Shown here: one piece after another, positions 1 through 64,000 of the stretch | Layout: each line of letters begins with the position of its first letter | How positions within the stretch are numbered: the stretch's first letter is position 1 | NCBI RefSeq assembly: GCF_015864575.1 | Contig: NZ_JADYWW010000001.1 | Coordinates: forward strand, 310,001 to 374,000 | DNA: 64,000 bases | DNA from: Salinibacterium sp. SWN248 | GTDB lineage: Bacteria; Actinomycetota; Actinomycetes; Actinomycetales; Microbacteriaceae | Direction of reading: 5' to 3' | Position numbers and translations under genes: made by a program | The notes under the pieces: generated by a model | Seen by the model: the letters and a program-made list of their open reading frames with translations, nothing else | The model's database searches: none | What the model was told of the DNA's origin: nothing

Positions 1-164
1 TGAACCGTGCGGTGGTTGATAAGCACGTCGGCAACGAGGCGGGATGCCGCCATAATGTTGGGAGCTTCATCAGTGGTCAGTCGCTCGATGAGGTGCGTCG
101 CGCGCGCCAAGTAGCGCGCAGCGGGTGACTGCACATCGAGAGTCGAGGGGCTCGTGAGAGTCAT
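1..164 (-). CDS. SIS-domain protein, N-terminal part (cut by window edge)
   Basis: Only the first 54 codons lie inside the window. They read MTLTSPSTLDVQ and go on through a helix (RYLARATHLIERL) and AASRLVADVLINHRTV, the usual N-terminal helical pair in front of a SIS (sugar isomerase) phosphosugar-binding fold of the UPF0309/MurQ-like kind. The ATG overlaps the stop of the kinase gene upstream in an ATGA arrangement, so the two are translationally coupled. With an amino-sugar kinase and a GntR/HutC regulator in the same operon, a role on a phosphorylated amino sugar is a reasonable inference. The catalytic part is not visible, so isomerase, deaminase or etherase cannot be told apart. Confidence 0.7.
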   Translation of the reverse strand, partial: MTLTSPSTLDVQSPAARYLARATHLIERLTTDEAPNIMAASRLVADVLINHRTV

Positions 165-1084
165 GCGGGTGTTCCTTTTTTCCACACGTGGATGAGATCG
201 CGATAGAGATTGTCGGTGTCGCCAGTGCCCAGCAGCAGCGCACCTTCGAGAGCGGACGCATCCGCCGGGCGGAATGACATGCCTTCACTGGCGAGATGTT
301 CTACAAGGCGGGCGAAGAGGAGAGTGTTCGGTCCCAACAGTTTGCCGCCAAGAGCCAGCGGAGCATCGTCGCCCACCCACCGAACTCCGACACGAGCGGT
401 AAGGAAGAGCTCGTAAGCCGCTTCGATCACAATGGCGTCGGCGGCGGCATCCCCCTCAGCGGCTGAAGCGAGCACGCCACGGGCGAACTGGGCAATGCGG
501 TTGACCGGGCGGTGGGCGCTATGGAGGCGTGCGGCGATATTCGTGAGGCCATCGAAGTGTTCTGCTGCTCGCGCCGTCAGGGTGGTGCGCGGTCCGCGGC
601 CGTCGAGTTCCTTGAGCACCGCAGAAATACCGCGACTGCCGATCCAGAACCCGCCACCGGCATCCCCCAGAAGATAGCCATCGCCGTCAACCGCGTGGGA
701 TTCTCCCGTGGGGCGCAGAGCGAGACAGGCAACGCCAGTGCCGGTGATGAGCGAGACGCCAGATTCGATGGAGAGTGCTCCGGCGTGGGAGGTGACGGTG
801 TCATCCGCGATCCACACCTCGCTGGCTCCCGTGGTTGCTGCGACAAGTTCTGCGAGACGCGTGGAGGAGGCGGCATCCGCAGGGGACGTAGTGAGACCCA
901 TCACGACCCGATCAACGGGCTCGAACTTGCCGTGTGCCCAGGCGCTCGCCACTGCGGCCGCAACCGTGCGCATGGTGTCGCCCTCAAGGCGGCTCACCCC
1001 ATCGACTTCAACGGTGCCGGGCTGCGCACTGCTTTTGAGGCGGATTCCGGATTGGCCGCCATCGACAGCGAGAACCCGAAGCAT
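161..1084 (-). CDS. BadF/BadG/BcrA-type N-acetylglucosamine kinase-like protein
   Basis: This is a 307-residue ASKHA-fold kinase. The N-terminal phosphate-1 loop is VLAVDGGQSGIR (residues 4-15), followed by a second nucleotide-binding segment around WIADDTVTSHAGAL and an ISGTG-type loop (LITGTGVACLAL), then GGGFWIGSRG. These are hallmarks of the BadF/BadG family, whose members include GlcNAc kinases. The ATG at 1084 is preferred over upstream starts because it shares one base with the TAA stop of the GntR gene (TAATG). The gene ends in an ATGA overlap with the SIS gene. The likely role is cytoplasmic phosphorylation of GlcNAc or a related amino sugar under control of the GntR regulator. The exact sugar is not shown by the sequence. 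Confidence 0.8.
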   Translation of the reverse strand: MLRVLAVDGGQSGIRLKSSAQPGTVEVDGVSRLEGDTMRTVAAAVASAWAHGKFEPVDRVVMGLTTSPADAASSTRLAELVAATTGASEVWIADDTVTSHAGALSIESGVSLITGTGVACLALRPTGESHAVDGDGYLLGDAGGGFWIGSRGISAVLKELDGRGPRTTLTARAAEHFDGLTNIAARLHSAHRPVNRIAQFARGVLASAAEGDAAADAIVIEAAYELFLTARVGVRWVGDDAPLALGGKLLGPNTLLFARLVEHLASEGMSFRPADASALEGALLLGTGDTDNLYRDLIHVWKKGTPA

Positions 1085-1842
1085 TAGCTGTTCCGGGATT
1101 GCTCGGCCGAGAACGCGCCGCCTGAGACCTGAGCTGTGAGCTGGTACTTGTCGCCGCGATAGAAGCAATTGGCGATCATGATGATGTTTCCGCGGGCATC
1201 AGAGTCGACCATCCGGATGCGCAGGCAAGCCTGATTCTCGGAGATCGTGAGAAGCTCGCGCACGCGCTCGTCGGGCAACACAGGCTCGATCGACACATTG
1301 GCGGCACCGGGGGAGATGCGGTAACGGCTGCTGAGGAGTTCGTAGAGGGACCCACCGAGGTCGCTGCCGTTGATGCCGGGAACGAGGGCTTGGGGAATCC
1401 AGACGGTCTCAACTGCCATCGCTTCGCCACTGCCCAAACGCAGGCGCGTGAAGCTGACGACAGGATCACCGGCAGAGATGTGCAATTGAGTGGAGATCGC
1501 GGCATCCGCTGGGGCCACCCGGTAAGCAAGAAGGCGGGCGCCCGGTTCAAGGCCGCGGTCGCGCATATCTTGGGAGAACGAGGTGAGACCGAGCAAGCGC
1601 ACGAAGGGCTGCGGGGTCACGTAGGTGCCGGAACCATGGCGTCGCTCGACGAGGCCTTCGGCGACGAGAGCGTCGACGGCGCGACGAATGGTCATGCGTG
1701 CGACACCCCAGCGGGCACTGAGATCGCGTTCGCTTGGCAGGCTCTTGCCCACCTCTGTCGACGCTACGAGTTCTCGCAAGCGTGCTCTCAGGGTGTGTCT
1801 GGTGGTTTCCTCGACAACGGTCACGCTCTCATTAGAGCCCAT
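1084..1842 (-). CDS. GntR/HutC-family regulator, DasR-like
   Basis: This 252-residue transcription factor has an N-terminal winged helix (residues ~13-80). The recognition region reads LPSERDLSARWGVARMTIRRAVDAL and the wing RRHGSGTYV. A C-terminal UTRA effector domain (~100-245) ends in MIANCFYRGDKYQL, the typical C-terminal UTRA strand. HutC/UTRA regulators of the DasR/NagR type bind phosphorylated amino sugars. Three sites resembling the DasR operator lie in the 191-bp divergent region upstream, one of them 20 bp from the start codon, so autoregulation plus control of the kinase and SIS genes is likely. The gene is first in its operon. That the effector is GlcNAc-6-P or GlcN-6-P is inferred. 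Confidence 0.87.
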   Translation of the reverse strand: MGSNESVTVVEETTRHTLRARLRELVASTEVGKSLPSERDLSARWGVARMTIRRAVDALVAEGLVERRHGSGTYVTPQPFVRLLGLTSFSQDMRDRGLEPGARLLAYRVAPADAAISTQLHISAGDPVVSFTRLRLGSGEAMAVETVWIPQALVPGINGSDLGGSLYELLSSRYRISPGAANVSIEPVLPDERVRELLTISENQACLRIRMVDSDARGNIIMIANCFYRGDKYQLTAQVSGGAFSAEQSRNS

Positions 1843-1861
1843 TTTTGCTACCGCGGTAAAG

Positions 1862-1877
1862 AGTCAATTAGACCACT
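1862..1877. promoter_or_regulatory. dre-like half operator near the gntR start
   Basis: The sequence AGTCAATTAGACCACT has a perfect right half (TAGACCACT) of the DasR-responsive element and a degenerate left half. It lies 20 bp upstream of the GntR start codon, where binding would block transcription or early elongation. Confidence 0.5.
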
Positions 1878-1958
1878 CCGGGGTACATTTGTCCGAAATA
1901 TACTTGAAACATACAAGCAAATCAGCGATTATTGCCCGCAAGTTCGGGGTCAACGCTG

Positions 1959-1974
1959 CCTGGTCTAGACCACT
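1959..1974. promoter_or_regulatory. Near-perfect DasR-type dre operator
   Basis: CCTGGTCTAGACCACT differs at one position from the ACTGGTCTAGACCACT form of the Streptomyces dre consensus, and its core TGGTCTAGACCA is a perfect palindrome. It sits in the middle of the divergent region between the GntR operon and the acetyltransferase gene, so it could serve both promoters. Confidence 0.8.
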
Positions 1975-1993
1975 CCGTTGCCAACGTGAGACC

Positions 1994-2009
1994 TCGGAAC
2001 TAGACCAGT
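1994..2009. promoter_or_regulatory. dre-like operator near the acetyltransferase start
   Basis: TCGGAACTAGACCAGT keeps the full right half of a dre (CTAGACCAGT) with a weak left half. It ends 24 bp before the ATG of the acetyltransferase gene. Together with the site at 1959 it suggests that this gene belongs to the amino-sugar regulon. Confidence 0.5.
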
Positions 2010-2033
2010 TGACGCGGGCGATATGGTGAATCC

Positions 2034-2627
2034 ATGAGACACATTCGGCCTGCGGGTCTCTATGACCTCCCCGGCACCTACCGAGTCTGTCTTCAGACAG
2101 CGGATGCCGGGGCTGATGGGAGCGCTCTCTACGAGAATCCCGACCTCCTCGGCCACATCTACGTCGGCCCGTATGTGGTCGGTGCGCCCGATCTCGCGTT
2201 CGTGATCGTGGATGAACTCGGAGTCGCCGGCTACGTTCTTGGCGCGGCAGACACACGCCAGTTTGAGGCGTGGCAAGAACGTGAGTGGTGGCCGGTATTG
2301 CGCACCCAGTACCCGGCGACGGTGGGCGATTCGCTCGACGATGAACTCATCTCGCACCTTCACTCTCCGGTGGAGGCGCCCGCGGCTGTCGTGGCCGACT
2401 ATCCAGCGCACCTGCACATCGATCTTCTGCCGCGCGCGCAGGGGCAGGGCCTGGGGCGAACGATGCTCGAGACGCTGTTCGAGGCGCTGCGCGCTCGCGG
2501 TGTTAGCGGCATCCATCTGGATGTGGGCGAAGATAACCACAATGCCATCGCGTTCTACCGCCACCTTGGTTTCACAGAACTTGCTCGGGGCGCCGACTCG
2601 ATTTATATGGGAATGGAACTCTCGTGA
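2034..2627 (+). CDS. GNAT acetyltransferase related to the O-GlcNAcase HAT-like domain
   Basis: This is a 197-residue stand-alone GNAT protein. The acetyl-CoA pyrophosphate-binding loop is RAQGQGLGRTM, followed by GIHLDVGEDNHNAIAFYRHLGF, the beta5-alpha4 region of GNATs. The N-terminal half (YVGPYVVGAPDLAFVIVDE, then GYVLGAADTRQFEAW and WWPVLRTQYP) resembles the HAT-like C-terminal domain of eukaryotic O-GlcNAcases and its bacterial single-domain relatives rather than the usual Rim/YjdJ types. It is transcribed divergently from the DasR-like operon and overlaps the following oxidoreductase gene by 4 bp (GTGA). The acceptor substrate is unknown. An amino sugar is a guess from context only. Confidence 0.8.
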   Translation: MRHIRPAGLYDLPGTYRVCLQTADAGADGSALYENPDLLGHIYVGPYVVGAPDLAFVIVDELGVAGYVLGAADTRQFEAWQEREWWPVLRTQYPATVGDSLDDELISHLHSPVEAPAAVVADYPAHLHIDLLPRAQGQGLGRTMLETLFEALRARGVSGIHLDVGEDNHNAIAFYRHLGFTELARGADSIYMGMELS

Positions 2628-3637
2628 TTCTGCCTGAACCGACTGCAACCCCGCTTCGCGGTGGACCAACGTTGCGCTGGGGCGTTCTTGCCCCGGGTGG
2701 GATTGCCACCGACTGGGTTGCCGCCATGCATGCCAACACCGATCAGCGAGTGGTGGCTGTCGCGTCGCGCTCTGCTGATCGTGCCGCAGAGTTCGCCAGG
2801 AAGCACGGCATCGAGCGCAGCTATGGCAGCTATGACCAACTGGTGGCCGACCCCGAGGTCGACATCATCTACGTTGCCGCGCCGAACGTTTTTCACCGGC
2901 CGCTGGCATTGCTCGCCATTTCGGCAGGCAAGCACGTGCTCATCGAGAAGCCGCTCGGTATCGATGCCGCTGATGCTCGCGTGATTGTGGATGCCGCCCG
3001 TGCTGCTGGAGTGTTCGCCATGGAAGCCATGTGGACGCGCTTCTTGCCGCAGACCACGATTATCGCGCAGCTCCTCGCCGGAGGGGAGCTCGGCGATCTG
3101 AAGGTTGTCACCGCCGACTTTGGGGCTAACTTTGGCGCCCCCGCCGGCCAGCCCGTGTTTGACCCGACTATGGGTGGTGGCTCGCTGCGCGACATCGGCA
3201 TCTATCCGGTCTGGTTTTCTCGCTTCGCTCTCGGCGCCTCCACCTCGGCGTTCGCTCGGGGGCGGATGCTCGACACGGGCGTTGACGGGCAGGCGGCCAT
3301 GATTCTCGACCACGCCACCGGTGCCCAAGCTGTGTTGCACACGACCATGCAGGCCGACACCCCCACGGAGGCCCGCATCAACGGCACCCGTGCTCGCGTT
3401 GAGGTGCGCACACCGTTTTATGCGCCGAACGGGTTTGCGGTGGTGCGCGACGACGAGCGCACCGAGTTCACCGACGGCACCGGACTCCGCGGCCGCGAGG
3501 GGCTGTCGTTTCAGACGACGGCGATTGCCCAGCACATTGCGGATGGGCGCACCGAAGCTCCCGAGCATCCGCTGGATGTCTCACTAGAGATTCTGGAGAC
3601 GCTCGACACGATGCGCGCCCAGATCGAGGCGGGCTAG
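2624..3637 (+). CDS. Gfo/Idh/MocA-family oxidoreductase
   Basis: This 337-residue NAD(P)-dependent sugar or polyol dehydrogenase begins with a Rossmann fold (WGVLAPGGIATDW, residues ~20-32). The family motif EKPLGIDAADA (around residue 107) supplies the Lys that acts in catalysis. The C-terminal alpha/beta domain follows, with GGGSLRDIGIYPVWF. The start is the GTG at 2624, overlapping the acetyltransferase stop by 4 bp, so it is probably co-transcribed and controlled with the amino-sugar locus. The substrate cannot be read from the sequence. Members of this family oxidise sugars, inositols or glycosides. Confidence 0.85.
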   Translation: MILPEPTATPLRGGPTLRWGVLAPGGIATDWVAAMHANTDQRVVAVASRSADRAAEFARKHGIERSYGSYDQLVADPEVDIIYVAAPNVFHRPLALLAISAGKHVLIEKPLGIDAADARVIVDAARAAGVFAMEAMWTRFLPQTTIIAQLLAGGELGDLKVVTADFGANFGAPAGQPVFDPTMGGGSLRDIGIYPVWFSRFALGASTSAFARGRMLDTGVDGQAAMILDHATGAQAVLHTTMQADTPTEARINGTRARVEVRTPFYAPNGFAVVRDDERTEFTDGTGLRGREGLSFQTTAIAQHIADGRTEAPEHPLDVSLEILETLDTMRAQIEAG

Positions 3638-3695
3638 CGGGCTGAAAACCCCAAGCGGACCATGCCGGTTCGGCGACACGGCCCGCGCGGCGGGG

Positions 3696-4343
3696 CTAGG
3701 CGGCCGCTTTTGCGCGCGACAGGTCGATGAATAAGTCCGTGTTGAACTTGTAGGCGGCGAGTACTTCGTTAATGACGCGGTCACGCTCGGCGTCATCCCA
3801 CTCGACAGCATCGAGCTGGTCGCGATACGTGATTTTGAACTCTTTGGGCTTGGCAATCTGGTCGAAGAGGTAGAAGCCGACACCGTTGGTTTCGAACCCG
3901 AACTGGCGCTGCATGAGCGTGCGGATGACTTGGCCACCAGAGAGGTCGCCGAGGTAGCGCGTGTAGTGGTGCGCGATGAATCCGCCAGCCCAGTCCTGGG
4001 CTGCGATCTCGCGCACGCGGGCCGCATAGGCGGCGGCGGTGGGGAGGGGAGCGATCTGGTCGCGCCAGTCGGCGCCGATCAGAAACTCGAGGTCCGCTTC
4101 GATCGCGGGCAGGCGCGTGAGCTGCGAGGTGATGAAAGGCGCGGCAACTGGGTTGCTGGCGAAATGGTCAGCAGCGGCTTCAATGGCTTCGTAGATGAAG
4201 TAGTGCTGGGCCACCAACGCGATGTAGTCCTCGCGGGTTCCCTTTCCCGTCATGAGGTCTTTCATGAAGTCAGCGCCTTCGCTGTCTCCGTGGCTCGACC
4301 ACGTGCGCTCACGAAGAGCCTGCGAGAACGGAATTACTGCCAC
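3696..4343 (-). CDS. hmuO: Heme oxygenase (biliverdin-producing)
   Basis: This 215-residue, all-helical heme oxygenase cleaves heme to biliverdin, CO and Fe2+ in the cytoplasm. The proximal heme ligand is His18 in TWSSHGDSE. The distal helix with the conserved glycine kink is YLGDLSGGQVIR (around residue 124). YEAIEAAADHFASNP matches the family too. The length equals that of the Corynebacterium diphtheriae enzyme. The gene is divergent from an MFS exporter and convergent with the oxidoreductase gene. A DUF2470 heme-utilisation protein is encoded 3.3 kb away. Iron acquisition from heme is the likely role. I see no clear iron-regulator box. Confidence 0.93.
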   Translation of the reverse strand: MAVIPFSQALRERTWSSHGDSEGADFMKDLMTGKGTREDYIALVAQHYFIYEAIEAAADHFASNPVAAPFITSQLTRLPAIEADLEFLIGADWRDQIAPLPTAAAYAARVREIAAQDWAGGFIAHHYTRYLGDLSGGQVIRTLMQRQFGFETNGVGFYLFDQIAKPKEFKITYRDQLDAVEWDDAERDRVINEVLAAYKFNTDLFIDLSRAKAAA

Positions 4344-4452
4344 GGGGGTCTCCTAGCAAAAGCGGGGTTAGGTGACCCTCACTCTAGCGAAGGCGAATTG
4401 GGCGAAACATCATCCGAAAGTTGGGTATTCGGCGGGACTGTATCGTGAGCAC

Positions 4453-5967
4453 GTGAGTGCAACTGAACAACCCCGGGTGATGGCAACGACTAAGCAGTGG
4501 TTGGCGCTGGGGGTGCTGATGCTGCCGACTCTGTTGGTGTCGATCGACAACACCGTACTGAGCTTTGCCCTGCCGAGCATTGCCCGCGATCTACGCCCGA
4601 GTGCGGTTGTGCAACTCTGGATTGTTGACGTCTATCCGCTGGTGCTGGCCGCACTGTTGGTGGGGATGGGCAACCTTGGCGATCGCTTTGGCCGCCGTCG
4701 GCTGCTGCTCGTCGGCGCTTCGGGGTTCGGCATCGTTTCGGTGCTCGCGGCCTTCGCGCCCGACGCCACGTCGCTTGTTCTCGCTCGCATTCTGCTGGGC
4801 GTCTTCGGCGCGATGCTGATGCCCTCGACGTTGTCGTTGCTGCGCTCGCTGTTTGTGGATCGCCGTCAGCGGCGCCTCGCGATCGCGATTTGGGCCGCCG
4901 GGTTCTCGGCGGGTTCTGCCATCGGGCCACTCGTCGGGGGAGTGCTGCTGGAGAACTTCTGGTGGGGATCGGTGTTTCTCGTCGCCGTGCCGTTCCTGCT
5001 GCCGCTGCTGATCTTCGCGCCCGTTTTGATTCCCGAATCGAAGGATCCGACCCCCGGGCCGTTTGACCTGGGCAGCATCCTTTTGTCGATTCTCACGCTC
5101 GGCCCGGCGGTGTACGCGATCAAAGAACTCGCAACTGAGGGCGTGGGAGTGCTGCCCATTGCCCTGTTAGCAATTGCGGCGCTGTCTGGCGTTCTTTTTG
5201 TGCGCCGGCTGCTGGGGCAGGCCAACCCCATGCTCGATATGCAACTCTTTCGCGTGCCCTCCTTCAGCGGTGCCGTGCTCGTGAACCTCGTGAGCGTCTT
5301 CTCGTTGCTCGGTCTGCTTTTCTTCCTCACCCAGCACCTTCAGCTGGTGGAGGGATTGAGCCCGTTCGACGCTGCTCTCGCGCTGACGCCCGGCATTCTC
5401 GTGATCATTGTGGCGGGGCTCGTGGTGGTGCCGCTTGTGCGTTTCGTGCGGCCGGGCTATCTGATGGCGGGCGGCCTCACGCTGTCGCTGCTTGCGTACG
5501 GCTCCATCGCTCTGACCGGTAGCGATGCCACGGTGCAGAGCTACATCGTGGCGTTCTGTGTTCTCGGTGCCGGAATCGGTTCGGCCGAGACCCTGTCGAA
5601 CGACCTCATCATTTCGAGCGTGACGCCAGACAAAGCGGGGGCGGCATCCGGAGTCTCAGAGACCGCCTATGAACTTGGCGCAGTGCTGGGAACCGCGGTA
5701 TTAGGCAGCATTTTGACCGCGTCGTACCGTTCGACGATCGACATTCCCCAGGGTCTGAGTGCTGTGGATGCGACCGCAGCACGTGAAACGTTGGGTGGTG
5801 CCGTAGAAGTTGCGTCCACTCTTCCCGGAGGGCTTGGCGAAGAACTGTTGGAGTCAGCGCGTCACGCCTTCGATTCAGGCGTAGTGGCCACATCGTGGGT
5901 TGCCGTCGGCCTCATGGCCGTTGCTATCACAATCACTCTGGTGACCTTGAGGTCAGTGCGGAGCTAG
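4453..5967 (+). CDS. MFS drug/proton antiporter, DHA2 family (SmvA/QacA-like)
   Basis: This is a protein of about 504 residues with roughly 14 transmembrane segments. Motif D1 in TM1 is SIDNTVLSFALPSIARDL. Motif A after TM2 is GNLGDRFGRRRLLLVG. Motif C is in TM5 (GFSAGSAIGPLVGGVL). This pattern is typical of the 14-TM DHA2 exporters of cationic biocides and drugs. The GTG at 4453 is chosen as start; an upstream extension would begin with residues unlike the family, and the ATG at 4480 is an alternative. The stop overlaps that of the convergent membrane-protein gene in a CTAG arrangement. The substrate is not determined. Confidence 0.88.
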   Translation: MSATEQPRVMATTKQWLALGVLMLPTLLVSIDNTVLSFALPSIARDLRPSAVVQLWIVDVYPLVLAALLVGMGNLGDRFGRRRLLLVGASGFGIVSVLAAFAPDATSLVLARILLGVFGAMLMPSTLSLLRSLFVDRRQRRLAIAIWAAGFSAGSAIGPLVGGVLLENFWWGSVFLVAVPFLLPLLIFAPVLIPESKDPTPGPFDLGSILLSILTLGPAVYAIKELATEGVGVLPIALLAIAALSGVLFVRRLLGQANPMLDMQLFRVPSFSGAVLVNLVSVFSLLGLLFFLTQHLQLVEGLSPFDAALALTPGILVIIVAGLVVVPLVRFVRPGYLMAGGLTLSLLAYGSIALTGSDATVQSYIVAFCVLGAGIGSAETLSNDLIISSVTPDKAGAASGVSETAYELGAVLGTAVLGSILTASYRSTIDIPQGLSAVDATAARETLGGAVEVASTLPGGLGEELLESARHAFDSGVVATSWVAVGLMAVAITITLVTLRSVRS

Positions 5968-6563
5968 TGACCTTCGTGGTTGGGAAGGTTGAACATGTCG
6001 TCAACGCCTTCGTCAGTGCCCTCGTCAGTGGGAACATCGCGCTGCGGAGTGAATGAGCCATCGTGTTCGCCATGGGGCTGGGCATAGATTCCAGCCTCCG
6101 TGGCAGCAAGAGCAGGGGTCGTCAGGGCAGCGACTGCCAGGGCGCCAACAGTGAGAGCGATGAGGTAGCGTCCAGCACTGGGTGCTGACGCAGTGGCGTT
6201 CGTGCCTTCACGAGTTCGACGAGAGTGGAGCGCTAGGGTGCCCGCCACAAAAAGTTGGAACAGGGCAGCGATTCCCCACGGCACGACATCCAAGGACGCA
6301 CCGAGCGCCGGATTCTGGAAGACGGATGCTGCGGTAAGCAGCAGCCCCCAGGTGACAAGTGGCGCTACCGCTACGACCATGGCGATGCGAGCAAACGGCA
6401 GTGTGTCGCGGGTGAAGGCCAGAATGCCCCACCCGAACTCGACGACACCAAGAATGGCGAGAGGGATGCCCAGCGCGAGAGGGGAACCGATCACGAGTGC
6501 AACATGGATTAGGCCGGTGCCTACTGCGGCAAAAGCGATCCAAGTTCGGGTAATTGCGGACAT
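5964..6563 (-). CDS. Membrane protein with His/Asp-rich C-terminal tail
   Basis: This 199-residue protein is of no family I can name. There are four hydrophobic segments in the first ~115 residues, a basic loop (HSRRTREG), then a fifth hydrophobic stretch (YLIALTVGALAVAALTTPALA) that looks like an internal signal/anchor. The tail is acidic and His-containing (HGEHDGS to NHEGH) and could bind a metal outside the cell. A strong ribosome site (GAGGAG) lies before the ATG at 6563. It is probably the last gene of an operon with the two DUF4383 genes. Its stop overlaps the MFS stop on the other strand. Confidence 0.65.
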   Translation of the reverse strand: MSAITRTWIAFAAVGTGLIHVALVIGSPLALGIPLAILGVVEFGWGILAFTRDTLPFARIAMVVAVAPLVTWGLLLTAASVFQNPALGASLDVVPWGIAALFQLFVAGTLALHSRRTREGTNATASAPSAGRYLIALTVGALAVAALTTPALAATEAGIYAQPHGEHDGSFTPQRDVPTDEGTDEGVDDMFNLPNHEGH

Positions 6564-6607
6564 GACGGTTCTCCTCTCGGTGCGTGATCTGGGACTAGTG
6601 GTGCGAG

Positions 6608-7015
6608 TTATGCGGTGACGCCTGCTGCGCGCTTGTCGGCACCGAGGCCAACAGCGAGCAAGACGGCAGCGCTGGCAAAGTGCAGCACGTTGTCAGCAGC
6701 GTTTAGGGCCAAAATGTTCAGCGCTGAACCTACGAGGAAGAGACCGAGGAAGCCGAGCGCCAGATAAGCAAAACCGATTACGGAGTTCACGGTTCGGGCT
6801 GCCTTCACGTTGGAGAGGCCGGCCAGCAGCAGGGCAGCACCAATGAGAAGGTGAGCCACGTTGTGGAAGATGTTCACTTCGAACAGGCCCAGCAGCAGTC
6901 CACCCTCAGTGGCGAAGAATCCGACACCGTTCGTGACGGTGAAGCCGAGCAGTCCGACGAGAATGTAGACCGCGCCGAAAACTGTTGCCAACAGGCGGTT
7001 AGGTGATTTAGTCAT
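6608..7015 (-). CDS. DUF4383 membrane protein (copy 1)
   Basis: This 135-residue protein has four transmembrane helices. The family pattern is visible: an SPNRLLATVFGAVYILVGLLG N-terminus, VGFFATEGG, NIFHNVAHLLIGAALL, and a final helix with ADNVLHFASAAVLLAVGLGADKR. The start at 7015 is preferred over the further upstream one because GAGGAGGC lies 8-10 bases before it. It is about as long as, and clearly paralogous to, the next gene upstream. The function of DUF4383 is unknown. Members are common in actinobacteria and often occur near stress genes. Confidence 0.85.
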   Translation of the reverse strand: MTKSPNRLLATVFGAVYILVGLLGFTVTNGVGFFATEGGLLLGLFEVNIFHNVAHLLIGAALLLAGLSNVKAARTVNSVIGFAYLALGFLGLFLVGSALNILALNAADNVLHFASAAVLLAVGLGADKRAAGVTA

Positions 7016-7145
7016 TACAGTGCCTCCTCTGCGCAAACCCAGTGCTCGCGCGGTTGACTTTTATTCGTAGCCGTCGCCGAACTGGTTTGGAGCGCGTATT
7101 AGCGAGTCGGGGTGGAGTGAGGATGCACCACCCGTTCGGAGAGGA

Positions 7146-7553
7146 TTACGCGCTCACGCCGGTCACACGGCTGTCGGCACCGATGCCAACGAGTAACAGC
7201 ACGACGGCGGCCGCAAAGTGCAGAACGTTGCCGGCGGCATTGAGCGCCAGAACGTTGAATTCTGACCCGATAAGCAGCAGCCCGGCGAAGCCGAGGAGGA
7301 GAAGGGCGAAGCCCAATCCGGAATTGACCGCGCGCGCAGCAGCCCGGTTCGAGAGCGCTGCCAGCACCAAAGCCGCGCCAACCACTAGGTGGATAACGTT
7401 GTGGAAACCGTTCACTTGGAACATGCTGGCGAGCATTCCACCCTCGGTCGCGAAGAAGCCAGCTCCGCCGGTGACAGTGAAGCCGAGCAGACCAAAGAGA
7501 ACAAAGAATCCGCCGACAATGGCCCCGAGCATACGGTTGGGCGAGCGAGTCAT
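7146..7553 (-). CDS. DUF4383 membrane protein (copy 2)
   Basis: This 135-residue paralogue of the gene at 6608-7015 has the same four-helix plan and the same motifs (SPNRMLGAIVGG, GFFATEGGMLASMF, NGFHNVIHLVVGAAL, AGNVLHFAAAVVLLLVGIGADSR). The ribosome site is AGAGGGG before the ATG at 7553. The pair arose by tandem duplication. The 130 bp between them holds no gene. Function unknown. Confidence 0.85.
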   Translation of the reverse strand: MTRSPNRMLGAIVGGFFVLFGLLGFTVTGGAGFFATEGGMLASMFQVNGFHNVIHLVVGAALVLAALSNRAAARAVNSGLGFALLLLGFAGLLLIGSEFNVLALNAAGNVLHFAAAVVLLLVGIGADSRVTGVSA

Positions 7554-7678
7554 GGTGGTTCCCCTCTTGTGCGCACACTAGGTGAGTGCGCGGTGCTGCT
7601 TCCTATTCGTACTCCTCCCCGGTGCCGTTTCGCTAGGGCAAGGGAGGGTGAAACGATGAAGTGGATGCCGCCGAGTTG

Positions 7679-7981
7679 CTAACTGTGTGGTCGAGCTTCG
7701 ACGCCCAATTTTGCACACGCGGCGTCGTAGAGCTTCACGATCTCGTGGCGGATCTCCGCGCGCTCGGTAATCTCCGTGCTCCAGGGCACGGTCACGTGAT
7801 GTTCGATGCCGTCGACATCCGAATACTGCCACGTTCCCTCGGTGCCATCGAGCGACACCATGGCCGCAGAAATGGCGGAGGATTCTGCGAAGGCGCGCAC
7901 AATGAGCAAGTTGTCATCGTTGTGGTCGCTGTTCATATGGGCGAGTACTGCGGACACAATTTCTTCACTGAAAGTAGTCAC
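7679..7981 (-). CDS. DUF2470 protein, heme-utilisation type
   Basis: This is a 100-residue protein consisting of a single DUF2470 domain: FSEEIVSAVLAHMNSDHNDD at the N-terminus, then the acidic/His motif and a C-terminal helix (EIRHEIVKLYDAACAKLGV). The domain forms the C-terminal part of HugZ-like heme-degrading proteins and also occurs alone. No split-barrel flavin domain is present here, so this is a domain-only form. A heme oxygenase gene at 3.7 kb makes a role in heme binding or turnover plausible. It is divergent from the copper ATPase gene. Confidence 0.8.
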   Translation of the reverse strand: MTTFSEEIVSAVLAHMNSDHNDDNLLIVRAFAESSAISAAMVSLDGTEGTWQYSDVDGIEHHVTVPWSTEITERAEIRHEIVKLYDAACAKLGVEARPHS

Positions 7982-8023
7982 GGCTCTACGGTAGCTGGGA
8001 GTCGCCGGGTTTGGGGTTGCTCC

Positions 8024-8040
8024 ATACCCTAGAGGGGTAT
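8024..8040. promoter_or_regulatory. CsoR-type copper operator
   Basis: ATACCCTAGAGGGGTAT is a near-palindrome (ATACCC with GGGTAT) of the kind bound by CsoR copper repressors. It ends 3 bp before the proposed GTG start of the copper ATPase gene. Part of it (GAGGGG) also serves as the likely ribosome-binding site, so repressor binding and translation initiation use overlapping sequence. Confidence 0.65.
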
Positions 8041-8043
8041 AGC

Positions 8044-10092
8044 GTGGCGCCCATGGATGGAATGACCGAGCACGACACGCAGACCTCCCACAAGCAGCAC
8101 TCTGGCCACTCTGGCCATAGCGATCATGTCGCTCAATTCCGCCGTCTGTTCTGGATCATGCTGGTCATGGCAATCCCAGTTGCCGGGTTCAGCATGATGT
8201 TCGCCCAGATTCTCGGCTACACGCTGCCCGAGAACATGGTCGTGCAGTGGATCTCCCCCGTGCTCGGCACCGTCATGTTCGTCTGGGGCGGCAAGCCATT
8301 CCTCACGGGCGGCTTCTCTGAGCTGAAAGCCCGTAAACCGGGAATGATGCTGTTGATTTCGATGGCGATCACGGTCGCGTTTGTCGCCTCGTGGGCATCC
8401 ACTCTCGGCCTGATCGCGAACGAGCTCGACTTCTGGTGGGAGCTCGCGCTACTGCTCGTCGTCATGTTGCTCGGCCACTGGGTCGAAATGCGTTCGCTCG
8501 CCCAAACTTCGAGTGCTCTCGATTCTCTGGCGGCGTTGCTTCCGGATGAAGCGGAGAAAGTTGAGGGTGACAACTTCGTCTCGGTGCACCCGGCTGACCT
8601 CGTTGTTGGAGACGTCGTGATCGTTCGCCCCGGCGGGCGAGTACCCGCCGACGGCGAAGTGATTGACGGTTCGGCGGAGCTGGATGAGTCGATGATCACC
8701 GGAGAGTCGCAGCCGGTTGAGCGGGCCGTGGGCGACCGCGTCGTGGCGGGAACCGTTGCGACCGATAACTCGATCCGGGTGAAGGTCACCGCGATTGGCG
8801 AGGACACGGCGCTCGCGGGCATCACGAAGCTCGTCGAAACGGCGCAAAGCTCGTCGTCACCCGCGCAGCGCATCGCCGACACCGCGGCGGGCTGGCTGTT
8901 CTGGTTCGCTCTCGGTGCCGCGGCGATTACCGCTACAGTGTGGACGCTCGCGGGGAGCCCCGATGATGCGATCGTGCGCACCATCACCGTGCTTGTGATC
9001 GCGTGCCCGCATGCTTTGGGTCTTGCGATTCCGCTTGTCGTCTCGATTTCTACCGAGCGTGCTGCTCGCGCCGGGGTGCTCATCAAGGATCGTCTCGCTC
9101 TTGAAACCATGCGCAAGGTTGACACTGTGTTGTTCGACAAGACTGGCACCCTCACCAAGGGCGAGCCCGCTGTCACGCACGTGGTCGCTGTCGGGGAGTC
9201 GAGTGACGATGAGGTGATTCGGCTCGCTGCCGCCGCAGAGTTCGACAGCGAGCATCCGCTGGCCAAGGCCATTGTGACGGCAGCGAAAGATCGTGACCTC
9301 GACCGGGCGACAGCCTCACAATTCAGCTCGTCGAGCGGCGTAGGTGTCGAAGCCACCGTCGACGGAGCCACCATCAGCGTTGGTGGACCGAGCATGCTCC
9401 GCCAGCACGACCAAACCGCGGTCGAGGTGACCGCGACGTGGGCGGCTGAGGGCGCAATCATTCTGCACGTGCTCTCGGGCGGGCACGTGATTGGTGCGAT
9501 CGGTCTCGCGGATGAAGTGCGCGAAGACTCCCGCCAGGCTGTCGATGCACTCCACGATCGTGGCATCACCGTGGTCATGATCACGGGCGACGCGGATGCC
9601 GTTGCTCAGTCAGTAGCCGCCGAACTCGGCATCGACCGGGTGTTCTCGGGCGTGCATCCCGAAGACAAAGCGAGCAAGGTTGCTGAACTGCAGAAGGCAG
9701 GCGGCACTGTTGCCATGGTTGGTGATGGCGTGAACGATGCGCCAGCGCTCGCCCAGGCGGATGTCGGAATCGCGATCGGCGCTGGAACAGACGTTGCGAT
9801 TGCTTCCGCCGGTGTCGTGCTCGCCAGCGACGACCCGCGCTCAGTGCTTGCCGTGATTGAACTCTCGCGCCGCAGCTACGGCAAGATGCGCCAAAACCTG
9901 TGGTGGGCTGCCGGCTACAACCTCATCTCGGTGCCCCTCGCTGCTGGCGTGCTTGCCCCCATCGGCTTCGTGCTGCCCATCTCGGTGGGCGCGCTACTGA
10001 TGTCGGCCTCGACCGTGGTCGTTGCCGCCAACGCTCAGCTGCTGCGCCGCCTCGACCTGCGGCCCGAGGCGGTTATCGCGCGCAAGGACTAA
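8044..10092 (+). CDS. copB: CopB-type copper/silver P1B-ATPase
   Basis: This is a P-type ATPase of about 682 residues. It has no N-terminal CxxC metal domain but a His-rich N-terminus (HKQHSGHSGHSDH), as in CopB. The ion-binding motif in TM6 is CPH (Cys321-Pro-His323) instead of CPC, which places it in the P1B-3 group. Other landmarks are the TGE loop (MITGESQP), phosphorylation site DKTGT (Asp365), the SEHPL motif and GDGVNDAPAL. It exports copper or silver. The start is uncertain: GTG 8044 has GAGGGG 6 bp upstream, with ATG at 8053 and 8062 as alternatives. A longer TTG-initiated frame would run through the operator. Confidence 0.9.
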   Translation: MAPMDGMTEHDTQTSHKQHSGHSGHSDHVAQFRRLFWIMLVMAIPVAGFSMMFAQILGYTLPENMVVQWISPVLGTVMFVWGGKPFLTGGFSELKARKPGMMLLISMAITVAFVASWASTLGLIANELDFWWELALLLVVMLLGHWVEMRSLAQTSSALDSLAALLPDEAEKVEGDNFVSVHPADLVVGDVVIVRPGGRVPADGEVIDGSAELDESMITGESQPVERAVGDRVVAGTVATDNSIRVKVTAIGEDTALAGITKLVETAQSSSSPAQRIADTAAGWLFWFALGAAAITATVWTLAGSPDDAIVRTITVLVIACPHALGLAIPLVVSISTERAARAGVLIKDRLALETMRKVDTVLFDKTGTLTKGEPAVTHVVAVGESSDDEVIRLAAAAEFDSEHPLAKAIVTAAKDRDLDRATASQFSSSSGVGVEATVDGATISVGGPSMLRQHDQTAVEVTATWAAEGAIILHVLSGGHVIGAIGLADEVREDSRQAVDALHDRGITVVMITGDADAVAQSVAAELGIDRVFSGVHPEDKASKVAELQKAGGTVAMVGDGVNDAPALAQADVGIAIGAGTDVAIASAGVVLASDDPRSVLAVIELSRRSYGKMRQNLWWAAGYNLISVPLAAGVLAPIGFVLPISVGALLMSASTVVVAANAQLLRRLDLRPEAVIARKD

Positions 10093-10191
10093 CCAGCGGC
10101 CGAGCTCTCACAGTGCGCGCGCTTCGGCGTCGGTAGCGCTTCGGTGTCGACGTCGCTGTGGCGTCACCGTGATGTCGTCGCCAGGGTGGTT

Positions 10192-10680
10192 TCAGGATTG
10201 GGGAGGGCAGTCCGTGGAATCGAAATCGTCGGGTTCTGCGCCGATGCTGTTCAGTGCCTTTGTGAGGACCGCGAGTTCGTTCGCGTCGAGACGGTCGAGC
10301 ACGCGCCGACGGGCGCTGTCGCGGTGGCTGGGCCAGGCCGCTTTGAGGCGTTTCAGGCCGACGTCGGTGAGTACGACATCCGCGCCCCGACCGTCGCTAG
10401 CGGAGCGTTCTCGGGCGACAAGCTCGAGGGCTTCGAGGCGGTTCACGGTGCGAGTCGCGCCGCTGATGGTCATCGATAGCCGGGTGGCGACTTCGTTGAT
10501 GCGCAGGCGCTGGCCTTCTGCCTCAGAGAGGTAGGTGAGGGCGAAGTAGTCGGTGAGAGGCAACTGCTGGTCGCGCTGAAGGTCGGCATCGAGCACGCGC
10601 GGTACGACGCTAATCGCCCGCGAGAGTGCCTGCATTAGAGCCTTTTCGTCGCGGGTCATGCCGTTGTTGTGGTGAGCCAT
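10192..10680 (-). CDS. MarR-family regulator
   Basis: This is a 162-residue winged-helix regulator. Helix 1 is EKALMQALSRAISVVPRVLD. The HTH reads LRINEVATRLSMTISGATRTVNRLEALELVARERSASDGRG, with the Asp-Gly-Arg wing typical of MarR. The start is the ATG at 10680, beginning MAHHNNGMTRDEK; the longer frame upstream would overlap the operator region. It is divergent from the SDR/SnoaL/LLM operon, with an inverted repeat directly upstream, so it probably represses that operon and itself in response to a small aromatic or oxidant ligand. Confidence 0.88.
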   Translation of the reverse strand: MAHHNNGMTRDEKALMQALSRAISVVPRVLDADLQRDQQLPLTDYFALTYLSEAEGQRLRINEVATRLSMTISGATRTVNRLEALELVARERSASDGRGADVVLTDVGLKRLKAAWPSHRDSARRRVLDRLDANELAVLTKALNSIGAEPDDFDSTDCPPQS

Positions 10681-10690
10681 AACGCAATTG

Positions 10691-10708
10691 TACTTGATCA
10701 AGCAAGTA
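10691..10708. promoter_or_regulatory. Probable MarR operator
   Basis: TACTTGATCAAGCAAGTA contains the perfect 10-bp palindrome CTTGATCAAG and an outer TACTTG/CAAGTA pair. It lies 11 bp upstream of the MarR start and just before a TATAGT element at 10714, a plausible -10 box for the divergent SDR operon. A further CAAGTA copy follows at about 10728. Confidence 0.6.
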
Positions 10709-10777
10709 AGTGTTATAGTTGCCCAGTCAAGTAAATTCTCACCGGGCGACAGGCTCGAGATCGGTAAAGGCGAGACC

Positions 10778-11611
10778 ATGAACGAACACGAAAGCGCGAC
10801 CGCGGTAGTAACGGGCGCGGCGAGCGGGCTCGGCAAAGACATTGCCGAGGAGCTCGCAGCGAAGGGTTACACCGTGTACGGAACGACGCTCAGTAGCGAG
10901 CCGGCAAGTGGCAACCCGCGCATTGTTCTCTCCCGCGTTGACATCACGAACCCTGATGCCGTGCGTATCTGGGCCGCAAATGTTGCGGCCAAGTCGGGGG
11001 GAAAGGTCAACCTGCTCATCAACAACGCGGGCATCCTGACCCCAGGCCCGCTTGAGCTAGTGCCTCTTGACGCGATTCGCCAAGAATTCGAAGTCAACAC
11101 CTTCGCGCCGCTCACTGTTGTCAACGCGTTCCTGCCGCAGCTGCGTGCAGCTCAGGGGCGAATCGTTCAGATCAGCACCATTTCGGCCGCATTTCCGATG
11201 GCGTTCAACGCGCCATCCGCTGCCTCCAAGATCGCCGTTGAAGCGCTGATGAAGGCCTACCGCACCGAACTTCACCGCTTCGGGGTTGAGGTCACGATTA
11301 TCCAGCCCGGCAGCATGCTCACGGGAGGCCCCGCCAAGTCGGCCGCTCTCCTCGGCGAACTCACGAACTCTCTTACCGACGACCAGCGCGAACTTTACGG
11401 CGAAGCTCTTGCTCGTTTTGCGGCGGGGTTCAACGACGGTCAAGCGAAGGGCCTCACTTCGGCGGCAGCCGCATCCGAAGTTGTGGACATCGCCGAACGC
11501 ACCCCTGCCCCCAGCACCGCCACGATCGGTGACGACGCTGCGCAGCTCGTGCAGTTCCTTAGCTCCTCAACCCCCGAGGAGCAGGACGCCCTGCGTCTCA
11601 CTCTTGCCTAA
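10778..11611 (+). CDS. SDR-family protein lacking the catalytic tyrosine
   Basis: This is a 277-residue Rossmann-fold short-chain dehydrogenase. The cofactor loop is VVTGAASGLGKDI, with NNAG in LLINNAGIL and the catalytic-type Ser in QISTIS. The usual YxxxK becomes SAASK (in NAPSAASKIAVEAL), so the active-site Tyr is Ser while the Lys remains. IIQPGSM follows as in classical SDRs. The ATG at 10778 is chosen because the SDR fold begins right after it. It is the first gene of the MarR-controlled operon. It may use another acid, act on an unusual substrate, or be non-catalytic. Confidence 0.85.
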   Translation: MNEHESATAVVTGAASGLGKDIAEELAAKGYTVYGTTLSSEPASGNPRIVLSRVDITNPDAVRIWAANVAAKSGGKVNLLINNAGILTPGPLELVPLDAIRQEFEVNTFAPLTVVNAFLPQLRAAQGRIVQISTISAAFPMAFNAPSAASKIAVEALMKAYRTELHRFGVEVTIIQPGSMLTGGPAKSAALLGELTNSLTDDQRELYGEALARFAAGFNDGQAKGLTSAAAASEVVDIAERTPAPSTATIGDDAAQLVQFLSSSTPEEQDALRLTLA

Positions 11612-11656
11612 CCAACACCGCCTAACCCATCCCACCCATAGAAAAGGAAACAGATC

Positions 11657-12085
11657 ATGATTGAAGCAGTAGACCCCACCGACGAGCGTGCCGTTCGTAA
11701 CAAGAACAACCTCATCGACTTCTATGAGCAAGCCATCAACCAGAAGAACTCGGTTGAGGCGGCAAACAAGCTCGTCGCCGACGAATACATTCAGCACAAC
11801 CCGCTGCTGCCGGATGGCGCTGCCGGACTCGGTGCTACCTTCGCCGCGCTGACGGCTCAGCGCCAGAACGCGCGCGTCGTCATCCACCGCATCATTGCTT
11901 CTGGCGACTGGGTGTGGGCACACGTCAACTTCCTCAACCTGTACAACGATGACGCTGACGACCTGGGCGTGGCAGGCGTCGACATTTGGAAGATGGATGC
12001 CGACGGCGTTGCCCTCGAGCACTGGGATGTTCTTCAGCCCATCACGGCCGCGGTCAGCCCCGTCAACGGTCACGGAATGTTCTAA
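11657..12085 (+). CDS. SnoaL-like / NTF2-fold protein
   Basis: This is a 142-residue single-domain protein with an NTF2-like fold: an N-terminal helix (NNLIDFYEQAINQKN), the family signature YIQHNPLLPDG, the strand pair RIIASGDWVWAHVNFL, and VDIWKMDADGVALEHWDVLQ. This is the SnoaL-like polyketide-cyclase/ester-hydrolase group in which QHNP, GxD and EHWD recur. It sits 45 bp after the SDR gene behind a GGAAAC-type ribosome site. Proteins of this kind often accompany redox enzymes in aromatic or quinone stress operons. Substrate unknown. Confidence 0.85.
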   Translation: MIEAVDPTDERAVRNKNNLIDFYEQAINQKNSVEAANKLVADEYIQHNPLLPDGAAGLGATFAALTAQRQNARVVIHRIIASGDWVWAHVNFLNLYNDDADDLGVAGVDIWKMDADGVALEHWDVLQPITAAVSPVNGHGMF

Positions 12086-12186
12086 CCGAACCCTGTTGCG
12101 GCAGTGCGCCGCGGATGTTGGCCTCGGTCGAACACCCGGCGTACTGCCTCTCTGTCTAAAATCTTTACCTCAGAATTGGAGCCCTC

Positions 12187-14424
12187 ATGGACTACGGTCA
12201 TCCGTTGAAATTCGGCGCATTTGTGACACCCGCGAATGCATCGCCGCAAGCACCCGTCGAAACGGCGCAGCTCGTGGAGTCTTTGGGCTTCGATCTCGTC
12301 ACTTTTCAAGACCACCCTTACCAACCCTCGTTCCTCGACACCTGGACGTTGATCTCGTACGTTGCGGCGAGAACTGACCGCATTCACATTGCGCCGAACG
12401 TCATGAACGTTCCGTTGCGTAATCCCGCTGTCGCGGCGCGAGCGGCGAGCAGCCTCGACCTTCTATCGGGCGGGCGCATCGACATGGCGTTGGGGGCGGG
12501 GGCGTTCTGGGATGCTGTGGTCGCCATGGGCGTTCCGCGGCTCACTCCCGGAGAATCGATCACCGCACTCGAAGAGGCGATCGACATCATGCGCGGAATC
12601 TGGGATGCCGGAAACCGCCACCTATTGCGCTTGGATGGCTCCGTGCACAGCGTTCGCGGCGCCCAACGCGGACCGCTCGCAGCCCACGATATTCCGATCT
12701 GGATTGGCGCTCTCAAACCGCGCGGCCTGCGCCTCATTGGCCGCAAAGCCAATGGCTGGCTGCCGTCGTTGGGGTATCTCCAGCCCGGAGATTTCGCACG
12801 TGGCAACGCCACCATCGACAAGGCTGCAGTGTCGGCCGGCCGCGATCCTCGCGAAATTCGCCGGCTCGCCAACATCACCGTTCCTCAGACTGGTCTGGAT
12901 GGCTGGGCTGAGCAGCTTGCAACGCTGGCGTTAGAAGACGGTGCGAGTACGTTCATCCTGGCCAACGACAGCGCGATGGTCTTGCAGCTCTTCGCCGAAG
13001 AAGTGATGCCTGCGGTACGCGAATTGGTCGCGACGGAGCGAGCCCGCACGGGCCTTGAGCCGGCCGAAGTGAAGAGCGCCGCAGCGGTCGCCGCGCGGCG
13101 AAGTGGGATTGACTATGACGCTGCGCCCGAGGGCGTGCGCGTTATCGAGCCCGGCGACTACAACTTTTCCAGTGTGAAATCCACCTACATGCGCGGCGGT
13201 TCCCCGGGGCTGGTATTGCAGCCCAGCACCGTGGAAGAGGTTGTCGAGAGCGTCGAGTTCGCGCGCACTCATCGCCATCTTGAGCTTGCTGTGCGCAGCG
13301 GAGGCCACGGTATCAGCGGCCGAAGCACCAACGATGGTGGCCTGGTCATCGACCTCAAAGAACTGAACTCGATCGAGATTCTCGACCGCGAAGCGAAGAC
13401 CGTACGCATCGGGCCGGGTGCTCGGTGGTCTGACGTCGCGACCGTCTTGGGCGACGAAGGCTGGGCGTTGAGCTCCGGCGACTACGGCGGAGTAGGAGTG
13501 GGTGGGCTCGCGACGGCGGGCGGCGTCGGCTGGCTCGCACGCCAACAGGGGCTCACGATCGACCATCTCATCGCCGCCGACATCGTGTTGGCCGATGGCT
13601 CGCTCGTGCACACCAGCGCTGAAGAGAACCCGGAGCTGTTCTGGGCGATCCGCGGTGCCGGCGCCAACATGGGAATCGTCGTCAGCTTCGACTTTGTGGT
13701 GGAGGAAGTCGCCGACATCGGATTCGCCCAGCTGGGTTTCGATCCCGGAAACATGCCGGAGCTGCTCGAGCGGTGGGGTGCTGCGATGGAGGAAGCTCCC
13801 CGCGACCTCACGACCGAGCTTGCGATCGTTCGCCAAAACTCGGCGCCGTACGTTGGCGTCAACGTCTTGGGTGCTGTGGCGTCAGACGAACCAGACACCA
13901 TCCTGAACCGACTGCAGCCGCTCGCCGAAATCGCACCCCTCACCAGCCAATCCGTTCAGCTTCTGCCGTACAGCGCGCTGATGGGCAATGCCAGCCCGGC
14001 ACCACATTCCGGGCGGGGCGAACCCGTTTCAGCATCCGGCCTGATCGAGCACCTCACGCCTGACGTTGCCGAGGCGTTGGCGCGCTTCATCGAAAGCGGG
14101 GCCAGCACGTTCATCCAGATTCGCTGCGTCGGCGGTGCCGTCTCAGATGTTGCGGCGGATGCCACGGCCTACGCTCATCGGTCAGCAAACTTTGCGATCA
14201 GTGCGGGCAGCTCCAACGCCCAACGCCTCGCCAAAGAGTGGGCCAAGGTGAAGCCCTTCCTCAGCGGAACCTACTTGAGCTTCGAAACATCGCTCGACCC
14301 TGAGCGAATCCACGATGCCTTCCCGCCGCCGACACTCTCGCGTCTTCGCGACATCAAGGCGCGCGTTGACCCGCAGGGGCTGTTCCGCGACAACTTCTCG
14401 GTGATTCCGGCGGCGCAGGCGTAA
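12187..14424 (+). CDS. Fusion of LLM flavin monooxygenase and FAD-linked (BBE-type) oxidase
   Basis: This is a 745-residue two-enzyme fusion. Residues ~5-290 are a luciferase-like F420/FMN-dependent oxidoreductase (TFQDHPYQPSFLDTWTLISYVAARTDRI, then LDLLSGGRIDMALGAG). Residues ~335-500 are a PCMH-type FAD domain (GLVLQPSTVEEVVESV), with His374 in RSGGHGISGR at the usual 8-alpha-histidyl FAD position. A berberine-bridge (BBE) tail ends in ARVDPQGLFRDNFSV. The second covalent Cys of bicovalent enzymes is absent: the loop reads SSGDYGGVGVGG. The ribosome site is TTGGAG. It is the last gene of the MarR-linked operon. It may carry out two sequential flavin oxidations of one small molecule. Confidence 0.88.
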   Translation: MDYGHPLKFGAFVTPANASPQAPVETAQLVESLGFDLVTFQDHPYQPSFLDTWTLISYVAARTDRIHIAPNVMNVPLRNPAVAARAASSLDLLSGGRIDMALGAGAFWDAVVAMGVPRLTPGESITALEEAIDIMRGIWDAGNRHLLRLDGSVHSVRGAQRGPLAAHDIPIWIGALKPRGLRLIGRKANGWLPSLGYLQPGDFARGNATIDKAAVSAGRDPREIRRLANITVPQTGLDGWAEQLATLALEDGASTFILANDSAMVLQLFAEEVMPAVRELVATERARTGLEPAEVKSAAAVAARRSGIDYDAAPEGVRVIEPGDYNFSSVKSTYMRGGSPGLVLQPSTVEEVVESVEFARTHRHLELAVRSGGHGISGRSTNDGGLVIDLKELNSIEILDREAKTVRIGPGARWSDVATVLGDEGWALSSGDYGGVGVGGLATAGGVGWLARQQGLTIDHLIAADIVLADGSLVHTSAEENPELFWAIRGAGANMGIVVSFDFVVEEVADIGFAQLGFDPGNMPELLERWGAAMEEAPRDLTTELAIVRQNSAPYVGVNVLGAVASDEPDTILNRLQPLAEIAPLTSQSVQLLPYSALMGNASPAPHSGRGEPVSASGLIEHLTPDVAEALARFIESGASTFIQIRCVGGAVSDVAADATAYAHRSANFAISAGSSNAQRLAKEWAKVKPFLSGTYLSFETSLDPERIHDAFPPPTLSRLRDIKARVDPQGLFRDNFSVIPAAQA

Positions 14425-14456
14425 CGCCGCCGGAGGGACAGTCTGCTGGGGGAGAG

Positions 14457-14492
14457 CTAGCGGCCGAGCCAGCCGCCATCTACGTTGAGGAT
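14457..14492. repeat. Direct repeat, left boundary of island
   Basis: This 36-bp copy of the 3' end of the kduD-like gene differs at one position from 18928-18963. It includes the stop codon and codons for the last residues (VDGGWLGR). Both copies have the same orientation and bracket about 4.4 kb of lower-GC DNA. Confidence 0.75.
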
Positions 14493-14610
14493 CGTTTTCG
14501 AGCGGTCGGGTCGTCTTGCTGCGCCTGAGTGACCTCCTCGGCGTTGTCGATGCGGATTCCTACGTGCCGGGTCGAGAGTGTCTCGCTCGGCGTGGCTGAA
14601 CGGCGTCCGT
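14457..14610 (-). pseudogene. Decayed, deleted copy of the kduD-like gene
   Basis: Three pieces in order match the kduD-like gene at 18928-19686. 14457-14492 matches 18928-18963 with one mismatch. 14493 to about 14525 matches 19066-19100, with one missing base. About 14569-14608 matches about 19434-19474 less well. The first junction is an in-frame 102-bp deletion, exactly between the two GAGGATTGC repeats present in the intact gene (18958 and 19060). The readable product would end PDRSKTILNVDGGWLGR, like the intact protein. No start or full domain is left. The rest of the 14425-14845 gap is AT-rich and holds no gene I can see. Confidence 0.8.
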
Positions 14611-14845
14611 TTAGGAACAAATAAATAGTGCGATTTATCGATGATTCGATCGATATTTGTAAAAAGGCATTGTGTGAAGTGAGCCGATAGGTTCCGGCGA
14701 CCATGGCGTGGGTAAAACTGCTTCGATCCATCCATAGGGCACAGTGAGGGACGTAACTATTCGAGTGGAGGTTTTTAGCACGTCGGTCGAGATTGATTTC
14801 GACTCATTCAAATAGGCGATTAGGGGCGAGAAGAGAGAGCGCGTG

Positions 14846-15988
14846 ATGGCAGAAGACAGTTGGTCCCAGGAGGCGTTCCGTCAGAAATGGCAGGAACAGG
14901 CGGACACGATGGGTCGCTTCAACTTGGCGATCTTTGGAAAGACAGGGGTGGGTAAATCCACGCTGATCAATGCGGTCTTCGGGGAAGAGGTTGCTCCCAC
15001 CGGGATCGGTGAGCCGGTCACCAAGGAAGATCATCTCTACTTACATCTCGCAGGATTCCTCGGCCTGCTTGATACTCGCGGCCTAGAGATTGGGAAAGAC
15101 ACCGACGAGCTGATCTCGGAGCTCGGTGAGTATGTCAAGCGGATGCGTGAAGGCGAGCTCGCAGAGCACATTCACGTGGCCTGGTATTGCGTTCGCGCGA
15201 CCGATCGTCGGTTCGAGGACACAGAGGCTGAATTTATTCGCCAACTACACAAACTTGGTCTTCCCGTAATTGCAGTGATGACCCAAGTGCCGTCGCGCCA
15301 TGGGGAGCATCATGGTGACGCGGTCACACTTGCCGAACACATGGCGGAGCTTGATTTGCCGATCGTTGGCGGCCGCCCAATCCTAGTGATGGCTGCCGGA
15401 GACGACTTTACCGGTCAGGTCGAACATGGTTTGCAGGATCTGTTGGATGCCACGTTTCGTGTTGCTCCAGAAGGAGTCGAAGCAGCCCTTGCCGCAGCGC
15501 AAAAGATCGACATGGGCCGCAAGCGGAAACAAGCTCAGAACGTTGTCCGCGTGGCTTCGTCGCTCGCGTTAACTGTTGGGGCGATTCCCATCCCGATAGC
15601 CGACGCCGGCGTACTGATTCCGATCCAGCTCGGCATGATGGCGAAGGTGGCGGCCATCTACGGCGTGAGGATGGAGACGGCAGCATTGGCGTCAACTGTC
15701 GCTACAACCCTTCTTGCTTCAGCAGGTAAGAGCGCCGTTGTGGGGCTTTTGAAGTTGATACCTGGCGCGGGCACGATTGTGGGCGGCGTGATATCCGCGG
15801 GTGTCGCGGCCTCGTTCACTTTGGCGGTCGGCTACGCGTGGGCGGCCGTATGTGGCGAGCTAACCCAAGGTCGTCTCAAGGATGCCAATGGGGCACTCGA
15901 TAGTGAAATGGTGCGTGAACTTTTCCAGAAGCAATTCGCGATTTGGTTTGAGACGGTACGTGCGGGCAAGAGCGGAAGCGCCATCTAG
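14846..15988 (+). CDS. Membrane-associated GTPase (Era/YcjF-like)
   Basis: This is a 380-residue protein. The GTPase domain has P-loop GKTGVGKST (31-39) and G3 DTRG (76-79) preceded by hydrophobic FLGLL. A G4 position reads TQVP (146-149), without the usual Asp of N/TKxD. The C-terminal third (~225-335) has Ala/Gly-rich hydrophobic segments (LALTVGAIPIPIADAGVLIPIQL, LIPGAGTIVGGVISAGVAASF) like the DUF697/YcjF membrane region. Choosing the ATG at 14846, three bases after a GTG, puts GAGAGAG about 5 bp upstream. It is the first gene of the island. Its stop overlaps the end of the YfbU pseudogene. Stress or defence function is inferred from position only. Confidence 0.8.
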   Translation: MAEDSWSQEAFRQKWQEQADTMGRFNLAIFGKTGVGKSTLINAVFGEEVAPTGIGEPVTKEDHLYLHLAGFLGLLDTRGLEIGKDTDELISELGEYVKRMREGELAEHIHVAWYCVRATDRRFEDTEAEFIRQLHKLGLPVIAVMTQVPSRHGEHHGDAVTLAEHMAELDLPIVGGRPILVMAAGDDFTGQVEHGLQDLLDATFRVAPEGVEAALAAAQKIDMGRKRKQAQNVVRVASSLALTVGAIPIPIADAGVLIPIQLGMMAKVAAIYGVRMETAALASTVATTLLASAGKSAVVGLLKLIPGAGTIVGGVISAGVAASFTLAVGYAWAAVCGELTQGRLKDANGALDSEMVRELFQKQFAIWFETVRAGKSGSAI

Positions 15989-16745
15989 AACTGTTCCAAT
16001 CGGGGGTGCATTCTTCGCGGGGGCTCCTGAAGCGCCCACGGTTCGAAGGTTGAATCTGCGTGCACACGAGCCGGTTTAGTACGACGGCGGTTAGTGAGCA
16101 CGTGCTCGTAGGTCTCCAGTATTTGCCTGTGTGAGTTGCCGCTGTCACTTTGCTTGACTTGGGGGATGAGTTCGGCTCAGTGGTCCCCGTCACTCATGAG
16201 GAACTAGAGGGATCGCGCCATGCGGCCCTCCAGCAGATCATTGTGATCGAATCCTCGGAAATGCAGTTGGTGTTCGAGCTGCGGATCAACTGGTGTCTCC
16301 GCTTCGGTGAGGTGGCTGATGCTGAATGTGGCCATGCGGAGCAGCGTTAGGCTCTCTACGACGCGATGGCTGTCTTTTGGGGACAACTCCGGTTGGGAGC
16401 CGGCGATCTCAGACCGGTGCTGCCCCACGAATCCTGATTCGATAATCTGAGCATGCTTGAGTTGGTCCTTTCTTCCCTTTCAGGATCATTCGCATCGTCG
16501 GGGAGGACTCGAGCAAGTATTAGGTGAAGAAGCGTTAGGGCCCGGTGGCCACGCACTTAGAAGCTTTCAGGTGCTTCCTGACAGCCGTGACTCCTAGATC
16601 AATCAATGACTGGAATCAGGGCGTCTCGAAGTAGATCGTGCACAAAGGCGCTAAGAGGTGTCCCTGAGAAATCCGCGAGATCCTTCAGCTGTTCGTAGAC
16701 GTGATCTTCCGCCCGGGCGTTGATAGCGCCCATATTCTGTTGCAT
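15985..16745 (-). pseudogene. Broken RHH-YfbU family gene
   Basis: Pieces of one protein occur in order on this strand. First is an N-terminal ribbon-helix-helix segment of 48 residues (MQQNMGAINARAEDHVYEQL to LLRDALIPVID), stopped by TGA at 16599. Next, in another frame, is LTLLHLILARVLPDDANDPE (~16540-16460). After a frameshift comes HAQIIESGFVGQHRSEIAGS, which reads through FRGFDHNDLLEGRMARSL, a stop (16204), FLMSDGDH, a second stop (16177), AELIPQVKQSDSGNSHRQIL and so on to a stop at 15985. GFDHN, FLMSD and the SH..ILETY region match the YfbU family, which in actinobacteria often has an RHH domain in front. At least two frame changes and three internal stops make it non-functional. The total length fits an intact gene of ~250 codons. 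Confidence 0.75.
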
Positions 16746-16970
16746 CTCGCCGAAATTTCACAGACGAAAGGACTGAGTACAAAATAGTGCACTGTCCGGG
16801 AGCGACCAGAACACCGGAGGAGTCCCATGCTTCGCGAGCATGGAGCCTCACTTTCCTAGGGTTTCGAGACGATCCGCCTAGCGGAAGGGCGAGATCTGCA
16901 AATTGCGTGCTCTTTCGCCGCCTCGGTTCGGTTGCGAGACTCAGATTTGAGCTGGAAGAGCATCTTGGCA

Positions 16971-18371
16971 TCACCATGAGCGATGGGGGAACCTGCCGAG
17001 AACAAGGGCTGATCGGTCAAGTGCATCCTCATGAATGCCCATTCGAGCCAGTATGAGCAGCGTCAGGATGGCTCGGGTTTGGGCATTGATCGTCTTAAGG
17101 TCTTCGCCTGAGTCACCGCGGCGAGGTACGTGTGCTCCAGTGTGTGCGAGCTTATTGCGCACACGCTTGAAAAGCTTTATCCAGTCCGCTCGGTTGATTT
17201 CAAGATGTTCCATTCGTGTTGAGCCGATAGCTTCGACAAGCTCTTGAAGTCTGGTGTCGAGCGTAGGGCGGTTTTCTTGAAATTTCTCATAGAGGAATTC
17301 ACGGAATGGGGCAAAATCCGCTCCAGGAAAAGCCACTTTGACTCTGGCCCTATTCTCATTGAGGAATTCTGGGGGAAAGCGTTGATCGCTTGACCCCACG
17401 CTCGAGTGGATATTCTCTGTGGCGGCTAACGCCGACGCGGTGGATTGCTCTCGTAGCCCTCTGTTGAGATGGAGATATGTTGTTATGACTTGAGGTGCAG
17501 GAAACTCTTCGTCCAACAATTTCCACCAGCTTTCAACTAGTTCCCCAAACTGCTGCTGGTCGGGTGTGACGATCATCTGACAGGCTCCGAGCCTCCTCAC
17601 AGTACGCTCTCGAAAAGTATCCCGAAGGTACACGGGGTAAAGGTGCGTCGGATCTGTACCCATCCACTCTCCGAGAAGTGGAGCCCCAGACTGGTAGCAA
17701 AAGGTTAGAAGGGCTTGAAAGTCTTGGAGAAGCAACTCATGGAACTGCGCCGGAGCGGGCGGCTGCACGGCGAATACGACACGAGCATCCTGATCTCGAT
17801 GGTTGATCATCGCACCGCTTTGGAGTCGCTCGTTCGTTTCGACGCGGCTAGGGTATTCGAGCGTTACGGTGACCGTGTAAGGCACATCGAACATGTCTTG
17901 GTAGGGGCTATTCAAAGTTGCGACCGTGTGGTGGGGCAAATCTCCATCAGCGGTTCCTTCAGGAACGGGCTGTCGGAACCTGCTCCAAACCCCAAGGTCG
18001 TGGAACGAAACGGCTGAATATCGAAAACAAGCAGCGGCGTCTTCGTCAAGGTGCGCACCCACGATTACATGTGTGTAATTTCGGACATGGTCCGTCCCGT
18101 TGCTTGCGTGCTCGAGGTAGCCGCTTGCGCGATCCCAAAGTGTGACCTGTTTCGCTCCCTCCTCGCCATCGACTGAGCCGTGAATTGTGGACGCATCCCC
18201 GAAAGCGAACACTGCCTGCCCGATGGGTGGGGCCGTCACAGTTAGGCGACCTAACCCTCGTTCGACCGAGAGAACTCCTGGGTAGCAAAGGGCGGGGCTG
18301 CCCTTGGGCCACCAATTGCCGGTAAATGAAGTATTAGGAGTCCAGTCCGGAAGAAGGCGAGGCGTGATCAT
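16971..18371 (-). CDS. apeA-like: ApeA-like HEPN anti-phage protein
   Basis: This is a 466-residue protein. The N-terminal ~200 residues are beta-rich (GNWWPKGSPALCYPGVLSVE, then GRLTVTAPP), like the ApeA N-terminal domain. The central part has aromatic/Leu-rich helices (LLLQDFQALLTFCYQSGAP). The C-terminal ~120 residues form a HEPN-type helical bundle with RNKLAH at 405-410, the RX4H motif of HEPN ribonucleases, followed by TRAILTLLILARMGI. ApeA of E. coli is a HEPN abortive-infection protein. Base composition and word use differ from the flanks, and the gene lies in the island, consistent with transfer. I assign it from fold-level resemblance, so orthology to ApeA is likely but untested. 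Confidence 0.75.
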   Translation of the reverse strand: MITPRLLPDWTPNTSFTGNWWPKGSPALCYPGVLSVERGLGRLTVTAPPIGQAVFAFGDASTIHGSVDGEEGAKQVTLWDRASGYLEHASNGTDHVRNYTHVIVGAHLDEDAAACFRYSAVSFHDLGVWSRFRQPVPEGTADGDLPHHTVATLNSPYQDMFDVPYTVTVTLEYPSRVETNERLQSGAMINHRDQDARVVFAVQPPAPAQFHELLLQDFQALLTFCYQSGAPLLGEWMGTDPTHLYPVYLRDTFRERTVRRLGACQMIVTPDQQQFGELVESWWKLLDEEFPAPQVITTYLHLNRGLREQSTASALAATENIHSSVGSSDQRFPPEFLNENRARVKVAFPGADFAPFREFLYEKFQENRPTLDTRLQELVEAIGSTRMEHLEINRADWIKLFKRVRNKLAHTGAHVPRRGDSGEDLKTINAQTRAILTLLILARMGIHEDALDRSALVLGRFPHRSW

Positions 18372-18927
18372 GCAGCCAGTCTCTCAGCAGGTGGCCTTTA
18401 GGGCTAAGAATCAGACGCGATAGGCGTTCGAATAGTTCACCTGTTGTATTGAGGCCGATTCTTCGGGAATCGCTGTTAGGGCGGGTACGCTGTGCTGTCC
18501 CGGCAAATTGCTGCTCTCGTGACATTCGAACAGACGCCGCCTCCAGAACTTCAGCGGGCGGGCAACGATCCTACGTGTAAGACCAACTGCGCTCGAACGG
18601 TTCTCGGCATGCACGCACGGACCCACGCCGAGGGGCAAATGCAGGCGGGGTTCGTCTCTCAGGGCCGACTTGGCATGCTCCAGATCGGGATCCCCAACTG
18701 GCATCACTTCTAGCCGAGATCGGGAGCTCGGGATGTCTCGGTCTTTTGAGTTTCGAGCACCCTATAAAGAGTGTCCGGATCTGAATCTTGAAAGGGCTCC
18801 TTAGATGGCGCTACAAGACGATGTCAGCAATTACAGGTGCTGCTTTCGCTGCACGTTTACGGCATGCCCAGAAACAACTGTCGGCACCCACCGACGAGGA
18901 TGGATGCCAACAGTCTGAGGGTGAGGA
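18372..18927. other. Gene-poor right part of the island
   Basis: No recognisable gene. A reading frame on the minus strand (18525-18334, 63 residues, with NTTGELFERLSRLILSPKGH) looks protein-like and would overlap the ApeA-like start by 38 bp, but it has no good ribosome site and no family I know. Longer frames on either strand here are rich in unusual residues and look like chance. Confidence 0.4.
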
Positions 18928-18963
18928 CTAGCGGCCGAGCCAGCCGCCATCCACGTTGAGGAT
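18928..18963. repeat. Direct repeat, right boundary of island (kduD 3' end)
   Basis: The last 36 bp of the intact kduD-like gene, repeated at 14457-14492 with one mismatch and the same orientation. Confidence 0.75.
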
Positions 18964-19686
18964 TGCGCCCGAGACGTAGTCGGAGGAGCGCGAGGCGAGG
19001 AACACGGTGGCACCCGCGAGGTCGCTGCCGACGCCCCAGCGACCGGCGGGGATGCGGTCGAGGATTGCCTTCGAGCGGTCGGGGTCGTCTTGCAACGCCT
19101 GGGTGTTGTCGGTCGCGATGTAGCCGGGGGCGATCGCGTTCACGGTGATGCCCTTGCCGGCCCACTCGTTCGAGAGTGCTTTCGTGAGACCGGCGATGCC
19201 CGACTTTGCTGCCGTGTAACCGGGAACGTTGATGCCGCCCTGGAAGCTGAGCAGCGATGCCGTGAAGATGATCTTGCCGCGACCGCGCTCGATCATCGAG
19301 CGAGCGATGGCCTGCGTGAGGGTGAACTGACTCGACAGGTTCACCTGAATGACCCGATCCCACAGCTCGGTGGGGTGGTCGACGGCGGGGGCGCGCTCGA
19401 TGGTTCCGGCATTGTTGACGAGAATGTCCACATTGCGGGTCGAGAGAGTCTCGCCCAGAGCGGCTACGGCATCCGGGTCGGCGAAGTCACACGCGATACC
19501 TTCGAAAGTGCGGCCGTACGAGGTGACTGCCTTTTCGATGTCGCTGCCCGAAGCTTCGATCGTGGCGCTGACGCCGATGATGTTCGCGCCGGCGGCGGCG
19601 AGTGCCTCGGCCATGGCGAAGCCGATTCCGCGACGGGCGCCGGTGACGACCGCGGTGGTTCCGGTGAGGTCAAACATGCCGTTCAT
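18928..19686 (-). CDS. kduD-like: KduD-like SDR, 2-keto-3-deoxy-acid-sugar dehydrogenase
   Basis: This is a 252-residue classical SDR. It contains TGxxxGIG in TAVVTGARRGIGFAMA, ILVNNAGTIERAPA, a catalytic Ser in TASLLSFQGG, YTAAK (Tyr and Lys present), VNAIAPGYIATDNTQAL and a C-terminal NVDGGWLGR. This set is characteristic of the KduD/2-deoxy-D-gluconate 3-dehydrogenase group, to which 2-keto-3-deoxy-L-fuconate dehydrogenases also belong. In this locus the latter step, NAD-dependent oxidation after L-fuconate dehydratase, fits best. Start 19686 is preferred because AGAAAGG lies 7 bp upstream; a GTG at 19713 overlapping the previous stop is an alternative. It is second in an operon with the Zn-dehydrogenase, behind the LacI-type operator at 20847. 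Confidence 0.88.
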   Translation of the reverse strand: MNGMFDLTGTTAVVTGARRGIGFAMAEALAAAGANIIGVSATIEASGSDIEKAVTSYGRTFEGIACDFADPDAVAALGETLSTRNVDILVNNAGTIERAPAVDHPTELWDRVIQVNLSSQFTLTQAIARSMIERGRGKIIFTASLLSFQGGINVPGYTAAKSGIAGLTKALSNEWAGKGITVNAIAPGYIATDNTQALQDDPDRSKAILDRIPAGRWGVGSDLAGATVFLASRSSDYVSGAILNVDGGWLGR

Positions 19687-19709
19687 GGGGTTGCCTTTCT
19701 CTGCCGTGC

Positions 19710-20732
19710 TCACTTTTGGCCCGCGACATCCACGAGAATTTTCATTGCTTTACCGGCGGCAAGGTCAGCAAAAGCTTCGCTGGTTTGTGAGAGCGGCACA
19801 ATGCGCGTGATCAACAGATCGGCCGGGATGACGCCGCCATCAAGCAGTTCGATCGCCTTTTCGAAGTCGGTGCGCTGGTAGACGCGCGCTCCCATAATCG
19901 TGAGTTCGCGCCAGAAGACGCGCTGCAGGTTGATCTCGCGCGGCGTGGGGTGGATGGCGACAACCACGAGAGTTCCGCGCACCTTCGCGAGGTCGGTCGC
20001 GCCGAGCACGGCGGCCGCAGCACCCGAAACTTCGAAGACAACGTCGGCTCCGGCGTCCCCGGTCCACTCGTTGACCCAGGCGACCTGATCAACTTCGAGG
20101 GGGCTGAGGGTTGTGAAGCCGAGGGCGTCGATCTGAGCACGGCGGGCAGCATCGATTTCGATGACGGCAACCTCAGCGCCAAATTCGCGGGCGACGGAGG
20201 CGATGAGAACACCGATGGGGCCGCCACCGATAATCACGGCCTTGTCGCCGGGCTTGAGGCCCGAACGGCGCACATCGTGCACGGCAACAGCGGTGGGTTC
20301 GACGAGTGCGGCGTGATCGAGGCGCAGCTCGGGCGGCAACGCAACGAGCGTTTCGGCGGGAACGTTCCATTTGCCCTGCAGGGCGCCGGGGGAGTCGATG
20401 CCGATGAAGTCGAGGTTCTGGCAAATGTGCTGGTTGCCGGCGAGGCAGGCGGGGCAGGTGTTGTCCCACCAGAGCGGCATGACCGTGACGTGGTCGCCGA
20501 CGTTCCAGCCGTCAACGCCATTGCCGAGAGCGGAAATGGTGCCGCTCATCTCGTGACCGAAGGTCAAAGGCAACTGCACGCGGGCATCCATATTGCCGTG
20601 CAGGATGTGCATATCGGTGCCGCACAGCCCGTTGTAGGCGACCGCAATTTGAACTTCGCCGGCGGCCGGAGGCTTCGGTTCGTACTCTTTGACCTCAAGG
20701 CGTTGCTCGCCTACATAACTCACGCTCAGCAC
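19710..20732 (-). CDS. Zinc-dependent MDR dehydrogenase (sorbitol/threonine-DH type)
   Basis: This is a 340-residue medium-chain dehydrogenase. Catalytic Zn ligands are Cys37 in YNGLCGTDMH, His and Glu in FGHEMSG, and a later Glu in LVEPTAVAVHDV. The structural Zn site has Cys residues at CPACLAGNQHIC, apparently only three of the usual four. The Rossmann motif is AVIIGGGPIGVLIA. It oxidises a secondary alcohol of a sugar or acid, or an aldehyde/diol such as lactaldehyde or propanediol, with NAD. It is first in the minus-strand operon with the KduD-like gene and divergent from the CoA-transferase operon, with the shared operator between them. Which step it takes in the pathway is unclear. Confidence 0.88.
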   Translation of the reverse strand: MLSVSYVGEQRLEVKEYEPKPPAAGEVQIAVAYNGLCGTDMHILHGNMDARVQLPLTFGHEMSGTISALGNGVDGWNVGDHVTVMPLWWDNTCPACLAGNQHICQNLDFIGIDSPGALQGKWNVPAETLVALPPELRLDHAALVEPTAVAVHDVRRSGLKPGDKAVIIGGGPIGVLIASVAREFGAEVAVIEIDAARRAQIDALGFTTLSPLEVDQVAWVNEWTGDAGADVVFEVSGAAAAVLGATDLAKVRGTLVVVAIHPTPREINLQRVFWRELTIMGARVYQRTDFEKAIELLDGGVIPADLLITRIVPLSQTSEAFADLAAGKAMKILVDVAGQK

Positions 20733-20846
20733 TGGTGCGCTCCTTTGCGATTAGTGGTGCGCCCAGGTCGAGTGTGAGCCGGATGCCGGAATGCGGCCCG
20801 TCTGAAGCACTGTTTCCCTTGCGCCTATTTCTGCGTCATACTAGCA

Positions 20847-20864
20847 TGATCAAACGATTGTTCA
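20847..20864. promoter_or_regulatory. LacI-type operator, copy 1
   Basis: TGATCAAACGATTGTTCA is an inverted repeat TGATCAA-N4-TTGNTCA with a central CG, as in LacI/PurR-family operators. It lies in the divergent region between the Zn-dehydrogenase/KduD operon and the CoA-transferase operon. Near-identical sites are at 30146 and 32996. Confidence 0.75.
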
Positions 20865-20891
20865 CGAGTATCTACAGAAGGCTGAACAGCA

Positions 20892-22136
20892 ATGACTGAC
20901 CACCACGGCGCACCAACGGAGTCTGCGCCACTGGACCGCCCCCTCGAGGGAATCCTTGTTCTGGACTTCAGCCAATTCTTGGCCGGACCAGTCGCAGCGA
21001 TGCGTCTCGCCGACCTCGGAGCCCGCGTCATCAAGATCGAACGCCCCGGCACGGGAGACATCGGTCGCACCCTCGCTTTCGCCGGTCGCGAGTTCGACGG
21101 CGACACTGTTTCGTTCCACGCGATGAACCGCAACAAGGAGTCGATCACCGCTGACCTCAAGGTCGCCGACGACCTCGCCTACGTGAAAGAGCTCGTCGAA
21201 CGTGCCGACGTGATCATCCAGAATTTCCGCCCCGGCGTAATGGAGCGCATCGGGCTCGACTTTGAATCCGTGCGCGCCATCAACCCCGGCATCGTCTACG
21301 CCAGCGCGACCGGCTACGGCGAAGAGGGCCCGTGGAAAGATCGCCCGGGGCAAGACCTGCTCGCTCAGTCGATGTCGGGCATCCCGTGGCTCAACGGCTC
21401 CAAGACCGACGGCCCCGTGCCGGTCGGGCTCTCGATCGCCGACCACCTGATGAGCTGCCACATCGCCCAGGGAGTCACCGCGCTTCTCGTGCGCAAGTTC
21501 CGCACCGGCAAGGGCGGCCTCGTGCAGACCAGCCTGCTCGAAGCGATGCTCGACCTGCAGTTCGAGCTGCTGAGCACCAAGCTCAACGACGACAGCATCA
21601 CGGTGCAGCGCCACGGCGAGCACTCGGCTCATGCCTTCTTGGCGGCGCCCTACGGCACGTATCCCACCACTGATGGTTACATCGCCATGGCCATGAATCC
21701 ACTGCCGAAACTGGGCGACCTGCTCGGCATTGCAGAACTCAGCGCCATGCTCGACCCGCAGCTCGCCTGGGATCGCCAAGAGTATGTCGAAGAAGTTCTC
21801 GCCGCGCACTTCGCGACCGGCACCACCCAGCAGTGGCTCGACATTCTCGATGCCGGCGACGTGTGGTGCGCTCCCGTACTCACGCTCGACGAACTGCTGG
21901 CCTCAGGCGGCTTCGAAGCGATTCGGATGACGCAGCCCGTCAGCCGCGGAGGCAACGACCTGCTGACGACCCGCAGTCCCATCCGCGTTGACGGCCAAAT
22001 TCTCACGAGCACTAAAGCAGCCCCGACTCTCGGAGAAGACAACGACAGCGTGCGGGCCGAGTTCCCGTCGCGCGCTGCTGCCGCAGCCGCAGCTGCCGGC
22101 GCCGCTCCCGCCGCAACTCAGGAGGCCTCCGCATGA
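20892..22136 (+). CDS. CoA-transferase, family III (CaiB/BaiF)
   Basis: This is a 414-residue class III CoA-transferase with N-terminal GILVLDFSQFLAGPVAAMRLADLGARVIKIE, NRNKESITADLK, the ADVIIQNFRPGVMERIGLDF block and the catalytic Asp in PGQDLLAQSMSG, followed by PVPVGLSIADH. The family moves CoA between carboxylic acids through an aspartyl-CoA intermediate. The C-terminal ~20 residues are an Ala-rich low-complexity tail. It is first gene of a plus-strand operon under the operator at 20847. The next gene overlaps by 4 bp (ATGA). A CoA-transferase is not part of known L-fucose or L-rhamnose pathways, so its substrate acid is an open question. Confidence 0.9.
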   Translation: MTDHHGAPTESAPLDRPLEGILVLDFSQFLAGPVAAMRLADLGARVIKIERPGTGDIGRTLAFAGREFDGDTVSFHAMNRNKESITADLKVADDLAYVKELVERADVIIQNFRPGVMERIGLDFESVRAINPGIVYASATGYGEEGPWKDRPGQDLLAQSMSGIPWLNGSKTDGPVPVGLSIADHLMSCHIAQGVTALLVRKFRTGKGGLVQTSLLEAMLDLQFELLSTKLNDDSITVQRHGEHSAHAFLAAPYGTYPTTDGYIAMAMNPLPKLGDLLGIAELSAMLDPQLAWDRQEYVEEVLAAHFATGTTQQWLDILDAGDVWCAPVLTLDELLASGGFEAIRMTQPVSRGGNDLLTTRSPIRVDGQILTSTKAAPTLGEDNDSVRAEFPSRAAAAAAAAGAAPAATQEASA

Positions 22137-23266
22137 GCCCGACCATCGTTCGCGGAATGACGTGGGAACACGAACGCGGCTACGGCAGCGTCGTGAAGGC
22201 GGCCGAAGCGTATCGCTCGGTGGCTCCCGATGTCGAGGTGCAATGGGAGTACCGCTCACTGCAGGCTTTTGCCGACCAAGATCTGGAGAGTCTGGTTGAG
22301 CAATACGACCTGCTCGTGATCGATCATCCGCACATTCCGGTTGCGGCAGAAGACAAACTCTTCACTCCGCTGAACGGGCGCGGCTTTGACGCCGAGTTGG
22401 CCACGCTGGCAACGCAGTCGGTCGGGCGCTCGCACGAGTCGTACCAACACCTCGGCCAGCAGTGGGGCCTCGCGCTCGACGCTGCCGCGCAGGTTGCCGC
22501 GTACCGCCCCGATCTTCTTGAGGCACCGCCTCGCACCTGGCCCGAGGTGATCGCGCTCGCCGAAGAAGGCCGGGTGCTCTGGCCGTTCAAGCCGGTCGAC
22601 TCCTACTCGAGCCTCATCACGATTGCCGCAGGACTCGGCGAAGACCCGATGGCGACGTCCGGTGTTTTCCTCTCCGAAGACGTACTGACTCGTTCGATGG
22701 AGTTGCTCACGCGCTTGGCCCGCTTGGTGCCCGCTGACAACGCCGGCTTCAACCCGATTCAGGTCGCTGATGTGCTCGCCGAGAGCGACACCTTCGCGTA
22801 CTCGCCGTTGCTCTTTGGTTACACGAACTATTCGCGTGCCGGCTACCGGTCGAACCGCGTTCAGTACATCGACATCCCGAGCTCGACGCGCGGCCTTGCC
22901 GGTTCGCTGCTCGGTGGCGCTGGAATCGCAGTCTCGTCACGCAGCCAGGTCATGGATGCCGCGATCGCGCACGCCTTCTGGCTCGCCTCGGGCGACGTGC
23001 AAGAGAGCTCGTACTACGACGGTGGCGGCCAGCCCGGCAATGCGGTCGCGTGGGAAAGCGCCCGCACCAACGCCGACAGCCTCGACTTCTTCACCGGCAC
23101 GCGCGCAACGCTCGAAGGCGCCTACCTGCGCCCTCGCTTCGCGACCTACATCGAACTGCAAAATGCGGTGTCCCCGCTCGTGACCGCAGCCCTCTTGGGC
23201 GAGATCACAATTGCTGAACTACGCGAACGCCTCGATGCGGGCGTCGCAGAATGGCTGGTGCGCTGA
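22133..23266 (+). CDS. Solute-binding-protein-like protein without signal peptide
   Basis: This is a 377-residue protein with the type-II periplasmic-binding fold of sugar ABC receptors (COG1653-like): [54 protein letters not shown], and [20 protein letters not shown] near the end. The start codon overlaps the CoA-transferase stop (ATGA), and [18 protein letters not shown] leaves no room for a signal peptide or lipobox, so it should be cytoplasmic. No permease is adjacent, and the true lipoprotein receptor of the locus is encoded at 33117. Coupling to the CoA-transferase and MaoC genes suggests an enzymatic or sensing role on the same substrate. Confidence 0.82.
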
Positions 23267-23721
23267 TGCTCACGAAAGACCGCTGGTATGACGACCACGA
23301 GGTAGGGGAGCGTCGCGAGACCGTCGGCCGCACCATCACCGAAGCCGACATCGTGCTGCACGCTGGCCAGACCGGCGACTTCTTTCCGCACCACATGGAT
23401 GCCGAATGGATGGCGACGCAGCCCGCCGGGCAGCGCATCGCGCACGGCACGCTAATCCTCTCCGTTGCGGTGGGAATGACAGCGGGCGACATTAACCCGC
23501 AGGCGATGAGTTATGGCTATGACCGCATCCGCTTCATCCGCCCCGTTTTTATCGGCGACACCATTCGAGTGACGGCGGAGATCAACGAAATGTCGTTGCA
23601 CGCGAAGCGACCGGAGGAGGCGGGCTACCTGCACGAACTGGTGACGGTAACCAATCAACATGGTGACACCGTGATGGTGCTGACCCACCTGTATTTGGTC
23701 AATCGACGTACCAGCGAGTAG
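23266..23721 (+). CDS. MaoC-like hydratase/dehydratase
   Basis: This is a 151-residue hot-dog-fold protein of the MaoC/(R)-specific enoyl-CoA hydratase type. The catalytic segment [14 protein letters not shown] carries the Asp and His of hydratase motif 2, followed by [15 protein letters not shown] and the [20 protein letters not shown] strand typical of the family. The ATG at 23266 shares a base with the previous stop (TGATG), so translation is coupled. As the partner of a CoA-transferase it may hydrate or dehydrate an acyl-CoA derived from the deoxy sugar. The mesaconyl-CoA system is one precedent for such a pair. Confidence 0.88.
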
Positions 23722-23743
23722 TTGCCCGAATACACTGGCAACC

Positions 23744-24757
23744 ATGGCTACTTTGAGTGATGTTGCAACCCGCGCCGGAGTCTCGGTGTCGGCGGTCTCG
23801 CGTGTGCTGAGCGAAAAGCCGGGCGTGCGGGTGAGCGTGGCAACCCGGCAGCGCATTCACGATGCCGCGAAAGAACTCAACTACCGGCCCAACTTCACGG
23901 CGCGGGCGCTCAAGTCATCGCGCACGCACGCGGTCGGCCTTGTCGTGCCCGGCGTCACGAACGCCATCTTCGCCGAGCTCATGCGCGGTGTCGAAGAGGA
24001 AGCCAGAACCAAGGATTACATGGTGCTGATCGCGAGCACCGAACGGTTGCCCGAGGGCGAAGAGTCCATCCCGCGCCTCATGGGCGAGGGCCGAGTCGAT
24101 GGTGTTCTCGTGCAGTTCGGCGACCACTTGAGTGGCGACGACCTGCGCACCGTGACCGACAGCGGCCTGCCCGTGATCTCCATCAACACGATCAACCCCG
24201 GCAGCGGTGGCTCGGTGCGTCTTGAAGATGAGGCCGGGATGCGCCTCGCGACCGAGCACCTCATCGAACTCGGCCACACCCGCATTGGGTATGCCGGCGG
24301 TGTGCCCACCTCGGAGTCAGGTCAGCGTCGTCTCGCCGGATTCCTCGAGGCGATGGCTGCGGCGAAGCTCACGGTCGAACCCGAACTTGTCACTGACTTT
24401 GGGTACTACCCCAAGCAGGGCGCTCAGGCTCTGGATGCGATGGCCGAGTTGTCGACCCCTCCTACCGCGGTGGTCGTGGCCAACATCAACGCTGCTCACG
24501 GTGTGCTCTCTGAGGCACGACGGTTGGGCATCCGCGTTCCCGAAGACATGTCGATCGTGGCCATGCACGACACGTGGACGGCCGAAATTGCGTGGCCGCC
24601 GCTCACGTGCGTGCGCTTGCCGCTGTATGAACTTGGCCGTGCCGCCATGGCGAGTCTGTGGGATAACATCAACTCCGGAACCGCCGAAGACCGTGTCATT
24701 GCCGATCCAGCACCGGAGCTGATCGTGCGCGAATCTACTGCGCCACCGGCGCGCTAA
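23744..24757 (+). CDS. LacI-family transcriptional regulator
   Basis: This is a 337-residue regulator. The N-terminal LacI HTH reads TLSDVATRAGVSVSAVSRVL, followed by the hinge region LNYRPNFTARALKSSRTHAVGLVVPGVTN. The periplasmic-binding-like effector domain covers ~60-330 (HLIELGHTRIGYAGG, then MSIVAMHDT). It lies 22 bp after MaoC and 21 bp before the aldose dehydrogenase, inside the operon. It is the only LacI protein in the window and so the obvious candidate to bind the three TGATCAA-type operators at 20847, 30146 and 32996. The inducer is probably a deoxy sugar or one of its acid intermediates. Confidence 0.93.
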   Translation: MATLSDVATRAGVSVSAVSRVLSEKPGVRVSVATRQRIHDAAKELNYRPNFTARALKSSRTHAVGLVVPGVTNAIFAELMRGVEEEARTKDYMVLIASTERLPEGEESIPRLMGEGRVDGVLVQFGDHLSGDDLRTVTDSGLPVISINTINPGSGGSVRLEDEAGMRLATEHLIELGHTRIGYAGGVPTSESGQRRLAGFLEAMAAAKLTVEPELVTDFGYYPKQGAQALDAMAELSTPPTAVVVANINAAHGVLSEARRLGIRVPEDMSIVAMHDTWTAEIAWPPLTCVRLPLYELGRAAMASLWDNINSGTAEDRVIADPAPELIVRESTAPPAR

Positions 24758-24778
24758 CACTCCCTGGAGACGTCAACA

Positions 24779-25753
24779 GTGAAGACCAGATCAACTCAGC
24801 GCGGACTTGAACTGACCGAGATCGGCCTCGGTGCCGCCCAACTCGGCAACCTCTACCGTGAAACCACCGACACTGAGGTTGAAGAGGGCGTTGCTGCCGC
24901 GTGGGACGCCGGAGTTCGTTACTTCGACACCGCACCCCACTACGGCCTCGGGCTCTCCGAGCGCCGCCTCGGCGAACAACTGCGCACCCACCCGCGCGAC
25001 GAATACGTAATCTCGAGCAAGGTCGGCAAGCTTCTCGTGCCCAACCCCGGTGGAGAAGACCGGATGGATGACCAGGGCTTCGCCGTGCCCGCCGTCACCA
25101 CACGACAGTGGGATTTCAGTCGCGACGGCATCCTCCGCTCAGTCGAAGAATCTCTCGCCCGCACCGGACTCGACCACATCGATGTGCTCTACATGCACGA
25201 CCCCGACGACCACTTTGAGCAGGCGTCGACGGAGGGCATCGCGGCTCTCATCGAGCTACGCGAACAGGGCGTGGTGAAAGCCGTCGGTGCGGGCATGAAC
25301 GCGGCGGCGCCGTTAGCTGAGCTAATTCGCCGTGCGGACGTCGACCTCGTGATGTGCGCTGGCCGCTTCACTCTCATCGACGACGACGCACTTGCCGACC
25401 TGATGCCGCTCGCTCTCGAACGCAACGTCGGCATCGTGGTTGCCGGCGTCTACAACTCCGGATTGCTCGGTCGCAATCGTCCAAGCCCCGACGCGACTTT
25501 CGACTACGGGCCTGTTCCGCCCGCCATTCTTGAGCGGGCCAACCGTGTAGCTGACGCGTGCGAAGCCCACGGTGTGACGCTGCCCGAAGCCGCTATTGCA
25601 TACGTGCTGCGGCATCCGGCTGTCGTCTCGGTGGTGGTCGGCGCTCGCGGTGGCGACCAGGTGCGCTCGAACATTGAGCGCTACGAAGCCGCGATGCTCG
25701 ACGGGCTGTGGGCTGACCTCGAAGCTGCCGGGCTGGTCGCTGCGCTCTCCTAG
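24779..25753 (+). CDS. Aldo/keto reductase-type aldose 1-dehydrogenase (L-fucose DH-like)
   Basis: This is a 324-residue AKR TIM barrel. GVRYFDTAPHYGLGLSERRLGEQL carries the Asp and Tyr of the tetrad, VISSKVGKLL the Lys, and VLYMHDPDDHF the His. The C-terminal cofactor loop is VVVGARGGDQVRSNIERY. It resembles the D-threo-aldose 1-dehydrogenase/L-fucose dehydrogenase group, which oxidises L-fucose to its lactone with NAD(P). It begins with GTG and is last in the CoA-transferase operon. Mutarotase, lactonase and L-fuconate dehydratase in the same locus supply the adjoining steps. L-rhamnose is an alternative substrate. Confidence 0.88.
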   Translation: MKTRSTQRGLELTEIGLGAAQLGNLYRETTDTEVEEGVAAAWDAGVRYFDTAPHYGLGLSERRLGEQLRTHPRDEYVISSKVGKLLVPNPGGEDRMDDQGFAVPAVTTRQWDFSRDGILRSVEESLARTGLDHIDVLYMHDPDDHFEQASTEGIAALIELREQGVVKAVGAGMNAAAPLAELIRRADVDLVMCAGRFTLIDDDALADLMPLALERNVGIVVAGVYNSGLLGRNRPSPDATFDYGPVPPAILERANRVADACEAHGVTLPEAAIAYVLRHPAVVSVVVGARGGDQVRSNIERYEAAMLDGLWADLEAAGLVAALS

Positions 25754-25813
25754 AACGTTGCAGGCGTGGCCCAGGTGCGGCCGGGTATCGCGCTCTCTTT
25801 CCGTTAACGAAGT

Positions 25814-25843
25814 GAGGGGCCGAGCCAACCGGCCCGACCCCTC
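25814..25843. terminator. Bidirectional hairpin between convergent genes
   Basis: A 13-bp stem with two mismatches (GAGGGGCCGAGCC pairing with GGCCCGACCCCTC) and an AACC loop lies between the AKR gene and the GH78 gene, which converge. Ts follow within ~15 bases on the plus side. Confidence 0.75.
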
Positions 25844-25861
25844 ATCGCTTTCGTGCGGTTT

Positions 25862-28800
25862 CTACTTGACGGTCACACTGACCGGTTGTGAGGCGGTTTC
25901 GCCGTGAGGGTTCACGAACACCACGACGAGCTGGTGCTTTCCGGGAGCGATATCTGAAAGCTCCACAGCCACATACTGCGCGAGCGGAGTTTCTGCCGTC
26001 AGCGCCCCTTCGCTCACGACAACACCATCGAGCTCGAAGCGATACTCGGTGGCATTCGTGCCCCACCAGAGGTTCGCGAACGCCGTGAACGTCGACGCCT
26101 TGGCCCAGTTGTTGTGGCTCACCGTCGGGCGACCGGGGTCAGCAGACGTGACCGTCACTGTGGTGGTGGATGTTGATCGCACGCCCTGCGAGTTGACGAG
26201 TTCGCCAGTGTAGACGTACGTTCCATTCGGCTTGTCGGTGAAGTCGATGCTGGCCTTCTGCGCGTAGACCGACGTCGATTCCGGCAGAACCGTGTTCACC
26301 AATTCGCCGTTCTCGTAAAGACGGAGAACGCTGCCCTGGGTGCCCCACCACATGTTCATATCCACGCGATAGTTGCCGTCGTGCAAGCCATAGGCCCACC
26401 CGCTGGTGTTGGAGAGCGTTCCGCGCGACGGCAGTTGAATTGCCCCATCGTCGAAGGGAAGCACGGTGAGAGTCACCGACTCTTCGGTGACCAGTCCATC
26501 TCCGTTCGTTGCTGTTGCCGTGAGTACGACATCCGTGCCCACGAGCGCAGCAAGTTCTTCAGCAGAGATCGTTGCATCTGCGGCAACATCCTCGCCGTTG
26601 AACGTGACAGCAAGCGACTGGATGCCGCTCTCGGCATCACTTGCAGTGACAGCCAGCTCAAGGGCAGCATCCGCAAAGATGACCCCGGATGGCAATCCGG
26701 CGAGAACGGGAGCAGTCTCGTCGGTGGCAATCGTCGGCTCGCAGAGCGCGGTGAGGTAGTCGTCAGAAGCGACATCCGGGTCGGCGGAGACAGTGACAGC
26801 CTGGCAACCAGCGCCCACGTCGGGGAGTGTCGCGAACCCGCCCTCAACATCGACACCGGTCAGTGTTCCATTGAGGTAGACCCCGGTAGTTCCGTCAGGA
26901 ACCGGCACGACTAGATCGGCCGTCGTGTTTCCGGGGATCTCCGCGACGAGACGAATTGTGCCGTCTTCTGCATGGTTGAAGGCTGCACCAATCTGACCCT
27001 TGACGGTCGGAACGGTGATGCGCGCCTCGTCAACGCCACCCGGCTGCGGCTTCACTTGGAACGTTTCGTAACCCACCTCGATCGGTTCGATGCCGAAGAG
27101 GCCTGCAGGCACATGGAATGCCGGTGAGGCAGCCCAGGGGTGCGAGTAGGTGAGGTTGTTCTTCTGCGAGGGGTCCCACGCTTCCATCGTTGCGCCAGCA
27201 CCGAGGTTGATCATGTTCATCCAGCTCGACGTACCTTCATCGGTGAGGAGGCCAACTGCGGCATCCGCAGCTCCACCATCGAAGAGGCCCGAGATCGAGA
27301 AGCCGGCGCAATACACGCTGCACGCCATGCCCTTCGAGGCGACAAAGTCAGCAACCTGCGCAGACTCGTCATTCTCGGGAACTCCGAACGACAGAGCGAA
27401 AGCACTCGCGTGGAGTGAGTAGTGACCGGTGAGGACGCCGTCGGCATCCATTCCATCGTCGTAGCTGCCGGTGTCTTCGTTGTAGAGCAACTCGTTCATA
27501 GCGTCACGCATGCGTTCGGCCTGAGCGGTGTACGTTGCAGCATCGTCATCGAGACCGAGTGCATCTGCCATAGAGGCCATGTCGACGAGCGAGCGGTACG
27601 CCAAGGCATTAATCACCGTGTTGTACTCGCGGAACTCGTAGTTGTCACGCTGGCTAGTGGGCCAGTCGACGATGTCGCAATCGGTGCGGCTAGCGCAGCC
27701 GTCTGACCCGGAGGACTTGAATACAAGGCCCGTTTCGGAATCGATCCATTTTGTCGGCATCTTGTCGACGAGCGAGTCGTATGACGTCTCGACCTGTTCG
27801 AGATTGCCAGTCTGGCGCCAGGCATCATGGACCGCCAGCACCACGTACATCGGCCATTCGGTAGGCCACGTGCGGTTGTTCGCGAAGTAGTCCATCGAGT
27901 AGCGGCCGAGCGAGAGATCTTCCATGAGGTACAGCGACGACTTGAGCTGAAGGTAGCCGTCTGCTTCATAGTTGATGCGCTCGCGAGTCCAGGAATCGGT
28001 GTAGAAGTTCGCATTGAGCGCTTCGATCGAATTCTTCGACAGCGAATAGACCTGGTTGAGGTTGTCATCGGATGACGTGAAGGTCGATGCTTCTTCGTTG
28101 AACGGATAGACGAGTGCCAGCGCCTGAAGGTTCTCGGCGGTTACGGGCTCGGGCGCATCCAGAATCTCGAGGTAGCGGAACACTCGCATGCCCCACGTTT
28201 CCATCGTCTGCTCACCGTCGGTGAGTGTTGCAACATCCCGGTACTCGTTGGTGTTCGTGGTGAGCTTGTACTTCACCGTGTTCTCGGCCGAGGTGATTTC
28301 ACCGAAGCGAAGTTCGACGGTATCGCCCGCTGTGCCATCGGCAATGTCGTAACTGACGCCACCGATCCACGTGCGACCGAAGTCAACGAAGTAGTTTCCA
28401 TCACCCTTATCGACGATAGAAATCGGGTCGTGAAGCTGCTGCTCGACCTTGGCGATCGGCGTAGCTTGCAGATCAGGGAAGGCCGGCTTCTCGACTGCGC
28501 CCGACCATTCGGAGTCATCGAATCCCACGGTGGTGTAACCGGTGGGGAACTCGCGGAGGTCGAGGTTCTCCTTGGGAGCGGTGTAGCGCGACGAGCTGAT
28601 CGATCCAGCATCCGGAAGCACCGGTGAACCAGGAAGAGCGGTCCACGATTCGTCACTGCCGAAGGTCTCCGTTGAGCCATCCGCATAGGTCACGACGAGC
28701 TCACCGATGAACTTCTGAAGAGAAGCATTGGCCGAATAGGCCTGGATGCCAATAGCGTTCAGGTCGCCCTGTTCGAGTAGCGCGGTGACATCGAACCCGT

Positions 28801-29998
28801 CGTAGCGGTTCTCCGTGCCGATGCGGTTCGTCGGGCCGAGGCCGACAAACTCCCCGTTGACATACGCCTTGAACGCGAACTGGCTGTGCGTGCGGAAGTC
28901 TCCAGCAGTGGCGAAGAGCGTTGCTCCGGTGATGGCCTGGTCGCTGAGTTCAACCTCGGTGCGCAGGAACGCCCAGCTGGTAGTGATCGTTCGCGCTCCG
29001 GGAACGGAAAGGAGGCAGGCGCTGGACTTGCCCACCGTGATAACCCCGTTGTCGACAGAGCCGCACGCGAGTGGGCTAGAGCCAGCCGGGTCAAAAGTGA
29101 ACAGTTCTTCGCCATCCGGTGCGGTGACCGTGAGGGCGCTGACCGTTCCGCCTTCGGAACCACCGGTGCGGAAGCCGACGCCGCCGGAAGCGAATGCAGT
29201 ATTGGTGCGTTCGTCAACTTGTACGCCAGCGACCAATGTTGTGATGGTCGAGCCCGACACGGTGATCTGAATATCGACCGGCACGTCTGGCGTGATGGAA
29301 CCGCTCGGAAGCGATACGGCGGGAAGAGCGACGTACTTGCCGTTGGTCAGCGTGTGAGGAACGAGCTGGTTCTTGTCGGCTCGGAACTGCCACATGTAGG
29401 CGTTGGAGCCATCGACGCCGCGCACGAAGATTCCGAGGGCAACGGTCGTGCTGATCGTGGTGTCGAGGGTGTAGTCAACCCACGGGGCAGAGGCGCCAGG
29501 ATACTCGGAGGAAGCCCAGATGGGTTCAGCATCCCAGTCACTGCCGACCGCTGTGCCAAACCATGTTGGACTGGCGGATGCCGATTCAGCGTCGTCGGAA
29601 TCCCACGTGGTGACACTCCAGAAGTAGCGAGTGGCGGCAGCGAGAGGCTCTCCGTCATAGGCGACATCAGTTTGGTCGGTGGAGGCAACCTTGCCGGAAT
29701 CCCAGACGTCACCGTTGCCGTTCGCAGCGGCATCCGCGGTGCTCGAGACCCGAATTTGGTAGGCAGACTGAACGATCGTGTTGACGTACCACGAGAACGT
29801 GGGGTCTTCGAGATCATCGAGATCGGCGGGCTTCTCGAGCCCGTTGATGCGCAGGCCAGTCGGGGCGGTTGTGGCCGCGGCGGCGTGCGCAAAGGTTGAG
29901 GTGCTGAGGGCGAGTGAGGTGATCAAGAGCAGGAAAGCCAACGCGGCGGCGACTGCTCGGGATGGACGGAGGACTCTTGGCGACATTGCCAGTTGCAT
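25862..29998 (-). CDS. Secreted GH78 alpha-L-rhamnosidase, multidomain
   Basis: This is a protein of about 1378 residues with a signal peptide (PSRAVAAALAFLLLITSLAL, cleavage near AHA). Next come an N-terminal GH78 module (PTFSWYVNTIVQSAYQIRVS), an inserted lectin-like domain (WVDYTLDTTISTTVALGIFV), and the bacterial rhamnosidase N-domain (LRTEVELSDQAITGATLFAT, GLGPTNRIGTE). The (alpha/alpha)6 catalytic domain has TDSWTRERINYEADGYLQL, where the Asp and the Arg-Glu are at the catalytic region. C-terminal Ig-like units include two related repeats (MWWGTQGSVLRLYENG and LWWGTNATEYRFELDG). Start 29998 is chosen at AAGGAAG. No sortase motif is seen. It releases L-rhamnose from plant glycans or glycosides. 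Two tandem palindromes control it. Confidence 0.92.
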   Translation of the reverse strand: MQLAMSPRVLRPSRAVAAALAFLLLITSLALSTSTFAHAAAATTAPTGLRINGLEKPADLDDLEDPTFSWYVNTIVQSAYQIRVSSTADAAANGNGDVWDSGKVASTDQTDVAYDGEPLAAATRYFWSVTTWDSDDAESASASPTWFGTAVGSDWDAEPIWASSEYPGASAPWVDYTLDTTISTTVALGIFVRGVDGSNAYMWQFRADKNQLVPHTLTNGKYVALPAVSLPSGSITPDVPVDIQITVSGSTITTLVAGVQVDERTNTAFASGGVGFRTGGSEGGTVSALTVTAPDGEELFTFDPAGSSPLACGSVDNGVITVGKSSACLLSVPGARTITTSWAFLRTEVELSDQAITGATLFATAGDFRTHSQFAFKAYVNGEFVGLGPTNRIGTENRYDGFDVTALLEQGDLNAIGIQAYSANASLQKFIGELVVTYADGSTETFGSDESWTALPGSPVLPDAGSISSSRYTAPKENLDLREFPTGYTTVGFDDSEWSGAVEKPAFPDLQATPIAKVEQQLHDPISIVDKGDGNYFVDFGRTWIGGVSYDIADGTAGDTVELRFGEITSAENTVKYKLTTNTNEYRDVATLTDGEQTMETWGMRVFRYLEILDAPEPVTAENLQALALVYPFNEEASTFTSSDDNLNQVYSLSKNSIEALNANFYTDSWTRERINYEADGYLQLKSSLYLMEDLSLGRYSMDYFANNRTWPTEWPMYVVLAVHDAWRQTGNLEQVETSYDSLVDKMPTKWIDSETGLVFKSSGSDGCASRTDCDIVDWPTSQRDNYEFREYNTVINALAYRSLVDMASMADALGLDDDAATYTAQAERMRDAMNELLYNEDTGSYDDGMDADGVLTGHYSLHASAFALSFGVPENDESAQVADFVASKGMACSVYCAGFSISGLFDGGAADAAVGLLTDEGTSSWMNMINLGAGATMEAWDPSQKNNLTYSHPWAASPAFHVPAGLFGIEPIEVGYETFQVKPQPGGVDEARITVPTVKGQIGAAFNHAEDGTIRLVAEIPGNTTADLVVPVPDGTTGVYLNGTLTGVDVEGGFATLPDVGAGCQAVTVSADPDVASDDYLTALCEPTIATDETAPVLAGLPSGVIFADAALELAVTASDAESGIQSLAVTFNGEDVAADATISAEELAALVGTDVVLTATATNGDGLVTEESVTLTVLPFDDGAIQLPSRGTLSNTSGWAYGLHDGNYRVDMNMWWGTQGSVLRLYENGELVNTVLPESTSVYAQKASIDFTDKPNGTYVYTGELVNSQGVRSTSTTTVTVTSADPGRPTVSHNNWAKASTFTAFANLWWGTNATEYRFELDGVVVSEGALTAETPLAQYVAVELSDIAPGKHQLVVVFVNPHGETASQPVSVTVK

Positions 29999-30057
29999 CG
30001 GCTTCCTTGCCTTTTGCGATCGCAGAGCGACCGGGACTGCTTCCTGAAATTCGACTC

Positions 30058-30084
30058 TGAATCGATTCAGGCTGAATCGATTCA
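30058..30084. promoter_or_regulatory. Tandem palindromic operators upstream of the rhamnosidase gene
   Basis: TGAATCGATTCA occurs twice, at 30058-30069 and 30073-30084. Each copy is a perfect 12-bp palindrome with a central CG. The centres are 15 bp apart. They lie ~60-85 bp upstream of the GH78 start. They resemble LacI-family sites but differ from the TGATCAA-type operators in this locus, so either another regulator or a second mode of the same one is implied. Confidence 0.7.
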
Positions 30085-30145
30085 ATAGTGACGCAGCGTT
30101 CTACCCCTGTCAAGGGGTGTGGTGAACCACTAATTCACACCCTTG

Positions 30146-30163
30146 TGATCAAACGATTGATCA
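30146..30163. promoter_or_regulatory. LacI-type operator, copy 2
   Basis: TGATCAAACGATTGATCA is a perfect 7-bp inverted repeat TGATCAA/TTGATCA around ACGA. It lies 48 bp upstream of the start of the dehydratase-RraA-lactonase operon. It is the best of the three related sites. Confidence 0.8.
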
Positions 30164-30211
30164 GATACCGTAACCACTATCGCTCGCTATTAGAAATGAG
30201 GAGCCCTTTCC

Positions 30212-31381
30212 ATGGGACTCACTGACACAGCCCTAACCATTACCGCCGTGCGCGCAGTGTTGCTTTCGCACCGGTACCAGCCCGGAGAAGAACTGACGTG
30301 GGTAGGTGGCACCATTTGGTCGTGGGATGCCGCGCTCGTCGAAGTAACCCTCTCTGATGGAACCACCGGAATCGGGGAAGCGGGAGCGGGCATCATGGCC
30401 GCCGCCGCCGTACCCGGAATCGTCGATGCCTTCCGCCCCTACGTTCTCGACCACGAGTTCGCTCACCCGCTCGACGTCGCTGACCACCTTCGCGCGTACA
30501 CCGCCTTCTGGGCGCGCGGAGGAATGCTCAACGGCGTTGCTGGAGCAATCGAAACTGCAGCCGTGGATGCCGTCGGCAAGCGCCTCGGCGTTCCCGCCTA
30601 CGAGGTGCTCGGTGGCCTCAAGCGCGACTGGATCGAGTCGTACGCCAGTGGCGGCCTCGGCACCACCTTCGGCGAGGTTTCCGACTGGGCCGCGGCTCAG
30701 ATCGAAGCCGGCTTTGGCACTGTGAAGTTCCGCGCCATGACCGATCCAGACACCACCATCAAGCTGCTCGACCACGTGACCGCGCTGCTGCCCGAGGGCG
30801 TGCAGTTCGTCATCGATGCTGTGCAGGCCTGCGCCTCTGACCCGTGGCCCGTCGACGAAGCAATTCGCGTCGGCAAGAAGGCTGCCGAACTCGGAGCCCG
30901 CTGGTACGAAGAGCCCTGCCAGGCGGATGACGTGGCTGGCTACGCCGCCGTGCGTGCGGCCGTGAACGTGCCGATCTCCGGTGTCGAATCCAACGGAACC
31001 GTGCGGGACTTCGCGCAACTGCTCGACGCCAACGCGCTCGACGTTGCTCAGCCCGACGTCACTTTCGTGGGTGGCCCCAAGGCCTTCGCGCAGGTCGCCG
31101 AGCTCGCTCACGCCGCCGGCGTGAAGACCGTGCCTCACGTGTGGGGCAGCGGCGTTACGTTCGCCGCCAACCTGCACACCGTGCTTGCGAACCCCTACGT
31201 TGAGCTCTTCGAGTACTGCACCCTGCCCAACCCGTTGCGCGAAGCAATGCGGGTGGAAGAGGTCGACTTCAAGGATGGCGGAATCGTGGCTCCGAAGGCT
31301 CCCGGCCTCGGCATCCAGCTGACTCCCGAAATCGAAGCGCTGTTCCCCTTCAGCCCCGGAGGTGGACATGTCATCCGCTAA
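30212..31381 (+). CDS. Enolase-superfamily sugar-acid dehydratase (mandelate racemase type)
   Basis: This is a 389-residue enolase-superfamily protein. The capping domain comes first; the barrel has FGTVKFRA (KxR catalytic strand), metal ligands Asp in FVIDAVQ, Glu in WYEEPCQ and Glu in SGVESNG, and a catalytic His in VPHVWGSG. This is the mandelate-racemase subgroup, most of whose members dehydrate aldonic acids. The ribosome site is GAGGAG. It is first of three genes behind the operator at 30146; RraA overlaps its 3' end. It differs strongly from the L-fuconate dehydratase at 36870, so the locus may handle two sugar acids, for example L-rhamnonate and L-fuconate. Confidence 0.88.
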   Translation: MGLTDTALTITAVRAVLLSHRYQPGEELTWVGGTIWSWDAALVEVTLSDGTTGIGEAGAGIMAAAAVPGIVDAFRPYVLDHEFAHPLDVADHLRAYTAFWARGGMLNGVAGAIETAAVDAVGKRLGVPAYEVLGGLKRDWIESYASGGLGTTFGEVSDWAAAQIEAGFGTVKFRAMTDPDTTIKLLDHVTALLPEGVQFVIDAVQACASDPWPVDEAIRVGKKAAELGARWYEEPCQADDVAGYAAVRAAVNVPISGVESNGTVRDFAQLLDANALDVAQPDVTFVGGPKAFAQVAELAHAAGVKTVPHVWGSGVTFAANLHTVLANPYVELFEYCTLPNPLREAMRVEEVDFKDGGIVAPKAPGLGIQLTPEIEALFPFSPGGGHVIR

Positions 31382-32060
31382 CGCCGCCGGCGCCGCCACC
31401 AGCGACTCGGGTTTCACGCCGCAGCCCGGCGACGAACGCTTGACGACCGCGATTCTCAGTGACTCGTGCGACGAATCAGGGCTGCGCCACCAGGTACTCA
31501 ACCAGCGGTACGCTCCCATCACGCCGGGTTCGCGTGCCTTTGGCCGTGCCCGCACGGTGCGCTTCGCTCCGGCGCTCGAATCAGATCTCGATGACCCGTA
31601 CAAAGAGTCGATCGACTTCATTGACGGCATCGGCGCTGGCCAGATGATTGTCATCGCCACCGACAGCAGCAACGACTCGGGCTTCTGGGGCGAACTGTTT
31701 AGCGCGGCGGCCCTGGGCGCGAAAGCCTCTGGAGTCATCACCGACGGCAACCTACGCGATACCGACAAGATCGCCGAACTCGGCTTTCCGTCGTTCTCGC
31801 GTTCGCGCCGCCCCATCGACTTTCGAGCCCGGATGCGCGTCATCGCCTCCGACGTTGTTGTCGAGCTGGGTGGGGTGCTGATTGCGCCCGGTGATCTCGT
31901 GATGGCCGATGATGACGGAGCAGTCGTGATCCCGCAGTCGCGCGAAGAAGAAGTGCTCACGCGGGCTCGCGCCCGAGCATCCAATGAATCGACGGTTCTC
32001 GCAGAATTGCTCGCCGGAGATTCATTGCGCACCGTGTGGGAACGGCACGGCATTCTCTAA
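31368..32060 (+). CDS. RraA-like protein / HMG-aldolase family
   Basis: This is a 230-residue RraA-fold protein: LTTAILSDSCDESGLRHQ at the N-terminus, GAKASGVITDGNLRDTDKI with the Gly, Arg and Asp of the divalent-metal pyruvate-aldolase site, and VAPGD-like VLIAPGDLVMADDDGAVVIP. True RraA regulators are ~160 residues; this longer form resembles the 4-hydroxy-4-methyl-2-oxoglutarate aldolases. The ATG at 31368 lies 14 bp inside the end of the dehydratase gene, with GGAGGT upstream. It may cleave a 2-keto-3-deoxy acid to pyruvate plus an aldehyde, since no other aldolase or hydrolase for that step is in the locus. Confidence 0.85.
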   Translation: MSSANAAGAATSDSGFTPQPGDERLTTAILSDSCDESGLRHQVLNQRYAPITPGSRAFGRARTVRFAPALESDLDDPYKESIDFIDGIGAGQMIVIATDSSNDSGFWGELFSAAALGAKASGVITDGNLRDTDKIAELGFPSFSRSRRPIDFRARMRVIASDVVVELGGVLIAPGDLVMADDDGAVVIPQSREEEVLTRARARASNESTVLAELLAGDSLRTVWERHGIL

Positions 32061-32087
32061 ACTGGCCACCTGCGAAGGGACTACACC

Positions 32088-32954
32088 GTGGTTTTTCCAA
32101 TCATCGACGCTCACCAGCACATCTGGAACCCCAATCGGGCTCACTATGACTGGCTCGACGAATCACTGGCACCGATCAATCAGGTGATGACCCTTGATCA
32201 ACTCCTTCCTGAGTTGCGGGATGCCGGTGTCGATTACACGGTTCAAGTGCAGTCAGCAGACAACTTCGATGACACGCGTTTGATGACGGAGTGCGCGGCC
32301 GCTAACCATGAGGTTGCGGCGATCGTGGGCTACGCGCCCCTCGATCGTCCCGCGCAGGCGGCCCGCACGATCGAGTCGTGGGAGGGTGACACTCGCATGG
32401 TGGGGGTGCGCACTCTCATCCACAATAAAGAAGACCCGGAGTGGTTGCTGCGGCCCAATGTCGACGAGGGGCTCACGGTGCTGGAGCGCGCCGGGCTCAC
32501 CTTCGACGTGGTTGCCGTTCTGCCGGAGCACTTGGCGCTGATTCCTGAATTGTCGCGGCGGCATCCGGAACTTCGCATGGTCATTGACCACTTGGCGAAA
32601 CCGCCCATCGGGCTCCAGGAGCGCGAGCCCTGGTGGTCGGCTATCGCCGCGGCGGCAGAAAACCCGAACGTCTACGCCAAGGTCAGCGGGCTGTATTCGG
32701 CGGCTGGTGATCCGCAGCAGTGGACGACCGAATACGTGCGTCCGTTCTTTGAGCGGGCCCTCGAGGTTTTCGGGGCGAAACGCTTGATGTACGGCGGCGA
32801 CTGGCCCATTTCGGTGCTCGCCGGCGGGTACACGCGAGTGTGGCAGGGCCTCCAGCCGCTCTTTGACAGCGTGGATGCCGCGGACCGCGAGCAGTTGCTT
32901 GGCCGTACTGCGGCAGAGTTCTACCGCATCGATCCCGCTCGCATTGGTTGCTAA
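32088..32954 (+). CDS. Amidohydrolase-family sugar lactonase (L-fuconolactonase-like)
   Basis: This is a 288-residue TIM-barrel amidohydrolase of COG3618. It begins IIDAHQHIWNP (HxH metal-site motif), has MVGVRTLIHNKEDPEWLL, the conserved MVIDHLAKPP strand with its His, VYAKVSGL, and RLMYGGDWPIS with the catalytic Asp. This combination marks L-fucono- and L-rhamnono-lactone hydrolases. GTG start, 27 bp after RraA. It opens the lactone made by the aldose dehydrogenase to give the acid for the dehydratases. Confidence 0.9.
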   Translation: MVFPIIDAHQHIWNPNRAHYDWLDESLAPINQVMTLDQLLPELRDAGVDYTVQVQSADNFDDTRLMTECAAANHEVAAIVGYAPLDRPAQAARTIESWEGDTRMVGVRTLIHNKEDPEWLLRPNVDEGLTVLERAGLTFDVVAVLPEHLALIPELSRRHPELRMVIDHLAKPPIGLQEREPWWSAIAAAAENPNVYAKVSGLYSAAGDPQQWTTEYVRPFFERALEVFGAKRLMYGGDWPISVLAGGYTRVWQGLQPLFDSVDAADREQLLGRTAAEFYRIDPARIGC

Positions 32955-32995
32955 GGCGCCGAGCGAAAATCGCCAGATAACAGTTGAAAAACCTT

Positions 32996-33013
32996 TGATC
33001 AAACGTTTGCACA
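32996..33013. promoter_or_regulatory. LacI-type operator, copy 3
   Basis: TGATCAAACGTTTGCACA shares its first ten bases with the sites at 20847 and 30146, and the right half is degenerate. It lies 103 bp upstream of the ABC receptor gene, in the only sizeable gap before it. Confidence 0.7.
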
Positions 33014-33116
33014 ACTTCCGCGGTTGGTATAACGTTTGAGCACCGGAGAATTCGAGCCGTTCCAGGGCCTTGTTCTCTCCACTACGAAGCAGTAGAAATC
33101 TCACCAAGGAGTGTCA

Positions 33117-34442
33117 ATGAAGACCAAGAGGTTCCTTTCCGCCAGTGCAGGAGTGGCCATAATTTCGGCCGCTGCACTCGTTCTATCCGGCTGTTCAGCT
33201 GACGGAGGCGCCACCGCCCCCGAGCAGACTGACTCGGGTGGAAAAATCACGGTGTGGGTTGATCCGCCCCGTGTTCCCGCCGCAGAAGCTTTCCAAGAGG
33301 CACACCCCGAGATCGAAATCGACGTTGTGCAGATCGATGGAACCGTTGGTGGCCAGACCGTGAAGCAGGCATTCGCCAACTTCGACTCCGCCGGCTCCGG
33401 ATGGCCTGACGCCATCTTCTTCCCCTCCAACGACGACATTGCGTGGGCAACTGGTGCTGCCAGCAACTACGCTGCCGACCTCACCGATCTGCTTCCCGAT
33501 GTCATCGATGGTTACGACCCCGCAGTGCTTTCGTTCTGCGACATCGATGGTCAGATCCGCTGCCTCCGCAACGACGCTGCACCCGACGTGTTCTGGTACA
33601 ACAAGGCCTTCTTCGACGAGAACGGCTACACGCTGCCCACCACGTGGGAAGGCTACGGCGACCTAGCTGTGGAGATTGCAGCAGACCACCCCGACAAGAT
33701 CAGCGGATTCCTCGGCGACGCCTACGCCGTCAACCGTTACCTTCAGGCCGCGGACTGCCCCACGAACGACCGTCTCTCAGAGTCGGAAGTTCACATCAAC
33801 CTCGATGACCCGAACTGTGTTCGCGCCAACGAACTGCTCACACAGATGTATGACGGTGGAGCACTCACCACACAGGGCATCTTCGACGGTGACGCCGCAG
33901 CAGCTGGCGTCAACCTCGTGATGAGCCCCGGTGCCGTCTGGTGGGGCAACTATCTCTTCCGCGACACCTGGAAGATTCCTGCCGGCGAGATGAGTGCAAG
34001 CGCACCGTTGACCTGGGAAGGCGAATCAAGCCCGACCGCCGGTAACGAAGGTGGCGGCCTCTGGGGCGTCTCCTCGCACATCACCGGAAAGCAGCTCGAA
34101 AACACGCTGACCTTCGCCACCTTCGTCGCGACTGACCCGGCATGGCAGGTTGAGCTCTCAACCGGTCTCCCCGGCTATGGCCCGATTCAGGATGCTTGGC
34201 TCGACAAGCTCGCAGAAGACGGCTACTTCGCTGATGTTTCCTCCGTGCAGCAGGCATTCAAGGATGCAGCGGCAGCAGTAGCGCCGTACTCCTACATGCT
34301 CTACGACACCGGTGCAGCCTGGACCGAAACGGTCAGCCCCACGCTGATCGCGGATGGATCCGTCAGCGATGCACTCAGCACCTTCGGTACTGAACTCGTC
34401 AACCGCGCCAACTCGGTCGGCTACACGGTCACCGCCGAATAG
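33117..34442 (+). CDS. Sugar ABC transporter substrate-binding lipoprotein
   Basis: This is a 441-residue type-I-cluster sugar receptor. A lipoprotein signal with lipobox LSGC (Cys at ~26) follows a hydrophobic stretch (AGVAIISAAALVL). The mature protein has GKITVWVDPPRVPAAEAFQE, DVFWYNKAFFDENGYTLPTTWEGY and VMSPGAVWWGNYLF. ATG 33117 has AAGGAG upstream. It is followed by two permease genes but no ATPase gene. It is expected to capture a deoxy sugar or oligosaccharide freed by the secreted rhamnosidase. Confidence 0.92.
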   Translation: MKTKRFLSASAGVAIISAAALVLSGCSADGGATAPEQTDSGGKITVWVDPPRVPAAEAFQEAHPEIEIDVVQIDGTVGGQTVKQAFANFDSAGSGWPDAIFFPSNDDIAWATGAASNYAADLTDLLPDVIDGYDPAVLSFCDIDGQIRCLRNDAAPDVFWYNKAFFDENGYTLPTTWEGYGDLAVEIAADHPDKISGFLGDAYAVNRYLQAADCPTNDRLSESEVHINLDDPNCVRANELLTQMYDGGALTTQGIFDGDAAAAGVNLVMSPGAVWWGNYLFRDTWKIPAGEMSASAPLTWEGESSPTAGNEGGGLWGVSSHITGKQLENTLTFATFVATDPAWQVELSTGLPGYGPIQDAWLDKLAEDGYFADVSSVQQAFKDAAAAVAPYSYMLYDTGAAWTETVSPTLIADGSVSDALSTFGTELVNRANSVGYTVTAE

Positions 34443-34467
34443 AAGTAACCAGCTAGGCACAGCAGGT

Positions 34468-34497
34468 GTGGGGGTTTCAGATCCTTGAGGCCCCCAC
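34468..34497 (+). terminator. Intercistronic hairpin after the receptor gene
   Basis: A 7-bp GC stem (GTGGGGG with CCCCCAC) is extended inside by TCA/TGA, with no T tract after it. Such hairpins between receptor and permease genes usually stabilise the receptor mRNA or attenuate downstream expression rather than ending transcription. Confidence 0.65.
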
Positions 34498-34534
34498 GCT
34501 CTGTTCCACTCCCGAACTCATAGGCGAGGACTAC

Positions 34535-35515
34535 ATGAGCAGCTCAACGCTAGCCACGAAAGGCACGGAGCCACCGGCCACCGGCCCCCGTGCATCCACC
34601 ACACCCCGGCGTCACCGTACACGCCACGCGGAATCACGCGGCGCCTGGATTCTGCTTGCCCCCTACCTCGCGCTGCTTCTTGTTGCCGCAGCGATCCCCA
34701 TTGGCTATGCCTTCTGGATCGCCCTGCAAAAAGCTCCAACACTCGTCGACCCCACCAGCGGATTCGGCGGCTTTGACTCGTTCATCACGGTAATCACCGA
34801 CTATCGGTTCTCCGGAACGTTCATCAACATCTTCTCCGTCATGATCGTGTGGTTGCCGCTCATGATGGTCGGCATCGTCGGCCTAGCCTTGCTGGTTCAT
34901 GCCAGCCCCGGCCGCTTCGGCGACACAATGCGGTTCTTCTACTTCATCCCGGGAGCGTTGAGCGGAATCGCGAACTTCGTGCTCTGGGTTTACCTCCTTC
35001 ACCCCACCCAGTCACCGCTCGCGCCGCTCTGGCAAGAAGTCGGGTTCGGGTCGCTGAAAGAGATCGTGACCGACGGCAACATGCCGATGATCCTCACCGG
35101 AATGTTGTTCTTCCAAGGTGTCGGAACCTGGATCATCGTCGTCAACGGTGGCCTCAACGGCATCCCTGACGAAATCTTTGAAGCCGCCAAGATCGACGGC
35201 GCGAGCGCCTGGGATCTGGCGTGGCACATCAAGCTTCCGCTCATCCGCCCCTGGATTGGCTACGCCGCCCTCATGAACCTTGCCTATGGATTCCAGCTCT
35301 TCTTGGAGCCCTACCTGCTGCGACAGATTTCGTCTGGCGCGATCGCCGGCGAATGGGCACCAACCCAATTGGGTTACGCCTTCGCTTTCACTAACCGAAA
35401 CTTCCCGGCCGCAGCAGCACTCTCCATCATTCTGCTCGTAATCACCCTCAGCATTGGAGTCGTCATCGTGATGAAGAGTGGACTCTTCGGCGACGAAAAG
35501 GAGAAGAAGCGATGA
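34535..35515 (+). CDS. Sugar ABC transporter permease (MalF-like)
   Basis: This is a 326-residue inner-membrane permease. A ~40-residue basic cytoplasmic N-terminus is followed by six hydrophobic segments. The EAA loop that contacts the ATPase reads EAAKIDGASAWDLAWHIKLP. The ATG at 34535 has GCGAGG upstream. The gene overlaps the next permease by 4 bp (ATGA). No ATP-binding subunit is encoded nearby, so a shared MsiK-type ATPase elsewhere is likely. Confidence 0.92.
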   Translation: MSSSTLATKGTEPPATGPRASTTPRRHRTRHAESRGAWILLAPYLALLLVAAAIPIGYAFWIALQKAPTLVDPTSGFGGFDSFITVITDYRFSGTFINIFSVMIVWLPLMMVGIVGLALLVHASPGRFGDTMRFFYFIPGALSGIANFVLWVYLLHPTQSPLAPLWQEVGFGSLKEIVTDGNMPMILTGMLFFQGVGTWIIVVNGGLNGIPDEIFEAAKIDGASAWDLAWHIKLPLIRPWIGYAALMNLAYGFQLFLEPYLLRQISSGAIAGEWAPTQLGYAFAFTNRNFPAAAALSIILLVITLSIGVVIVMKSGLFGDEKEKKR

Positions 35516-36441
35516 GCAACAGCGCTCCCGGCGTCGTCGGCGCCAAACACTGGACCGTCGGCCGAATTGCCCGCATCACCGTCATGGTGATCGTTGCTGC
35601 CGCCTTCATCCTTCCCATCATTGGCTTCATTGCGATGGCCTTCCGCAGCCAAGAGGGTGTCCTTGCGGGCACCGACGGATTCCTTGGTCTCGGCGGTGTC
35701 TCGTGGGACAACGTTGTGTTCAGTTGGAGCCAGATCAACGGCTTCGGCCCCGGTGATGGTGGCCTCTTCACCCGCTGGGTAGGAAACTCCCTCGTGATTG
35801 CCATCGTTGGTGGGGTGCTCGCCCTTATCGCGGCGCTTCCAGCGGGGTATGCGCTAGCGCGACTGCGATTCCGTGGCCGCAAGGTGCTGCTCTTCGCCAC
35901 CCTGCTCGCCATGGTGATGCCGAACACTGTTCTCGTCATCCCGCTGTTCCTCGAAGTGAACGCGATCGGAGCCGTCGGCCAGCTCTGGCCGGTCGCCGTC
36001 ATCATGGGCTTCTTCCCCTTCGGCACCTACCTCGTCTATATCCACTTCATGACGACCATGCCGCAAGAGCTCGTAGAAGCAGCCCGCATCGATGGCCTCA
36101 GCGAGATTTCTACCTTCTTCTACGTGGCACTGCCCATCTCGAAGCAAGTCGTCGCGCTCGTCGCGTTCTTCTCCTTCGTGGCCAACTGGACGAACTTCTT
36201 CCTGCCGCTGGCTCTACTAACCTCGAACCAGGAAAACAAGACGATTTCGATCGGCATCCAAGAGCTCATCGGCGCGAGCCCACTGTTCAATGCAACAGTG
36301 GCGGCCGGCCTCGACGTGAAGCTCTACATGCCCCAGCTCGCGCTCGCCACGTTCATCTCCATGATCCCGCTGCTGATCGTGTTCCTCACGGCCCAGCGTT
36401 TCCTGATGCGTGGACAAACCGTTGGTGCGGTGAAGGGATAA
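35512..36441 (+). CDS. Sugar ABC transporter permease (MalG-like)
   Basis: This is a 309-residue second permease with six membrane segments and the EAA loop EAARIDGLSEISTFFYVALP. A C-terminal cytoplasmic segment (TAQRFLMRGQTVGAVKG) is usual for MalG-like proteins. ATGA overlap with the upstream permease; the mutarotase gene begins 2 bp after it. Confidence 0.92.
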   Translation: MSNSAPGVVGAKHWTVGRIARITVMVIVAAAFILPIIGFIAMAFRSQEGVLAGTDGFLGLGGVSWDNVVFSWSQINGFGPGDGGLFTRWVGNSLVIAIVGGVLALIAALPAGYALARLRFRGRKVLLFATLLAMVMPNTVLVIPLFLEVNAIGAVGQLWPVAVIMGFFPFGTYLVYIHFMTTMPQELVEAARIDGLSEISTFFYVALPISKQVVALVAFFSFVANWTNFFLPLALLTSNQENKTISIGIQELIGASPLFNATVAAGLDVKLYMPQLALATFISMIPLLIVFLTAQRFLMRGQTVGAVKG

Positions 36442-36443
36442 CC

Positions 36444-36767
36444 ATGAAACGAGTAGCCCAGGTCATCGGCCTCCCACCCGAGAACCGCGACGAGTACGAG
36501 CGGTACCATGCCGCCGTGTGGCCAACGATTCTCGAACGACTCGCGGCCAGCAACATCCACAACTATTCGATCTATCGTCACGGCGACCTGCTGTTCTCGT
36601 ACTTCGAATACACGGGGGACGACTACGAAGCCGATCAGGCAGCGATTGCCGCGGACCCCGAGACGAAGCGGTGGTGGGCTCTTCAAGAACCGCTGCAGCA
36701 GCCTCTGGATGATCGTGCCGAAGGCGAGTGGTGGAAAGAGCTGCCCGAGGTCTTCCACGTTGACTAA
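36444..36767 (+). CDS. rhaM-like: L-rhamnose/L-fucose mutarotase (RhaM fold)
   Basis: This is a 107-residue ferredoxin-like protein of the RhaM family (DUF718): RVAQVIGLPPENRDEYERYHAAVWP with the active His, NYSIYRHGDLLFSYFEY with the Tyr, and a C-terminal WWKELPEVFHVD. The family interconverts anomers of L-rhamnose, and some members act on L-fucose. It follows the permease gene by 2 bp and precedes L-fuconate dehydratase, supplying the correct anomer to the aldose dehydrogenase. Confidence 0.92.
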   Translation: MKRVAQVIGLPPENRDEYERYHAAVWPTILERLAASNIHNYSIYRHGDLLFSYFEYTGDDYEADQAAIAADPETKRWWALQEPLQQPLDDRAEGEWWKELPEVFHVD

Positions 36768-36869
36768 CTGACCAGCCACCTAGCGATACCGCGCACCGCA
36801 GCGCACCAGATGCGCCTCACCCGCGCAGACATACCTCTTATTGGTTCTGAGCAAGGAGAACTCTTCAGC

Positions 36870-38186
36870 ATGACTACTATCACCAGCGTCGACGTCTATG
36901 ACGTGCGTTTTCCGACGTCGCTCACCGCCGACGGCTCAGACGCCATGAATAAGGATGGCGACTACTCGGCCGCCTACGTTGTACTCCGCACCGACGAAGA
37001 GGGCGTCGCGGGTTACGGCTTTACCTTCACGATTGGTCGAGGCAATGACATCTGTGCGCTCACTGCTGAGCAGCGGGCTGCACCGCTTGTTGGCCGGGAT
37101 GTCGATGAGATCGTCGGCGACCTCGGCGGCATTTACCGCGAGCTGAAGTCTGACTCGCAACTGCGCTGGCTTGGACCAGAAAAGGGTGTCGAGCACTTGG
37201 CGATGGCCGCCGTGATGAATGCCGTGTGGGATCTTGCTGCTCGCCGTGCGGGTAAGCCGCTGTGGCGTTTGCTTGCCGACATGACTCCTGAGCAGCTCGT
37301 CGACACCGCCGATTTTCAGTACCTCACCGACGCCCTCACTAAAGAGGAAGCGATCGCGATGCTTCACGAGCTCGCTCCCACCAAGGAGCAGCGCATCGCC
37401 GAACTCACCGAGTCGGGGTACCCCTGCTACACGACGAGTGCCGGCTGGTTGGGTTACTCCGACGAGAAGCTTCGCCGTCTCTGTCAGGAGGCTGTGGATG
37501 CTGGCTACCGCCACATCAAACTGAAGGTCGGCGCAAACCTTGACGAGGACATCCGTCGCTGCGGTATCGCTCGCGAAGTGATCGGTGCCGACGCGAAGCT
37601 CATGATCGACGCCAACCAGGTGTGGGATGTCAATGAGGCAATTGTCTGGGTGAAGGCGCTTGCCGAGTTCAACCCGCTGTGGATCGAAGAGCCGACGAGC
37701 CCGGATGACGTGCTCGGCCATGCCGCGATCCGTAAGGCTGTTGCTCCGATCGGTGTCGCCACGGGAGAGCACGGCATGAACCGTGTGCTCTTCAAGCAGA
37801 TGTTCCAGGCCGAAGCCATCGACTTCTGCCAGCTCGACTCTGCCCGCCTCGCGGGCCCGAACGAGATCATCGCCGTGTACCTGATGGCCAAGAAGTTTGG
37901 CGTTCCTGTCTGCCCGCACGCTGGTGGCGTTGGCCTCTGCGAGCTCGTGCAGCACCTCTCGATCTTCGACTACGTTGCCGTGTCAGGCACGCTCGAGAAC
38001 CGGGTAACCGAGTTCGTCGACCACCTGCACGAACACTTCGTTGACCCCTGCATCGTCGAGAACGGCGCCTACCGGGTGCCGATGGCACCGGGCTACTCGG
38101 CGCAGATGCACGAGTCGTCGGTCGCCGAGTTCTCGTTCCCCGCGGGGAGCTACTGGGTGGGTGTCGCTGCGGCTGTCGCGTCGTAG
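36870..38186 (+). CDS. fucD-like: L-fuconate dehydratase
   Basis: This is a 438-residue enolase-superfamily enzyme close to L-fuconate dehydratases. It has the long N-terminal capping domain with [19 protein letters not shown] and [17 protein letters not shown] as the KxK strand, metal ligands in [20 protein letters not shown] and GVATGEHG, and the catalytic His in [12 protein letters not shown]. The reaction is L-fuconate to 2-keto-3-deoxy-L-fuconate. The start at 36870 has AAGGAG upstream; the frame extends further but with no family match. It is last gene of the importer operon, with no separate operator seen in front of it. Confidence 0.92.
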
Positions 38187-38290
38187 TTGCGGGGGCGCCG
38201 CACGATCACACCGGAGACATCGTGCACGAGCGGGAGTTCGTACCGTCGGCTGCTGATCGTGTTGTAGCCCGCAGCAGCTTCACGCGTCTC

Positions 38291-38527
38291 TCACGCCTCG
38301 ACTCGGTTGTAGCCGTAAACCTGCATCCACCCGAGAGCGAGTCCACTCGCTATCGCAAGCGTGACTCCGACGGGATATGCGACGGGAATGCCTTGTGTGC
38401 CGATAACGATCAGAGTGAGCCCGACGGCGGAGAGAGCAACGCACACTGTGATGAATTGAACCGCGCTTCGATGAAGGCGTCGTGCGCTTGTTCCGGGCAC
38501 GAGCGGCATCCGTCGAGCTTCAAGCAT
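38291..38527 (-). CDS. Small membrane protein, two helices
   Basis: This 78-residue protein has two hydrophobic segments (FITVCVALSAVGLTLIVIG and VGVTLAIASGLALGWMQV) after a basic N-terminus (LEARRMPL, SARRLHRS). The ATG at 38527 overlaps the stop of the upstream gene as TGATG, which decides this start. No family recognised. Last gene of a four-gene overlapping operon. Confidence 0.65.
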   Translation of the reverse strand: MLEARRMPLVPGTSARRLHRSAVQFITVCVALSAVGLTLIVIGTQGIPVAYPVGVTLAIASGLALGWMQVYGYNRVEA

Positions 38528-38964
38528 CACACCCACGCTTTCCACGTGCGGATCACGCGAGAGGTGCGGCGCGCCATCCACTTGTCGAGCTCGGGGTCAG
38601 CGCCGGGCGCTCCGAGCAGCGTGGGGGAGAGGAAGCCGAGATACGGGCGCGTCTGGAGTTTCACCACTCCGAACTGCCCGAAGGCTTCAATCTGCTCCGC
38701 AATTTCGGCCACCTGGGCGTCGATGCCGCCGGGTTCGGTGTTGCTTTCGAAGACGAGATCGGGGCCGGCCTCAAGAACGTAGCCGCCGTCAGAAACCACG
38801 GTCACAGAGATGTCGACAGCGTCGGGCGTGGGTGGTGTGAAGTCAACCGTCGCCGTAAATGTGTTGAGAAATTGCGGATGCACGACGACCTCAATTGTCG
38901 GAAAGCGGGCGGCAATCCGCTCGGCCACCTTCTCGGCAACGGGTACTGCAATGTTCGTGGTCAC
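38527..38964 (-). CDS. Hypothetical protein, 145 residues
   Basis: A soluble, acidic alpha/beta protein of no family I recognise. It has an N-terminal helix (VAEKVAERIAARFPTIEVVV), beta strands (FTATVDFTPPTPDAVDISVTVV), then a helix-rich centre (IDAQVAEIAEQIEAFGQF) and a basic C-terminus ending in WKAWV. It overlaps both neighbours by 1-4 bp, so it is produced with them. Confidence 0.65.
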   Translation of the reverse strand: MTTNIAVPVAEKVAERIAARFPTIEVVVHPQFLNTFTATVDFTPPTPDAVDISVTVVSDGGYVLEAGPDLVFESNTEPGGIDAQVAEIAEQIEAFGQFGVVKLQTRPYLGFLSPTLLGAPGADPELDKWMARRTSRVIRTWKAWV

Positions 38965-39473
38965 TTCGGCAGCTCCGGTCCGTTAGGGATCAACTCGATT
39001 CGACCGCGACCCTGATGGCGGTCCCACGGAATCCACGTCGCTGAAATGCGAAGCACGCCCCGCCCACCATGACGCTCCCACCCCACTCGGGTTTTTAGGC
39101 CGCGCAGGTTCTGGGTCCCGTAGCCCGCTGGTCCGCCGACGCCATACTGGTACCGCACTAGGGCGTGCACGAGCTCCGGCAGTGTTGCATCGGCCGAAAC
39201 CTCTATTCCGCGCTGCTTCACCCAGTCATTGTTCAAGTAGCTGCGCAGTCGTTGTGCGAGCTCGGCGGGTTCCGGCTCACTGTTGACGTTCACTTCGATC
39301 GAGACGAGTTCCCCGTGGGCTGACAGGGTCAGCGTGCGGCCGAGTGCATCAAACCCCTCGTACTCTTCGTTGACAACGTCGATCGCTTCAACGGCAAGGC
39401 AGGCAGCTTCGATGGTGAGGAACATCGAAAGGTCACCGTTTTCATCGAGAACGATCGGAAGCGTTGCATCCAT
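38961..39473 (-). CDS. Hypothetical protein, ~170 residues
   Basis: Soluble protein of unknown family. The N-terminal half is alpha/beta (SMFLTIEAACLAVEAIDVV, then ELVSIEVNVNSEPEPAEL), and the C-terminal half is Gly/Arg-rich with GRGVLRISATWIPWDRHQGR. The start ATG at 39473 overlaps the upstream stop (TGATG); a GTG three bases earlier is possible. It ends in ATGA with the next gene. It shares no obvious repeat with its neighbours. Confidence 0.65.
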   Translation of the reverse strand: MDATLPIVLDENGDLSMFLTIEAACLAVEAIDVVNEEYEGFDALGRTLTLSAHGELVSIEVNVNSEPEPAELAQRLRSYLNNDWVKQRGIEVSADATLPELVHALVRYQYGVGGPAGYGTQNLRGLKTRVGWERHGGRGVLRISATWIPWDRHQGRGRIELIPNGPELPK

Positions 39474-40042
39474 CACGAGATCGCCTTGCCTGCACGCAGC
39501 AACTCAGACTTCTCGAAGTCGAGAGCGCGATCAAGACTCGCTAAGGCGCGACGCTGTGTGCGATCGAAGCGCAGGATGTCGCTGAGCCGGGGTTCTGGGC
39601 TGCCGAACTCGCCAAAATCCGCAGCCCCCTCCTGCCAAGTAATGAGGAAGGACTGAAGTGACTCCTGTGGGTCGTCTAGCTGGCCCCACATCTCGCGATA
39701 GCTGCTTACGATGAGAAAGCGGCAGACGCGCGCCGCTTCGGTGAAGTTGTGCAGGGTCACGTCCAGCAGTTCGACCTCAACTTCGTGTGCGTCGTCGCGG
39801 AAACTGAACGCTCTGCGCTCCTCCCGCTGGGATACGGTCACACCTTCTGCGAGACGCTGGAGTGTTATTCGAACCGCATCGGAAGCCGAAAACAGGCCTA
39901 CCTGAAACCCGACGCTCAGTACCTCCTCGGTGAGTAGCCTCGCCGGGAGAAAAGTCTCGGCAGGCATCACGCTCGGGCACACGAGCCCCACGGAAACACG
40001 CTGGTTGGTGAACCACTGCTCACGGGACTGCAGATCCTTCAC
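39473..40042 (-). CDS. Hypothetical protein, 189 residues
   Basis: First gene of the overlapping set. A soluble protein with a strand-rich N-terminal third, a helical centre (NFTEAARVCRFLIVSSYREMW) and an Arg/Asp-rich C-terminal helix (LSDILRFDRTQRRALASLDRALDF). GTG start at 40042 with GAGGGAG about 10 bp upstream. No family recognised. The set looks like a complex whose members are needed in fixed ratio, but that is inference from the overlaps. Confidence 0.6.
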   Translation of the reverse strand: MKDLQSREQWFTNQRVSVGLVCPSVMPAETFLPARLLTEEVLSVGFQVGLFSASDAVRITLQRLAEGVTVSQREERRAFSFRDDAHEVEVELLDVTLHNFTEAARVCRFLIVSSYREMWGQLDDPQESLQSFLITWQEGAADFGEFGSPEPRLSDILRFDRTQRRALASLDRALDFEKSELLRAGKAIS

Positions 40043-40132
40043 GTACCCGTCAGCTCCCTCGCAATTCCTGCGCGGTACAGGACACTGTCACGCTAGCGGT
40101 TGAGCACGTTCAATCGCTAGGGAAACTGAGCA

Positions 40133-40588
40133 TTAGTGGGCGCTTGTGCCTCTATTGGGGTGGGGGCTCACTGCGGTGCGCGAGGGAGCAATGAGCCAGA
40201 GACCAACGCTGAGTAGCGCAATGGGCGCAATGATAAGAGCGAGTAGGGCCCAAGCGGGAGCAACCTGCCATGCTGCTGGGAGGATCCAGAACTGGGCAGG
40301 CGTAAGGGCAAGAGTGCCGATTCCGACGCCAAAAAGGATGCGAAACCGCGAGGGGTCGGCTGCCCAGAAGCCCACGAGGCTGATTGACCACACGACGATG
40401 CCGATGACTGCGCCGATTGTTGAACCGGTCAGCACGAAGAGCACCGGATTGGTCGTCGTTGATGATGGTGCCGGAAGGAGGACACACACTAGGACGAAGA
40501 GTGCACCGATGGCTGCACCAGCGAAAGCGGCTAGCGCAGTTGCGCGAGAATCGCGAAGCCTGCCGGTGGTGGGGCTCTGTGGGTTCAT
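40133..40588 (-). CDS. Membrane protein, four helices
   Basis: This 151-residue protein has four hydrophobic segments (ALAAFAGAAIGALFVLVCVLL; VLTGSTIGAVIGIVVWSISL; a third around LFGVGIGTLALTPAQFWIL; and WALLALIIAPIALLSVGLWL). It has no conserved residues I can tie to a function. Its start overlaps the upstream membrane-protein gene by 4 bp (ATGA). It lies 90 bp from the four-gene unknown operon and may be co-transcribed with it. Confidence 0.65.
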   Translation of the reverse strand: MNPQSPTTGRLRDSRATALAAFAGAAIGALFVLVCVLLPAPSSTTTNPVLFVLTGSTIGAVIGIVVWSISLVGFWAADPSRFRILFGVGIGTLALTPAQFWILPAAWQVAPAWALLALIIAPIALLSVGLWLIAPSRTAVSPHPNRGTSAH

Positions 40589-41088
40589 CGCAGCTGCCGG
40601 GCGCCGAGGGAACGTCGTGGTGGCACGAGTCCGGAGGGCGCGGGCTTGCGTTCAGGGGGGAGGGCGCGCAGTCGCACCGACGAGTTAATGAAGTACCCAG
40701 CGATGAGCAGCGTCTGCAGCAGAGAGAGAATGTGCGCTACCCAAGCGATCAGCCCTACTGCGGGCTCAGCGACGAGAAGCCATACTTCGTACCCAGCGAG
40801 CCACATCTCGAGCGCTCCGAGAACGAACCCGGCGGTGGGGCGCGCAGTCGCGCGCCACCAGGGCCGAGGAGGAGTGATGGGCTCGGCGCGGCCGCGAAAG
40901 GTGCGCACCGCCACTACGAACGCAAGCGACGTGAAAGCGACGCCGAACAAGAGTGAGACGGCCGATGATGCTCCGACGGCATCCAGCAGAAGATAGCAAA
41001 GTTGAAGCAACGCTATTGCCGTGACAAAGAAGAGCAGCTTTGCCCACCACGCCATGAATCGCAGGGGATCGGTCGTGAAGCCGCTCAT
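40585..41088 (-). CDS. Membrane protein, ~167 residues
   Basis: An integral membrane protein with four hydrophobic stretches (KLLFFVTAIALLQLCYLLL; AVSLLFGVAFTSLAFVVAV; FVLGALEMWLAGYEVWLLV; IAWVAHILSLLQTLLIAGYF). It has a basic Pro-rich tail (PPERKPAPSGLVPPRRS). ATG 41088 (MSGFTTDPLRF) has GGAGGC ~10 bp upstream; a GTG at 41127 is the alternative. First gene of the pair with 40133-40588. Function unknown. Confidence 0.6.
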   Translation of the reverse strand: MSGFTTDPLRFMAWWAKLLFFVTAIALLQLCYLLLDAVGASSAVSLLFGVAFTSLAFVVAVRTFRGRAEPITPPRPWWRATARPTAGFVLGALEMWLAGYEVWLLVAEPAVGLIAWVAHILSLLQTLLIAGYFINSSVRLRALPPERKPAPSGLVPPRRSLGARQLR

Positions 41089-41310
41089 GCATTTTCGGGC
41101 CTCCCGCTCGGTGAATGTTGAGTTCACTTCGAAAGCTACACCAGTCGATGCACCTGGGGCACGTGCTCAACACCGTCAAGCGGGTAGACCACTTGGCGGT
41201 ACTGGCCCGGGGCGTTTGCGGCGAGCACAACTCTGAAGTGGGGCTGCATCCCTGTAGTTCCGCTGGATTTGGTTGGCGAAAACGGTCGCGTCACCCAACC
41301 GACACGCCGC

Positions 41311-41355
41311 GTACCCCCCAAAATGGGGGTACGCACCCACGGGGAGGGGGAGTAT
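41311..41355 (+). promoter_or_regulatory. Composite palindrome/G-block promoter element, copy 1
   Basis: A perfect 8-bp inverted repeat (GTACCCCC and GGGGGTAC around CAAAAT, 41311-41332) is followed at once by GCACCCACGGGG, then AGGGGGAGTAT ending at 41355. The same order of palindrome, CACCC block and GAGGGGGAGTAT occurs at 49556-49598 before the large secreted protein gene. It is probably an operator plus promoter for the polysaccharide locus. Confidence 0.65.
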
Positions 41356-41365
41356 CTTCACCACT

Positions 41366-41381
41366 ACCCCCTTTGGGGGGT
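41366..41381. promoter_or_regulatory. Second C-run/G-run palindrome
   Basis: ACCCCCTTTGGGGGGT is an inverted repeat of the same kind as the neighbouring element, 11 bp downstream of the AGTAT block. Two adjacent sites suggest cooperative binding of a regulator. Confidence 0.55.
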
Positions 41382-41615
41382 CAGAACGATCAGAGCAGTT
41401 TAACCAACCCGCCCCCGCAGTGCGTGCCGATTGGCACGCCATCCCGCAGCGCGCCCCCGCAGCGCTCCTATTAGCGTCCCCTCTAGGCCGACACCCGAAA
41501 TGTCGTGATCCCGATGCAAGCCATGATCGAATCTCCCCTGTCATCCGCCCAGCAGCTGCACCAACTTTCTGTGCAACGCCCGGAAATTCAGGCGTGCCAG
41601 ATCGGGAGTTGACCG

Positions 41616-43154
41616 ATGAGTCAGCTCCGAAAGTTTCCTGAAGCAGAGCCCAGCGACAACGAACGTGCACGACTTCGACTGGTCGATGGCGTTGAATTCG
41701 AACCCCATGCTCCGAGCAATCCCCACCCTGACTCTGGGGTGGCGTGGGCTCGTGCCTACCAAACACGACTGCTCATTTCGGATGCCGCCATCATTGTCGT
41801 CACGATGATCGCTGCGGTGTTTACCCGGGCGGTCGTCGATAGCACCCCCGGTTTCATCTCAGAGTTGCCGCCAATCGTGTGGCTGGGGTTGGGCGCGATT
41901 GCGCTCGTGTGGATCCTGGTGCTTGAGGCATTTCACACCCGGGATTGGCGCATCATCGGTTCCGGTCCCAATGAATATAAGCGCGTAATCACGGCATGCA
42001 TGACCGCGTTCGGGCTGCTGTCGGTCACGGTATTGGTGATTGAGGTCGGCTTCCCAGGCAAAGCCACCGTGGTGACTATGGCGTTGGGCGTCGTTGGCCT
42101 GCTCGTCAGTAGGTGGGCGTGGCGTCGGTGGCTCACGACGCAGCGTCGGTACGGGCACGCGCTCTCGCGCGTGGTGGTGGTGGGCACGCGCTCCGAGATC
42201 GACTACGTGGTGTCCCGCATTAAGGGAAACCTGAGCACTGCGTTCAAACTTGTCGGGGTTCTCACCGACCCAGAAATCAGCGCCCCCAGGACCGCTGGCG
42301 CTCCCCACCCCTACAGCTTCACGCCCGAAGAGGTAGTGGAGGCCGCAGCGGATCTCGGGGCTGACGCCGTGATCGTCGCCGGCGATCACGGCTTTGGCAA
42401 TGACTTCATCCGCAATCTCGCCTGGAGATTGGAAGGCACCGCGGCTGAGCTGATCTTGGCTTCGTGCCTTGCCAATGTGGCTGGACCCCGCATCCACTTT
42501 CGGCCAGTGGAAGGTCTGCCGCTCATCCACGTAGAAATTCCGCAGTTTGATGGTGGCAAGCATGTGGTGAAGCGAGGGCTCGACATTGCGGTCTCTGCGA
42601 TTGCCCTCATCGTGCTGGCGCCGCTGTTTCTGCTTCTGGCGCTCATCATCCGTGCCGAAAGCCCGGGTGGCGCGTTTTACAGCCAAGTGCGGGTGGGTCG
42701 AGATCTCGAGACGTTCCGAATGTTTAAGTTCCGTTCGATGGTCTCGGATGCCGACGCCAAGTTGGCCGAACTGCAAACGGAGAACGAGGGCTCCGGTGTG
42801 CTCTTCAAACTGAAGAACGACCCCCGCGTGACCAGAGTGGGACGTTTCATCCGTAAGTACTCTCTCGACGAATTGCCCCAGATCTGGAATGTACTCAAGG
42901 GGGACATGAGCCTTGTCGGCCCCCGACCGCCCCTACCCAGCGAAGTGCGCGCCTATAAAGGGAAGGTCAATCGTCGCCTCTACATCAAGCCAGGCCTGAC
43001 CGGCATGTGGCAGATCAACGGCCGCTCCGACCTGAACTGGGAAGACAGCATGCGCCTCGACCTCTACTACGTCGAGAACTGGTCCGTCGTCGGTGACCTT
43101 GTCATCATGTGGCGCACCTTCAAAGTGCTCGTCAAGCCGGTCGGAGCCTACTGA
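41616..43154 (+). CDS. Polyprenyl-phosphate sugar-1-phosphate transferase
   Basis: This is a 512-residue initiating enzyme for exopolysaccharide repeat units. An N-terminal region has four or five membrane helices, a Rossmann-like domain covers ~190-300 (RVVVVGTRSEIDYVV), and the C-terminal bacterial sugar-transferase domain follows one membrane helix (VKRGLDIAVSAIALIVLAPLF). Catalytic-domain motifs are MFKFRSMVSDAD, DPRVTRVGRFIRKYSLDELPQ, WNVLKGDMSLVGPRP and KPGLTGMWQINGRSD. It transfers a sugar phosphate from UDP-sugar to undecaprenyl phosphate at the inner membrane. It stands alone behind the composite promoter, with a long leader. Confidence 0.93.
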   Translation: MSQLRKFPEAEPSDNERARLRLVDGVEFEPHAPSNPHPDSGVAWARAYQTRLLISDAAIIVVTMIAAVFTRAVVDSTPGFISELPPIVWLGLGAIALVWILVLEAFHTRDWRIIGSGPNEYKRVITACMTAFGLLSVTVLVIEVGFPGKATVVTMALGVVGLLVSRWAWRRWLTTQRRYGHALSRVVVVGTRSEIDYVVSRIKGNLSTAFKLVGVLTDPEISAPRTAGAPHPYSFTPEEVVEAAADLGADAVIVAGDHGFGNDFIRNLAWRLEGTAAELILASCLANVAGPRIHFRPVEGLPLIHVEIPQFDGGKHVVKRGLDIAVSAIALIVLAPLFLLLALIIRAESPGGAFYSQVRVGRDLETFRMFKFRSMVSDADAKLAELQTENEGSGVLFKLKNDPRVTRVGRFIRKYSLDELPQIWNVLKGDMSLVGPRPPLPSEVRAYKGKVNRRLYIKPGLTGMWQINGRSDLNWEDSMRLDLYYVENWSVVGDLVIMWRTFKVLVKPVGAY

Positions 43155-43543
43155 CGATGTGCGCGCACCGCTATTCACCTCAACCAGCATGTCTCCCCCC
43201 AGACGCCCTCACCGTTGTCATCGGGAGATCGGTGAGGGCAAAACCCGTCGCTGATATGCGCCACGAGAAGTGGGATTTTCGTGTACCCGTGCAGGCCGAC
43301 ATGAGAGGAGCTGTCGTGAACGGAACCGATGGCACGCTCGGGAGGCCTCGGCGCCCTCCGACACTCACTCATCACCGCCGCACGGCAAGTCCACCAGCTC
43401 ACGCGAAGCGGACTGCGCAGTCAGCGGCGGGCGCCCGATCATGAGCCACAAAGGCCACCCCATTAAGAAGAATGAAGCCGCGTCGGGAGGGCCGTGCGCG
43501 CGTGCCCTTATTAAGAGGAGTAGCTCTGTTCGAAATGGAGCGG
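43155..43543. other. Intergenic region after the sugar transferase gene
   Basis: About 390 bp between convergent genes. No protein-like frame is seen. The one clear structure is the hairpin at 43205-43239. Confidence 0.5.
43205..43239. terminator. Hairpin downstream of the sugar transferase gene
   Basis: A perfect 10-bp stem (GCCCTCACCG with CGGTGAGGGC) and a 15-base loop lie 50 bp after the stop codon. No T run follows on the plus strand, so it is either an actinobacterial tail-less terminator or an mRNA-stabilising element. Confidence 0.55.
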
Positions 43544-44656
43544 TTAGCGTGAGGCCCGGTGTGGGTCGTCGACGATGCGCGCGCGGAGGGCGCGAACGCT
43601 GGCAGCCCAGGAATAGCGGGTGCTTTCTGCTGACTGTGGAGCGGCATCCGAGGCTAGCGTCACGCCGTCCGTGGACGGATGCTCGCGCGCGGGCGCCGAA
43701 CGGATTGCCGCAGCGATAGCCGCCACATCATCAGGGTCGGCGAATGTCGCCTGCGCTCCAGCTAGTTCGTGAAAGACAACGATGTCGCTCACGACAACTG
43801 GTGCGCCGAACGAGAGCGCCTCGATGACGGGAAGCCCGAAGCCTTCGTCACGAGTGAGAAAGAGCAGCAGCGCCGTGTGGGCGTAGAGCCATGCCAATTC
43901 GTCGTCGTCGATGAAGCCGAGAAATCGGATGGCGCCGCTCCTCACTGCAGCGTCTACCGCAGCCGGCAGCTCAGCGCTGCGCCCTTGCGGTTCGCCGACG
44001 ATCACGAGCGGAGTGCGCTCGGTGGCGCGACCTGAGGCAAGGGCTGCCTCGATGGTGTTCGCCAGATTCTTGCGGGCATTGAGTCGGCCAACACAGAGCA
44101 GAAAATCGCCTGCTAGGTCGTCGAGCCCCGGCGGCTTTCGTGGAGCGGACTCCGTGAGCCCGCGCCCCACGGCCAGCCCAATCGGCGTGACCGGGCGACC
44201 CTGGCTCAGCCGGCTGATGCGCGCAGCCTCCGTCGCCGACGATGTGAACAGCCACGTCGCCCGCCGAGAGCTCAGCGGCATGAGCGCAAAGTACGCGCGC
44301 TCCTTGAGCGTGAACCACTCGGGCGACGTGAGAAACATGTAGTCGTGGATGAAGACCGCTGAGCGACCCAACGCTGGCGTGAAATTGTGGGTGATGGTGA
44401 CATCCGCGTGCAGTCGTCTCGCGATAAAGGGCAGCTCGACGATCGCACTGACGCCCTGAGGTCGGAGGCGGGTGCCGACAACGTCCGCGCTCGCGGGCAG
44501 CTCTGAACGCGCAGTATCGATGGATGCTCGGGGCACCGCCACCGTGACCTCGTCATTGGGGAATTCGCGCAGCCAGGCCCACACGAACTCGCGCAGCACT
44601 TGACGGTTCGAGGCCGGACCTCGAACCCACCAGAACCCGTCAAAGAGAACGCGCAT
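43544..44656 (-). CDS. Glycosyltransferase, GT4-type
   Basis: This is a 370-residue GT-B glycosyltransferase. The N-terminal domain is MRVLFDGFWWVRGPASNRQVLREF. The C-terminal group-1 domain has FLLCVGRLNARKNLANTIEA, PLVIVGEPQGR, FLGFIDDDELAWLYAHTALLLF and the ExxxxxE loop LTRDEGFGLPVIEALSFGAPVV. It adds a sugar to the lipid-linked repeat unit on the cytoplasmic face. Start ATG 44656 is chosen since the fold begins right there. It is convergent with the sugar transferase gene and divergent from the CDP-alcohol phosphotransferase gene. Confidence 0.92.
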   Translation of the reverse strand: MRVLFDGFWWVRGPASNRQVLREFVWAWLREFPNDEVTVAVPRASIDTARSELPASADVVGTRLRPQGVSAIVELPFIARRLHADVTITHNFTPALGRSAVFIHDYMFLTSPEWFTLKERAYFALMPLSSRRATWLFTSSATEAARISRLSQGRPVTPIGLAVGRGLTESAPRKPPGLDDLAGDFLLCVGRLNARKNLANTIEAALASGRATERTPLVIVGEPQGRSAELPAAVDAAVRSGAIRFLGFIDDDELAWLYAHTALLLFLTRDEGFGLPVIEALSFGAPVVVSDIVVFHELAGAQATFADPDDVAAIAAAIRSAPAREHPSTDGVTLASDAAPQSAESTRYSWAASVRALRARIVDDPHRASR

Positions 44657-44739
44657 GACCCCCATGCTAGACCCGGCGCTTCCGCTGCCCACCGGGGAGA
44701 GCTCTCGACCCAGCCCCGAGCCTGGGGCTATGGTGAAAC

Positions 44740-45504
44740 ATGACCGCCACAGGGGAACGCCCAGAAGTGCCGGAAACATTCGGTGCGATTGTCCGCTCGC
44801 TCGCGTCCGCTCAAAAGCCCGGCCGGGGTGCTCCGCCGTATTCGCGGTGGATCAACCGCCGCCTTGGCCGCCTGCTCGCCGCCGCGGCCTATCTCGCCGG
44901 GCGCACACCCAATCAGGTCACCGGCCTCAGCGCGCTCATGACGGCGATCGCGCTTGTGCTCGTGGCCACCGTGCAGCCGAGCTGGTGGCTCGGCATCCTC
45001 GTGGCATTCCTGCTGCTGCTCGGGTACGCCCTCGACTCTGCTGACGGCCAACTGGCGCGCTTGCGCGGCGGCGGTACGAAAGCGGGAGAGTGGCTCGATC
45101 ACGTGGTCGACGCGTTCAAGATCGTGATTTTTCACGGTGTCATCCTGATCTCGCTGTACCGTTTCGACACTGGATGGCCCGACACGATCCTGCTGATTCC
45201 GCTCGGCTTCATCGTGGTGTCGTCGGTGTTCTTCTTCGCGATGATTCTCACCGATCAGTTGCGCCGCATTGCCTCCGCCGAGCGCGGGCGCGCCTACGCC
45301 AAGCCCAGTGGTGGTGGTGGCTGGCTGCAGACGATTGTCGCGATTCCCACCGACTACGCCGTGTTGTGCCTCGGCTTTGTTCTCTTTGGCTGGATGAACG
45401 GCTTCGTGGTGTTCTATGGACTGCTGTTCCTCGCCAACGCGCTCATCCTGCTCGCTGTGCTTGGGCGCTGGTTCCGCCAGCTGCGCGCTATCGACGCGAG
45501 TTAG
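44740..45504 (+). CDS. CDP-alcohol phosphotransferase-family membrane enzyme
   Basis: This is a 254-residue integral membrane enzyme. The full family motif D(x)2DG(x)2AR(x)8G(x)3D(x)3D is present in the stretch from DSADGQLARLRGG to GEWLDHVVD, preceded by the helix-rich start typical of the family. It moves a phospho-alcohol from CDP onto a lipid or polyol acceptor. Location in the polysaccharide locus, with a cytidylyltransferase gene at 60988, suggests a phosphorylated polyol as donor or an unusual lipid anchor. Its 3' end overlaps the convergent gene by 4 bp. Confidence 0.88.
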   Translation: MTATGERPEVPETFGAIVRSLASAQKPGRGAPPYSRWINRRLGRLLAAAAYLAGRTPNQVTGLSALMTAIALVLVATVQPSWWLGILVAFLLLLGYALDSADGQLARLRGGGTKAGEWLDHVVDAFKIVIFHGVILISLYRFDTGWPDTILLIPLGFIVVSSVFFFAMILTDQLRRIASAERGRAYAKPSGGGGWLQTIVAIPTDYAVLCLGFVLFGWMNGFVVFYGLLFLANALILLAVLGRWFRQLRAIDAS

Positions 45505-46427
45505 TTCTCGAACTCGCGCACGAGCGCCACGGTGCTCTCGATGTGAGAGCGACTGGATGCCCCGAACACGATTGATTCGATTCCGGGCTGGGCATAGATC
45601 CACTCCAGTGCCTCTCGCGGGGGGATCGCTCCCGACGCAAACACCGACATCGCGACAGCACGGAACGGCCGCTTGGCCAACGCATCCTGATAGGCCTCAA
45701 CGCCGCCCGACATCCGGAACCCGATCTTGTTGATGTTGGAACACACGAGCGGATTCTCGATGCCGGCCTGGTCGAGGTGATCGAGCAGCATCGGCAGGTT
45801 CATGGTGATGAAGCCGGGCTCGGCGCCGTAGCGGGTGCGCACATGGTTCGCGAAGATCGCAAAGGCGTCGGTAAAGCCGAGCCCCAGCAGCAGATCGACG
45901 ACAACGTTCTGCAACCAGACCACAGGCGTGCGCACGCCAGCGAAGCCGGCCATCTCGGCATCCACCAGCAGGGTGATGATGCCCTCGATGTCTTTCTTGG
46001 CCAGCGAACGGCCGCCGCGCATCATCGCGTTGAGCATGCCTTCGCCGGGCATGAAGCGATTGAGGGCCCCCAAGATTCCGTTCTCGGTGACCGCGTCTGC
46101 GTACTTGTGCGCGTAGGGCATGCAGGGGAAAAACGAGAACCCGTCGTAGCGCTCGGGGTCAGCGCGCACCCGCTCCACGACATCGGCAATGCGGTCGTGC
46201 GTTGTGCACATGAGAGTGCGGATGCCGCTGGCGTAGGCATCGTCGATGACCGCCATGATCGCATCCAGATCCTGAAAGCGCATGGCCTGCTCGCGCGCTT
46301 TCTCCTCGGAGCGATGGTTGATGCCAAAGAACTGGTTATCGCCAAACAGCACCGGGTCGAGTTTCGACGAACCGGGAGTGGTGAGCGGGCCGCCCGAGTC
46401 GGCGGTGCGCGGGGCGGTGGTGCTCAT
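45501..46427 (-). CDS. Conserved TIM-barrel protein, aldo/keto reductase-like
   Basis: This is a 308-residue protein without a confident family. The C-terminus (PREALEWIYAQPGIESIVFGASSRSHIESTVALVREF) has the look of the AKR cofactor end. The N-terminus (LFGDNQFFGINHRSEE) and the segment SGIRTLMCTTHDRI fit a TIM barrel, but the AKR Asp-Tyr-Lys-His tetrad is not obvious. The start overlaps the upstream oxidoreductase stop by 4 bp (ATGA). It is coupled to a Gfo/Idh/MocA gene and a glycosyltransferase, so a role in making an activated sugar or cyclitol is plausible. Confidence 0.6.
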   Translation of the reverse strand: MSTTAPRTADSGGPLTTPGSSKLDPVLFGDNQFFGINHRSEEKAREQAMRFQDLDAIMAVIDDAYASGIRTLMCTTHDRIADVVERVRADPERYDGFSFFPCMPYAHKYADAVTENGILGALNRFMPGEGMLNAMMRGGRSLAKKDIEGIITLLVDAEMAGFAGVRTPVVWLQNVVVDLLLGLGFTDAFAIFANHVRTRYGAEPGFITMNLPMLLDHLDQAGIENPLVCSNINKIGFRMSGGVEAYQDALAKRPFRAVAMSVFASGAIPPREALEWIYAQPGIESIVFGASSRSHIESTVALVREFEN

Positions 46428-47527
46428 GAGCGTCTCCCTAGAAGGCTTCCACGGCGGGCTTTGGGTGCGGTCGAAGCCGTGGTCTCGCCGACGAGGGTGG
46501 TCGTGGCGGGCCCGGCAGCGGCATCCGCTGTCAGCAGTTCGATGATGCGGTCGGTGATGGCAGCACTCGCGAAGTCGTTGGTGGCGGGCAGCGAGGGGTC
46601 ACCGATGCGCTGCACGAAGTGATCGAGTTGGGCGCTGTACTCCTCTCCGCGGAGGTAGAACCACACCTCATCGGTGAGCTCGGTGGTCGACTTGATCGTC
46701 CAGCCGGGTTCGTAGCCCTCGAGTTCGGGGGCGGTGCTGCGCAGGTAGACCTGAATCTCTTGGCGGTCGGCAATGATCTTGCCCTGAGTGCCGAAGATGC
46801 TCACCCGGGTGGTCATCTTGCGGTACGACTCGTCTGACCAATTCACCGAGAGCTGCCCGCTCACACCGTCGGCAAAGTAAATCGTGCTGTAGACCTCGTC
46901 TTCGGTGTTCTCCGAAAAGACGCTGCCCAGAATGGTGCCGCCGACGCCGGTCGCGTTGCCGACAAACCACGTCGCGAGGTCGAGTGGATGCGCGGCATAG
47001 TCATAGAGACAACCGCCGCCCTCGGTGCGCTTGCTGCGCCACGTCGTGCCCTTCGCCTTGAGCACGACCGGGCCATACGACTCGGCCTGCAGGTGGGTGA
47101 CCCGGCCGATCGCGCCCCCCTCCAACAGTCGCTTTGCCTCGCGGAAGGTGCCGACGAAACGGTTGTGATAGCCGACCTGCGTGACAAGGCCACGGACGGC
47201 TGCGACTGCCGCAAGCTCGGCGGATTCCGCTGCGGTGAGCGTGAGGGGCTTCTCGCAAAACACGTGAAGGCCGCGGTCGAGAGCCGTGCGCACCATCGCC
47301 GCATGAAAGCGGGTCGGGGTCGCGATGAGCACCGCATCGAGTTCAACGCTGTCGAGCATCTTCTCGAAATCGGTGAAGGTCTTCAGGCCCGTGTACTTCG
47401 ACAGCACCCCCAAGATGTAGCCAGCCGAATCGACAACTGCCTCCACCGAGACGTCCGGATGCGCCCGAATCATCGACAAGTGTGAGAGCCCCATTTTGCC
47501 GAGCCCGACCACTCCCACGCGGATCAT
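46424..47527 (-). CDS. Gfo/Idh/MocA-family oxidoreductase (EPS locus)
   Basis: This is a 367-residue NAD-dependent sugar dehydrogenase. The Rossmann motif is VGVVGLGKMGLSHL, with EKPLTLTAAES carrying the catalytic Lys, GGGCLYDYAAHPLDLATWF with the His of the active site, and a C-terminal extension of ~40 residues ending RRGSLLGRRS. Overlaps of 4 bp at both ends join it to the AKR-like gene and the glycosyltransferase gene. It probably modifies a sugar nucleotide or cyclitol for the polysaccharide. Confidence 0.85.
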   Translation of the reverse strand: MIRVGVVGLGKMGLSHLSMIRAHPDVSVEAVVDSAGYILGVLSKYTGLKTFTDFEKMLDSVELDAVLIATPTRFHAAMVRTALDRGLHVFCEKPLTLTAAESAELAAVAAVRGLVTQVGYHNRFVGTFREAKRLLEGGAIGRVTHLQAESYGPVVLKAKGTTWRSKRTEGGGCLYDYAAHPLDLATWFVGNATGVGGTILGSVFSENTEDEVYSTIYFADGVSGQLSVNWSDESYRKMTTRVSIFGTQGKIIADRQEIQVYLRSTAPELEGYEPGWTIKSTTELTDEVWFYLRGEEYSAQLDHFVQRIGDPSLPATNDFASAAITDRIIELLTADAAAGPATTTLVGETTASTAPKARRGSLLGRRS

Positions 47528-48672
47528 GCGTTAGCTCCGGCCTTAGCGGGGAGGTGCTCGGCGAGGAGCTCCGCGTACTGCCCCGCGACGCGTTCCCACG
47601 TGAACTCGGCGGCATGCCTGGCGCGGCTGGCGGCCGCGAGCGAAGCCCGGCGATCGGGCGACGAGAGCAGCGTCGTGATGTGGGCGGCTGCGTCATCCAC
47701 GCCCGAAAAATAGAGTGCACCGTCACCGGCTACCCAACGGTTGTAGGGATTGTCGTGAGCGATCACCGCATTGCCGGCGGCCATTGCCTCGACGAGCGAG
47801 GGGTTAGTGCCGCCAACGGTATGGCCGTGCAGGTAGCCAAGGGAATGGAATCTCAAAGACGACACCTCATCGGGTTCGTAAATCGGGCCGACGAACAGCA
47901 CCTCGTCGCTGGCGGCGTCGCGCACCGCCCGCGCATAGGGATCGCTGTCGTCGTAGGTGCCGAAGATCGCCAACTGGTGATCGCGGCGTTCTCGGGAAAA
48001 CGCGGTGACAAGTTCGAGAATCGTGTTCTCGGGGATGGGCCGACAGATGAGCGTGAGATAGCGCCCGGGCGTGAGGCCGCGACTGGTTACCGGCAGAGTG
48101 TCAGCGGCTTCGACAGCGTGGGCGCCGTACGTGATCGTGACGAGTTTCGAGCGTCGAGCGCGCGTGGCCAAATAGGTTTCGATGACCGGATGATCGGCAA
48201 TGAGTCGATTGCCCACCCAACACGCGATCCGTTCGTTTATCCACAGAATTGCCTGCCGACCCTTGCCCCAGCGGGAACGAGACCACTCGATGCCGTCCAT
48301 GTTGATGACATTCGGGATGCGCTTGAGGCGCTGCAGGATGTTGAACACGGCCGTGTTGTAGCCAAACGTGAGGCAGATGTCGCGGTGTCGAATCGCATGC
48401 CGGATCGAGGTGAGGTCGAAGCGTGCGGTGCCCAACCATCCTTCGCGTTCTTCCGGAATCAGTACCCGTTCGATGCCGTGCCACAGGTCTGTCGTGATGG
48501 GGCCGGTGCCCGGAACTTGGCAGTAAACAACAGGACACCAGCCGTGGTCGCGCAGAAAAATGGCGACGTTCTCGGCTGCCGTTTCGAAGCCGCCGTACGC
48601 GGCAGGAATGCCGTGAGTTCCGAGGAGGCGCACAATTGGTTCGCGCTCGGCAGGGGAGTGTGGGTCGTTCAA
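47524..48672 (-). CDS. Glycosyltransferase (DUF1972/GT4 type, rhamnosyltransferase-like)
   Basis: This is a 382-residue glycosyltransferase. The N-terminal DUF1972 hallmark is LLGTHGIPAAYGGFETAAEN, followed by NVINMDGIEWSRSRWGKGRQ and the C-terminal nucleotide-binding domain with LGYLHGHTVGGTNPSLVEAM. DUF1972 proteins include rhamnosyl- and fucosyltransferases of capsule loci. The TTG at 48672 is chosen as start because GGAGGAGGGAAAG lies directly upstream; the frame upstream has no better start. First gene of a three-gene minus-strand unit, each joined by a 4-bp overlap. Confidence 0.88.
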   Translation of the reverse strand: MNDPHSPAEREPIVRLLGTHGIPAAYGGFETAAENVAIFLRDHGWCPVVYCQVPGTGPITTDLWHGIERVLIPEEREGWLGTARFDLTSIRHAIRHRDICLTFGYNTAVFNILQRLKRIPNVINMDGIEWSRSRWGKGRQAILWINERIACWVGNRLIADHPVIETYLATRARRSKLVTITYGAHAVEAADTLPVTSRGLTPGRYLTLICRPIPENTILELVTAFSRERRDHQLAIFGTYDDSDPYARAVRDAASDEVLFVGPIYEPDEVSSLRFHSLGYLHGHTVGGTNPSLVEAMAAGNAVIAHDNPYNRWVAGDGALYFSGVDDAAAHITTLLSSPDRRASLAAASRARHAAEFTWERVAGQYAELLAEHLPAKAGANA

Positions 48673-48764
48673 CTTTCCCTCCTCCGTTGACGGACTCAAG
48701 AACTTCGACCAGACTCCCCACTGTCTGGCTTGGAAGTGTACGCCGCTCGCGTTTTACGCTGTGG

Positions 48765-48780
48765 CCCCAGAACAGGGGGT
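48765..48780. promoter_or_regulatory. Degenerate C-run/G-run palindrome
   Basis: CCCCAGAACAGGGGGT resembles the elements at 41311 and 49556 (C block, short A-rich spacer, G block) and lies in the divergent region between the glycosyltransferase and the anchored protein at 48843. It is the weakest of the set. Confidence 0.4.
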
Positions 48781-48842
48781 ACGGTGCTGAAGGGCGCGGG
48801 TGTACCGTCCAGTACCGACCACTCCCGAGGCACGGAGCTGCC

Positions 48843-49514
48843 ATGACTATGTCGAAGCACCCAGGAACCGAGTTAGAGCCTGAAGCCGTGGCGGCCACGC
48901 CGTCGTGGCTGGGCACCCGCCCCCGTCGCATGATTGCGGGCGGTATCGTCGTTGCGCTCCTCGTCGTGCTCGGGGTGGTGCTGTTTGGGCAATTCGCGCC
49001 GACCGCGAATCCCGGCGTTTCCCCCGGGGCGACGCCGAGTTCAGGGGCAGCGACGGAGTCGCCAGCAGCATCAGCGACAGCGGCACCGGTCGACGGGCCA
49101 GCCGTGCCCGATGTCACACCCGTTCCGATCGAGGAGCCAGCGGACGTCACCCCCGGCCTCGTGGCAAAAGTCACCAAGGTTGAGGAGGTCGATGGCACCG
49201 CTCGCGGCCCCGGTGAAGTCGCTGGTCCGTCGTTGCGCGTGACGGTCACGATGACGAACTCGACCTCGTCAGTGGTCTCGTTGCGCACAACCGTGATCAG
49301 TTGTTACTTCGGTGCCGACCGCACGCCGGCGCCCGAACTTCGTGAGCCGGGCGGCTCACCGCTGCCGGCATCCCTCGCGGCAAATTCGGCGATCGATGGC
49401 GTATACATTTTCACTGTTCCTGCTGATCAGCGTGGCAATGTCACCCTTCTCGTCGACTACTCCGTCGACGTGCAACCGGTTGTTTTCCAGGGGGATATCG
49501 CGGACCTGCTGTAA
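48843..49514 (+). CDS. Membrane-anchored extracytoplasmic protein
   Basis: This is a 223-residue protein with a short cytoplasmic N-terminus, one membrane helix (MIAGGIVVALLVVLGVVLFG), a Pro/Ala/Ser/Thr-rich linker (~65-110) and a beta-sandwich-like domain (SLRVTVTMTNSTSSVVSLRT to a C-terminal NVTLLVDYSVDVQPVVF). The domain resembles DUF4352/Ig-like stress-type domains with one Cys. ATG 48843 has GGAG upstream. Its place beside the large secreted protein gene suggests a cell-surface role. No enzyme motif. Confidence 0.75.
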   Translation: MTMSKHPGTELEPEAVAATPSWLGTRPRRMIAGGIVVALLVVLGVVLFGQFAPTANPGVSPGATPSSGAATESPAASATAAPVDGPAVPDVTPVPIEEPADVTPGLVAKVTKVEEVDGTARGPGEVAGPSLRVTVTMTNSTSSVVSLRTTVISCYFGADRTPAPELREPGGSPLPASLAANSAIDGVYIFTVPADQRGNVTLLVDYSVDVQPVVFQGDIADLL

Positions 49515-49555
49515 CGATCGGTCTACCCACCTCGGCGGGCGACCCCTGAAACGTG

Positions 49556-49598
49556 ACCCCCTTTTGGGGGGCACCCAAACGGGGCGGAGGGGGAGTAT
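49556..49598 (+). promoter_or_regulatory. Composite palindrome/G-block promoter element, copy 2
   Basis: ACCCCCTTTTGGGGGG (49556-49571) is followed by CACCCAAACGGGGCG and GAGGGGGAGTAT ending at 49598, the same order as at 41311-41355. The start codon of the large secreted protein is 54 bp further on, with GAGAAGG before it. Confidence 0.65.
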
Positions 49599-49651
49599 GG
49601 TGACCCACCAAGTGGAACCTGAATAGCCACAAACCCCCGAGAAGGCACATC

Positions 49652-52600
49652 ATGCGCTTAACCCGCCAGATGCCACCGAACCCGCTGAGACTTGTTTCCG
49701 CCGCAGCGGCGATGACATTAATTGCGACTTTGCTCACCGTAACGCTGCCCACCGCAGCTGTTGCCGACACTGCGGCTGCCCCGCCTGTGCCCACCACTGT
49801 GTCTACTGATCCCTTACCCACGCCCCAGATCAATGGTGTGGTCTGGGACCAGGTCATCGTGGGCAACACTGTCTACGCGTCTGGCGATTTCAGCTCAGCC
49901 CGACCGTATGGTTCGCCCGCGGGCACTAACGAGCAGAGTCGCTCGTACGTGCTCGCGTACAACCTCACGACTGGCGCCCTGCTGTCGTGGGCTCCGACGT
50001 TCAACGGGCAAGTTCGTGCACTGGCCGCATCTCCTGACGGAAGCCGGCTCTATGCGGTCGGCGACTTCACGTCGGTGAACGGTGTCTCCAAAAGTCGCAT
50101 CGTTGCGTTCAACACCGCCACGGGAGCCATCTACGGTGGCTTCGATGCTGGCGCCAACTATCGCGTTTATGCGGTCGTGGCCACGAATACGCAGGTCTTC
50201 TTCTCGGGACCATTCACCTCGGTGAGCGGAAACACTCGGCTGGGTGGTGCTGCCGCCCTCGCCTCGAACGGTGCGGTGACCTCGTGGGCTCCCGAGCTCG
50301 CCGGCGGTCGAGCCTTCGGCATCGTTGTCTCCCCGGATGAATCCAAAGTCGTGATTGGCGGAGACTTCACGACCGTGAACGGATCGAGCAATCCCGGCTA
50401 CGGCCTTGCCATGGTGGATGCCGCTGGGGGCGCGCTCATCACGCCCTTCGCCACCAATAATCAGGTGCGTAACGCCGGCCTCAACGCCGCCATTTTCTCG
50501 CTCTCGTCTGACGCTGACAGCTTCTACGGCACCGGCTATGTCTACGGCTCCGGCGGCAACCTTGAGGGCGTCTTCCGGTCGAACTGGTCGGATGGCGAAC
50601 TCGTCTGGGTGAACGACTGCCACGGTGATACCTACTCGGTTTCTCCCGCGCCCAACGGAGCCATCTATGCCGCAGGGCACTCGCACTACTGCGGCAATAT
50701 CGATGCCTTCCCGCAGACGAACCCGTGGTCGTTCAACCGCGGAATCGCGTTCTCGAAAGACGCCACCGGAAGCATCTCCCGTGACCCTTACGGCTACCAC
50801 GACTGGTCGGGCAACTCGAGCCCGTCGCTGCTGAACTTCTTCCCCGACATCAACCTCGGAACCTTCACTGGCCAGTACCAGGGCCCGTGGGATGTCACGT
50901 CTAACGCTGAGTACGCCGTGTTCGGCGGCGAATTCACGCGCGTCAACGGGCAGAACCAGCAGGGACTGCTGAGATTCGCGATTCCGGCGATCGCTCCCAA
51001 TGCGGATGGCCCGCGCCTGACCGGTGCCGACTTGACCCCGACGATGAGCTCTCCCGCTCCCGGCACGATCGCGTTGAGCTGGACCGCCGACTGGGATCGT
51101 GACAACGAAAATCTGACGTACCACCTCATCCGTGATGGCAAGAGTGGATCACCCATTTACGTCACCGAGCAAGCGTCGCGGTTCTACGACCGCCCGACCA
51201 TGACCTACGTGGATACCGGCCTGACGCCGGGCCAGACCTACACGTATCGACTGCGCGCCATCGACCCGTATGGCAACAACGGCTGGGGTTCGACGGTGTC
51301 CTTCACCGCCGGTGCCACTGGCCAGTTGAGCGATTACGCGGCGGCCGTGATGGAGGATCAACCCTCCAACTACTGGCGCCTTGGCGAGAGTGGAAACACC
51401 GTGGTCGACAGCGTGGCTCGCGACAACGCGACCGCGACCAACAACGTGGGCTTCGGAACATCCGGAGCAATCATCGGCGACAGCAATACCGCCGCGACCT
51501 TCACGGGAAGCTCGAATAGCTACGCCGGATCGAACACCCAAATCTGGCGCGACAACACCTTCTCGGTCGAAGCCTGGTTCAAGACGAGTACAACCTCGGG
51601 CGGCAAGATCGTCGGCTTCGGTAACCGTCAAACCGGCAACTCAAGCAACTACGACCGCCATGTGTACATGGACAGTTCGGGCCGCCTGAACTTCGGCGTG
51701 TACACCGGAAGCACTCGCATCGTGCAAAGCGCGAAGGCGTACAACGACAACGAGTGGCATCAGGTCGTCGCCAGCATGGGCGCCGACGGAATGGAACTCT
51801 TCGTTGACGGAGTGCGCGTTGGCGTGAATCCCGACGTGGTGTGGGGCCAGAACTATTGGGGCTACTGGCGCATCGGTGGAGACCGCAGTTGGAGTGGCTC
51901 TGACTACTTCAACGGTGCCATCGACGAAGTAGCGGTGTACCCGACCCCCCTCACCTCGAGCCAAATCCAGAACCACTTCGAGCTCTCGGGCCGGTCGCTC
52001 TCCGGACCGCCCGCACCGACCGACGCCTACGGTGCTGCGGTCTACAACGCGAGCCCGCAGCTGTACTGGCGACTGGGGGAAGCCTCCGGTGCTGTCGTGA
52101 ACGACTCCGGTCTGCAGGGACTCAACGGAAACCTCAGCGGAACCTACACGCGCAACGTGCCCGGTGCTCTGGGCGGAACAACAGATTCGGCCACGCAGTT
52201 CACGCAGGCGCTCGCGGCGACAACAACTTCACTGCCGAACCCCTCGACGTTCTCGAGCGAAGTGTGGTTCAGAACCACGAGCAGCACCGGCGGAAAGCTC
52301 GTGGAGTTCGGATCCTCCGCCACCGGCACCGCCAGCAACTATGGCGACAACGTGATCATGCGCAACGACGGAACGCTCGTGTTCGGTACGGGCAGCACCA
52401 CCGTCTCGAGCACCGCCTCCTACAACGATGGCAATTGGCATCAGGCGGTAGCGACCCAGGGATCAGCAGGGCTGCAGTTGTTCGTCGATGGTGCGGTGGT
52501 GGCATCCAGTGCTGCAACACCGACCCAGACGTTCTCGGGCTACTGGCGACTTGGCCGCGGCAACACCGTGGGAGTGGCATCGTCGAACTACTTCGACGGT

Positions 52601-54982
52601 GACCTTGATGAGTTTGCGGTGTACCAGACGGTGCTGACCCCGAGCGAAATCAGCTCGCACTTCCTCATCGGCACGGCGAACGAAGCACCGGTTGCGGAGT
52701 TCACGCACTCGGAGAGCGATCTCGTCGCGAGCTTCGACGCGACCGGATCGTCCGACCCCGACGGCACTATCGACGCCTACGCGTGGGACTTCGGTGATGG
52801 TGCATCGAGCACGGATGCCGTGGTCGATCACCCGTATGCCGCCGCGGGAACCTACGACGTCACCCTCGCGGTGACCGACAACAAGGGAGCCTCGGCAACC
52901 GCCTCCGCCACAGTGACGGTGTTGGCTCCGAATGTGGCGCCCACCGCAGCCTTCACGAGTGACACCACCGACAACGTGGTGAGCTTCGACGCGAGTGGCT
53001 CGGCCGATAGCGACGGCACGATCAGCTCGTTCGCCTGGGACTTCGGCGACGGAGCATCCGCTAGTGGAGAAAGCACTTCGCATCTCTACACGGCAGCCGG
53101 CACCTACACCGTCACCCTCACCGTGACCGACAACCAGGGGGCTACAGGAACGGTCAGTCATGACGTGATCGCTCTCGATCCGCCCGTCGTGACCGTGCTT
53201 GCTCGCGACGAATTCGCTCGCTCCGAAACCTCCGGCTGGGGCACAGCTCTCGTCGGTGGTGATTGGTCGACGAACAGCAACGGCAACTTCTCGGTCGAAT
53301 CGGATGTCGGAGTCGTGAACCACAGTTCGTCGGGCACTACCCGGCACGCCTGGCTCCCGAGCGTCTCGACGGACGACGTGACCGTCAGCGCGAGCATCTC
53401 CGTCGACAAAGCAATCACGGGTGGTGGCGCCTACACGGGCATCACGATGCGCGAAGTGGGCAACGGCTTCTACCAAGCCCGCGTGCGCTACTTCTCCAAC
53501 GGCACCCTCGCCTTCCAGCTACTGAGTGGCAGCTCGACCAACATTGCGTACACGGATGTTGCGGGCCTCACTTTTAGTCCAGGCGACGTGTTGCTCGTGA
53601 AAGCGCAAACCTTCGGAACCTCGCCGACGACCATTCGCGGCAAGGTCTGGAAGCAGGGAACAAGTGAACCCAGCGACTGGACCCTCACCGCAACCTCGTC
53701 GGTTGCCAACCTGCAAACCGCGGGTGCCGTCGGTCAGTACAGCTACCTGTCTGGCTCGGCTACGAATGCTCCCGTGCATGTGAGCTACGACTCGTTCGTG
53801 GCGACTGCAGGCCACGCCGAGGAGCCCGTGACGCCGACGAATTTGCTGCCAACGGCATCCTTCACCAGCGCGGTGAATCTGTTGACCGCAAGCTTCGACT
53901 CGAGTGCGTCGAGCGACCCCGATGGCAGCATCGCCTCTCGATCATGGGACTTCGGCGATGGTCAGTCGAGCACCGCAACGAGCCCCGATCACAGCTATGC
54001 GACCGCGGGTACCTACTCGGTAGTTCTGACGGTGACGGATGATCAGGGCGCCACGGCTACCGTGACGCACCCCGTCACCGTCAGCTCGACTCCGGCGAAC
54101 CAGGCACCCACTGCCGCGTTCACGTCGTCGGCGGCCGAGCTCGCCGTGACGTTCGATGCGACAGGATCGACGGATGCCGATGGCAGCGTCGCGAGCTACG
54201 CCTGGGACTTCGGAGATGGTGCGAGCGACACCGGAGCAACGCCCTCGCACAGCTACGCCAGCTCGGGTACCTACACGGTCGTGCTCACGGTGACGGATGA
54301 CGAGTCGGCGACAGGAACGGTCAGTCACGATGTCGTCGTGACGGCACCGCCGGGCGCAGCCTTCGCCGAAGACGCCTTCGAGCGCACGGTTGCCGCTGGC
54401 TGGGGCTCCGCCAACACGGGTGGGGCCTGGTCGTCGAATACGAACTCGACCTACACCGTCGGTAGCGGCGAGGGTGCTTTCGTGCACACGAGTTCGGGTA
54501 CTACTCGCCGGGCGTTACTGGCGGGCGTGAGCGAAACCTCGGTAGAGGCTCACGTGGAGATCACCACCGATAAGGCTGCCGAATCCGGCCACATTGTCGT
54601 GGGCGTGATTGGTCGTCAGGTTGGGTCGGCGTTCTACCAAGCGCGCCTGCGCCTGCAAACTGGCGGAGTCGTCGGACTGCAGATCATGTCGGGCTCCACG
54701 GTAGTGCTCGCCAACATGAACGTGCCGGGAATGACCTACGCGGCTGGGGATACCTTCATCCTGAAGACCACGGTGGAGGGCACGAGCCCGACCACGATTT
54801 CGGCCAAGTTGTGGAAGGAGGGAGACACCGAGCCGGCCGCCTGGCAGCTCGTGACTACCGATTCCACGGCAGCGTTGCAGGCGGCAGGTTCGGTCGGGTT
54901 CGAGAGTTACCTCTCGGGCTCGGCACCCAACGCTCCCGTGACCGTGAGGTTCGACAACTTCAGCGCGCGCCCCGTGCAGTAG
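49652..54982 (+). CDS. Giant secreted LamG/PKD surface protein
   Basis: This 1776-residue secreted protein has a signal peptide (1-39, with AAAAMTLIATLLTVTLPTA). Residues ~55-440 form a propeller-like domain with repeats of the pattern GDFTSVNG (SGDFSS, VGDFTSVNG, GPFTSVSG, GGDFTTVNG, GGEFTRVNG). A fibronectin-III-like domain spans ~468-555, and two LamG domains start at ~562 and ~793 (both begin with YWRLGE). PKD pairs start at ~1010/1094 and ~1397/1484, with WDFGDG in all four. Two related jelly-roll-like domains start at ~1186 and ~1573 (EFARSETSGWG and AFERTVAAGWG). There is no sortase motif or membrane tail. It lies 11 bp before the flippase gene. Adhesion or matrix binding is likely. 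Confidence 0.9.
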   Translation: MRLTRQMPPNPLRLVSAAAAMTLIATLLTVTLPTAAVADTAAAPPVPTTVSTDPLPTPQINGVVWDQVIVGNTVYASGDFSSARPYGSPAGTNEQSRSYVLAYNLTTGALLSWAPTFNGQVRALAASPDGSRLYAVGDFTSVNGVSKSRIVAFNTATGAIYGGFDAGANYRVYAVVATNTQVFFSGPFTSVSGNTRLGGAAALASNGAVTSWAPELAGGRAFGIVVSPDESKVVIGGDFTTVNGSSNPGYGLAMVDAAGGALITPFATNNQVRNAGLNAAIFSLSSDADSFYGTGYVYGSGGNLEGVFRSNWSDGELVWVNDCHGDTYSVSPAPNGAIYAAGHSHYCGNIDAFPQTNPWSFNRGIAFSKDATGSISRDPYGYHDWSGNSSPSLLNFFPDINLGTFTGQYQGPWDVTSNAEYAVFGGEFTRVNGQNQQGLLRFAIPAIAPNADGPRLTGADLTPTMSSPAPGTIALSWTADWDRDNENLTYHLIRDGKSGSPIYVTEQASRFYDRPTMTYVDTGLTPGQTYTYRLRAIDPYGNNGWGSTVSFTAGATGQLSDYAAAVMEDQPSNYWRLGESGNTVVDSVARDNATATNNVGFGTSGAIIGDSNTAATFTGSSNSYAGSNTQIWRDNTFSVEAWFKTSTTSGGKIVGFGNRQTGNSSNYDRHVYMDSSGRLNFGVYTGSTRIVQSAKAYNDNEWHQVVASMGADGMELFVDGVRVGVNPDVVWGQNYWGYWRIGGDRSWSGSDYFNGAIDEVAVYPTPLTSSQIQNHFELSGRSLSGPPAPTDAYGAAVYNASPQLYWRLGEASGAVVNDSGLQGLNGNLSGTYTRNVPGALGGTTDSATQFTQALAATTTSLPNPSTFSSEVWFRTTSSTGGKLVEFGSSATGTASNYGDNVIMRNDGTLVFGTGSTTVSSTASYNDGNWHQAVATQGSAGLQLFVDGAVVASSAATPTQTFSGYWRLGRGNTVGVASSNYFDGDLDEFAVYQTVLTPSEISSHFLIGTANEAPVAEFTHSESDLVASFDATGSSDPDGTIDAYAWDFGDGASSTDAVVDHPYAAAGTYDVTLAVTDNKGASATASATVTVLAPNVAPTAAFTSDTTDNVVSFDASGSADSDGTISSFAWDFGDGASASGESTSHLYTAAGTYTVTLTVTDNQGATGTVSHDVIALDPPVVTVLARDEFARSETSGWGTALVGGDWSTNSNGNFSVESDVGVVNHSSSGTTRHAWLPSVSTDDVTVSASISVDKAITGGGAYTGITMREVGNGFYQARVRYFSNGTLAFQLLSGSSTNIAYTDVAGLTFSPGDVLLVKAQTFGTSPTTIRGKVWKQGTSEPSDWTLTATSSVANLQTAGAVGQYSYLSGSATNAPVHVSYDSFVATAGHAEEPVTPTNLLPTASFTSAVNLLTASFDSSASSDPDGSIASRSWDFGDGQSSTATSPDHSYATAGTYSVVLTVTDDQGATATVTHPVTVSSTPANQAPTAAFTSSAAELAVTFDATGSTDADGSVASYAWDFGDGASDTGATPSHSYASSGTYTVVLTVTDDESATGTVSHDVVVTAPPGAAFAEDAFERTVAAGWGSANTGGAWSSNTNSTYTVGSGEGAFVHTSSGTTRRALLAGVSETSVEAHVEITTDKAAESGHIVVGVIGRQVGSAFYQARLRLQTGGVVGLQIMSGSTVVLANMNVPGMTYAAGDTFILKTTVEGTSPTTISAKLWKEGDTEPAAWQLVTTDSTAALQAAGSVGFESYLSGSAPNAPVTVRFDNFSARPVQ

Positions 54983-54993
54983 GCAGCCTGAGC

Positions 54994-56199
54994 GTGTCAG
55001 GCAAACGGTCGGCCCTCGGAGCAATCGGCTCTCAGGGAATGCAGGCTCTCTCGAGCTTCACGATTCAGGCGCTTGTCGCGCGCACGCTCGGTTTTGATGG
55101 CCTCGGCGCTTTTGCCATCGCGTATGGCGTGATGGTGCTCGTCGCCGGACTTGCGAGTGGGATGGTCGGCGACTCGCTCGTCGTACTGGAACGGCGTGCT
55201 CCGGCCGTGCGCTCGGCGCTGCAGCAGTTCGCTCTCGGTATTGCTGTGGGGGCCGGAGTGCTGTCTGCTGCGCTCGCGGGAGCATCCGGACTTCTGGATG
55301 CCCCAACCGCCGCGATGTTCGGAGCCGGCGTCGCCCTCTTCGCGCTCGAAGAACTCATGCGTCGCCTGCTCATGGCCGGCTTCGGATTCTGGCGCGTCAT
55401 GGTGATCGACTTCGCGTCGTTCGCGGTCGCGCTCGCCGTGATCGGGCTGAGTGCGCTCGCCGGAGCCCTCAGCCTCTTCGTGTTTCTCGGTGCCGTGGCG
55501 GCCGGTCAGCTCGCCGCTATCGGGCTCGGCGCAGTGCTGCTGCCGCGGCAAGAACGCTTCGTCGTGGGCTTCGTGCGCGGGGGCGTTGGCACCGTCTTTC
55601 GCTACGGCATCTGGCGGGCTGGCCAACAGTTCCTCCGCCCCGCCCTGCTCACCGTCGTGCGCACCCTCGTGACCGTGCTCGCCAGCCTCGCCGCCACCGG
55701 ACTGCTCGAGGCGGGCCGCGTCTTCGTCGCCCCGGCCACTCTCGCGGTCAGTGGCCTCAGCTCGTATCTCTTCGTCTCCTTCGCGCGCGACAACAGCAAG
55801 CCTCTGGCCGAGAAACTACGGCGAGCGGACCGGGCCGTCAGCACTCTGGTCAGCCTCACCGTGGTCGTCGGCGCGCTCCTTGTCGCGCTCCTGCCGTGGG
55901 GAGGTGCGCTACTCTTTGGCACCGCGCCCGATCTGCTCGCCGTGATTGGCTGGATCGCCTACACCGCGTCTATTGCCGCCGTGACTCCGTATGGTGCGCT
56001 CGCGGCGGTCGGCGGAAAACAAGCGGCCGTGTTCGCTATTCGGGCGGCCGATACCGTTCTCGCCATCGGATTCGTGAGCGCCATCTTGCTGGCCGGGGGA
56101 GACGTGCAGTGGGTTCCGGCGGCGCTGGCCGCGGCATCCATTCTGGGCGGGCTCGGGATTCGTTGGATGATTCTCGTGCCGCTGGTGCGGGCCGGCTAG
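54994..56199 (+). CDS. Polysaccharide flippase (Wzx/MATE-like)
   Basis: This is a protein of about 401 residues with some 12 membrane helices of the oligosaccharide-flippase type (SALGAIGSQGMQALSSFTIQ at the N-terminus, RYGIWRAGQQFLRPALLTVV in the middle). It would move the lipid-linked repeat unit across the membrane. The GTG at 54994, 12 bp after the stop of the secreted-protein gene, is chosen because the first helix begins just after it; a long upstream frame overlaps that gene and is not protein-like. Its stop overlaps that of the convergent beta-helix gene (CTAG). Confidence 0.85.
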   Translation: MSGKRSALGAIGSQGMQALSSFTIQALVARTLGFDGLGAFAIAYGVMVLVAGLASGMVGDSLVVLERRAPAVRSALQQFALGIAVGAGVLSAALAGASGLLDAPTAAMFGAGVALFALEELMRRLLMAGFGFWRVMVIDFASFAVALAVIGLSALAGALSLFVFLGAVAAGQLAAIGLGAVLLPRQERFVVGFVRGGVGTVFRYGIWRAGQQFLRPALLTVVRTLVTVLASLAATGLLEAGRVFVAPATLAVSGLSSYLFVSFARDNSKPLAEKLRRADRAVSTLVSLTVVVGALLVALLPWGGALLFGTAPDLLAVIGWIAYTASIAAVTPYGALAAVGGKQAAVFAIRAADTVLAIGFVSAILLAGGDVQWVPAALAAASILGGLGIRWMILVPLVRAG

Positions 56200-57947
56200 C
56201 GCTCGATCACGCTGCCGCCGAGGTGCTCGAGCCCGGTCTGCTCTTGCCCGGTGCCGCGTGCAAAGTCGGCGAGCGAGCTAAACGGGGTCACCCCGATCGC
56301 GTTGGTCGGCCAGGCAATGAGGGTTCGCGGTTCGAGTTCGGTCGCGCGCACGTAGAGGTTGTTGTCGACGGTGATGCCGAAGTCGCGGGCGCTGCGGGTG
56401 CGGGAGTAGTCCTCGATCCAGATGAGAGCTTCACTGCTGTCGACCAGTGTGTTGCCGACGATGCTCACGTCGGTGCCGACCCAGGTCATCTCGGCGTCAT
56501 CCAGATACCGTTCGTCGTGACCGGCTTCGTTCTCGTCGCTCTTGAGGCGGTTGTCTTGAAGCACCGCGATGGCGTTGCGGCTGCCCACGACGACGTTGTC
56601 GCGAATCTCGACACTGCTCGTGTCATTGATCTTCATGCCGAAGATGCCATTGTCGGCGAGGTAGTTGTCGGCCACGAGCGCGCGGGCCGAGATTTCGAGA
56701 AAGAGCCCGTGGCCGGCATTGCCCACGAAGGTGTTGCCCGTGATGGTCAGGTCGCGGCACGACTGGTCGAACCACAGGGCGGTCGCGTTGTTGTCGGAGA
56801 AGTCAGAGTTGCGAATCTCGACGGTGCGCGAGCGCGTGAGTTTTAGCCCGCCCGCGACGGGTGCGCGGTTGAACCACTCCGTGTTGTTGCCGGATGCCTT
56901 CAGCCCGTCGATCTGGAGGTTATCGGCGTAGTTGGCGGCCACTCCGATCATCCCGCTTTCGGTAACCGTCACCTGGCGGATCGTCGTGTTGGCCGCCGTG
57001 ATGAACAGGCCCGTTGTAGCCGACTCGGTGATCACCACGTTCTCGATTGTCACACCGGGTCGCTCGACCGTGACTGCGCCAAAGTCGGGCACCGAGGGCG
57101 CAAAGCGACGAATGCCGATGCCGCGAATCGTCGATCCTTCTGCCCGGATGCTCAGGGCCCGCTGAAGCGTGCTTGCCCTCACGGTGTGGCCGCTGGGGTT
57201 CTCGCCGAGGTACAGCACGCCCGCGCTCTCGTCGTGGAAGAAGCTCGACGCCGTCACCTCGTCGCGCGAGCCGACCTGCGTGAGTGGGGCGTCATCCAGC
57301 CACAGTTGGTCCGGATGCGCGGCGAGCGGATGCCCGGCGGTCACGAAGTTCCAGTACTGCTCGGTGTTGTCGGGGGCGCCCCGTTCGTAGGTGGGGCTCG
57401 AGTCGAAGACGGTGCCCCACGCCACCGACCAGAGCTCGCCATCAGCCTGCTCCCCGTCGGCCTGCCAACCATCGACCACTTCGCTGCCGTCGAGCCAGAC
57501 CACCTCGCCCGGGTACGACTGCACCGTTACCGGGGTGCCCTCGGCGATCGTGAACGCCTCGTGGTACTCACCGCCGCGCAGCACGATCATGCCGCCGGCA
57601 GTCACCCGCGCCAGCGCCGCCCTGATCGTGCGGAGCGGTGACGCGAGGCTGCCGTCCGCGTCGTTGTCGCCGGTGGGCGAGACGAAGAGAGCGCCGGACT
57701 GGATGTCGTAACTGGTGGTTCCGAGTTCGGCTGCTCCGGCATCCGCAGCCCTCGCCGCAACATCGTCGGGGGCGCCGACGCCCTCGACAACAGGAACGTT
57801 CGTTCGAGCGGTGCTGTTGGCGCTGCCGCCGAGAGATGAGACCACTAGAGCACTCGCAGCGATGGCGAGAGCGAGCACGATTGCGACCGCAGCGAAGACC
57901 TGTCGGCGTCGAAAACGCCGATTCGTCGTGCCTGTCGCAACGCTCAC
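56196..57947 (-). CDS. Anchored right-handed beta-helix protein
   Basis: This is a 583-residue protein. After a basic N-terminus (TTNRRFRRRQ) comes one membrane helix (VFAAVAIVLALAIAASALVV), so it is signal-anchored or secreted. From ~85 to ~530 it is a parallel beta-helix: GALFVSPTGDNDADGSLASPLRTIRAAL (DUF1565-like entry), then repeated turns such as GITVDN, IRQVTVTESGMIGV, VEIRNSDFSDNNATALWF, LTITGNTFVGNAGHGLFL and VEIRDNVVVGSRNAI. Such proteins often are polysaccharide lyases or epimerases. In an EPS locus it may trim or modify the polymer. Catalytic residues are not identifiable. Confidence 0.82.
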   Translation of the reverse strand: MSVATGTTNRRFRRRQVFAAVAIVLALAIAASALVVSSLGGSANSTARTNVPVVEGVGAPDDVAARAADAGAAELGTTSYDIQSGALFVSPTGDNDADGSLASPLRTIRAALARVTAGGMIVLRGGEYHEAFTIAEGTPVTVQSYPGEVVWLDGSEVVDGWQADGEQADGELWSVAWGTVFDSSPTYERGAPDNTEQYWNFVTAGHPLAAHPDQLWLDDAPLTQVGSRDEVTASSFFHDESAGVLYLGENPSGHTVRASTLQRALSIRAEGSTIRGIGIRRFAPSVPDFGAVTVERPGVTIENVVITESATTGLFITAANTTIRQVTVTESGMIGVAANYADNLQIDGLKASGNNTEWFNRAPVAGGLKLTRSRTVEIRNSDFSDNNATALWFDQSCRDLTITGNTFVGNAGHGLFLEISARALVADNYLADNGIFGMKINDTSSVEIRDNVVVGSRNAIAVLQDNRLKSDENEAGHDERYLDDAEMTWVGTDVSIVGNTLVDSSEALIWIEDYSRTRSARDFGITVDNNLYVRATELEPRTLIAWPTNAIGVTPFSSLADFARGTGQEQTGLEHLGGSVIER

Positions 57948-58116
57948 TAGCGCTCCTTATGGCGTGAAAACCGCAGCAATCGGGGGTGCGCTGCGGAATC
58001 GATCCGGTATCTATTCTCCCAGAATCGCCCGGAAGCTACTAGGGTAAGGAAACCTGCAACGCTTGTTCAGCACACTGTCGTGCTGATTGTTACCCATCCC
58101 GATTGGGGTTCAACGC

Positions 58117-59712
58117 GTGGAAAGTTTGAGCTATCTCGAAATTTTCCGGCAGCGATGGCGTGCGATCCTTATTGCTGTCGTGGTCGGAGTGGGTTCCGCT
58201 GCGCTTATTGCGTTCAGCATCGCGCCGACCTACACGTCGACCGCCACTCTCTTCTTGTCGGTGAAAGACGTCAACGCCACGCTCGCGGAGCGATCGCAAT
58301 TCTCCCTTGCTCGGGTCAACTCATACACCGACCTCGTGCGCAGCTCCGAGGTTCTTGAGCCGGTCATTTCAGACCTCGGCCTCGACCTCACGGTGCAAGA
58401 GTTGCGCAGTCAGGTCTCGGCAACCAACCCCAACAGCACCGTCAACATCAACATCGCTGCTCAGGCCAGTAGCGCTCAGGATGCCGCCCGCATTGCCAAC
58501 GCGGTTGCTGACAGTCTGTCGCGCCTTGTTTCCCGCGTCGAAAATTTCGGCACGTTCTCGGTCTCGCTTGAGCGACTCATCCCGGCGCTGCCGCCAGCGG
58601 CACCGAGCGCTCCGCAGAAGACGGTCATTCTGGGTCTCGGCCTGGTTGCGGGGCTCGCCGCCGGCGCTGTACTTGCCCTGCTTTTGGCGCGCTTCGACCG
58701 TCGGATGCGTCAACCCAGTGATGTGCGCCGCGTCACCGGATTGCCCGTGCTCGCGGCCGTTCCGCGAGGGCATCGTCGCTCGCGAGGCAACGGTGCTGAC
58801 CCCGAGTCGACGGTAGAGGCTGCGTACACAGAAGCTCTCGCCCGCATCACCCAGGCCAACGGTGGCACGGTGCCGCGCATCCTGTTGCTCGCGCCGGCCG
58901 GAGCCACAGCCAATCACGCTTCGGTCTCGTTGGGCGTTGTCGGTGCAGTTTCTGCAACCGGCAGGCAAGCGCTCTTTGTCGAAGCGGAAGTTTCTGGGGG
59001 CGATGACACCGCCCTTGGCCACTTCGCCGGCACCGCAGGACTCGCTGAACTGCTCAATGAGTCGACGACTCTGCCTGAAGTCACGCGCACGCTCGATGGT
59101 TCGGAGGCACTATTCGTCTCCGCCGGGGTCGCCGAAACGACCGAAGTTGCCGCCGACAAGACCCTGCGATCGGTGCTCACGCGGCTCATTTCGCGAGCGG
59201 ATGTTGTGATCACGCAAGCGACATCCGAGAGTCGCCCGCTGAGCGTTCCCCTCATCGCCCCGTTCGTGGAGGTGGCTATGATCGTGGTTCGCTACAACCA
59301 CACCTCCGAGGCTGAACTTGCGCAGACCGTCAGCCAGCTTCGTATTGCTGGGGTTCGCCCGCTCGGTGTCGTGCTGACGGATGTGCCGAATGCTCGCCAC
59401 CTCGAACTGATGGCGACGTGGACTCCGGATGACTTCGCAGGCGGCCCCGCGAAAGCGCACGTGCATTTGCGGCGCAAGGCCAGCAAGCCCGCGGCGCCCA
59501 CAGCGAACGCTACTGCCACCGCGGACCCCTCAACGGAGACCAAGGTTGGCCCCGACAGGAAGAAGAGCATGGCATCCGAATCCTCACCTTCGCCGACGCC
59601 CGTACCGAAGCCGTCACCGCCTAAGCCTGCCCCGCCCTCAGGACGCACCGAGCCTGCTGCTGCCTCTGCCTCCGAGCGCTCAAGCGAGAATGAACGCGTG
59701 GTCGTGGACTGA
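58117..59712 (+). CDS. Wzz-type chain-length protein with degenerate BY-kinase domain
   Basis: This is a 531-residue protein. An N-terminal Wzz domain (SLSYLEIFRQRWRAILIAVV, first TM; SATLFLSVKDVNATLAERSQ; second TM TVILGLGLVAGLAAGAVLALLLARFDRR) is followed by a cytoplasmic domain of BY-kinase shape (TGLPVLAAVPRG to VVLTDVP). The Walker A position reads APAGATANHASVSLG, without GKT/S, and the Walker A' region LFVEAEVSG lacks the Asp. The tail is Pro/Ser-rich and has no Tyr cluster. It controls chain length but should not be a kinase. GTG 58117 is chosen so that the domain starts as in relatives. TGATG overlap with the polymerase gene. Confidence 0.82.
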   Translation: MESLSYLEIFRQRWRAILIAVVVGVGSAALIAFSIAPTYTSTATLFLSVKDVNATLAERSQFSLARVNSYTDLVRSSEVLEPVISDLGLDLTVQELRSQVSATNPNSTVNINIAAQASSAQDAARIANAVADSLSRLVSRVENFGTFSVSLERLIPALPPAAPSAPQKTVILGLGLVAGLAAGAVLALLLARFDRRMRQPSDVRRVTGLPVLAAVPRGHRRSRGNGADPESTVEAAYTEALARITQANGGTVPRILLLAPAGATANHASVSLGVVGAVSATGRQALFVEAEVSGGDDTALGHFAGTAGLAELLNESTTLPEVTRTLDGSEALFVSAGVAETTEVAADKTLRSVLTRLISRADVVITQATSESRPLSVPLIAPFVEVAMIVVRYNHTSEAELAQTVSQLRIAGVRPLGVVLTDVPNARHLELMATWTPDDFAGGPAKAHVHLRRKASKPAAPTANATATADPSTETKVGPDRKKSMASESSPSPTPVPKPSPPKPAPPSGRTEPAAASASERSSENERVVVD

Positions 59713-60983
59713 TGTTCGCGACAGAACAGCGGGGGCGCAGTACCGTCTCACGTTCCTTGATCGGAACGTGGCTCCTCGTTGTTCTGAGCGTCGTCTCGTG
59801 GCGTCCCGATGCCCTCTTCGATGGCGGCTTTGATGTCGTGGTTATTGCGAAAGCCCTTGTCGCGTTTACTGCTTTTCTGTGCGCGGTAACGATTCATTCG
59901 CGCGCTCGCGTTCACGCGCGAGTCGGCGTGCGATCGGTCATCCTGCTCTTCATCGTTGTGGGCCTCTCGTGTGTTGGCGCACTAGCGGCAGACAGCCCGA
60001 TGCCGTCGCTCGTGCTCGCCGTACGCATCGTGCTGCTCGCCGCCACGGTCTACGTGTTGGCGAGCAGTGCTGCGCCGCTCGAGGTGTTGACGTCCCTGTT
60101 CATTGCGATGGGCATCCTGACTCTTATCGGTGCCGCGAGCGGGCTGCCCGAATTTCTGAGCGACGGCCGGCTGCCGAGTGGCATCCCCGCCATGAAACCC
60201 AACGAGCTCGCCGGGCTTGCCGCGCCGCCCCTGCTCGCTATTGCGATCGATATCGCGCAGCGCGGGCTCACCCCGCGCAAGTCGGTGTTGCTCGTCACCT
60301 TTGCCGCGATCCTGTTGGCGACCGGATCCCGCACCACCCTGATCGTCGTCGTCATCGCGATGGTGCTGGCCGTCGTGCTGGCGTGGCCCGTTCCGCATTC
60401 CACGGGCATCGCCCTCATCCTGCTTGTGCCCGTCTCCTATGCCATGGTGGCGTTCACGAATGTGGTGTCTGAGGTCGCTATTCGCGGTCAGGATGTCAGT
60501 GAACTCGCCACTCTCAGTTCCCGCACGATTGCGTGGCAAGCGGTGTTCAGCATCCCGATGGACACCTGGCACAAGTGGATCGGTGTCGGCCTCGCGGCCA
60601 AGACCATCGAGGTTGATCAGCGCTGGTGGGATGTTCAAGTGCTCGACAGCAGTTGGATCTCCATCCTGTCGCAGGCCGGCATCCTCGGACTGATCGCGGT
60701 CGGAATCTGGGTGCTCTTCACCCTGAGGGACAGTCTCAAGAATCGCGAACTGCGCACCCTCACGCTTCCCCTGCTCGTTCTGCTTCTCGTGCGTAGTGCG
60801 CTCGAGAACGGGCTTATCGAGTCGAGCGTGATCTTCACGCTCTTCTTCCTCACGTCGCTCGTCCTTGAGCGAGGGCACCGTTACCCCTTCGAACGCAACC
60901 ACTCTGTGCGGTTCGCGCTCGCTGTGGCACCAGCGCCCATCCCCCTCGAAGAACTCACACCTCCCCCGACCCGAACCCGGTGA
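59712..60983 (+). CDS. O-antigen ligase/polymerase-like protein (Wzy_C)
   Basis: This is a 423-residue membrane protein with about 10-11 helices. The family region is FAAILLATGSRTTLIVVVIAM (RTT after TGS), followed by an extracytoplasmic loop with SSRTIAWQAVFSIPMDTWHKWIGVGLAA, and LDSSWISILSQAGILGLI. This matches Wzy/WaaL polymerases. It joins repeat units outside the membrane. The ATG shares a base with the stop of the Wzz-like gene. The TagD-like gene begins 4 bp after its stop. Confidence 0.88.
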   Translation: MFATEQRGRSTVSRSLIGTWLLVVLSVVSWRPDALFDGGFDVVVIAKALVAFTAFLCAVTIHSRARVHARVGVRSVILLFIVVGLSCVGALAADSPMPSLVLAVRIVLLAATVYVLASSAAPLEVLTSLFIAMGILTLIGAASGLPEFLSDGRLPSGIPAMKPNELAGLAAPPLLAIAIDIAQRGLTPRKSVLLVTFAAILLATGSRTTLIVVVIAMVLAVVLAWPVPHSTGIALILLVPVSYAMVAFTNVVSEVAIRGQDVSELATLSSRTIAWQAVFSIPMDTWHKWIGVGLAAKTIEVDQRWWDVQVLDSSWISILSQAGILGLIAVGIWVLFTLRDSLKNRELRTLTLPLLVLLLVRSALENGLIESSVIFTLFFLTSLVLERGHRYPFERNHSVRFALAVAPAPIPLEELTPPPTRTR

Positions 60984-60987
60984 GCAC

Positions 60988-61431
60988 ATGTCTCAAAGAA
61001 TTGGATACGCCGCAGGAGCCTACGACCTCTTTCACGTTGGCCACCTCAACATTCTCAAACGCGCAAAGGAAGAGTGCGACTATCTGATCGCTGGCGTTGT
61101 TTCCGACGAAATGCTGGAGCAGACCAAGAAGCTGCGACCCACAGTTCCTCTTGAGGAGCGCTTAGAAATTGTGCGCAGCATCTGCTACGTGGATGAGGCG
61201 GTCGCCGAAACGGTGCCAGACAAGTTGGAGATGTGGCGTCGCTTGCAGTTCACGACGTTCTTCAAAGGTGACGATTGGCGCGGCACCGAAAAGGGGCTGA
61301 AGTTGGAGCGCGAGTTCGCCGCCGTCGGCGTCGAGGTTGTGTACTTTCCTTACACGGCCAACACGTCGAGCACCGGCCTGCGGCGGGCGCTGGAGTTGAT
61401 CGAAGAGATGTCGGCGCGCGCACGGGCATAG
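60988..61431 (+). CDS. TagD-like cytidylyltransferase
   Basis: This is a 147-residue nucleotidyltransferase. The HxGH motif is in GAYDLFHVGHLNILKRAKEE, then LIAGVVSDEML, RLEIVRSICYVDEAV and FKGDDWRGTEKG. The usual RTxGISTT loop is replaced by TANTSSTGLRRAL. It makes CDP-glycerol or another CDP-polyol (or an ADP-sugar as in HldE relatives) in the cytoplasm. The CDP-alcohol phosphotransferase at 44740 is a possible user of its product. ATG 60988 follows the polymerase gene by 4 bp. Confidence 0.88.
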   Translation: MSQRIGYAAGAYDLFHVGHLNILKRAKEECDYLIAGVVSDEMLEQTKKLRPTVPLEERLEIVRSICYVDEAVAETVPDKLEMWRRLQFTTFFKGDDWRGTEKGLKLEREFAAVGVEVVYFPYTANTSSTGLRRALELIEEMSARARA

Positions 61432-61540
61432 TGGGGCAAACGCACCCAATTCACGCGGCAACCATTCAGACACCCGGAATAGCGTGGCGTTGCGGGCGGT
61501 TCTCCCCTGCAACGACATTTTCCCCAATTTTTGGAGCGCC

Positions 61541-62185
61541 ATGAATCTCACCCAGCAGCTCAAAGAACGTGCCGACAACAGTGCGGCCACAAAGTCTGCC
61601 GAAGACAGCGCGACCCTCACGAACTCGGTGACCGAAGTCGAAAAGGCTGGCATCGTCAACAACGCGCTCAAGGTCGGCGACACCGCCCCTGACTTCTCGC
61701 TGCCGGATGCCGAAGGCAACACGGTGCGCCTCAGCGAATTGCTCGAAAAGGGCCCCGTTGCGATCGCGTTTTACCGCGGCTCCTGGTGCCCCTACTGCAA
61801 CATCGAACTCAAGGCCCTGCAGGACATGCTTCCCGAGTTCCGCGCCGCTGGAGCAACGCTCGTGGCGATCTCGCCGCAAACCCCCGACGAGTCCCTCTCT
61901 CTCGAAGAGAAGCACAACCTCGAATTCCCCGTGCTCTCCGACGGCGAGCTCGAAGCGATCAACGGCTTCGGACTCCTTCACCCCGTGGATGACCGCACCA
62001 AGGCGTTCTACGAAAAGTCCGGTTACGACCTCGTGAAGTCCAACGGTGCGACTGGCTGGCAGCTGCCGCTTCCCGCAACCTACGTGATCGCGCAAGACGG
62101 CACTATCGCGTACGCGTTCGTGCAGGCGGACTACAAGTTGCGTGCCGAGCCCGCCGACGTCATCGAGGCGATCAAGGCTCTTTAG
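61541..62185 (+). CDS. AhpC/TSA peroxiredoxin-like protein
   Basis: This is a 214-residue thioredoxin-fold protein. An N-terminal helix of ~50 residues is followed by VGDTAPDFSLPDAEGNTVRL and the active site FYRGSWCPYCNIEL, a CxxC, so it may work as peroxiredoxin or thiol oxidoreductase of the peroxiredoxin-like 2 group. FPVLSDGELEAINGFGLLHP and TYVIAQDGTIAYAFVQADYK complete the fold. ATG 61541 with TTGGAG upstream. It is cytoplasmic and likely reduces peroxides. Single gene, not tied to the EPS locus. Confidence 0.88.
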   Translation: MNLTQQLKERADNSAATKSAEDSATLTNSVTEVEKAGIVNNALKVGDTAPDFSLPDAEGNTVRLSELLEKGPVAIAFYRGSWCPYCNIELKALQDMLPEFRAAGATLVAISPQTPDESLSLEEKHNLEFPVLSDGELEAINGFGLLHPVDDRTKAFYEKSGYDLVKSNGATGWQLPLPATYVIAQDGTIAYAFVQADYKLRAEPADVIEAIKAL

Positions 62186-62190
62186 TGCCT

Positions 62191-62221
62191 CGGCCGCGTG
62201 CTGGTTTCTGGCACGTGGCCG
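62191..62221 (+). terminator. Tail-less hairpin terminator
   Basis: An 11-bp stem with one G-U pair (CGGCCGCGTGC with GCACGTGGCCG) and a 9-base loop starts 5 bp after the AhpC/TSA stop codon, with no T run. It is a typical position and form for actinobacterial terminators. Confidence 0.65.
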
Positions 62222-62252
62222 CTGCGTCCCAGCCCAGGCGTAGGCTGGCGGG

Positions 62253-62441
62253 ATGATTGAAACTCAGACACTTCTCGATGGCAGTTGGGCGTGGATTGCC
62301 CTCGCTATTGTCACCGCCGGCCTTGCGGAAATGAAGCATCGTCGGCGCTGGGTGTGGTTTCTTCTCGCCCTCATTTTCGGGCCGATCGCCACTGCGCTCG
62401 TCGTGATCTGGCGCCGCCCCGATTCCCCCTTCGGAAGGTAA
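62253..62441 (+). CDS. Small membrane protein, 62 residues
   Basis: Two hydrophobic segments (WIALAIVTAGLAEM and WVWFLLALIFGPIATALVVIW) are separated by a KHRRR loop. This resembles small two-helix proteins with a GPIA motif that occur widely in actinobacteria. Function unknown. The GDSL gene begins 6 bp after it, so they are probably co-transcribed. Confidence 0.7.
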   Translation: MIETQTLLDGSWAWIALAIVTAGLAEMKHRRRWVWFLLALIFGPIATALVVIWRRPDSPFGR

Positions 62442-62447
62442 CGCAGT

Positions 62448-63212
62448 ATGTCTCACCAGTTCGCTAGCTACGTCGCCATTGGTGACAGTTTCACCGAGGG
62501 CGTCGGAGATGAACTGCCGGATGGTCGGGTGCGCGGTTGGGCAGACCAAGTTGCTCTCGGTCTTGCGCTCGCATCGCCTGAGCCAGTCACCTATGCCAAC
62601 CTCGCCATCCGTGGACGGCTCCTCGCACCCATCGCGGGGGAGCAGTTGCAGGCTGCGGTTGCCCTCCGGCCTCAGCTGATGAGCCTCAATGGTGGCGGAA
62701 ACGACATCATGCGCCCCAAAGTCTCGCTGGAATCGATCACCGACCAACTACTGGCCGCAGTCGATACGGCCACGGCCAGCGGCATCCACGTTCTCTTACT
62801 CAGTGGCGGAAACCCGAGCAAGCACTTGCCGTTCGGATCGGTGATGGCCACGCGCGGTGATCGTTTAGCTCACGAGGTCATGTCGCGGGCGTCGAAGGAC
62901 AACGTGACTTTCGTCAACAACTGGGCGGATGCCGAACTCACCAAGCTGCAGTACTGGTCGGTCGACAAACTGCACCTCAACGCGCGCGGGCATGCCCGCG
63001 TGGCGAGCAACGTGTTGTCGGCGCTCGAGATTGCGGTGCCCGACTTTGGCGCTGATGAGGGGCCAGCGGATGACGCTCGCCCCCGCACTGCGGCCTACTG
63101 GCGTGAATACGTGCTCCCGTGGATCGGCCGCCGTCTCACGGGGCGTTCCTCGGGCGACAACCGCGAACCGAAGAGTGCGACCTTGCAGCCCGTGGAGATC
63201 GCGGGGCGCTAG
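62448..63212 (+). CDS. SGNH/GDSL-family hydrolase
   Basis: This is a 254-residue esterase/lipase-like protein with all four SGNH blocks: GDSFTEGVGD (Ser), ANLAIRGRLL (Gly), SLNGGGNDI (Asn) and DKLHLNARGHARVA (Asp and His). No signal peptide, so it is cytoplasmic, as in many actinobacterial GDSL proteins. The C-terminal 40 residues are basic and may be flexible. Substrate unknown; ester or thioester hydrolysis is expected. Confidence 0.92.
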   Translation: MSHQFASYVAIGDSFTEGVGDELPDGRVRGWADQVALGLALASPEPVTYANLAIRGRLLAPIAGEQLQAAVALRPQLMSLNGGGNDIMRPKVSLESITDQLLAAVDTATASGIHVLLLSGGNPSKHLPFGSVMATRGDRLAHEVMSRASKDNVTFVNNWADAELTKLQYWSVDKLHLNARGHARVASNVLSALEIAVPDFGADEGPADDARPRTAAYWREYVLPWIGRRLTGRSSGDNREPKSATLQPVEIAGR

Positions 63213-63266
63213 GTTTTTCCGGCGGCGTTGGCGAGGCTGGCGCCGCACAACGATGAAGGAGCTCTC

Positions 63267-63704
63267 ATGACAACGGCACCGACTACTTACGAAGTTCACG
63301 GGCGAAGCGTTGCCCGTCACGAGGCGTCAATTCAGGCCGGAAATCAGACGATTCCGATCGATGCGCTGTGGGGTGCCGCAGAGTCTTCTGCGCTGCCAGG
63401 GCCAGCAGATCTGCTCGCATCAGCGTTGGCCGCGTGCATGCTCAAGAACCTCGAGCGATCTGGTGCGCTCATCCCGTTCAGCTACGAGAGTGCTGAAATT
63501 GATGTTCGCGCCCGCCGCCAAGATGCGCCGCCGAAATTCGTCGAGTTCGAATACGAAATCCGCCTTGTCACGAACGAAGACGAACGACGGGTCGAAATGT
63601 TGCACCGCAACCTCAGCCACTACGGCACCGTGTACAACACGCTCGCGGCGGTTGCCGACGTGCACGGCACCATTGTTGTGGTCAAGCCCTCCGCCGAGAT
63701 CTAG
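63267..63704 (+). CDS. OsmC-family protein
   Basis: This is a 145-residue OsmC/Ohr-fold protein. GPADLLASALAACMLKNLERSG carries the conserved central Cys, followed by the strand EIDVRARRQDAPPKFVEFEYEI. The C-terminal part has a His (HLS-like HRNLSHYGTVYNTLA) where the second Cys of true peroxidases would be, so peroxidase activity is doubtful. ATG 63267 has AAGGAG upstream. Confidence 0.82.
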   Translation: MTTAPTTYEVHGRSVARHEASIQAGNQTIPIDALWGAAESSALPGPADLLASALAACMLKNLERSGALIPFSYESAEIDVRARRQDAPPKFVEFEYEIRLVTNEDERRVEMLHRNLSHYGTVYNTLAAVADVHGTIVVVKPSAEI

Positions 63705-63718
63705 GCGCGCGCGGCGAG

Positions 63719-64000
63719 CTAGTTGCGCGCGGCGAGCAGTTCCGCGAGACGCGGCAACTGGGTCTCATCGGCGAGTGCCGAACCGACCGCAACAACCTTT
63801 GCGCCCGCGGTGAGGTACTCGCCGGCGTTGCCGGCATCCATTCCGCCGGTGGCGACGAATCGCATCGCGGGGAACGGTCCGCGCATTGCGCCGAACCAGC
63901 TTGTGCCCAAGAGGGATGCCGGGAAGGCCTTCACCCAGGTGAGGCCAGCGGCTTGTGCGGTCTGAACCTCGGTCGCGGAGGCAACGCCCGGCAGCGGGGG
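63719..64000 (-). CDS. KDPG/KHG-type aldolase, C-terminal part (cut by window edge)
   Basis: About 93 C-terminal residues of an Eda-like aldolase. PLPGVASATEVQTAQAAGL is followed by WVKAFPASLLG with the Schiff-base Lys, then RFVATGGMDAGNAGEYLTAG and VVAVGSALAD. It cleaves 2-keto-3-deoxy-6-phosphogluconate or a related acid to pyruvate and an aldehyde. The usual PTGG reads ATGG here. The start and upstream context are outside the window. It ends 14 bp after the convergent OsmC gene. Confidence 0.85.
   Translation of the reverse strand, partial: PPLPGVASATEVQTAQAAGLTWVKAFPASLLGTSWFGAMRGPFPAMRFVATGGMDAGNAGEYLTAGAKVVAVGSALADETQLPRLAELLAARN

Follow-up and report, generated by a model that had tools for sequence, protein, structure and literature searches.

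Algal and plant polymers are rich in L-fucose-type sugars, whose known oxidative pathway, like that of L-rhamnose, proceeds to our knowledge without an acyl-CoA step, as the initial annotation of the DNA examined here had claimed. Dehydration by way of a CoA thioester is familiar from L-carnitine, on which CaiB and CaiD act as a class III CoA-transferase with a hydratase for the beta-hydroxyacyl-CoA, a combination that recurs in the present locus; in that system CoA can cycle between substrate and product. The claim does not extend to sugar-acid breakdown at large: in the available portion of a study of Klebsiella michiganensis, deoxyribonyl-CoA is proposed in the deoxyribonate pathway, a sugar acid being catabolised as a CoA thioester (PMC6365646). 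In Variovorax, deletion of a lactonase abolished growth on L-fucose, and neither a CoA-transferase nor MaoC was found in the available part of the text on that sugar (PMC12911387). MaoC and CoA-transferases of polymer synthesis are covered in another partly available source (PMC9676036). The gene set presented below was not found described in the literature searched (for the most part search listings, with partial texts of some papers, PMC11378808 included; subscription papers and preprints lay outside its scope); fuconyl-, rhamnonyl-, gluconyl-, aldonyl- and galactonyl-CoA were absent from it, and deoxyribonyl-CoA occurred in one paper.

Here we analyze a window of 64,000 nucleotides (the whole stretch of DNA under study) from Salinibacterium sp. 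SWN248, which encodes a CoA-transferase (CoAT), a solute-binding-protein homologue (SBPL) and a hydratase (MaoC) side by side (Table 1). Our broadest, and tentative, reading is that an ABC-type binding protein now serves a CoA-dependent sugar-acid dehydratase in the cytoplasm, as a subunit or even as its catalyst. The module may represent an undescribed branch of deoxy-sugar breakdown, present in Actinomycetota, Pseudomonadota and Bacteroidota, in which CoA is cycled on polyhydroxy acids; like clusters of Bacteroidota, an alphaproteobacterium and a haloarchaeon contain a second signal-less binding protein that is only distantly related (SBPLb).

Table 1. Features of the window, with positions counted from its first letter
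Feature	Position	Strand	Evidence and remarks
KduD-like short-chain dehydrogenase (SDR)	18928..19713	-	TIGR01832 319 bits, cut-off 339; overlaps Zn-ADH
Zinc alcohol dehydrogenase (Zn-ADH, Tdh/IolM-like)	19710..20732	-	PF08240, PF00107; divergent
LacI-type palindromic operator TGATCAAACGATTGTTCA	20847..20864	+	0 mismatches to TGANCAANCGNTTGNTCA; before CoAT, in divergent gap to Zn-ADH
CoAT, class III (CaiB/BaiF) CoA-transferase	20892..22136	+	PF02515 (CoA_transf_3) E 6.6e-97
SBPL, solute-binding-protein homologue without signal peptide	22133..23266	+	SBP_bac_1 E 1.3e-4
MaoC-family hydratase/dehydratase	23266..23721	+	PF01575 (MaoC_dehydratas) E 3.4e-22
LacI-family regulator, candidate operator reader	23744..24757	+	PF00356, PF13377
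Aldo-keto reductase, L-galactose/L-fucose dehydrogenase type	24779..25753	+	PF00248
Second operator TGATCAAACGATTGATCA	30146..30163	+	0 mismatches; before 30212 operon
Enolase-superfamily sugar-acid dehydratase	30212..31381	+	PF13378; solved relatives include galactonate dehydratase, E 2.1e-38
RraA-like aldolase family	31362..32060	+	PF03737
Amidohydrolase, L-fucono-1,5-lactonase type	32088..32954	+	NF052480 E 1.4e-49, 169 bits, below cut-off 400
Third operator TGATCAAACGTTTGCACA	32996..33013	+	1 mismatch; before importer
ABC sugar importer	33111..36441	+	Binding protein 33111-34442, with a lipoprotein-like signal at its start; permeases 34466-35515, 35512-36441
L-rhamnose-mutarotase-like gene	36444..36800 (end approximate)	+	tblastn 56% to RhaM of locus L065
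L-fuconate-dehydratase-like enolase	36810..38186	+	62% to annotated L-fuconate dehydratase of L065; true start probably 36867

The trio had been described as three coupled genes followed by a LacI regulator and a sugar dehydrogenase, and the open reading frames, Pfam domains and junctions agree with this description: an ATGA overlap joins the end of CoAT to the start of SBPL, and gaps of 22 and 21 nucleotides precede the LacI and aldo-keto reductase genes, respectively. The MaoC frame could start at an ATG at 23251 or at 23266; the latter, which gives a TGATG overlap with SBPL, is more likely, as the gene of a relative (L040) begins at the corresponding site. The top solved relatives of the aldo-keto reductase are L-galactose dehydrogenases (E 3.1e-34).

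No gene starts at position 20847, initially noted as the start of the feature; a palindromic operator begins there. This operator is perfect at only two places genome-wide, both inside the window, where three sites were observed against 0.24 expected, and it lies upstream of CoAT in 13 of 13 close relatives (L031-L043, two mismatches at most). It is common to the trio, the ABC importer and the dehydratase/lactonase operon, a link to importer and sugar-acid genes that supports the initial interpretation, and with two mismatches it is also found at a remote Gfo-FAH-SDR operon of this genome; the LacI protein is a candidate for its reader. By homology, the genome encodes all step types of oxidative L-fucose breakdown (dehydrogenase, lactonase, dehydratase, SDR and FAH hydrolase), and most of these genes sit behind the common operator. 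The Zn-ADH gene is kept in L036-L039 and L043, and in Persicobacter (L084) together with a KduD-like SDR; it was not seen in L040 and L041. An idea taken from Herbiconiux (L038, L039), that the aldo-keto reductase and Gfo replace one another, was dropped because this genome has both.

CoAT spans the full PF02515 profile (1-366 of 366), and its D155, in the motif PGQDLLAQ, is invariant in 19 of 19 rows and falls on the Asp of PGYD when aligned to a solved formyl-CoA transferase, from which we take the position of the catalytic aspartate. Domain and aspartate identify a class III CoA-transferase with predicted transfer activity. CoAT fell below every NCBIfam equivalog cut-off among the seven matches listed (best, SucGlutTfsCaiB, 200.6 of 750 bits), and scored 68 bits against the L-carnitine CoA-transferase profile, which requires 413. 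The MaoC protein matches PF01575 with 78.8 bits (cut-off 27), and D43 and H48 (numbered from 23251), which we take to be the Asp/His dyad of MaoC/PaaZ hydratases, are invariant in 15 of 15 sequences; acyl-CoA hydration or dehydration is the predicted activity. MaoC is the hydratase of the module that we call type I, and an unrelated crotonase takes its place in type II, in an otherwise like setting; both glutamates presumed to be catalytic are kept in the seven type II crotonases inspected. A haloarchaeal cluster comprises a CoA-transferase, an AMP-binding ligase, SBPLb and MaoC, and further Gfo, mutarotase, amidohydrolase and alpha-L-fucosidase genes. Because a crotonase replaces MaoC in type II and a ligase is present in the haloarchaeal version, real acyl-CoA chemistry is favoured. 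To this extent the new acyl-CoA branch suggested in the initial annotation gains support; the acid and the direction in which water moves are parts of it that we infer.

The check that had been suggested, a search for the trio in other genomes, bore out its linkage. We compiled 53 other SBPL loci from Actinomycetota, Pseudomonadota and Bacteroidota: 14 that make up the whole of one set, 20 of 23 places matched at E ≤1e-20 (this window was excluded, as were an additional copy in G047 and one split into two pieces in G200), and 19 plasmid loci picked for variety from 145 records. Two of the 53 (L069 and L084) were reached via MaoC matches. In these loci, which are not a random draw and include many close kin, CoAT adjoins SBPL in 51 and lies in the same cluster in the remaining two, and a MaoC or crotonase-type hydratase is present in 52. 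The overlap of CoAT and SBPL is exactly 4 nucleotides in 27 of 35 representative pairs, and both gene orders occur. When plasmids were searched with SBPL (E limit 1e-3) and, separately, with CoAT (1e-60), the genus counts were nearly equal, and the two matches lay at most 400 nucleotides apart in 31 of the 32 plasmid records listed for both. The whole genomes sampled all belong to Actinomycetota, the other phyla being represented by plasmid records; at least 3 of 296 genomes in a phylum-wide draw, with up to six candidates per genome scored, hold SBPL at E 1e-20, and the distribution of the module is patchy. Sinorhizobium meliloti carries CoAT, SBPL, MaoC, Gfo, SDR and FAH genes on pSymB, and TRAP importers, which are typical for acids, adjoin CoAT in L080 and L100. 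SBPL was not found by tblastn in some CoAT/hydratase clusters, namely those of Bradyrhizobium, Thioclava and Halobellus and a type II cluster of Martelella. In a short locus outside the 53 (L074), SBPL is accompanied by CoAT 39 nucleotides on. The CoAT and SBPL trees agree (Mantel r 0.88 for 35 pairs, 0.94 for 28 type I pairs), but shared descent gives like values for the MaoC pairs (0.90 with CoAT, 0.85 with SBPL), and tree agreement was rejected as proof of contact between CoAT and SBPL.

SBPL has the fold of ABC solute-binding proteins, with an SBP_bac_1 score of 22.5 bits against a curated cut-off of 26. Judged by hydropathy, it carries no export signal, as had been claimed, and a mature-type start (LRGxTWxHxRG, from about residue 6) is conserved. 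None of the 53 rows of alignment A4 has a 12-residue hydropathy peak above 1.6 within its first 40 residues. The alignment includes the window SBPL and three SBPLb rows, one of which (L069) was entered with a late start and re-tested separately. Nine of 11 ABC-linked control binding proteins exceed every SBPL row; the other two (L071, 1.38; L068, 0.77) have annotated starts that look late. An AlphaFold model from a single SBPL sequence (pLDDT 37.8) was not relied on. Across 20 diverse SBPLs, 38 columns are invariant, many of them polar or aromatic (including W11, R15, D64, H65, D116, Y230, Q300 and R333). Such a pattern fits an active site better than a tolerant receptor, and SBPL might itself be an enzyme for the sugar acid or for the thioester of that acid, CoAT and the hydratase catalyzing separate steps; MqnA, MqnD and Thi5 are enzymes on related folds. 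We consider this unlikely: residues of this kind are also fitting for a ligand-binding cleft, the region around R333 aligns with the RP motif of trehalose-binding LpqY proteins, only four columns stay invariant when the three SBPLb rows are added, and CoAT is close by in all 53 loci. A plasmid search with SBPLb returned six records at E 1e-20. The family also occurs outside CoAT clusters: permease genes adjoin it in an Arthrobacter record (L098) in which no CoAT is annotated.

Each of the 12 type I Micrococcales genomes sampled encodes L-fuconate dehydratase, which makes a CoA route seem dispensable there, and the notion that the module simply substitutes for this enzyme in Micrococcales was dropped. 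At E ≤1e-120 the gene is present in 16 of 17 Micrococcales with SBPL (E ≤1e-20), versus 93 of 297 overall (Fisher p 4e-8, uncorrected for relatedness). It was not found at E 1e-20 in four plasmid records of Bacteroidota and Croceibacterium, a search confined to the plasmids, and in these organisms such a substitution may still apply; an enolase-family gene lies near 8 of 13 type II loci, and the argument from a missing dehydratase therefore rests on few loci. The Micrococcales association, together with the two enolase-type dehydratases that the window holds besides the trio, would suit a module handling a modified acid, a 3-O-substituted or epimeric 6-deoxy-aldonate, in which elimination or re-addition at C3 of the thioester would feed the classical L-fuconate dehydratase route. 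No demethylase, esterase or sulfatase is constant across the annotated clusters, though, and we give this proposal a small chance.

It is improbable that SBPL senses or buffers sugar in the cytoplasm, with CoAT and MaoC processing lactate or some other small acid formed as an end product. A D-lactate dehydrogenase does lie near the Croceibacterium cluster, but SBPL tracks CoAT and no single kind of regulator, the regulator genes beside the clusters being of the LacI, IclR or GntR type, and in established chemistry MaoC does not dehydrate 2-hydroxyacyl-CoAs such as lactoyl-CoA. That the trio genes are mere neighbours devoid of joint function is hardly credible, since nothing except shared descent in close relatives was found in its favour, against both gene orders, differing neighbours, two hydratase families and three phyla.

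We return to the CoA-dependent dehydratase. From the observed gene linkage, common operators, folds and conserved catalytic residues we infer a CoAT-SBPL complex, its substrate, the direction of reaction, the cycling of CoA and the role of SBPL. In the scheme that we tentatively favour, a 6-deoxy-aldonic acid would receive CoA from a transferase made up of two proteins, CoAT and SBPL, and MaoC would dehydrate the thioester. The imported sugar would pass through mutarotase, 1-dehydrogenase (Gfo and/or aldo-keto reductase) and lactonase to the acid, L-fuconate or a close epimer. SBPL, as a cytoplasmic sugar-binding protein, would recognize the polyhydroxy acid, the catalytic aspartate of CoAT would transfer CoA to it, and MaoC (in type II, the crotonase) would remove water. 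CoA could then be passed to the next substrate, as with CaiB/CaiD, leaving a 2-keto-3-deoxy acid on which SDR and FAH enzymes would complete the pathway. The pairing of a signal-less binding protein with a CoA-transferase suggests that some microbes degrade deoxy sugars via CoA-linked sugar acids. If true, L-fucose-type sugars would have an additional catabolic branch through CoA thioesters, and a transport receptor would, as is seldom seen, have been put to use inside the cell as part of an enzyme. This would also explain the orphan MaoC structure 4ffu and those genes that are annotated as extracellular solute-binding proteins yet are devoid of an export signal.

Among known systems, CaiB/CaiD, which has a crotonase as hydratase, differs from the module in its substrate, carnitine, and we know of no binding-protein partner for it. 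The oxidative L-fucose/L-rhamnose pathway is matched in every step type by homologues in this genome. The K. michiganensis deoxyribonate cluster likewise contains a CoA-transferase; as far as the available portion of that study goes, activation is by a CoA-synthetase, followed by a beta-hydroxyacyl-CoA dehydrogenase and a thiolase, the role proposed for the CoA-transferase is the final release of glycerate, and a binding-protein partner is not mentioned (PMC6365646). Finally, unlike the maltose/trehalose-type ABC solute-binding proteins, SBPL has no signal peptide and is tied to a CoA-transferase instead of permeases.

The trio of class III CoA-transferase (CoAT), solute-binding-protein homologue without signal peptide (SBPL) and hydratase, which the initial annotation proposed to seek in other genomes, indeed recurs there. 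Among 53 SBPL loci compared with the window, CoAT directly adjoins SBPL in 51, and a hydratase lies within the examined stretch in 52. The sample comprises 14 loci from genome contigs, 20 Micrococcales places (taken from 23 with SBPL at E ≤1e-20) and 19 plasmid loci picked for variety, two of which (L069 and L084) were found via MaoC matches. CoAT lies about 4.5 kb from SBPL in Jannaschia (L080), a crotonase separates the two in Rhizobium Q54 (L100), and the sole locus lacking a hydratase (L042) is truncated by a contig end. Five of the 14 genome-contig loci are of a near-identical Salinibacterium type, and L040 and L041 are near copies; independent cases are therefore fewer. SBPL matched 145 plasmid records (E limit 1e-3) and CoAT 152 (1e-60), with nearly equal genus counts, and the two matches are at most 400 nt apart in 31 of the 32 records listed for both. 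One Micrococcales genome, G200, holds a second SBPL copy in two pieces and different frames, possibly a decayed or mis-sequenced gene.

In the 3.05 Mb genome holding the window, SBPL is single-copy and 93-98% identical to its nearest named loci (L031-L035), and the genome's next-best CoAT relative shows 35% identity. A divergent Zn-ADH/KduD-like SDR pair lies upstream of CoAT. The overlaps first reported within the trio were seen again, ATGA at the CoAT/SBPL junction and TGATG at the SBPL/MaoC junction, the latter provided that MaoC starts at 23266. With gene starts as annotated or, for some genes, as we set them, 27 of 35 representative pairs have an exact 4-nt CoAT/SBPL overlap, including four of the five SBPL-first pairs; such overlaps, exact and in both orders, suggest co-translation of the partners. 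The large alpha-L-rhamnosidase gene between the aldo-keto reductase (AKR) and the 30212 operon is a variable insert rather than a module member, since it occupies the same place in L033 and was not detected at the equivalent place in L031, L032, L034 and L035.

Coordinates of the module and of related features
Feature	Location	Remark
CoAT	window 20892-22136	
SBPL	window 22133-23266	
MaoC hydratase	window, end 23721	start perhaps 23266
LacI regulator	window, from 23744	after MaoC
AKR	window, from 24779	after LacI
alpha-L-rhamnosidase	window 25862-30085	minus strand
745-aa ORF	window 12187-14424	by eye, resembles luciferase-type flavin monooxygenase fused to FAD-linked (berberine-bridge-type) oxidase
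Remote Gfo-FAH-SDR operon	G000:C1:16398-19095 (L107 899-3596)	same genome; degenerate operator copy before Gfo
Two-piece SBPL	G200:C2:307588-308594	
MaoC-family member matching PDB 4ffu	L071 39094-39555	
Bacteroidota clusters	L084 4118-8794; L069 8136-12932; L066 13983-18678	two CoA-transferase genes, two unlike signal-less binding proteins
Halostagnicola larsenii plasmid cluster	L097 3430-14231	haloarchaeal, fucose-type; CoA-transferase, AMP-binding ligase, signal-less SBPLb (distant binding-protein family), MaoC, two Gfo, mutarotase, amidohydrolase; no SBPL found
Halobellus limi plasmid cluster	L103 2889-18932	haloarchaeal; TRAP importer, crotonase, MaoC, CoA-transferase, SMP-30 lactonase, Gfo, FAH, aldehyde dehydrogenase; no SBPL found

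Two types of module can be distinguished by their hydratase. Type I, with MaoC, is found in the window, 13 of the 14 genome-contig loci, 11 loci of family f14 (perhaps Micrococcaceae) and 13 plasmid loci. Type II, with CoAT2-SBPL2-crotonase-FAH, is found in nine Micrococcales loci, Variovorax, Streptomyces and Pseudosulfitobacter, and without FAH in Sinorhizobium K101; L080 and L100 are variants. In both the CoAT and the SBPL tree (35 representative pairs) a branch with full support sets type II apart, so the pairing is no younger than the choice of hydratase. In the seven crotonase sequences of this kind that were inspected, one of them in an alignment, both glutamates of enoyl-CoA hydratase are kept. 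A hydratase unrelated to MaoC in the same place is the best argument for real CoA thioester formation. A solved structure deposited only as 'oxidase', PDB 4ffu, closely matches the MaoC family of these clusters (profile A3, E 4e-78).

In established chemistry, class III CoA-transferases pass CoA from one acid to another by way of an aspartyl intermediate, whereas hydration or dehydration of acyl-CoAs at C2-C3 is the reaction of both MaoC and crotonase enzymes. Our tentative reading, which we hold at slightly less than even chances, is that CoAT and SBPL form a two-protein CoA-transferase for a 6-deoxy-aldonic acid: the aldonyl-CoA would lose its C3 hydroxyl to give an enol, then a 2-keto-3-deoxy acid, which is also the product that enolase-type dehydratases make without CoA. 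Such a dehydration agrees with the SDR and FAH steps for which genes are present. It also agrees with the DHDPS-family genes that lie close to CoAT in clusters of Bradyrhizobium and Thioclava, where no SBPL was found. That the module plainly replaces L-fuconate dehydratase is disfavoured, as all 12 sampled type I Micrococcales genomes retain the enzyme. It occurs in 16 of 17 SBPL-positive genomes versus 93 of 297 overall (p 4e-8, uncorrected for relatedness). The acid handled by the CoA branch may therefore be a different epimer or carry a modification. Among the 13 type II loci, eight have an enolase-type gene in the examined stretch, four (L056, L070, L076 and L079) have none annotated or detected there, and L058 is too short to judge.

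CAAACGATTG occurs in all nine inspected gaps 5' of CoAT. The palindrome TGANCAANCGNTTGNTCA has three window sites (0.24 expected; none of 100 shuffles reaches three), before CoAT, the 30212 operon and the importer. Genome-wide, both perfect sites lie inside the window, as do three of the five with at most one mismatch. Predicted operator sites precede CoAT in all 13 loci L031-L043; L044 has no site, and none was found before CoAT in L045-L064. We infer that the operon's own LacI reads them. A two-mismatch site, weak alone at that level (26 forward sites versus 7 for a control pattern), lies 34 nt before the Gfo-FAH-SDR operon, about 312 kb from the module. The Gfo encoded there shares 56% identity with the one in a Persicobacter cluster, so the Gfo type accompanying the module elsewhere is present here too, perhaps in the same regulon.

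Rhizobial and roseobacter loci hold an importer, mandelate-racemase-type enzyme, mutarotase, Gfo, MaoC and SDR, together with L-fuconate dehydratase or UxaA, an FAH hydrolase, or both. For one of these FAH proteins the score against 2,4-didehydro-3-deoxy-L-rhamnonate hydrolase is 432 bits, under the cut-off of 500. In S. meliloti R28, MaoC lies about 18 kb from CoAT-SBPL. Two Persicobacter loci and Rufibacter (Bacteroidota) hold SBPL, two CoATs, SBPLb, Gfo, MaoC and a RhaT-like symporter, with no importer permeases annotated or detected beside them; the gene content of the Bacteroidota clusters L084, L069 and L066 suggests two CoAT/binding-protein pairs in each. Alpha-L-fucosidase genes sit within the clusters of Persicobacter psychrovividus, Croceibacterium and the haloarchaeon Halostagnicola. 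Neighbourhoods of this kind suggest that the module's sugar is L-fucose or closely related to it, and the window's lactonase-type amidohydrolase and L-galactose-dehydrogenase-like reductase agree.

No description of a CoA-transferase/binding-protein pair was found in the accessible part of the open literature. Each chemical step proposed here has precedent, and the role of SBPL would be the new element. The one precedent found there for acyl-CoA breakdown of a sugar acid is the route proposed for deoxyribonate in K. michiganensis, which uses different enzymes (PMC6365646).
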